The translations under genes and the position numbers were made by a program. 22,844 bases of DNA, taken from the IMG/VR virus record IMGVR_UViG_3300021373_002789, positions 1-22,844 of that record; one strand, given 5' to 3'. Below the pieces are notes generated by a model, which was not told the DNA's origin, made no database searches, and saw only the letters and a list, made by a program, of their open reading frames with translations. The DNA is from a virus. The first letter of the stretch is position 1. Each line of letters begins with the position of its first letter. Shown in pieces: positions 1-22,844 of the stretch.

Positions 1-408
1 AAAGGCTCCTGCGTCTAGCGTATCTGAATCTGGTGAATCATCTCCTATCATTATAGGTACAAACTCGAAGTTTCCTTCGCTAGTTTCGCGGTATACTTTT
101 AGTTGATTATCATCTGTGTCGTACCAAGTGTCTCCTTCTTCTACATTTGAGCCGGTTGGCACGTCATCGGAACGAAAGTTTTGGTCTGCGAGCTGCTGAA
201 TAGCATCTCGAATATTTGTAGCTGTAACAGTTCCATGAGGTTCAAAACCCACATCTGCGGCGGCTACGAAAGTTGTAGGAACTGCTAAATTATTAATTTC
301 TACTACAGTAATATCTTCATTTATTGCAATTTCGACTTTGCCGGCCTCTGTTATCGAAACTTCTGTAACATCTTCCGTAATATCTACTGTAGTATATGCT
401 TGTGACAT
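1..408 (-). CDS. Fibre-like virion protein, 3' end cut by window edge
   Basis: The first 136 residues are visible; the frame is still open at base 1, so the C-terminus lies outside the window. I chose the ATG at 408 because its A is also the last base of the upstream gene's stop (TAATG), the coupling seen at other junctions here. Residues 1-45 are acidic and beta-prone. Residues 51-75 hold a module of the kind found in phage tail fibres (VGFEPHGTVTATNIRDAIQQ), and residues 91-118 hold a second one (EGDTWYDTDDNQLKVYRE), which recurs in fibre and baseplate proteins of many environmental phages. There is no signal peptide or membrane segment. It lies directly downstream of a small virion-like protein under a shared promoter at 769-797, so I infer an adhesion or tip-accessory role. 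The specific ligand and true length are unknown. Confidence 0.75.
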   Translation of the reverse strand, partial: MSQAYTTVDITEDVTEVSITEAGKVEIAINEDITVVEINNLAVPTTFVAAADVGFEPHGTVTATNIRDAIQQLADQNFRSDDVPTGSNVEEGDTWYDTDDNQLKVYRETSEGNFEFVPIMIGDDSPDSDTLDAGAF

Positions 409-749
409 TATCGTGTAACTTCTTGGTTAAGTGTAACCTCTCCCTGTAAAAGGCGTTTAACAACTGTATCGCTTGCTGTAAAAATTTCTAAGTCATAATA
501 GTATCGACCTGCGGAAATTGCTGAAGAAGTAGCATTTGGGAGCTCCATAGTTATAGCGCCTGCAGCTGAATCCGTAATAGTACAAAGAAAGCTCGCAGCA
601 GCGGAACCAGAAGCATCTTTTTTAGTGCGCAACTGTGCCCTCGCGGAATAGTTAGTGAGATTCTTGATGGAACCCTGCTCCTTTACGACTAAGTCAATGC
701 TAAAGTCTGAGCCTTGGTCAATAACTAGATTATATGTTGCTGCTGCCAT
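408..749 (-). CDS. Small beta-rich virion protein (BppU N-domain-like)
   Basis: This 113-residue protein has no signal peptide or membrane helix. Its pattern of alternating beta strands (LVIDQGSDFSIDLVV near the N-terminus, ARAQLRTKK at about 36-44, ITMELP at about 65-70, GRYYYDLEI at about 81-89 and LLQGEVTLNQEV at the end) looks like the beta-sandwich at the N-terminus of baseplate and fibre proteins such as BppU. Such domains usually dock a receptor-binding protein onto the tail. The ATG at 749 is preceded by a good Shine-Dalgarno (AGGAG at 756-760, 6-base spacing). The gene is the first after a consensus promoter and is stop-start coupled (TAATG at 406-410) to the fibre-like gene downstream. 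I infer an adaptor between the tail tip and that fibre. The fold assignment rests on pattern only and is moderate. Confidence 0.75.
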   Translation of the reverse strand: MAAATYNLVIDQGSDFSIDLVVKEQGSIKNLTNYSARAQLRTKKDASGSAAASFLCTITDSAAGAITMELPNATSSAISAGRYYYDLEIFTASDTVVKRLLQGEVTLNQEVTR

Positions 750-755
750 TTATTT

Positions 756-760
756 CTCCT
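756..760 (-). promoter_or_regulatory. Shine-Dalgarno of the small virion protein gene
   Basis: The minus strand reads AGGAG followed by 6 bases and ATG. With the promoter at 769-797 the expected transcript begins near 762, giving a leader of only about 13 bases that consists almost entirely of this ribosome-binding site. Confidence 0.75.
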
Positions 761-768
761 ATTGTGGA

Positions 769-797
769 ATTATAGCCCACAGGACATACTATGTCAA
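769..797 (-). promoter_or_regulatory. Perfect-consensus sigma70 promoter (P2)
   Basis: The minus strand carries TTGACA (797-792), a 17-base spacer (791-775) and TATAAT (774-769): an exact match to the sigma70 consensus in both boxes and spacing. An A-rich run (AAAAAATAAA, 809-800) sits just upstream of -35, where an UP element would lie. It occupies the 67-base gap after the gpJ stop and drives the small virion protein and the fibre-like gene. A block of 19 bases (791-809) is shared, with one mismatch, with promoter P1 at 18257-18285. There is no terminator hairpin before it, so read-through from gpJ can also reach these genes. Confidence 0.88.
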
Positions 798-816
798 GGT
801 TTATTTTTTGGAGGTA

Positions 817-3800
817 TTATGCGAGGTATCCAATTCTCACTCGTAGACCACCGGAATCTCGTATGTCAATTCTCGAGTTTCCACTGTTGTAGTCCATATA
901 AATACCTGCGTTGTTTGATTGATTGTCATTATTTGAAATTTGTAACTGATCTGCTGTAATAGACCCTGCAGCTATTTGAGTAGCAGTAATTAAATTAGCT
1001 GCTATCTTATCCGCTGTAATTGTATTTGCTTTTAGCATATCTGTTTCTATGCTATTTGCTTGAACAATATCTGCAATCAGAGTGCCCGTTTGAGTAATGC
1101 TCGAGTCGCCAATAGTTACTAACTGTAAATCAGTAATAACTTCACTTGCTGCTTTTCTTTTTCCCGTACCACTATCTAATACTACAAACTCATCAGAAGT
1201 TGTTATAGTTTGAGTCATGTCGGCAAGAGTAGATAAGTCAGTGCCTCCAGAGGCAGCATCAGCAAAACTTAAATTACCGTTTCCGTCTGTAGTAATTACC
1301 TGACCATTTGAGCCGTCTGCCGTAGGGAACGTGTAAGTATCGCTTCCTATATTTAATTTAAGCTTTGTTGCTTGAACAACCATCGGACGATAGACGCTTG
1401 CATTTCTATCATAAGCGTTTAAGCGCACTTCATTATCTGTACCGGCTTTTGGATTGATTTCAAGCCCGCCCGCATCTCCTGAAGTTACTGCAAATACGTT
1501 ATCTGTTCGTGTTCCACCTACATTTAACTTTGCAAGGAAACCTTGTCGAGAAGTATCGAGGAAAGTTGTTCCTCCCATCTGGAGAGGCGCATTCTTAAAG
1601 TTAATAGTATCACTGGTACTTTCAGTAATATCTAAGAAATTTACGTTTCCTGCATACAATCGAATACGATCTGTATCAAACTGCATATAGGTATCATCGT
1701 CCCCATTATGAGAAATTCTACGAGGTATCTCTAATGAGTTATGTCTTAAAAGCATTCCTTGAGTTAAACTAACGGCCTGTCCTGCCGTAACATCTGAAGA
1801 GCTTAGCTCAAAACTCATGGTTCCCGCCGAGCTTGTAGCGTCTACATTTGTTTCAATACGAGCGGACTGCCCACTAACTTCAGGAGTGCCTGACGTATGA
1901 TTAAAGGTTACATTTGCATTTCCATACCCGTCATTCACAGTAAGAGCTACAGGACCGCTTCCTCTGCCAGCAATAAGTTTCCCGCTGGTAGAGTAGTCTC
2001 CTGTACCGCTTGTTTTAGAAGATAGCCCATTAAAGCTCAATCCTGTAATATACCCATTAGGGTTTGTAGCATTATAAGGAGTAAATCCGAGAGCTCCTGT
2101 TACATCACTACTTGAAATACCTGTAATGTACCCGGAAGGGTTAGTAGAGTTATAGGGAGTAAATCCAAGAGCCCCAGTTACATCACTACTTGAAATACCT
2201 GTAATGTACCCGGAAGGGTTAGTAGAGTCATAGGGAGTAAATCCAAGAGCCCCAGTTACATCACTACTACTTATACCGGTAATATATCCAGAAGGGTTAG
2301 TAGAGTTATAGGGAGTAAATCCAAGAGCCCCAGTTACATCACTACTACTTATACCGGTAATAAAACCTGAATCATTAGTAAGGTCTGACGTATTTGAGGG
2401 AATTGATGTATTACCGGCGAGAGCAGTAGTAGCACTTGTGCCTAATGTCAATCCAATCTTTGTAATATCAGGCTGACGAACGTAAAGCTCTTTGTTGCCC
2501 ATACCGCTCCAGTTAAGAATAACTAAAGATACATATCCATCTTGTGTAGCAGTATACTCTCTTTCAAAAGTAGTCCAAGCCGCAGGGGCCGCTCCATTTT
2601 CATACCAGTCAGTAACACCTGAATCGTCTTCTTGTACAAAAGGAGACCCATTGGCAGAGCTGTTTGATACATGAGTTTTGCCATCTGGCATAGTTCCATT
2701 GTGTTGATACAAGCGTAGGTATACGCCATCTGAATCAGCGGCACTTGCTTTGATTGTAACTGTGAATCGAATTGTTTCTCCATTTTTGATTCTTACAGCA
2801 CGGAAAGCTGCACCTATGCTCGTATCATAGTCTCCAGTAATGACTAAACACTTTTCTGTTAGATCCCAGTAAACTGAATTTTCTGCTATAGTAGTATTCG
2901 TTGCAGCATAAGTAGGCTCCCACCCAAACCCTCTTGCCAGTGCTTGTAGGGTTTCGTCTGCGATATTTACTGTAGCAGCACCTGAAGTTGCTCCTCCACT
3001 TAATCCTGTTCCTGCTGTAACAGTAGTAATATACCCAGCACTTGCGTGATTCCCCCAACCATGAGCAGTGTTCCAATTAGCAGAGTTGTCAGTAATGACA
3101 CTATACGATCCCGAACCATTGGTGGTCATCAGACCTGCAGAGCCAAAGTCTCCATCTACAATTGCGGTTCCGAGAGAAGTTAAATATCCCTGAGTAGAGT
3201 GGTCCCCCCAACCATACGCAGTATCCCAGTTGGAGGAGTTATCAGCGACAATACTATAAGAGCCCGCACTAGCCCCTCTTTTCATCAAACCTGTAGAAGT
3301 AAAATCACCGTCTACAACTACATCTGCGTGAGAAGTCTGTGAAGTCAAGAAACGTCCATCAATATCTACAGTTACAGTACCTCCGTCGACTTGATTAAGA
3401 GTTATAACTCCATTGTCGCTATTAAAAGAAGCGGATGCTATGCTGTTATTATAAGCAGTGTTCCAGTTGGAAGAATTGTTTGTAAAGTCGCTAGTATCAT
3501 ATAATTTTACCCAGCTCGTATTCGCAGCGCCAGAACCATACATGCTTCGTACATATACATCGCTACTACTATAATCAATAAATAGCTGGGTAGTTCCGTA
3601 GCCTCCACTATTCGCACCTTTCTGTACGAGTAAAGATCCGGCTCTATTATTTGGCCAGTTGTCTCCGTTTGTAGCATCTACGTTAGCTAACTGATGGTAA
3701 AATCCAGCATCATCGGCTTGAGCGTAGTCATCAAGGTCAACAGCCCCTAGTTCGGTTGATGTAACCGGAGAAGCTTTTGCAGGAACAGCAGTTAGATACC

Positions 3801-6800
3801 CAGCACTTGCGTGGTTACCCCAACCATAAGCAGTGTTCCAATTAGTTGAGTTACCTCCTGTAGCTGTTACTGTACTTGACGCTGTAATAGTTCCCGTAAC
3901 ATCAAAGTTTTTCAAACTCTTTACAATATTTGCATGGCTTTCAAATATGTTGGTAGTTCCGATACGATGAACAATTTCTTGAGAAGAAGAGCTGAGTGTT
4001 AAAGCGTCTCCACTTGTAGCGTTTTGAGTATCTATAGAATAAACTACAGCATCACTACTGTTTTTGAAATAAATGTGATGGTCATCGTCATCAGTAGTGT
4101 CTTTTAGCTCAAGAGTTGGTCCGCCGCTATGTAGCTTAACAGTGCTTGTAAAAGTTTTTATTCCTCCAACAGTTTGAGTGCCGGTTGTACGAATAACAGT
4201 GCTATCTACCGCGAATTCACCTGCTGCACTTTTATCAATGCCGGATCCTCCAGACAAAGCCGCTATAACACGAGAGTCTAAGTAGTAAAGATTATTATCG
4301 CCTTCTGTTAAGTCATCAGTTGTTAAAGTACCAAAACTAGAAGGAGAGCCTACAATATCTCCGATAAAATCACCGTAAAAAGTATCTGCGGTTACATTTG
4401 TATTTCCAAAATTCCAACCTGCTAAATTACTATTTGGTCCAAGACCCGTCTCTGCATATACTAATCTTACGTTATCTGAATCTCCTCGCTCTACTTCTAG
4501 TCCTGCTGTAACAGTATTAGCAGGAGTTCCTGTTTGGCCACTATTTACAACAATTATGTTATCCTCAACGGTTAAAGTAGCAGTGTTAATAGTAGTACTT
4601 GTGCCATTCACAGTGAAATTACCAGTAACAGTAACATTGTCCGAAAACGTCTTGTTTCCTCCGATTGTTTGAGCACCCGTTGTACGAACTACTGTGTTAT
4701 CTACTTGAATATCATCGGCGTTTGCGGTAATTCCATCTCCGCCAATAACATTTAAAGTCTTATTGTAGTTACCACTTGTAGCGCTACCTCCTCCAGTAAG
4801 TCCAGTACCCGCAGTAACAGTGACTCCTGTAATATCTCCCACATTTGTAGTGTACCCAAAACCTGTTACAAAGTCGTATACATGATCGCCTGTAGGTATT
4901 GTAGTAGCTCCATCAGTAACAGCCCCGGTATTTACACTTAAACTAACGGAGCCGGAGGTTCCTCCTCCAGTAAGTCCAGTACCTGCGCTTACATTTGTAA
5001 TATCACCAGTATTAGTAGTGTAGCTATACGATAAAATCTTATCCTCAACAGCGGCCGCAGTCATTAAATGAACGTCGTCATTTTCAAAAGTTGCCCCACC
5101 GGTAAGCAATGAGCCCGTAGCTATTTCTGAAGTAGTTAGTCCGGAAACATTTAAAGTAACAGAACCAGAAGCTCCGCCTCCCGTGAGTCCAGTACCCGCA
5201 GTTACATTTGTAATGTCTCCAGCGTTTGTAGTATAGTTAAAACTTTCAATTCTATCGTTAATTGCAGATGCAGACATCAAGCGAGTGTCAGAGTCTTCAA
5301 AAGTTTCTCCTGCAATAATTAAACTGCCTGCTGCTATTTCGGATGTAGTTAGTCCGGAGACATTCAAAGCTACAGTACCTGAGGTTCCTCCTCCGGTAAG
5401 ACCTGTTCCGGCGGTAACTCCTAGTATATCTCCAGTAGCTCCAGTAGCTACAGCAGTTACTCTGCCATAAGCGTCCAGAGTTATAGTATCAATTTTTGTA
5501 CCGTTCGCCGTTGAGCCATAAGTAGCTGCTCCAGGTCCGGCAGTATTAAGTGCTAAAGTTACTCTATTATTGTTGTCATCATCTGTTGCCGTTATTTCTG
5601 TGTGTAGATTGTGGTCAAATAATCCGCCTGCTATATCTCTGATTTCTTCGTTGCTTTTCTGTGTATTAGCAGCGGTGATTGTGCCATCCGCGTCAATAGT
5701 AATGTTTGTTCCTGCTGTAAGAGCAGCAACAACATTTACTGTATCAGTTACATCTGCATTATCTTCAATAGCGTCAAGCTTTGTTTTGTCTCCATCAGCA
5801 AAAGCACCTTCAGAAGGCTTTGGTTGAAGATTAGAAATAGTAACGCCCTTAACGCCTGCTAAGTCAGTCAACTCATCGTCCATTAACGCGCCAGCAGTTC
5901 TAACATTTGCTGTATCTGTTACATCTGCATTATCTTCAATAGTGGATAGTTTAGAATTGAGAGCATTTGTAAAGTTATTATCAGTCTGGCTAGCTACACT
6001 AAAATCTAGGCTATTTCCAGCATCATCATAAGTAACAGTAATACCAGATTCAGTGTTTCCAGAAACCATTCCTCCTACAATATCTTGTACTTCCTCGGTA
6101 GTAAGAGTTTGATTTGAAGAAGAAATAGTACCGTCCGCAGCAATAGTAATATTTGTGCCTGCTGTAAGAGCACCTACAACGTTCGCTGTATCGGTAACAT
6201 CCGCATTTTCTTCTATATTATCTAGTTTGGTTTTTAAGGTGTTTGTAAAGTTATTGTCAGTTTGGCTTGCCGCACTAACAGTTGCTTCAGTTCCATTTAC
6301 CGAAAGATTTAATCCTGTAGTAAAATTAAAGGATGCGATACCGGTTCCTTCACTGGTATTATCTTCTTTTACTTCAATATCTGCTGCTGCAGTTGCGTTA
6401 ATTGTAGAAGACGCATCAATAGTAACACCATTCAATTCTAAGTCACTGCCATCAAATAGAATATATTTGTTTGAGTTACCGAATACCATTTTGCCGCCTG
6501 TAAGATTTAAGAAGGCGCCGCTTTCTGTACCAGAAGGGGCTGCGTCCGCATCTGGAATAGTGCCGCCCTGCATAGTACCTGCAGTTACCGCGCCTAAATC
6601 TGCTGAAAGCGCAGATAGGTTTGTTGCTGTAATATTGCTAGCAGTAATAGTAGTTGCATCAATAATTGTTGATACAATTGAGTTTGACTTAATGTGCGAA
6701 GATTGAATAGTAGAAGCAGTAATTAATGAAGACACAACAGAGTTTGATGTAATCATATCTGCATTAATACTGTTTGCCGCGATCTCATTTGCACTAATAC

Positions 6801-9800
6801 TGTTTGCCGCGATCTCATTTGCACTAATACTGTTTGCAGCAATTTCGTCTGCCGTAATAGTGTTTGCTTGAATCTTATCAGCAGTAATTGAGTTTGCCGC
6901 GATTTTGTCTACACTAATACCACCATCTTTTACAGCGATTGTTCCGTCGTCAAGAGTCTCTGTAGTACCCTCCGCATCATCAGAAGCGCTTCGCAAAGTA
7001 ATAAAGTTGTTTGTAGAAATAGTGCTACCACTCTTGGTAATTTCAGCAAAAATAGAATCGTTTGCATAGTCAGGACGGAAAGCAGAACGATATCCTGTAA
7101 TATTTGTTTTTGCAGTATCAAAAGTACGATCAATTAGTAGTTTAGTATCTGATATAATACCAATTACAACTGCTCCATCGCCTTCAGAAGGACTAGTTGA
7201 GTTTTGTAGATTTAGTACATCTCGTAGCTTTACATTGGTATTAAAACCGCTTCCAGTAACTTCATTAGAGTTTGCAGCAACAGACACAGTGCCAATAGAT
7301 GTCCAGGCAGTTGAAATAGCAGAATTTCCTGTACCTACATCTCTGTAAAACTGTAAGTCAGAAAGCGCAGTTGAATCATACTCTAATAATTTTAGAGAAG
7401 GTGTAGCAGTGTCCAAATAAAGATAATATTCTTCATCTGTAGAAATATTTGATACGTTTTTAGTACCTGTTATAGTGTAAGTAACAAAGGGGTTTGTTAT
7501 AGAAGCTACACTTGCATTTGTAGCTTGAAACTTAAAATGATTATTAGAATCTATTACACCTTGTGCAGTTGAGATTACTCCTTTTGGAATACCTCCTGCC
7601 ATACGAGGAACATTTTCTCCATAGGGGTCATAAACTCCGTAGTCAATCGCAGTGTAAGAAGATCTATTTCCTTGTCTTGAAACAGCTCGTACCTTAAATG
7701 TTACACTTCCATTTGGTACATTATTAAACACTACTTGTCGAGAGTTTGTTTTTATAGGATTATCTACACCTTCTATAGAATGTAAAACTTCGTACTGTAC
7801 TATAGAGTCTGCATCCGACTCTGGCTCATCCCACTCGAAAATAAGTTCTTCACCCGGTTTTTTGGCATCTGTTGCAAGCACAACTCTCGGATTGATAGGA
7901 CGAGGTAAAGTAGCGGGTTCGTTTTCTATAAAAATGGAAGCAGGAGTAACCCCTAACTCATACTCTTCTTCAATCGCAGTAAATTTAGCGTCATAGTATT
8001 CAACTGCGCTAATTGCAAAAATATTGGGCTCTTCTTCAGAAATACTGAGTATCTTATACATTTTTTCAGAGCCGTTTACATTTAACCCTCCAGAGGTTTC
8101 TTTTAATGCCCATACAGTATTTGCAGGAGGGTTTGTATCAAAAGTAGCAGACCCGTCTAAAGTAACAGTATTTGTGCTGTTTCCGGGGTTTGATATTTGA
8201 TGTGTTTCTACATACGAATAAGGCTTCCAGATAACAGGAAGCAATTCTGAGCCAGAACTATCTATAAATGCATTAGATGCTTCTTCTTCTGTGTCTAAGG
8301 TTTGGTACGAGTAAGTTCCAGAGCTATACACCCATGCCGCGTCAATTCTTTCCCCTCTAGCATAAGTAAAAGGAACTGCGGTAGGAGTTGTATCATCATA
8401 TATGGTTATAGTGCCCTCTGACGCATTTAACGCTGCAGGCGCAGTTACGAGAGTACTTAACTCATAAGTAGAACCAGAATTAAAGGATACATTTCTATCA
8501 AAAGTTATAGTGCTCGAAGTAGAAGACTTTGTTCTACCACTATAAGATACACCATATCTATCTGCATCTTGCACATTAATAATATCTCCCGGCTTAACAT
8601 AGTGAGCAGCAAGAGAAGTTTTAAATGATACAATTTCTGTTTGATTCTGAGCAGTCCAAAGCTTCCATCGACCATAGCGTATAGCTTGACTTTCCGATGT
8701 TGCTCCAAAAGCAATTACATTTTGAGATATAATTCTGTTACTTCGAACAATACTCTCTCTGTCTTCTACAACCAGAGGCACAGGTTCATAGTTGATAGTT
8801 GGGTCATTCCAAGTAACAACTACTTGATTCATTCTAGTTCGAGAACCTGAAGACTCATAAGAAAAAGCTCCATCAATTACATTACCCTTTGTAAAATTGT
8901 ATACAGGATCTTGAGGTGCGTCTTGCACAGGAGTAATTTTAGAGTCTTGCCAATAGAGTATTCCTAAAAATATAGTTGCAAAGTCTTTTAGTACTTTATA
9001 AATATCTGTTGCTTTTGTTAAAAATACATTCGCGCGAAAACGAGGCTCAACTCCGTAAGCTACACCTGTTCCAGAAATAGAAGTACTTGTAGCTTCAAAA
9101 ATAGTGCCTACATTACTATTCGCAGCACCTAACGTGGTCCAGTCTGTATCTCCTGCTGTATGTATTCTATAAAAGTTTCCTTTTGTTAAAGGTTTAGTAG
9201 AGTCGTATTCAGTACCATCATCTACAAGCTCATCACAGTATCTTGCAATTCTGTACAGTGCAAACTTATCAATTTCTGTATCTGAAATCCACTTACCTGC
9301 CCCGTATCTATTGTTTGTTACAATATCATAAAATACCCATGCAGGGTTATCTGTGTATACGGGAACAGTTCTAAATGTACCATCCCAGAATCCGTCATAC
9401 TTTGCAATTCCATCATCTGAGTATTCTCGAGGCGTGTAAGTATTAGGAATTTTTACAAGTTTTCCTTCTAATAAGTAGCTTCTTTTAGGAATTCCATCAA
9501 ATTGACGAGAAGAAAAATTAATAGAAGCAAGGGCACTATAAGGATAGTTAAGATTATCTTTAATTACAGCACGAAGACTACCAATAGAAGCTTGGGCGGA
9601 TAACTGCCACTTTTTCTTATTTGTATCATTCTCATTCGTACCACTGGATCTTACAGGAAGACCAATATGTCGAGTTATTCTTACAACTCTAACTTGGAAA
9701 TCTTCAAAAGGACCTACTATATTTCTGTATCCATCTAAGTTTACTTGATGGTCAAAAGAAATTGGAGCATTCGTGTTCCCGTAGTGTCTTACATAAGTTC

Positions 9801-11034
9801 CGGAGTTAGGAAAAAGTTGTTTCCAAGCTGTATAAGTATTATTTTGTTGAAAACGAATCTGCATTACATAAAATGCATATGCATTTTCTTTATCACCTTT
9901 ATTTAGATTAATTACTTGAAGCGAGGGATATTTAATAGTAAAACCAATTTCATCTGCTTCTTCAATTTTGACAGCAGTATCTAATCCAAACGCTGCACTA
10001 GGTAAAATTGTGGCAGTGGTAGCCATTACAGAGTAATCTGGGCTTCCAGGGTAAGTTTTACTTCCGTCACTATTAGGAAGACCTTCTTTGTCTAAGATAC
10101 TAATATTTAAACTGTTTGCCAAATTTTGACTTATTATCTTTAGCTCTTGAGGACCACTAATTAAACCAGTATTTCCGTTTACTGCAACGGAGCCTCCAAC
10201 TCCTCCCACAGATGAAGTTATAGGCTGAGTCAAGTCCCCTCTGCGAAAATCAATAGCTAGTTTGTTTATTTTTCTAACTTGTCGAGATTGACTAGCAAGA
10301 ATCGCACCGTCGTCATCGACTTGAGTTTCTCCTCCTAATGAAAACTCATAAGACCCCGAAGCAGGAACCGCGGAAGTTAGTGTAACTTGATTTGTAGAGC
10401 TATCTATAGATGTAATAGCAAAATAATAATAAACTGATATTGTATAAGTTCCTGTGTCAGGATAAACTCCATAAGGGCTTCTAAATACAGCAGTGTCTCC
10501 ATCTGTTACATTAAAAGTTCCTGCTTGAGCAGTAGCAAGATCCGCATGAGTAAGAACAACTCGAGCTTCGGCGTTTCCTGATAACTGAGGCCCGTCTTCC
10601 CATGCACTTGTAAAAGGCGTTCCAGAACTTGCTTCTAAAGTTATAGTTCGTCTAGCATTATTTTGTAAAACAGAAGAAGCAGTCGCAGTTGTTTCATAGT
10701 ATAAAACACGAAGACTCCTAGGGCCGCTATTTTCATCAAATTCTATCTCTGAAAAGTCTATATTTGCGTCAATTGTCCCTACACTACTACTTCCATCAAA
10801 AGTAATTTTTCCGTTAAAAGATGAATTAGGAGTTACACTAGAAAATTTAGCATCTTCAACTGCAACATCATCCAAATACAAACTTGCTGTCCCATCAACT
10901 AAACCTCGAATAGGGCCTTCACAAATTATATCTGTTATATTTACATTTTGTGCAGTAGCCCCTGAAGGAGTAGTAGACGTATTAGTCTGATTACGTCCTC
11001 CTCCAGCTCCACCTCTTCCATTAAATCTTCCCAT
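817..11034 (-). CDS. J: Giant gpJ-like tail-tip host-specificity protein fused to fibre repeats
   Basis: At 3405 residues this is about three times lambda gpJ (1132). Residues 1-1030 follow gpJ: a Gly-rich start, NITDIICEGPIRGLVDG (about 32-48), and a core with ALASINFSSRQFDG, WVFYDIVTNNRYGAG and VLKDFATIFLGILYWQDSKI. This part forms the tip tube and docks on gpL. A fibronectin-III-like domain covers about 1040-1135. The rest is fibre: decapeptide repeats (about 1370-1480), KLDNIEENADVTDT repeats (about 1585-1835), GTGLTGGG repeats (about 1865-2092), a pyocin-knob-like segment (about 2438-2515), WGNHASAGYL units, a jelly-roll-like domain (about 2700-2863), four 26-residue repeats (2893-2996) and a short beta tail. 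No C-terminal S74-type chaperone is visible. The ATG follows AAGAGAGA at usual spacing, 12 bases after gpI. It is predicted to act at the cell surface as the main receptor-binding protein. Confidence 0.93.
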   Translation of the reverse strand: MGRFNGRGGAGGGRNQTNTSTTPSGATAQNVNITDIICEGPIRGLVDGTASLYLDDVAVEDAKFSSVTPNSSFNGKITFDGSSSVGTIDANIDFSEIEFDENSGPRSLRVLYYETTATASSVLQNNARRTITLEASSGTPFTSAWEDGPQLSGNAEARVVLTHADLATAQAGTFNVTDGDTAVFRSPYGVYPDTGTYTISVYYYFAITSIDSSTNQVTLTSAVPASGSYEFSLGGETQVDDDGAILASQSRQVRKINKLAIDFRRGDLTQPITSSVGGVGGSVAVNGNTGLISGPQELKIISQNLANSLNISILDKEGLPNSDGSKTYPGSPDYSVMATTATILPSAAFGLDTAVKIEEADEIGFTIKYPSLQVINLNKGDKENAYAFYVMQIRFQQNNTYTAWKQLFPNSGTYVRHYGNTNAPISFDHQVNLDGYRNIVGPFEDFQVRVVRITRHIGLPVRSSGTNENDTNKKKWQLSAQASIGSLRAVIKDNLNYPYSALASINFSSRQFDGIPKRSYLLEGKLVKIPNTYTPREYSDDGIAKYDGFWDGTFRTVPVYTDNPAWVFYDIVTNNRYGAGKWISDTEIDKFALYRIARYCDELVDDGTEYDSTKPLTKGNFYRIHTAGDTDWTTLGAANSNVGTIFEATSTSISGTGVAYGVEPRFRANVFLTKATDIYKVLKDFATIFLGILYWQDSKITPVQDAPQDPVYNFTKGNVIDGAFSYESSGSRTRMNQVVVTWNDPTINYEPVPLVVEDRESIVRSNRIISQNVIAFGATSESQAIRYGRWKLWTAQNQTEIVSFKTSLAAHYVKPGDIINVQDADRYGVSYSGRTKSSTSSTITFDRNVSFNSGSTYELSTLVTAPAALNASEGTITIYDDTTPTAVPFTYARGERIDAAWVYSSGTYSYQTLDTEEEASNAFIDSSGSELLPVIWKPYSYVETHQISNPGNSTNTVTLDGSATFDTNPPANTVWALKETSGGLNVNGSEKMYKILSISEEEPNIFAISAVEYYDAKFTAIEEEYELGVTPASIFIENEPATLPRPINPRVVLATDAKKPGEELIFEWDEPESDADSIVQYEVLHSIEGVDNPIKTNSRQVVFNNVPNGSVTFKVRAVSRQGNRSSYTAIDYGVYDPYGENVPRMAGGIPKGVISTAQGVIDSNNHFKFQATNASVASITNPFVTYTITGTKNVSNISTDEEYYLYLDTATPSLKLLEYDSTALSDLQFYRDVGTGNSAISTAWTSIGTVSVAANSNEVTGSGFNTNVKLRDVLNLQNSTSPSEGDGAVVIGIISDTKLLIDRTFDTAKTNITGYRSAFRPDYANDSIFAEITKSGSTISTNNFITLRSASDDAEGTTETLDDGTIAVKDGGISVDKIAANSITADKIQANTITADEIAANSISANEIAANSISANEIAANSINADMITSNSVVSSLITASTIQSSHIKSNSIVSTIIDATTITASNITATNLSALSADLGAVTAGTMQGGTIPDADAAPSGTESGAFLNLTGGKMVFGNSNKYILFDGSDLELNGVTIDASSTINATAAADIEVKEDNTSEGTGIASFNFTTGLNLSVNGTEATVSAASQTDNNFTNTLKTKLDNIEENADVTDTANVVGALTAGTNITIAADGTISSSNQTLTTEEVQDIVGGMVSGNTESGITVTYDDAGNSLDFSVASQTDNNFTNALNSKLSTIEDNADVTDTANVRTAGALMDDELTDLAGVKGVTISNLQPKPSEGAFADGDKTKLDAIEDNADVTDTVNVVAALTAGTNITIDADGTITAANTQKSNEEIRDIAGGLFDHNLHTEITATDDDNNNRVTLALNTAGPGAATYGSTANGTKIDTITLDAYGRVTAVATGATGDILGVTAGTGLTGGGTSGTVALNVSGLTTSEIAAGSLIIAGETFEDSDTRLMSASAINDRIESFNYTTNAGDITNVTAGTGLTGGGASGSVTLNVSGLTTSEIATGSLLTGGATFENDDVHLMTAAAVEDKILSYSYTTNTGDITNVSAGTGLTGGGTSGSVSLSVNTGAVTDGATTIPTGDHVYDFVTGFGYTTNVGDITGVTVTAGTGLTGGGSATSGNYNKTLNVIGGDGITANADDIQVDNTVVRTTGAQTIGGNKTFSDNVTVTGNFTVNGTSTTINTATLTVEDNIIVVNSGQTGTPANTVTAGLEVERGDSDNVRLVYAETGLGPNSNLAGWNFGNTNVTADTFYGDFIGDIVGSPSSFGTLTTDDLTEGDNNLYYLDSRVIAALSGGSGIDKSAAGEFAVDSTVIRTTGTQTVGGIKTFTSTVKLHSGGPTLELKDTTDDDDHHIYFKNSSDAVVYSIDTQNATSGDALTLSSSSQEIVHRIGTTNIFESHANIVKSLKNFDVTGTITASSTVTATGGNSTNWNTAYGWGNHASAGYLTAVPAKASPVTSTELGAVDLDDYAQADDAGFYHQLANVDATNGDNWPNNRAGSLLVQKGANSGGYGTTQLFIDYSSSDVYVRSMYGSGAANTSWVKLYDTSDFTNNSSNWNTAYNNSIASASFNSDNGVITLNQVDGGTVTVDIDGRFLTSQTSHADVVVDGDFTSTGLMKRGASAGSYSIVADNSSNWDTAYGWGDHSTQGYLTSLGTAIVDGDFGSAGLMTTNGSGSYSVITDNSANWNTAHGWGNHASAGYITTVTAGTGLSGGATSGAATVNIADETLQALARGFGWEPTYAATNTTIAENSVYWDLTEKCLVITGDYDTSIGAAFRAVRIKNGETIRFTVTIKASAADSDGVYLRLYQHNGTMPDGKTHVSNSSANGSPFVQEDDSGVTDWYENGAAPAAWTTFEREYTATQDGYVSLVILNWSGMGNKELYVRQPDITKIGLTLGTSATTALAGNTSIPSNTSDLTNDSGFITGISSSDVTGALGFTPYNSTNPSGYITGISSSDVTGALGFTPYDSTNPSGYITGISSSDVTGALGFTPYNSTNPSGYITGISSSDVTGALGFTPYNATNPNGYITGLSFNGLSSKTSGTGDYSTSGKLIAGRGSGPVALTVNDGYGNANVTFNHTSGTPEVSGQSARIETNVDATSSAGTMSFELSSSDVTAGQAVSLTQGMLLRHNSLEIPRRISHNGDDDTYMQFDTDRIRLYAGNVNFLDITESTSDTINFKNAPLQMGGTTFLDTSRQGFLAKLNVGGTRTDNVFAVTSGDAGGLEINPKAGTDNEVRLNAYDRNASVYRPMVVQATKLKLNIGSDTYTFPTADGSNGQVITTDGNGNLSFADAASGGTDLSTLADMTQTITTSDEFVVLDSGTGKRKAASEVITDLQLVTIGDSSITQTGTLIADIVQANSIETDMLKANTITADKIAANLITATQIAAGSITADQLQISNNDNQSNNAGIYMDYNSGNSRIDIRDSGGLRVRIGYLA
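940..1060 (-). repeat. C-terminal decapeptide repeats of gpJ-like protein
   Basis: Four consecutive ten-residue units with the pattern A-N/G-x-I-x-T/A-D/T-x-I/L-x (for example ANTITADKIA and ANLITATQIA) lie close to the C-terminus. They are diverged copies of the same family as the array at 6600-6925. In phage fibres such units usually make trimeric coiled or beta-helical stalk segments; that is an inference here. Confidence 0.65.
2045..2356 (-). repeat. Four tandem 78-bp repeats in gpJ-like gene
   Basis: Four direct copies begin at 2045, 2123, 2201 and 2279 with an exact period of 78 bases, so the frame is kept. Each encodes the 26-residue unit starting YITGISSSDVTGALGFTPYN. Copies at 2123 and 2201 are nearly identical at DNA level, which points to recent duplication; the copy at 2045 is the most diverged. 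A degenerate start of a fifth unit follows 2357. Confidence 0.92.
2440..2935 (-). other. Jelly-roll / carbohydrate-binding-like domain inside gpJ-like protein
   Basis: Residues about 2700-2863 of the gpJ-like protein differ from the repeats on either side. The segment is rich in aromatic residues and beta strands (VYWDLTEKCLVITGDYD, GETIRFTVTIKASA, GVYLRLYQHNG, WTTFEREYTATQDGYVSLVI) and contains the strand order and amphipathic pattern of beta-sandwich carbohydrate-binding modules. I infer a sugar-binding head domain. No family can be assigned without a profile or structure search. Confidence 0.5.
3490..3720 (-). other. Pyocin-knob-like domain inside gpJ-like protein
   Basis: Residues about 2438-2515 read GFYHQ ... 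AGSLLVQKG ... TQLFIDYSSSDVYVRSMYG ... SWVKLYDTSDF. The order of a short 'YH' strand, a 'G-L-L-V' strand, a 'TQL' strand, 'VYVRS' and the terminal 'W-x-K-L' is the signature of the pyocin knob found in R-pyocin and phage fibres. This is pattern recognition, not a computed hit. Confidence 0.6.
4760..5445 (-). repeat. About 70-residue GTGLTGGG repeats in gpJ-like gene
   Basis: Several imperfect copies of a unit of roughly 200 bases carry GDITNVTAGTGLTGGG, then LNVSGLTTSEIA, then a variable stretch ending in a 'SYSYTTN'-like strand. At DNA level each copy contains the complement of a 'cctcctccagtaagtcc'-like stretch. This glycine-rich beta unit is widespread in fibres of environmental phages and probably forms an elongated trimeric shaft. 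Confidence 0.75.
5530..6280 (-). repeat. KLDNIEENADVTDT repeats in gpJ-like gene
   Basis: Three imperfect copies of a segment are visible: a lysine-containing helix followed by KLDxIExNADVTDTxNV, then in two of them an ALTAGTNITIxADGTI beta strand. Copies are diverged and unequally spaced, unlike the 78-bp array, so they look older. They continue the elongated shaft of the fibre part. Confidence 0.75.
6600..6925 (-). repeat. Decapeptide (30-bp) repeats in gpJ-like gene, two exact copies
   Basis: A run of ten-residue units (SITADKIQAN, TITADEIAAN, SISANEIAAN and so on) starts just after GGISVDKIAAN and decays towards 6600. Bases 6771-6800 and 6801-6830 are identical 30-base direct repeats. 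The units have no intervening spacers and stay in frame, so this is a protein repeat. Confidence 0.88.
9050..9215 (-). other. Inserted small beta module within the gpJ core
   Basis: Lambda-type gpJ proteins run directly from the ARYCDELVDDG-like region to EPRF...VLKDFA. Here about 50 residues intervene, including GNFYRIHTAGDTDWTTLGA, followed by a V-G-x-x-F-E-A-T strand and GTGVAYG. This matches a recurring module in phage structural proteins (G-x-Y-x-I ... G-T-T-D-F/W-T-x-I/L-G-A ... G-T-G). It looks like an insertion exposed on the outer face of the tip. Confidence 0.6.
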
Positions 11035-11046
11035 TATAAATCTCTC

Positions 11047-11790
11047 TTACCTAAATATAAAACGCTGAGGCCCTTCAGCAGGTCCGCCCGGTCCTTGAGG
11101 CCCATTCGGCCCCTCTGTTGGAATTGGATCAGTAGTATCTGCAGGAGAGTCTGTATAGTAGGTACCTGCATCATAATAATTTAGTCTTTCATTTCGAACT
11201 TGTAAACTAATTGGTCTGCCAGGAACTCTTAGTTTACCATATAGCACTGGAACAGGGTCTCCTTCTACTAGAGTTTGGCCCGTGCCTTGGAATAAATAAC
11301 TTTCATCTTGGTCATTATCAGTACTCGGGTCTGGAGCAAGCATTTCCGATATACCGGTCATTGCTAAATTAATGCCTATAGATGTTCCTATAATAAGAGC
11401 TGTGGCTTGTAAAGCTCCCATGGCTCCTCCAGCTCCTGAAGCTAAATAAGCTGCTCCTGCTTGACCAAATGTTGTTATAGTTAAGTATATTATAATAATA
11501 CCTGCTATAAGTTTACCTATTCCTCGTCCAGATCCTGCTGCTACTGGCGTTATGCGTATATCTCCTTCATTTAGTACAAGTAAAAGCTCTCTTTCGTCTT
11601 CTACTGGGGCTCCTGCTATTTCACAGTCAAATAGTATACCTTTTTCATCACAATCAATTAAGTATTTTTTAAAATCTGGAAAATTACCGTCTAAGCACCT
11701 GATAGCTTCTGCAAAAGAATTTACGTTCATAGTAAATTCTTTACCAAACTTATGTCCCATTTCCCCTTCTAGGTAAACTTTACGCTTCAT
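11047..11790 (-). CDS. I: Tail assembly protein I (gpI-like)
   Basis: This 247-residue protein has the three-part plan of lambda gpI: an N-terminal ubiquitin-like region (1-85, with FTMNVNSFAEAIRCLDGNFP at 19-38 and RELLLVLNEGDIRITPV at 67-83), a hydrophobic Gly/Ala/Ile-rich middle (about 91-146), and a conserved strand region (LVEGDPVPVLYGKLRVPG, 174-191). The C-terminus (221-242) is Pro/Gly-rich with collagen-like triplets. In lambda, gpI is needed to assemble the tip initiator but is not found in the finished virion. The start at 11790 overlaps the end of gpK by 11 bases and has AGGA upstream; gpJ begins 12 bases downstream. The hydrophobic middle could be taken for membrane helices but is typical of the family. 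Confidence 0.88.
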   Translation of the reverse strand: MKRKVYLEGEMGHKFGKEFTMNVNSFAEAIRCLDGNFPDFKKYLIDCDEKGILFDCEIAGAPVEDERELLLVLNEGDIRITPVAAGSGRGIGKLIAGIIIIYLTITTFGQAGAAYLASGAGGAMGALQATALIIGTSIGINLAMTGISEMLAPDPSTDNDQDESYLFQGTGQTLVEGDPVPVLYGKLRVPGRPISLQVRNERLNYYDAGTYYTDSPADTTDPIPTEGPNGPQGPGGPAEGPQRFIFR

Positions 11791-12466
11791 GTCGATATAT
11801 TCCTATTATATGTTTACCCCAAAACGGGTAAAGAGACTCTCTGCAAGAAAGTCTGTTTTCTGCGTGATGAAAAAATACATCTTGCCCTATGTAAACTCCA
11901 CAATGATTACCTTTTAAACTTTCTATAGCAAAAATTAATAAATCATTTTTTTCTGGGGTTTTTACTTTTCTAAAACCCCACTTAGATATGTTTTTTTCTG
12001 TAAAATAGTCTAAATCTTTTTCCCACCAATCCTGCTCAAAAGGCTCTCTTTTAGGTATAGTTATACCTTCATTTTTTAACCAATCTCTCATAGCTTCAAA
12101 GCAATCTTGTATACCAAACTCATACTCTCTACCTACTAAAGGGTAAAAACACTCTTTTGGCTCTACAATATTTAAATTCATATCTGGGTATGAAAAAATG
12201 TAATAAGGTATTCCTAGAGCATTGCAATGATTAGTATCGTTTTCACTTGGAGTATTATCATTATCTAAATGATTGTGTACAACTCCTATAATATCTGCTC
12301 TGTCTTTTATACTAAACCATTCTTCTGATGAAATTACAAATTCTTCGTTCTCTGAAGCAATATTCTTACAAGGAAACCAACGTTTTTTACCTTTTACAAC
12401 ACCAATTATACCACAGCCTTCTTTGGGGTACTCATTATCAAAATGAGCTTTTATCTCATCTATCAT
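11780..12466 (-). CDS. K: Tail-tip protein K: JAMM peptidase plus NlpC/P60 hydrolase
   Basis: The 228 residues hold two catalytic domains. Residues 1-100 are a JAB1/MPN domain: E16 (YPKEGCG) and H64-x-H66-x7-S74-x2-D77 (HNHLDNDNTPSEND) fit the JAMM zinc motif, with Leu after the second His where Pro is usual. Residues 110-228 are an NlpC/P60 domain: nucleophile C122 (IQDCFEAMRDW), H188 (NHCGVYIGQD) and H200/H201 as candidate third residue. In the lambda family this protein acts in tip assembly and is thought to cut peptidoglycan during DNA entry. The ATG overlaps the gpL stop as ATGA (12463-12466), so translation is coupled. Both active sites look intact. Confidence 0.92.
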   Translation of the reverse strand: MIDEIKAHFDNEYPKEGCGIIGVVKGKKRWFPCKNIASENEEFVISSEEWFSIKDRADIIGVVHNHLDNDNTPSENDTNHCNALGIPYYIFSYPDMNLNIVEPKECFYPLVGREYEFGIQDCFEAMRDWLKNEGITIPKREPFEQDWWEKDLDYFTEKNISKWGFRKVKTPEKNDLLIFAIESLKGNHCGVYIGQDVFFHHAENRLSCRESLYPFWGKHIIGIYRHEA

Positions 12467-13500
12467 CTAAACTGTTTGGCTCCTGGGAACCCTCCAAAAG
12501 GTAATATGAAAGAAGTATTTAAAGTTTCATCACTATTATTTCCTTGGAATCGTATTTTACAAGAGTTTAGTGTTTTTCCACAAACATCTATTCTTGTCCA
12601 ATATCCTTTTGAATTTCTAGGATTATATTGTCCATTTGAAGTTTCTGCAGGAACTACCCGTATAGTCTGCCAAATTTCTGTGTGGCCATTTGTAATTGTT
12701 TTTGTTTTGTACCCAAGCGCTCGAGAATCATTGCTAGTACTAGAATCATAAGTTGGTATTGAAGAAATATTTTTTGTTATAATATTATCGTCTTTATCAA
12801 AAAATCTTCCTTCGCTATCTAAAGGCCATATACACCCTCCATCTTCGGATGCTACAACAGGATCTTGTGTTCTATCGGGATAATAGTGTCCTTGATATTT
12901 CCATGGACAGTATTTTCCTATAACTACTCTGTTAGGAAGTGTTACTCCTTCTACATCCATAGGGCTTGCTAACTCAAATTGAACAATCATATTACTTTCT
13001 GAAGAGACTCTATCAATAATATAAGTTTGTGAAGGAAACTCCATAGGGGGGCTAGAGACTGAAGGAGCATCTGAAACTGTATACGTTTTTCCAAACAAAG
13101 TTCTACGTATAACTACTTTGCTGTTTAATAAATCTTCATTATTTGAAACTCCTTCTGCAACTAAAATATCTAAAATATCTTTTTCATCATCAATTCCATC
13201 TGAGTTATTTGCTATAGTTCTAGATATAATGGGAATATTTGCAACAGATAAAGTTGGTCTATTAGATGCTCCTGAGCTAGCAGTTTCTATTCCTTCTACT
13301 TCAATAGGTATTGCTACATATTCTTTTAAATTATAAGCAGAATTAGTTATTTCTTTTTCTGGAAAATAAATATTATTAGTTCCGTCGTCTAAACCATTAA
13401 AAAAGTATACTATAGTACCACTAGGCAAAGTTACTTCAAATAAGGTTACTAAAGCGTCAGCTGTCTCTTGTAATTGTACGGTATCTATTAAGTCGCTCAT
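12463..13500 (-). CDS. L: Minor tail protein L, predicted iron-sulphur tail-tip protein
   Basis: This 345-residue protein sits between gpM and gpK as in lambda. It has exactly four cysteines: C198 (IGKYCPWKYQ), C223 (DGGCIWPLD), C307 and C314 (VCGKTLNSCKIRF). Lambda gpL binds a [4Fe-4S] cluster through four C-terminal cysteines, the last two also seven residues apart, so a cluster is likely here. The N-terminal region (1-190) matches the DNA-blocking ring domain common to gpL proteins, with VYFFNG and the ITNSAYNLKEYVAIPIEVEG stretch. It is longer than lambda gpL (232 residues), with an extra about 60 residues between the cysteine pairs. The start overlaps the gpM stop as ATGA (13497-13500). 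Confidence 0.9.
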   Translation of the reverse strand: MSDLIDTVQLQETADALVTLFEVTLPSGTIVYFFNGLDDGTNNIYFPEKEITNSAYNLKEYVAIPIEVEGIETASSGASNRPTLSVANIPIISRTIANNSDGIDDEKDILDILVAEGVSNNEDLLNSKVVIRRTLFGKTYTVSDAPSVSSPPMEFPSQTYIIDRVSSESNMIVQFELASPMDVEGVTLPNRVVIGKYCPWKYQGHYYPDRTQDPVVASEDGGCIWPLDSEGRFFDKDDNIITKNISSIPTYDSSTSNDSRALGYKTKTITNGHTEIWQTIRVVPAETSNGQYNPRNSKGYWTRIDVCGKTLNSCKIRFQGNNSDETLNTSFILPFGGFPGAKQFR

Positions 13501-13916
13501 GGCTCATAAACTCTTCGTAGTGTGCATGTTAAAGAATGAAAGTTTTCTCTAATATAAGTTATGTTGTATTCTTGACAAACTACTTTTATTGTGCTATTTG
13601 ATAAATTCCCTCCAGTAAAAGTGTCTGTTATAGTAAAGTTAAAACTTTTACCTGCTTTAGTGTCAAAAAAAGCAGCAATTAAATTTATATCTTGTGCAGT
13701 TCTATTGTTAAAAGAAATACTAAAAGAATCGTTTTTTGTATTTATTCCATCAAGAACTCTTTGCTCATAGCCATCTCCAAAGTTAGCAGTAAGAACCCTG
13801 TGTTGAGAATTTCTACTCATTCCTCTATCTGCAGTAGCTTCGAAAGCCGATTGACCTGAAGTATTTTTTAAAGAATTTACTTCCGATGCTGATATAGTAA
13901 AACTAAAAGTTGACAT
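13497..13916 (-). CDS. M: Minor tail protein M
   Basis: At 139 residues it is close to lambda gpM in length and holds the family hallmark FGDGYEQR at residues 46-53, followed by the beta-rich stretch SFSISFNNRT and a conserved F-F-D-T-K-A-G-K-S-F-N-F segment (83-94). gpM forms a hexameric ring joining the tail tube to the gpL/gpJ tip. Its position after the tape measure and before gpL is the lambda order. The start overlaps the tape-measure stop by one base (TAATG) and the stop overlaps the gpL start (ATGA), so it is translated as part of a coupled run. Confidence 0.92.
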   Translation of the reverse strand: MSTFSFTISASEVNSLKNTSGQSAFEATADRGMSRNSQHRVLTANFGDGYEQRVLDGINTKNDSFSISFNNRTAQDINLIAAFFDTKAGKSFNFTITDTFTGGNLSNSTIKVVCQEYNITYIRENFHSLTCTLRRVYEP

Positions 13917-16900
13917 TAAGCTACTCCCATCGGATTAAGTATTCCACCGGCTCTTTTTTGATTATGTAACTCTTTTTGCACTGCCTGTGCTATCAAAACT
14001 CCTAATTTTTCTGATCGGTTATCATCAGCTTTGGAGTTTTGAGAAGAGTTACCGTTAGAATCTACTGCAACATTTACAGTAACATTGTTTTGTTGTCCTG
14101 CTCCATGTAAATCAACCGGTATAGACTTTCCGTTTGGTAAAGGTACTACTGCTTCTGTGCCGTGCAACATTGCAGGATAGCCTGCTTGGGGACCTTTAGC
14201 AATACCTCCTGCAGAATATCCAGGGCCTTTTGCAATTCCGCCATACCTATAAAAGTTCCCTTGCGATCCTGCTCCATACCCCTGTGGACTATTTGCTACA
14301 GCGGCTCCTGAACTATTATATTGAATTCCGCCAGTACTTCCAGTTCCCATTCCTATAATCGTTTGCATTATTTTTACAGCTATCATTTCTGCAATGAGTC
14401 GTGCAAGAACTTGTAAAATCATTCTACCCATATTTAAGAAAGCATCTTTTACACTTGAAGTTCCTTGAATAATAGAATCAAAAGCATCTGCAAATCCTGT
14501 TTCAAGACTTTGACTTAGCTTATCTGTAGCTTGCTGTAAAATATCCATGTTGTCTTCTGCTACCCTAGCTTTCTCTTCTAGTAACATTATTTCTCTTTTT
14601 CTTTGTAGGATTTCTTTTTGATGCGCTTGCTCTGCTAAGGGTCCTCCTGTTATTATTTTTTGCTCTAACTGAAGAAGCATTGCTTGTTTTTCACGAAGTA
14701 ATAAGTTGGCTTCTTTTGCTTTTCTTTGAAGAACTGCCTGCCCTCTAGTAAGAGAAGGCAACCTAACATCACTTACTGCTTCTTTTTGAAGCTTAAATCT
14801 ATCAAAAGCTATCCCATCTAACTCTGCTTCAATTTGTCTTAAAATTTCGGGTAGCTGTTCATAATTATCTCCGAGTAGCTTTTTAATAAGAACTCTTTGA
14901 GGGCCTTCTTCGATTTGTTGAGTAGTAAACCCTAAAGTTTTCATTATAGAATCTAAATTTTTAACTTCATTTACCATTTGTTCCAAACCAATACGGAGCT
15001 GTAAAGGGTCCCCGGAACCTAGTTGATTTTTTAAATTACTTCCCATACCTTGAAGATTGGTCATTCCTGAGCCAAACCCTAAAGCCGCTGCTTGTAGAGC
15101 GGCAATTTCGTCATCTGTGCCATTTTTTAAAGCTTCTATAAATGCGGGAGGTAATAGACTAAATCCTTCACTCTCAAGTATACTATCATACCTCTCTTTA
15201 GCATTTTTTTGCATTATAAGTATAGCATCCATACTTAGTCGTAACTTGTCATTTAATTCTTGTTTTTCTTCTTCTGTTAATTCACCTCTTAAAAACATAC
15301 CCACAACGGCACTTTGTCTCGCATGAATATTATCTAGCTCTTCTTCATACTTTTCAAGAGCTTTTCTAGCGCCTCCTAAATTTCCTGTAGCTATTGCCTT
15401 CATTTGAGCTTCTACGTCTCCTTGGCCCGCTTTTCCGGAAAAAATATTTGCAAAATCTTCAGCTAAAGTAGAATACTCATTAGTTAACTCTTTTACTGTT
15501 TGTAAGCGTTTTTCTTCATATTCTGAGATTCCTTTAATAAAATCATTTTTTGCTTGAACTACTTCAAGCTCTTCTCTACTGGTACCTAAAGCACTTAAAG
15601 CTCTATCTTCCAAAGCCTGTAAGTTCTCTTCTATATTATCTGCAAAAGTAAACTTACTAAAAATTCCTTGTGAAGTATCATACCCCATTTTATTTAAAGC
15701 AGTCTCAACAATAGAATTATCTAAAAGTCTATTTAATCCTTCAATGATTAAGTTCAAACCAATTTGCAAGGTTTTTACCACGCCTGTTATCATTGCCTTG
15801 AAGCCATCAATAGCTCTAATAGGGCTTTCTTTTAGTTCTGCTAGGGCTTTACTAATAGCAATTATACCTGTTAGTACAAAACCTCCTATTTTTAAAGCAG
15901 ATTTAAGTTTTCCCATATTTCTTTTCGCAAAGTTTGCAGCATCTCCAATTTTTCTCACACTAGTCGCTGTAAGACTAGCTGTTTTTTCTACGCCTTTTAA
16001 TCCTATTAGAGCAGCTTTTCTGAAACCTTTTATCTCTTTTTCAGAATCATCTAAATTATCTTCAAACTTATTGATTTCTTTGTTTATATCTTCAATAGCT
16101 TCTACTGTTAAGCCTCCAAAAGCTTTTGAAGCTGTTTCACCTGTTTCTTCTAATTCTTTTTTAACTCTCTCTAAATCTTTCTTCAGACGCCCTAGAGCTT
16201 GAGGGGATACTACTTCTCCTGCTGCAAGTTTCTGTAATGTTTTACTCTTTGCTCCACCTTCTATTGCGGCACCTGCGCTTTTTTCTAGTTTTGTAGTAAC
16301 ATCTTGTAGTTTTTCTTCTAAAAATAAAGCGGCTAATTCTAAATCTTCTGCTTTATTTTTTATGAAGGAACCAATTTTACTTGCGGCACCTCCAGTAGCC
16401 ATTTTAGTACCACCAACAGCAAGTTTGCCCATTTTAGCGACAGCACCTGCTACGCTTCCTACCATTAATTTTATTGCACCACCAAATCCTGCAATATTTG
16501 CAAGTATTAATGCAGCTAACGCTGCAAATGCAGTAGCGGCTGCTTGAGCATTGTTATTAATAATATTTACTAACCCCGTAACCGCAGGCATTGCTTTTTC
16601 TGTTATATCTTCTACTATTTTTTGAAATGTTTTCTGTAACTGTACAAAGGGGTTTGCTTCTGGGTCAATTGCTCCAAAAGTATCATTTAACTGTCTCATT
16701 GTTTCAACAAAAACTGCTTGACTTCGCTCTGCCGTTGTAAGAGCATCACGAGATTTGCCTATTGCAGTTGCATATCTTTCTGTTGCTTCCTCAAGTCGTA
16801 GAGTGATACCTAATTCATCCAATAGTTCTGGTTCTGCTTTTGATACACCTCTAAGCAGTCGGTTAAAGGTGTCTTCAAACTCAAGACCTAAACCTTTTGA

Positions 16901-17383
16901 AGCCTTTGTCGCTCCAACAACAAGCTCTTCTAGTTGTGCGTTAGAAAATCCTTTTGCAGCACCCGTAGCCGCGGCTTGAGCGGCCATTTTAAAATCCATC
17001 ATTCCTTGAGAAGATTCTTGTAAATTATTGGTTAAAGTTTTTATTGCAAGACCAGAACTAGAAGCAAAATCAATTTGAGCTTTACGTAAGTTTTCTAAGT
17101 CTGCTGCTCTTTTTAAAAATCCGAATGCAGCGCTTAAGGCAAATACTTGAGCAGCAAAACTTGCATAGATACCTACAAGACCTCCCATGCCTTGAGACAT
17201 TTTAGAAAAGTTTTTACCGGCGCCTGAAGAAGCTTGTGCAGCACCTTTTAGTCGTCTATCTGCAGTATGTGCGCTTGTACCTACATTGTCTAACTGCTTT
17301 CCAAGCTTAGCGGCATCAACGGAAACTTTTTCCATTTTACCGTTAACCATTACGTCAATAAAAACCTTATTTCGTTTTGCCAT
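13916..17383 (-). CDS. Tape measure protein
   Basis: The 1155-residue product fixes tail length; at the usual rule of about 0.15 nm per residue it predicts a tail of about 170 nm. It is helical throughout, with hydrophobic stretches near residues 67-95, 280-318, 495-515 and 985-1005, a long coiled coil at about 873-958 (LLREKQAMLLQLEQKI and following) and the C-terminal HGTEAVVPLPNGKSIPVD motif (about 1071-1090) common in tape measures. Residues 125-250 include a family-conserved stretch (FEDTFNRLLRGVSKAEPELL). I see no lysozyme, transglycosylase or peptidase domain. It starts one base after the GT chaperone stop (TGA-C-ATG), as expected because the chaperones coat it during assembly, and its stop overlaps the gpM start. 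Confidence 0.95.
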   Translation of the reverse strand: MAKRNKVFIDVMVNGKMEKVSVDAAKLGKQLDNVGTSAHTADRRLKGAAQASSGAGKNFSKMSQGMGGLVGIYASFAAQVFALSAAFGFLKRAADLENLRKAQIDFASSSGLAIKTLTNNLQESSQGMMDFKMAAQAAATGAAKGFSNAQLEELVVGATKASKGLGLEFEDTFNRLLRGVSKAEPELLDELGITLRLEEATERYATAIGKSRDALTTAERSQAVFVETMRQLNDTFGAIDPEANPFVQLQKTFQKIVEDITEKAMPAVTGLVNIINNNAQAAATAFAALAALILANIAGFGGAIKLMVGSVAGAVAKMGKLAVGGTKMATGGAASKIGSFIKNKAEDLELAALFLEEKLQDVTTKLEKSAGAAIEGGAKSKTLQKLAAGEVVSPQALGRLKKDLERVKKELEETGETASKAFGGLTVEAIEDINKEINKFEDNLDDSEKEIKGFRKAALIGLKGVEKTASLTATSVRKIGDAANFAKRNMGKLKSALKIGGFVLTGIIAISKALAELKESPIRAIDGFKAMITGVVKTLQIGLNLIIEGLNRLLDNSIVETALNKMGYDTSQGIFSKFTFADNIEENLQALEDRALSALGTSREELEVVQAKNDFIKGISEYEEKRLQTVKELTNEYSTLAEDFANIFSGKAGQGDVEAQMKAIATGNLGGARKALEKYEEELDNIHARQSAVVGMFLRGELTEEEKQELNDKLRLSMDAILIMQKNAKERYDSILESEGFSLLPPAFIEALKNGTDDEIAALQAAALGFGSGMTNLQGMGSNLKNQLGSGDPLQLRIGLEQMVNEVKNLDSIMKTLGFTTQQIEEGPQRVLIKKLLGDNYEQLPEILRQIEAELDGIAFDRFKLQKEAVSDVRLPSLTRGQAVLQRKAKEANLLLREKQAMLLQLEQKIITGGPLAEQAHQKEILQRKREIMLLEEKARVAEDNMDILQQATDKLSQSLETGFADAFDSIIQGTSSVKDAFLNMGRMILQVLARLIAEMIAVKIMQTIIGMGTGSTGGIQYNSSGAAVANSPQGYGAGSQGNFYRYGGIAKGPGYSAGGIAKGPQAGYPAMLHGTEAVVPLPNGKSIPVDLHGAGQQNNVTVNVAVDSNGNSSQNSKADDNRSEKLGVLIAQAVQKELHNQKRAGGILNPMGVA

Positions 17384-17384
17384 G

Positions 17385-17819
17385 TCAGCCTTTTACATTA
17401 TGGGTGTAGTTTTTTCCACCGCTTTTCGCTTTACGTTCTTCTGCTTTGCGTTTTTTGTCTGCTTGATCTGCTTTATAAAGTACTATCTCTCTTTCATAAA
17501 GTTTCATAAAATATAGTACTATTCTAGGATTTTCTATTTGATAAACTTTAAAAAAGTAGTCTAGTCCATCCCAGTATTTTCCCATGTATGTTCCACTCAT
17601 TCCTTCCCAGTGATCTGGTAGTAAGCTGAACATAAAAAATGCCACTTGAACTTCTTCTGGAAAGTCAGAAGGTTCGAGCGGCATTTTGGTAGGATCTGGT
17701 TCTTCCCCTAATTGTTCACATAGAAGCAAGTACTTCTCTACATCGAAGTTACTATCTGCCTCCTGTACATATCGCTTTAGTAGAGATTGGATTCGCTCTA
17801 CTTGCTCCCAGTAAAATTT
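17385..17819 (-). CDS. Frameshift extension (T part) of the G-GT tail assembly chaperone
   Basis: This frame has no credible start of its own: it opens just after a TGA at 17820-17822, exactly at the slippery site AAATTTT (17813-17819) inside the upstream chaperone gene. A -1 slip there continues as Y-W-E-Q-V-E-R-I-Q and runs 142 codons to the TGA at 17385, giving a fusion of 278 residues (136 + 142). Internal landmarks include FFMFSLLPDHWEGMSGTYMG and a basic Lys/Arg-rich tail (KADQADKKRKAEERKAKSGG). In lambda the equivalent gpGT recruits tube protein to the chaperone-coated tape measure. It ends one base before the tape measure start. A TTG at 17729 could be called as a start but has no role in this model. 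Confidence 0.88.
   Translation of the reverse strand, partial: KFYWEQVERIQSLLKRYVQEADSNFDVEKYLLLCEQLGEEPDPTKMPLEPSDFPEEVQVAFFMFSLLPDHWEGMSGTYMGKYWDGLDYFFKVYQIENPRIVLYFMKLYEREIVLYKADQADKKRKAEERKAKSGGKNYTHNVKG
17779..17802 (-). promoter_or_regulatory. Putative frameshift-stimulating stem-loop
   Basis: The minus strand reads AGTAGAG (17802-17796), a 10-base loop, then CTCTACT (17785-17779): a perfect 7-bp stem. It starts 10 bases after the slippery heptamer and contains the zero-frame stop TAG. Position and strength fit a downstream stimulator, though the spacer is slightly longer than the 5-9 bases most often reported. Confidence 0.6.
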
Positions 17820-18220
17820 TCAAGATCACCTACAGTTTCGGTAACCCACGTATCAAATACGTTAGAGTTCTTCATAAGAAGCTCTGCGTTTTCTTGAGTA
17901 TAGGGAAGCTCATCTTCAGGGTCGTAAGCCGAGACATCTACCAAAAGAAGCTCTTCTAGGTACGAAAACTTCAAGCCAGACCACGTTTTAATGACTGCTT
18001 TACAATACTCTAACAAAAACTTTTCTTCATCTAATACTTCTTCAGGTTGTCGAGTTTTTTTATCAAACTTCGTGCTTACACATTTTTTACGCAACTTAAG
18101 AAGTTCTTCTCTTCCTAGATAGCAAAGTGATACTTTCATATCTTTGTATCCGGGAAAATCAATAGAAACAGTTTTACTTGGAGTCATCAGACTCGCTAAA
18201 GAAACAGGTGAATCGCTCAT
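17798..18220 (-). CDS. Tail assembly chaperone, short form (gpG-like)
   Basis: This 140-residue cytosolic protein lies between the tube protein and the tape measure, the position of the lambda G chaperone. The sequence is acidic and helical, with KKCVSTKFDKKTRQPEEV (about 45-62) and the conserved WSGLKFSYLEELLLVDVSAY stretch (about 80-99). Its stop TAG at 17798-17800 follows the slippery site by 12 bases. Most ribosomes should end here and produce the short chaperone; a minority should shift to make the fusion. It is the first gene after promoter P1 and has its own Shine-Dalgarno (AAGGA at 17227+1000, that is 18227-18231, 6-base spacing). The family was assigned from position, size and the frameshift as well as sequence. 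Confidence 0.92.
   Translation of the reverse strand: MSDSPVSLASLMTPSKTVSIDFPGYKDMKVSLCYLGREELLKLRKKCVSTKFDKKTRQPEEVLDEEKFLLEYCKAVIKTWSGLKFSYLEELLLVDVSAYDPEDELPYTQENAELLMKNSNVFDTWVTETVGDLENFTGSK
17813..17819 (-). promoter_or_regulatory. Programmed -1 frameshift slippery heptamer
   Basis: In the reading frame of the short chaperone the minus strand reads A AAT TTT, an exact X XXY YYZ heptamer. After a -1 slip both tRNAs re-pair on AAA and TTT. The alternate frame is closed by TGA immediately upstream (17820-17822) and open downstream for 142 codons. A Shine-Dalgarno-like AGGTGA (17826-17831) lies 6 bases upstream and might add to the effect. Confidence 0.85.
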
Positions 18221-18226
18221 TTTTTA

Positions 18227-18231
18227 TCCTT
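18227..18231 (-). promoter_or_regulatory. Shine-Dalgarno of the tail assembly chaperone gene
   Basis: AAGGA on the minus strand, 6 bases before the ATG at 18220. It falls within the roughly 30-base leader expected from promoter P1. Confidence 0.7.
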
Positions 18232-18256
18232 TGAGAGTGTAAATTTATATCTTGTA

Positions 18257-18285
18257 ATTATAGGTGAAAGGAGGTGAGATGTCAA
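18257..18285 (-). promoter_or_regulatory. Perfect-consensus sigma70 promoter (P1)
   Basis: The minus strand reads TTGACA (18285-18280), 17 bases (18279-18263) and TATAAT (18262-18257), again an exact sigma70 consensus. Transcription should start near 18250, about 30 bases before the chaperone ATG. The A-rich AAAAAATAAA (18297-18288) upstream of -35 is the same as in P2. The promoter is placed directly after the tube-protein terminator, restarting transcription for the chaperone, tape measure and tail-tip genes. Confidence 0.9.
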
Positions 18286-18305
18286 GATTTATTTTTTATA
18301 GGAGT

Positions 18306-18330
18306 AAATAAAAAGGGGCCGAAGCCCCTT
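18306..18330 (-). terminator. Rho-independent terminator after the tail tube gene
   Basis: On the minus strand AAGGGGC (18330-18324), loop TTCG (18323-18320) and GCCCCTT (18319-18313) form a perfect 7-bp stem closed as C(UUCG)G, one of the most stable tetraloops, followed by a T-rich tract (TTTTATTT through 18306). It lies 20 bases after the tube-protein stop. Confidence 0.95.
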
Positions 18331-18349
18331 AAGATATGATATTTTATTA

Positions 18350-19444
18350 TTATGCGCCGACGTACTTTATAGACAGTTCGTCAGTTCCATCAATTGTGCT
18401 AGGCAACGCATGGAAAGTAGTTTCAATTGAGATAACATCATCAATTGAGTGAGTAGGAACTTCTAGGTGACACTGTGACATTAGCAATTCAACTCGAGGA
18501 GTTGCAGTTCCTCCAACTTTGAAGGTTAAAGTAAAGTCATTTGTAATCTTAGTAGTATCTTCGATAATGTTTTCAAATAGTTCCGCACTTGAATCATCCG
18601 CCGCGTTTAGATAACACGTAAAGTTACCAGAAACAGAACGAGTTCCAGTTACATGGCCTAAAGGCTGATTAACTACGCCTAGAGTTTCTGGAGTAAGGAA
18701 CGTAATATTATTTGAAACTGTAACGTTTCCTCCTGTTAATACTAAGTCGTAAGTTGCAGGATGATTACCTCCCATAGCTGTAGCAGCCGTTAAGCTTGTT
18801 AAACGATTACGAATAAAGTTGCTTGTATCACTTGCACCCGCGCCTTCTGTAACAGTAGCAGTAGGTTCGCTGTCTTCAGTAATAATCTTACCAAAACCTG
18901 ACCAGTTAATAGTAGCAATTCCATCAATATCAAAGTCAAGAGAAGCTTCGTTTACAACACAGCCTGCAATCTTATAAGTCGTTTTTGTGCCGGAGCCTGC
19001 TCCACCCATTACAAAAAAGATATCTGCTTCTCCTAAAGTAGTCTTATTGGAAGAAGTAAAGGCAATATCAAGATCTGTAGTATCTCTAGTAAATCCAGTA
19101 AAATCATAAGAGGCATAAGCAGCATCTCCAACCATTAATGCCCAAAGAACTTCTTCTACTGCGTGATGGCTGTCTTGTGTATCATCCGCGTTACCTGAGC
19201 CGCTCGCTTTGAAGGGGCGCATATAAGTTGAAAAACTCCACTCTGCAGGTGCATAGGAGTCTGTAAACATTTGGCGACCCCGTCGGCTGTTGCCGCTAGT
19301 GTCTGCCATCTCGTTCAGAGTAATTTCTGACGCATTTGTTGCTTGCGAAAAGGAGAATCCATCAAGAACAGGCATTTCCCAAATAGCACTGCCTATCTTA
19401 ACGAATACCTTAGTATCGCGACTAAAATATAATGTATCTGTCAT
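18350..19444 (-). CDS. Major tail tube protein
   Basis: The 364-residue, beta-rich, cysteine-poor protein lies between the tail terminator and the chaperones, where the tube subunit always lies in lambda/HK97-type modules. Its start (TLYFSRDTKVFVKIGSAIWE), the helix-strand pattern around residues 25-75 (ATNASEITLNEMADTS, SYAPAEWSFSTYMRPF) and the last third (VSGNFTCYLNAADDSSAELF, VPTHSIDDVISIETTFHALP) match the tail-tube family. Hundreds of copies stack into the tube. It has the best ribosome-binding site of the window (AGGAG at 19452-19456, 7-base spacing) and is followed at once by a strong terminator, both fitting high output. At 364 residues it is longer than lambda gpV (246), so an added surface domain is possible. 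Confidence 0.9.
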   Translation of the reverse strand: MTDTLYFSRDTKVFVKIGSAIWEMPVLDGFSFSQATNASEITLNEMADTSGNSRRGRQMFTDSYAPAEWSFSTYMRPFKASGSGNADDTQDSHHAVEEVLWALMVGDAAYASYDFTGFTRDTTDLDIAFTSSNKTTLGEADIFFVMGGAGSGTKTTYKIAGCVVNEASLDFDIDGIATINWSGFGKIITEDSEPTATVTEGAGASDTSNFIRNRLTSLTAATAMGGNHPATYDLVLTGGNVTVSNNITFLTPETLGVVNQPLGHVTGTRSVSGNFTCYLNAADDSSAELFENIIEDTTKITNDFTLTFKVGGTATPRVELLMSQCHLEVPTHSIDDVISIETTFHALPSTIDGTDELSIKYVGA

Positions 19445-19505
19445 AGTATATCTCCTATGGTATTGAAAGGACTAGGACGTGAACGTTTGTTCGTGCCAGC
19501 CGTTT
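19445..19505 (-). promoter_or_regulatory. 61-base leader of the tube gene with strong Shine-Dalgarno
   Basis: The gap between the tail terminator gene (stop TAG at 19506-19508) and the tube gene contains AGGAG (19452-19456) 7 bases before ATG. I see no consensus promoter or terminator in it; a weak 4-bp inverted repeat (GAAC/GTTC) near 19480-19495 is too small to call. The tube gene therefore probably shares the upstream transcript. Confidence 0.55.
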
Positions 19506-19967
19506 CTAGTAACGAACCTCCAGAAGGATTTCTCCTACACCTAGGGGTTCCAATACTCCTTCATCAGTATCAATACTAATAATACTGATTTGATGTGTGT
19601 GTTCTGTATCGCCTCGACGATTTGTAAACTCTAATCGAGAATTAGTCTCAACTACAGTCTCTATGTCTTCTAACAGTTCATCTAAAGCTACAGTCGGGTC
19701 TTCGTCTTTTACATATACTCTAATGGTAATTGCAAAAAATCTATCTTTATAACCTCCGCCTTGATACTGTCTGCTTTCCCCTCCTGCATTTAAGTGCAGT
19801 GCAGGAAACTCATCTACTTCATCCCAGAATTTTAGTCGAGGATGAACATTTCCATAAACATTAGTATTAAAGTCTCCATTTCCATCAATTTCTTTTAACT
19901 TGTCTACTAACGCATTAACAATTCCTAGCCTACGGGTAGTGTATATTCTATTTGTATCCGTAGTCAT
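19506..19967 (-). CDS. Tail terminator protein (gpU-like)
   Basis: The 153-residue protein has the mixed alpha/beta plan of tail terminators: an N-terminal helix (RRLGIVNALVDKLKEIDG), a strand pair around FPALHLNAG, a long strand (FFAITIRVYVK, about 84-94), a helix (ALDELLEDIETVVETNS) and a C-terminal strand that ends in GVGEILLEVRY. It sits immediately before the tube gene, as in lambda and HK97. It forms the ring that stops tube growth and joins the tail to the head. Its ATG overlaps the upstream stop by one base (TAATG). The assignment rests on fold pattern and gene order. Confidence 0.82.
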   Translation of the reverse strand: MTTDTNRIYTTRRLGIVNALVDKLKEIDGNGDFNTNVYGNVHPRLKFWDEVDEFPALHLNAGGESRQYQGGGYKDRFFAITIRVYVKDEDPTVALDELLEDIETVVETNSRLEFTNRRGDTEHTHQISIISIDTDEGVLEPLGVGEILLEVRY

Positions 19968-21265
19968 TAGCTTCTCCTGACTCCATATCTCCCAACCGCT
20001 AATTCAGTAGCTATTTGTCGTATGGACATTTCTATTAAAAGTCTTGGGTCTCTATCACGAGTATACATTTTACCTCCAGGAGCAAAAACTGCATAAGGAT
20101 TTGTCATATAATTATAACCAATACTTAAATTACCCTTTGCAGTTGTAGTTGCATTAGCGGTAACAGTGCTAGCAAATCTTCCTGTACGATAAACCAGTCG
20201 AGGAGAAGTCATATTGTCCATCAAAGTATCATGAAGCCTTATATTAATCATAGCAATAATATTATGTAAGCTATACTCTGATTCAGACCCTTTAAGATCT
20301 CCTGATCCTTTTCTAGAGCGCCTTACTTTTTTAGTAAGAGGCTTTTTTGTAGTTACTGCTTTATCTTTTGCTTTTCGTCTTCTTTTTTTCGTTCCTGATT
20401 TTACGTGTTTACCTTTTGAAATATCTGCCGTTACAGAGTCAAGTATCATATCTGTGTGGTCGTCTTCCATGCTTGGACTTCCTGACATGGTATACCAATT
20501 CTGGGTTTGTGCCCACTCAAATATAGCGTCTTCTAATTCTGGTTTAATATTTTTCCAATCTGCTGGTACACCTCCTGCAGGATTTTCTTTACTAGACATT
20601 AAGCTAAGGCCTACTTCTACACTTTCTTTTATAGTGTATTTTCGTCTTCGACCTCTTCCACTAGTTTCGAAGTACATTTCTACCCCGAACTTATCGGATA
20701 GCTTTTTTGCCTGCTCACTAGCAACAAATCCTCCAAAAAGATTTGTTCTGCTTAAACTTTCCATGGATTTAGCTAGTTGTGCCATTCCAACTGTAATAGG
20801 GTCTCCATGCATATTCTGCTTGGTACCATGTTGTCTAGATAATCCTAAATTAAAAGACTCTGTCTCTTCTTCTCCGAACTCTACTTTTAAAGAAGCTTCT
20901 AAGTATCGTATTGCTGCTCTTTTAACTACTCTAAAAGGTTCTGTGTCTCGTCCGGTTGCTTGAGTAAAAAATACTACTTGAGTGCTGCTAAATCTGATTG
21001 CATGCTTATCACTAGGAGTTCTTAGATGTCTTCTAAGATTTATCATAGCATAACGAGCAGCTCTATGTAAAACTACATCATCTACAAAAGGTAGTTTTGA
21101 TTTTCTTTTTTGAGCAAGCCCATAGCTATGCTTTATACCATGAAAAAGATTTTCTGTAGTTACCAAAACTTTTTGAGGCATTTTATCAACGCCTCTTCTA
21201 GCGTATCTGCTATTTGCTGCTTTATACATACGGCGCATAACACGCTTAATGTTTGCCTGAGCCAT
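19967..21265 (-). CDS. Uncharacterised neck or tail-completion protein
   Basis: I do not recognise the family by name. The 432-residue protein lies between the head-tail connector and the tail terminator, where HK97-type phages carry a neck (gp10-like) protein, but it is much longer than those. The N-terminal 60 residues are Arg/Lys-rich. Residues 60-280 appear alpha/beta and may be a separate domain. Residues 289-320 form a very basic low-complexity linker (GTKKRRRKAK, TKKVRRSRKG). The last 100 residues look like a structural domain (MTSPRLVYRTGRFASTV, NYMTNPYAVFAPGGKMY, DPRLLIEMSIRQIA). It is stop-start coupled on both sides (TAATG at 21263-21267 and 19965-19969). A head-closure or minor head role is inferred from position; DNA contact by the basic linker is possible. 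Confidence 0.75.
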   Translation of the reverse strand: MAQANIKRVMRRMYKAANSRYARRGVDKMPQKVLVTTENLFHGIKHSYGLAQKRKSKLPFVDDVVLHRAARYAMINLRRHLRTPSDKHAIRFSSTQVVFFTQATGRDTEPFRVVKRAAIRYLEASLKVEFGEEETESFNLGLSRQHGTKQNMHGDPITVGMAQLAKSMESLSRTNLFGGFVASEQAKKLSDKFGVEMYFETSGRGRRRKYTIKESVEVGLSLMSSKENPAGGVPADWKNIKPELEDAIFEWAQTQNWYTMSGSPSMEDDHTDMILDSVTADISKGKHVKSGTKKRRRKAKDKAVTTKKPLTKKVRRSRKGSGDLKGSESEYSLHNIIAMINIRLHDTLMDNMTSPRLVYRTGRFASTVTANATTTAKGNLSIGYNYMTNPYAVFAPGGKMYTRDRDPRLLIEMSIRQIATELAVGRYGVRRS

Positions 21266-21840
21266 TAAAAGTTTTTATACATATCAAGTACTCGCTTAAT
21301 ATGGTCTGGGAACGCTACACTATCGCCTCTTCCAATTTGATTCTCTACAGTTGCTCCTGATAAAGTGCGTCGAGGAGTATGCTCATCTTTCATGTAGTAC
21401 TTGATTAAGTCTACAACTGCTAGTCGCAAGTCTACAGGACATACGGAGTACCCTGCTGTATATGTAACTTTTACTGATCCCGCTCCACGAGGCCAGTTTT
21501 TATAGGTAGATCCTGTTACGTACAGTACACTATCCGTCGTCGTGTCAAGATAATAGTCTGTAGTTGGCACGGTGGTGTAACTTTCCGTAACAGAATCTCT
21601 TTTTTCTACAGAAACAATAGCATTTACTGGAGACTCTGTAAGCTGTACAATATGAGTGTCCCAGTCCATGTTAAATGTTTCTACTTTATTAGTTGTGTAG
21701 TGGTCAACAATACTGTTTCCACAATAAGTTTTTACTAATTGACTCACTGAATCAATCATTTGATTTATACGAAAGTCGTCCTTAGGATTAGTAAGGCCTT
21801 CAATCTGTTTATAATCTGCAAGAGTAATTAAATTTGCCAT
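21265..21840 (-). CDS. Head-tail connector protein (HK97 gp6 / SPP1 gp15-like)
   Basis: The 191-residue protein begins LITLADYKQIEGLTNPKDDF, followed by a helix (RINQMIDSVSQLVKTYCG), a beta region (VETFNMDWDTHIVQLTESPV) and a C-terminal helix pair (CPVDLRLAVVDLIKYYMKDE); this layout is that of gp6-type adaptors that ring the portal. It lies just after the capsid gene, as expected. It starts after the capsid terminator with a poor ribosome-binding site (no AGG in the 15 bases before ATG), so its output should be low relative to capsid protein. It overlaps the next gene by one base. Confidence 0.88.
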   Translation of the reverse strand: MANLITLADYKQIEGLTNPKDDFRINQMIDSVSQLVKTYCGNSIVDHYTTNKVETFNMDWDTHIVQLTESPVNAIVSVEKRDSVTESYTTVPTTDYYLDTTTDSVLYVTGSTYKNWPRGAGSVKVTYTAGYSVCPVDLRLAVVDLIKYYMKDEHTPRRTLSGATVENQIGRGDSVAFPDHIKRVLDMYKNF

Positions 21841-21855
21841 AATAAATCAATTAGT

Positions 21856-21881
21856 AAAAACTTGGGGAGGAAAACCTCCCC
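21856..21881 (-). terminator. Rho-independent terminator after the capsid gene
   Basis: On the minus strand GGGGAGG (21881-21875), loop TTTT and CCTCCCC (21870-21864) form a perfect 7-bp GC-rich stem followed by AAGTTTTTA with five T (21860-21856). Flanking AACT/AGTT can extend the stem with a one-base bulge. It begins 20 bases after the capsid stop. No promoter follows, so downstream genes depend on read-through. Confidence 0.92.
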
Positions 21882-21900
21882 AGTTTATTAGCTATAGCTA

Positions 21901-22844
21901 TTAAGCTACTGCGTCGAGTCGAACTACAGAAACGTCTGCTGCAGTGTCTGCTACGAGCTGGTTAAAGCCGAGAGACTGAGTAGCAACGATAACGTTACGC
22001 TGGTTCATTACTTCGTAGTCTTGCTCTACGTTCACACCGCGGAGGCGTGGGATAGCAAAGTTACGAACGTTGACCGCTAGACCAACACAAGCGTTGTCAG
22101 CTTCCGCAGGGAAGTTGTCAGATACGATTACGGGAGTACCGAAGATCGCACCAACCTGACCAGTGATCTTGGTTGCGACGTCTGAACCTACGTCTGTGAT
22201 GTCCGCGAAGCCTGCGTCTGCAATCAGATCGTAGTAACGCTTCTGAGATACTACATATACGAGCTCTTCTGGCATCATACCATACTTACCCATCAACTTA
22301 CGAGCTGAGAGGAAGTCGGCTGCGTCTACCGCAGTTCCGCCAAGGTTAGCTGCTGATACTGAAGTATCAAAAGTGTTGCTGCCTGCGAGCTTGATGAGAC
22401 CATCAAAGTCGTCAGAGCCGCCAGTAGCTACGTGGTTGAGCAGAGCATCGTCAACTGCGCGAGCGTGTGCACGTGCAACTGATTCTACAAGCATAGGCAT
22501 CAAGTTGATGAGTACTTCCTCGTCAACGTGGTTATCCATCAACGTGGTTGAGATCAAACGGTATGCCTTGAGTACTACCTGTGCAGGCTGAGGAGTAGCA
22601 CCGCCGCGAGTAGTCAAGTTGCCAGATGTAGCAGCGCCAGTCTGGAACGTAGCCAGACCAGTATCTTGCTGGATTGGCAGTACTTGTGCTTGTGAGTTGA
22701 TCTGGATCTCACGGAATGCACGTGCGAGGCGAAGCTCACGCATGATTTCCTTCTCGATTTGACCAGAAACTTCAGTAGCAATGTTTGGAGCAGCAGAAGC
22801 GTAAGTTACGCCAGCCTTCTCGATTACATCACGACCGTAAGCAG
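21901..22844 (-). CDS. Major capsid protein, HK97 fold, 5' end cut by window edge
   Basis: 313 residues are visible; the frame is open to the right edge, so the N-terminus (and any delta domain) lies outside. The internal ATG at 22743 is not the start, because the reading frame continues upstream with AYGRDVIEKAGVTYASAA, the typical start of the mature N-arm region. HK97-fold landmarks follow: IEKEIMRELRLARAF, the VLPIQQDTGLATF stretch, AYRLISTTLMDNHVDEEVLI (E-loop to spine helix), HARAVDDALLNHVATGG, the ARKLMGKYGMMPEELVYVVS segment, FGTPVIVSDNFPAEAD and a C-terminal strand pair. Base composition is clearly richer in GC than the rest of the window (31 of 60 bases in the first line of the gene against 22 of 60 in a line of gpK), with C-ending codons for Asn, Phe and Tyr, as expected of the most abundant phage protein. 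Confidence 0.95.
   Translation of the reverse strand, partial: AYGRDVIEKAGVTYASAAPNIATEVSGQIEKEIMRELRLARAFREIQINSQAQVLPIQQDTGLATFQTGAATSGNLTTRGGATPQPAQVVLKAYRLISTTLMDNHVDEEVLINLMPMLVESVARAHARAVDDALLNHVATGGSDDFDGLIKLAGSNTFDTSVSAANLGGTAVDAADFLSARKLMGKYGMMPEELVYVVSQKRYYDLIADAGFADITDVGSDVATKITGQVGAIFGTPVIVSDNFPAEADNACVGLAVNVRNFAIPRLRGVNVEQDYEVMNQRNVIVATQSLGFNQLVADTAADVSVVRLDAVA

Follow-up and report, generated by a model that had tools for sequence, protein, structure and literature searches.

Predicted −1 frameshifting in the tail assembly chaperone genes of a T5-like marine phage lineage, and a probable difference in shift direction from the T5 clade at a homologous codon

Introduction

The closest described counterpart of the locus analyzed here is the −1 frameshift that relates the phage lambda tail assembly chaperones gpG and gpGT (Levin 1993; Xu 2004, 2013, 2014; cited in PMC5009743). 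Tailed phages in general use −1, −2, or +1 shifts, in different phages (PMC5009743). The tape measure chaperones of Caulobacter phages phiCbK and Colossus involve a −1 frameshift at AAAAAAC or GGGAAAC (PMC3556154), and the influenza A virus PA-X protein involves a +1 site, UCC_UUU_CGU (PMC3498833). In T5 and other Demerecviridae, the pair p143/p142 (T5.143, T5.142) is mostly annotated as two separate genes, and the Sugarland paper states that no predicted frameshift signal was found, similar to T5. The records of phages Shivani and Sw2 carry a joined coding sequence (labelled 'Tape Measure Chaperone Frameshift Product' in Sw2), indicating that a fusion has already been suspected.

Here we analyze a 22,844-nucleotide stretch of viral DNA (IMG/VR record IMGVR_UViG_3300021373_002789; hereafter 'the window') and its relatives. 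From the sequence comparisons, we assign a probability of about 95% to a lambda gpG/gpGT-type −1 frameshift in the tail assembly chaperone gene of this T5-like marine lineage; the comparison with relatives raises a predicted frameshift to one that we strongly infer. We also consider it very likely that the homologous chaperone pair has reversed its shift direction at one and the same Phe codon, −1 on A AAU UUU versus +1 at UUU_CGN.

Results

In the window, two overlapping open reading frames immediately precede the tape measure gene, and the upstream neighbours of the pair are T5-like tail tube, terminator, and neck genes (Table 1). A sequence-only reading of the window had proposed that both frames encode tail chaperones, and profile comparisons agree: the zero-frame ORF matches the N-terminal half of phrog_313 (E = 5e-11), and the −1 frame part matches phrog_3914 (E = 3e-17), each a tail assembly chaperone family. 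A single phrog_313 protein takes in both halves (T5 short form at 12–141, T5 second frame at 170–258), so that this family represents the fused long form. Neither half has a Pfam or NCBIfam match, and profile searches against the PDB gave weak matches only, all to unrelated proteins. A DNA-level search with the window yielded no match to known phages; protein comparison was used instead, and the first half shows ~30–42% identity to phage homologues. The tail region as a whole is mosaic, with a lambda-like tail tip at 817–13916 (gpM, gpL, gpK, an assembly protein, and a 3405-aa gpJ-like protein) versus T5-like tube, terminator, neck, and chaperone genes at 17385–22743. Adjoining the giant gpJ-like gene, a 113-aa protein (411–749) matches both phrog_1084 (unknown function) and phrog_3304 (L-shaped tail fibre assembly).

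Table 1. Features of the chaperone locus and its neighbours, in window coordinates
Feature	Coordinates	Strand	Details
Zero-frame tail assembly chaperone ORF, gpG-like short form, 140 aa	17798..18220	−	ATG 18220; TAG 17800-17798
Slippery heptamer A AAU UUU	17813..17819	−	X XXY YYZ in zero-frame register
TGA closing −1 frame, abutting heptamer upstream	17820..17822	−	Limits shift to 17819-17798
−1 frame second part, gpT-like, 142 codons + stop	17385..17813	−	Open after slippage
Zero-frame stop TAG	17798..17800	−	12 nt 3′ of heptamer, within 5′ arm of stem
Stem-loop, candidate stimulator	17779..17802	−	7-bp stem, 17802-17796 with 17785-17779; 10-nt loop; covariation, synonymous-null folding
SD-like AGGTGA, possible stimulator, weakly supported	17826..17831	−	Ends 6 nt upstream of heptamer
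Tape measure protein gene (context)	13916..17383	−	phrog_3779, E = 2e-41
Tail tube (major tail) protein gene, T5-like (context)	18350..19444	−	phrog_3575, E = 1e-53; PF18906

The zero-frame ORF, whose ATG is preceded by an SD-like sequence (−5.4 kcal/mol), ends ...GGT GAT CTT GAA AAT TTT ACT GGG AGC AAG TAG. We verified on the minus strand that the heptamer proposed in the sequence-only reading, A AAT TTT, occupies the position assigned to it and stands in zero-frame register, that a TGA directly before it closes the −1 frame, and that 142 codons are then open, giving a predicted fusion of 136 + 142 = 278 aa. AAATTTT is the sole canonical heptamer between this TGA and the zero-frame stop. The perfect 7-bp stem-loop of the earlier reading, starting 10 nt downstream of the heptamer and holding the zero-frame stop, is likewise present. 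The window contains 7 copies of the bare 7-mer vs. 12.7 expected, so the 7-mer as such is no rarity there, and shuffled versions of the window's 71-nt downstream segment fold just as well (z = +0.77). With 7-mer and fold thus unexceptional within the window, the single sequence alone is not proof; conservation is. One literature match for AAATTTT, an unrelated Wolbachia phage hydrolase, was discarded.

Conservation of the heptamer among homologues, proposed earlier as a check, is nearly complete. In a first set of 81 sequences, comprising the window and its 80 nearest IMG/VR relatives, the junction carries AAATTTT in 80 (79 of the 80 relatives), and the remaining relative, L014, carries TTTTTTT, also a canonical heptamer. 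In a wider family set, AAATTTT is present at 102 of 207 distinct junctions and is the sole canonical heptamer within the permitted overlap at 94/94 AAATTTT loci analyzed. Homologues that have lost the heptamer while keeping both frames, which the earlier reading had counted against a frameshift, do exist, but they carry another slippery site instead: A AAA AAC, further downstream and often abutting the zero-frame stop, in a sister clade (about 50 of the 207 junctions); A AAU UUC in a single case, L141; and G GGA AAC in another, L280. A single contig, L150 (GCT AAT TTT), has both frames with an imperfect slip site only, and outside the −1 lineage, T5-type relatives use a +1 frame instead (see below). 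In the sister clade (L156–L232, for example L177 and L204), the site often reads AAA AAC TAA and is followed by strong downstream folding. Two single contigs, L232 and L233, have both halves in one reading frame; these may reflect an error (homopolymer or assembly) or a real, lasting fusion, and in L232 a homopolymer error could be the cause.

Conservation extends to synonymous positions. Among 30 representatives (80% clusters), A AAT TTT is kept in 30/30, although AAT and TTT account for only 58% and 76% of synonymous codons elsewhere in the genes; in the sister clade, the site has AAC in 15/15 vs. 24% usage among synonymous codons there, and the odds computed from such usage are indicative, not exact, because the sequences are related rather than independent. 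Only a single frame is read across the heptamer, so dual coding does not account for its invariance.

The downstream stem is conserved as well. Across 37 gap-free sequences, the seven named stem pairs are formed in 83% of cells, compared with 35–53% when the pairing is slid, there are 23 double-change cells vs. 9.7 when shuffled, and the covariation score is equalled by 0/500 shuffles. Synonymous recoding of the −1 frame weakens the fold in the AAATTTT class (30 representatives; mean z about −2.2 to −2.3), and the corresponding mean z for the AAAAAAC class is −2.4; the +1 class has no excess downstream structure vs. synonymous recoding (mean z −0.46). Some relatives (L149, L140, L065) have a weak stem. 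The SD-like AGGTGA also lies where the sequence-only reading had located it, 6 nt upstream of the heptamer, but a role for it as a stimulator is weakly supported: pairing with the anti-SD in the window is −12.7 kcal/mol vs. −8.7 kcal/mol for synonymous recodings, and across the lineage the element is not clearly selected against synonymous recoding (mean z = −0.55).

The pair might instead be two separate genes, with the second frame translated from TTG 17729 or a later ATG through re-initiation or an internal start. A TTG is indeed present at codon 28 of the −1 part (counted from 0), ahead of the first ATG at codon 43, and annotators assign a start of its own to T5.142 and to many relatives. 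However, the TTG is not conserved among relatives, in line with the earlier doubt about this start, and the first second-frame ATG, across relatives mostly codon 43, is without an SD, unlike the zero-frame ATGs, which mostly have one. Moreover, variation in the −1 frame peaks at third codon positions in codons 11–27, before any conserved start, so that the frame is coding well ahead of the candidate starts, and with separate genes the invariance of the heptamer would go unexplained. We conclude that the second frame is without a supported start of its own, and we regard two separate genes as highly improbable.

Still less probable is that transcriptional slippage, rather than ribosomal frameshifting, makes the fusion. 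A4T4 is a short A/T run, and a run of this size is short for polymerase slippage; in addition, the replacements U UUU UUU, A AAA AAC, and G GGA AAC retain the X XXY YYZ codon register, and the downstream mRNA stem is conserved, both of which argue against slippage by the polymerase. A sequencing indel that cuts one continuous gene in two might be entertained for a metagenome assembly, the more so with L232 and L233 in one frame, but about 200 distinct junctions of independent samples show the same split, as do sequenced isolates such as T5, with a consistent direction within each clade. We regard an indel artefact, to which we give a negligible probability, as already refuted by this breadth.

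According to the −1 frameshift reading, most ribosomes would read GAA AAT TTT and terminate at TAG 17800, producing the 140-aa short chaperone, and a minority, held up by the 3′ stem-loop, would undergo a tandem one-base slip backward on A AAU UUU. The P-site tRNA-Asn and A-site tRNA-Phe would re-pair to AAA and UUU, and the slipped ribosomes would read on for 142 codons to give the 278-aa fusion. Both the occurrence and the efficiency of the shift we infer from site, frames, conservation, and stem covariation, which are read directly from the sequences.

In the T5 clade the homologous second frame is +1, namely in T5, Sugarland, AAS21, KKP_3711, DU_PP_V, Eos, phiR2-01, and Shivani, and also in Vibrio phages PG07, D239, 234P1, and Cilsick and Proteus phage Stubb; Aeromonas phage AhSzw-1 (L095), with no long frames at the locus, was left out. 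All 45 of 45 distinct +1 junctions contain TTT followed by CGT or CGA (UUU_CGN), and the permitted +1 interval is as short as AAC AAC TTT CGT TAA in D239 (L083), GAC AAC TTT CGA GAC TAA in L142, and GAT ACT TTT CGT AAG TAA in Eos. The codon ahead of UUU varies (ACU, AAC, ACC, UCC, ACG, UCU), a pattern more easily explained by +1 slippage of a single tRNA, from UUU to UUC. A −2 shift was considered and rejected: back-pairing by two is not conserved, and +1 on UUU_C is simpler. In codons 7–26 of the T5-like +1 frame, which lie past the zero-frame stop and ahead of the first start, variable columns number 8, 5, and 17 at codon positions 1, 2, and 3; this third-position bias, with no start before it, indicates that the stretch is translated. 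The annotated T5.142 ATG has no SD. These results suggest that the second chaperone of T5 arises through a +1 frameshift at UUU_CGN. T5.142 probably starts about 26 codons before the annotated ATG and continues T5.143 in the +1 frame from ACT TTT CGT. The T5 locus in our set (L088, 9459-8625) corresponds to 97458-96624 of record AY543070.

The shift-site Phe is invariant in both −1 and +1 members, and their second halves align as homologues in hhalign (99.9%, E = 6.6e-35). Since the −1 and +1 second frames join at a homologous codon, the direction of the shift has changed at least once. A tree of the fused proteins separates the two modes with two changes, but a single +1 clade is not rejected (AU test, p = 0.44), and in the second-half tree alone one change suffices; the trees are unrooted and give the number of changes rather than their direction. 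In the tree, L284 (TCT TTT CGT, +1) is a neighbour of the A AAA AAC clade, which hints at more than one switch, not significantly. Near position 2385, L140 reads CAA AAT TTT CGG, combining the −1 heptamer with UUU_CGN while the −1 frame is open, which shows that the two modes are only a few synonymous changes apart; GAG AAC TTT CGA, in Cilsick, is two synonymous changes from A AAU UUU. The searchable literature yielded no description of homologous genes that shift in opposite directions at the same codon, nor a report of a UUU_CGN +1 site in phages.

Discussion

The locus resembles lambda gpG/gpGT in having two overlapping frames between the tail tube and tape measure genes, an X XXY YYZ heptamer near the end of the first frame, a second frame without a proper start, and, as predicted here, a short and a long product. 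It differs from lambda in its heptamer (A AAU UUU vs. G GGA AAG), in a conserved 3′ stem-loop that contains the zero-frame stop, and in its proteins, which belong to a T5-type chaperone family matched by no Pfam family. By analogy with lambda gpGT, the long form would form a bridge between the tape measure and tail tube proteins. The heptamers of phiCbK and Colossus recur in the sister clade (A AAA AAC) and in L280 (G GGA AAC), whereas the window comes from a different phage family and has A AAU UUU.

With T5 p143/p142 and other Demerecviridae, the window shares homology of both halves, genome position, T5-like neighbours, and a junction at the same invariant Phe codon; it differs in shifting −1 on A AAU UUU, followed by ACU, where the T5 clade shifts +1 at UUU_CGN. 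The T5-clade site in turn resembles that of PA-X in having UUU then CGN and no evident stimulator, and Pectobacterium phage DU_PP_V has exactly UCC_UUU_CGU. We draw this only as an analogy, with no claim of common origin; the T5 clade is read by bacterial ribosomes, and CGU is common in E. coli, so that the rare A-site codon idea advanced for PA-X does not transfer directly.

The window lineage presents a clear site-plus-stem frameshift cassette, and with it an entire T5-like lineage of marine phages would join those that set the ratio of two tail chaperones by frameshifting. If the +1 shift in T5, a classic model phage, is true, the start annotated for T5 p142 would be wrong, and recoding research would have a bacterial equivalent of the PA-X site that is easy to test. 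The family would also be a natural example of selection preserving both fusion and shift codon while reversing the way the ribosome shifts.
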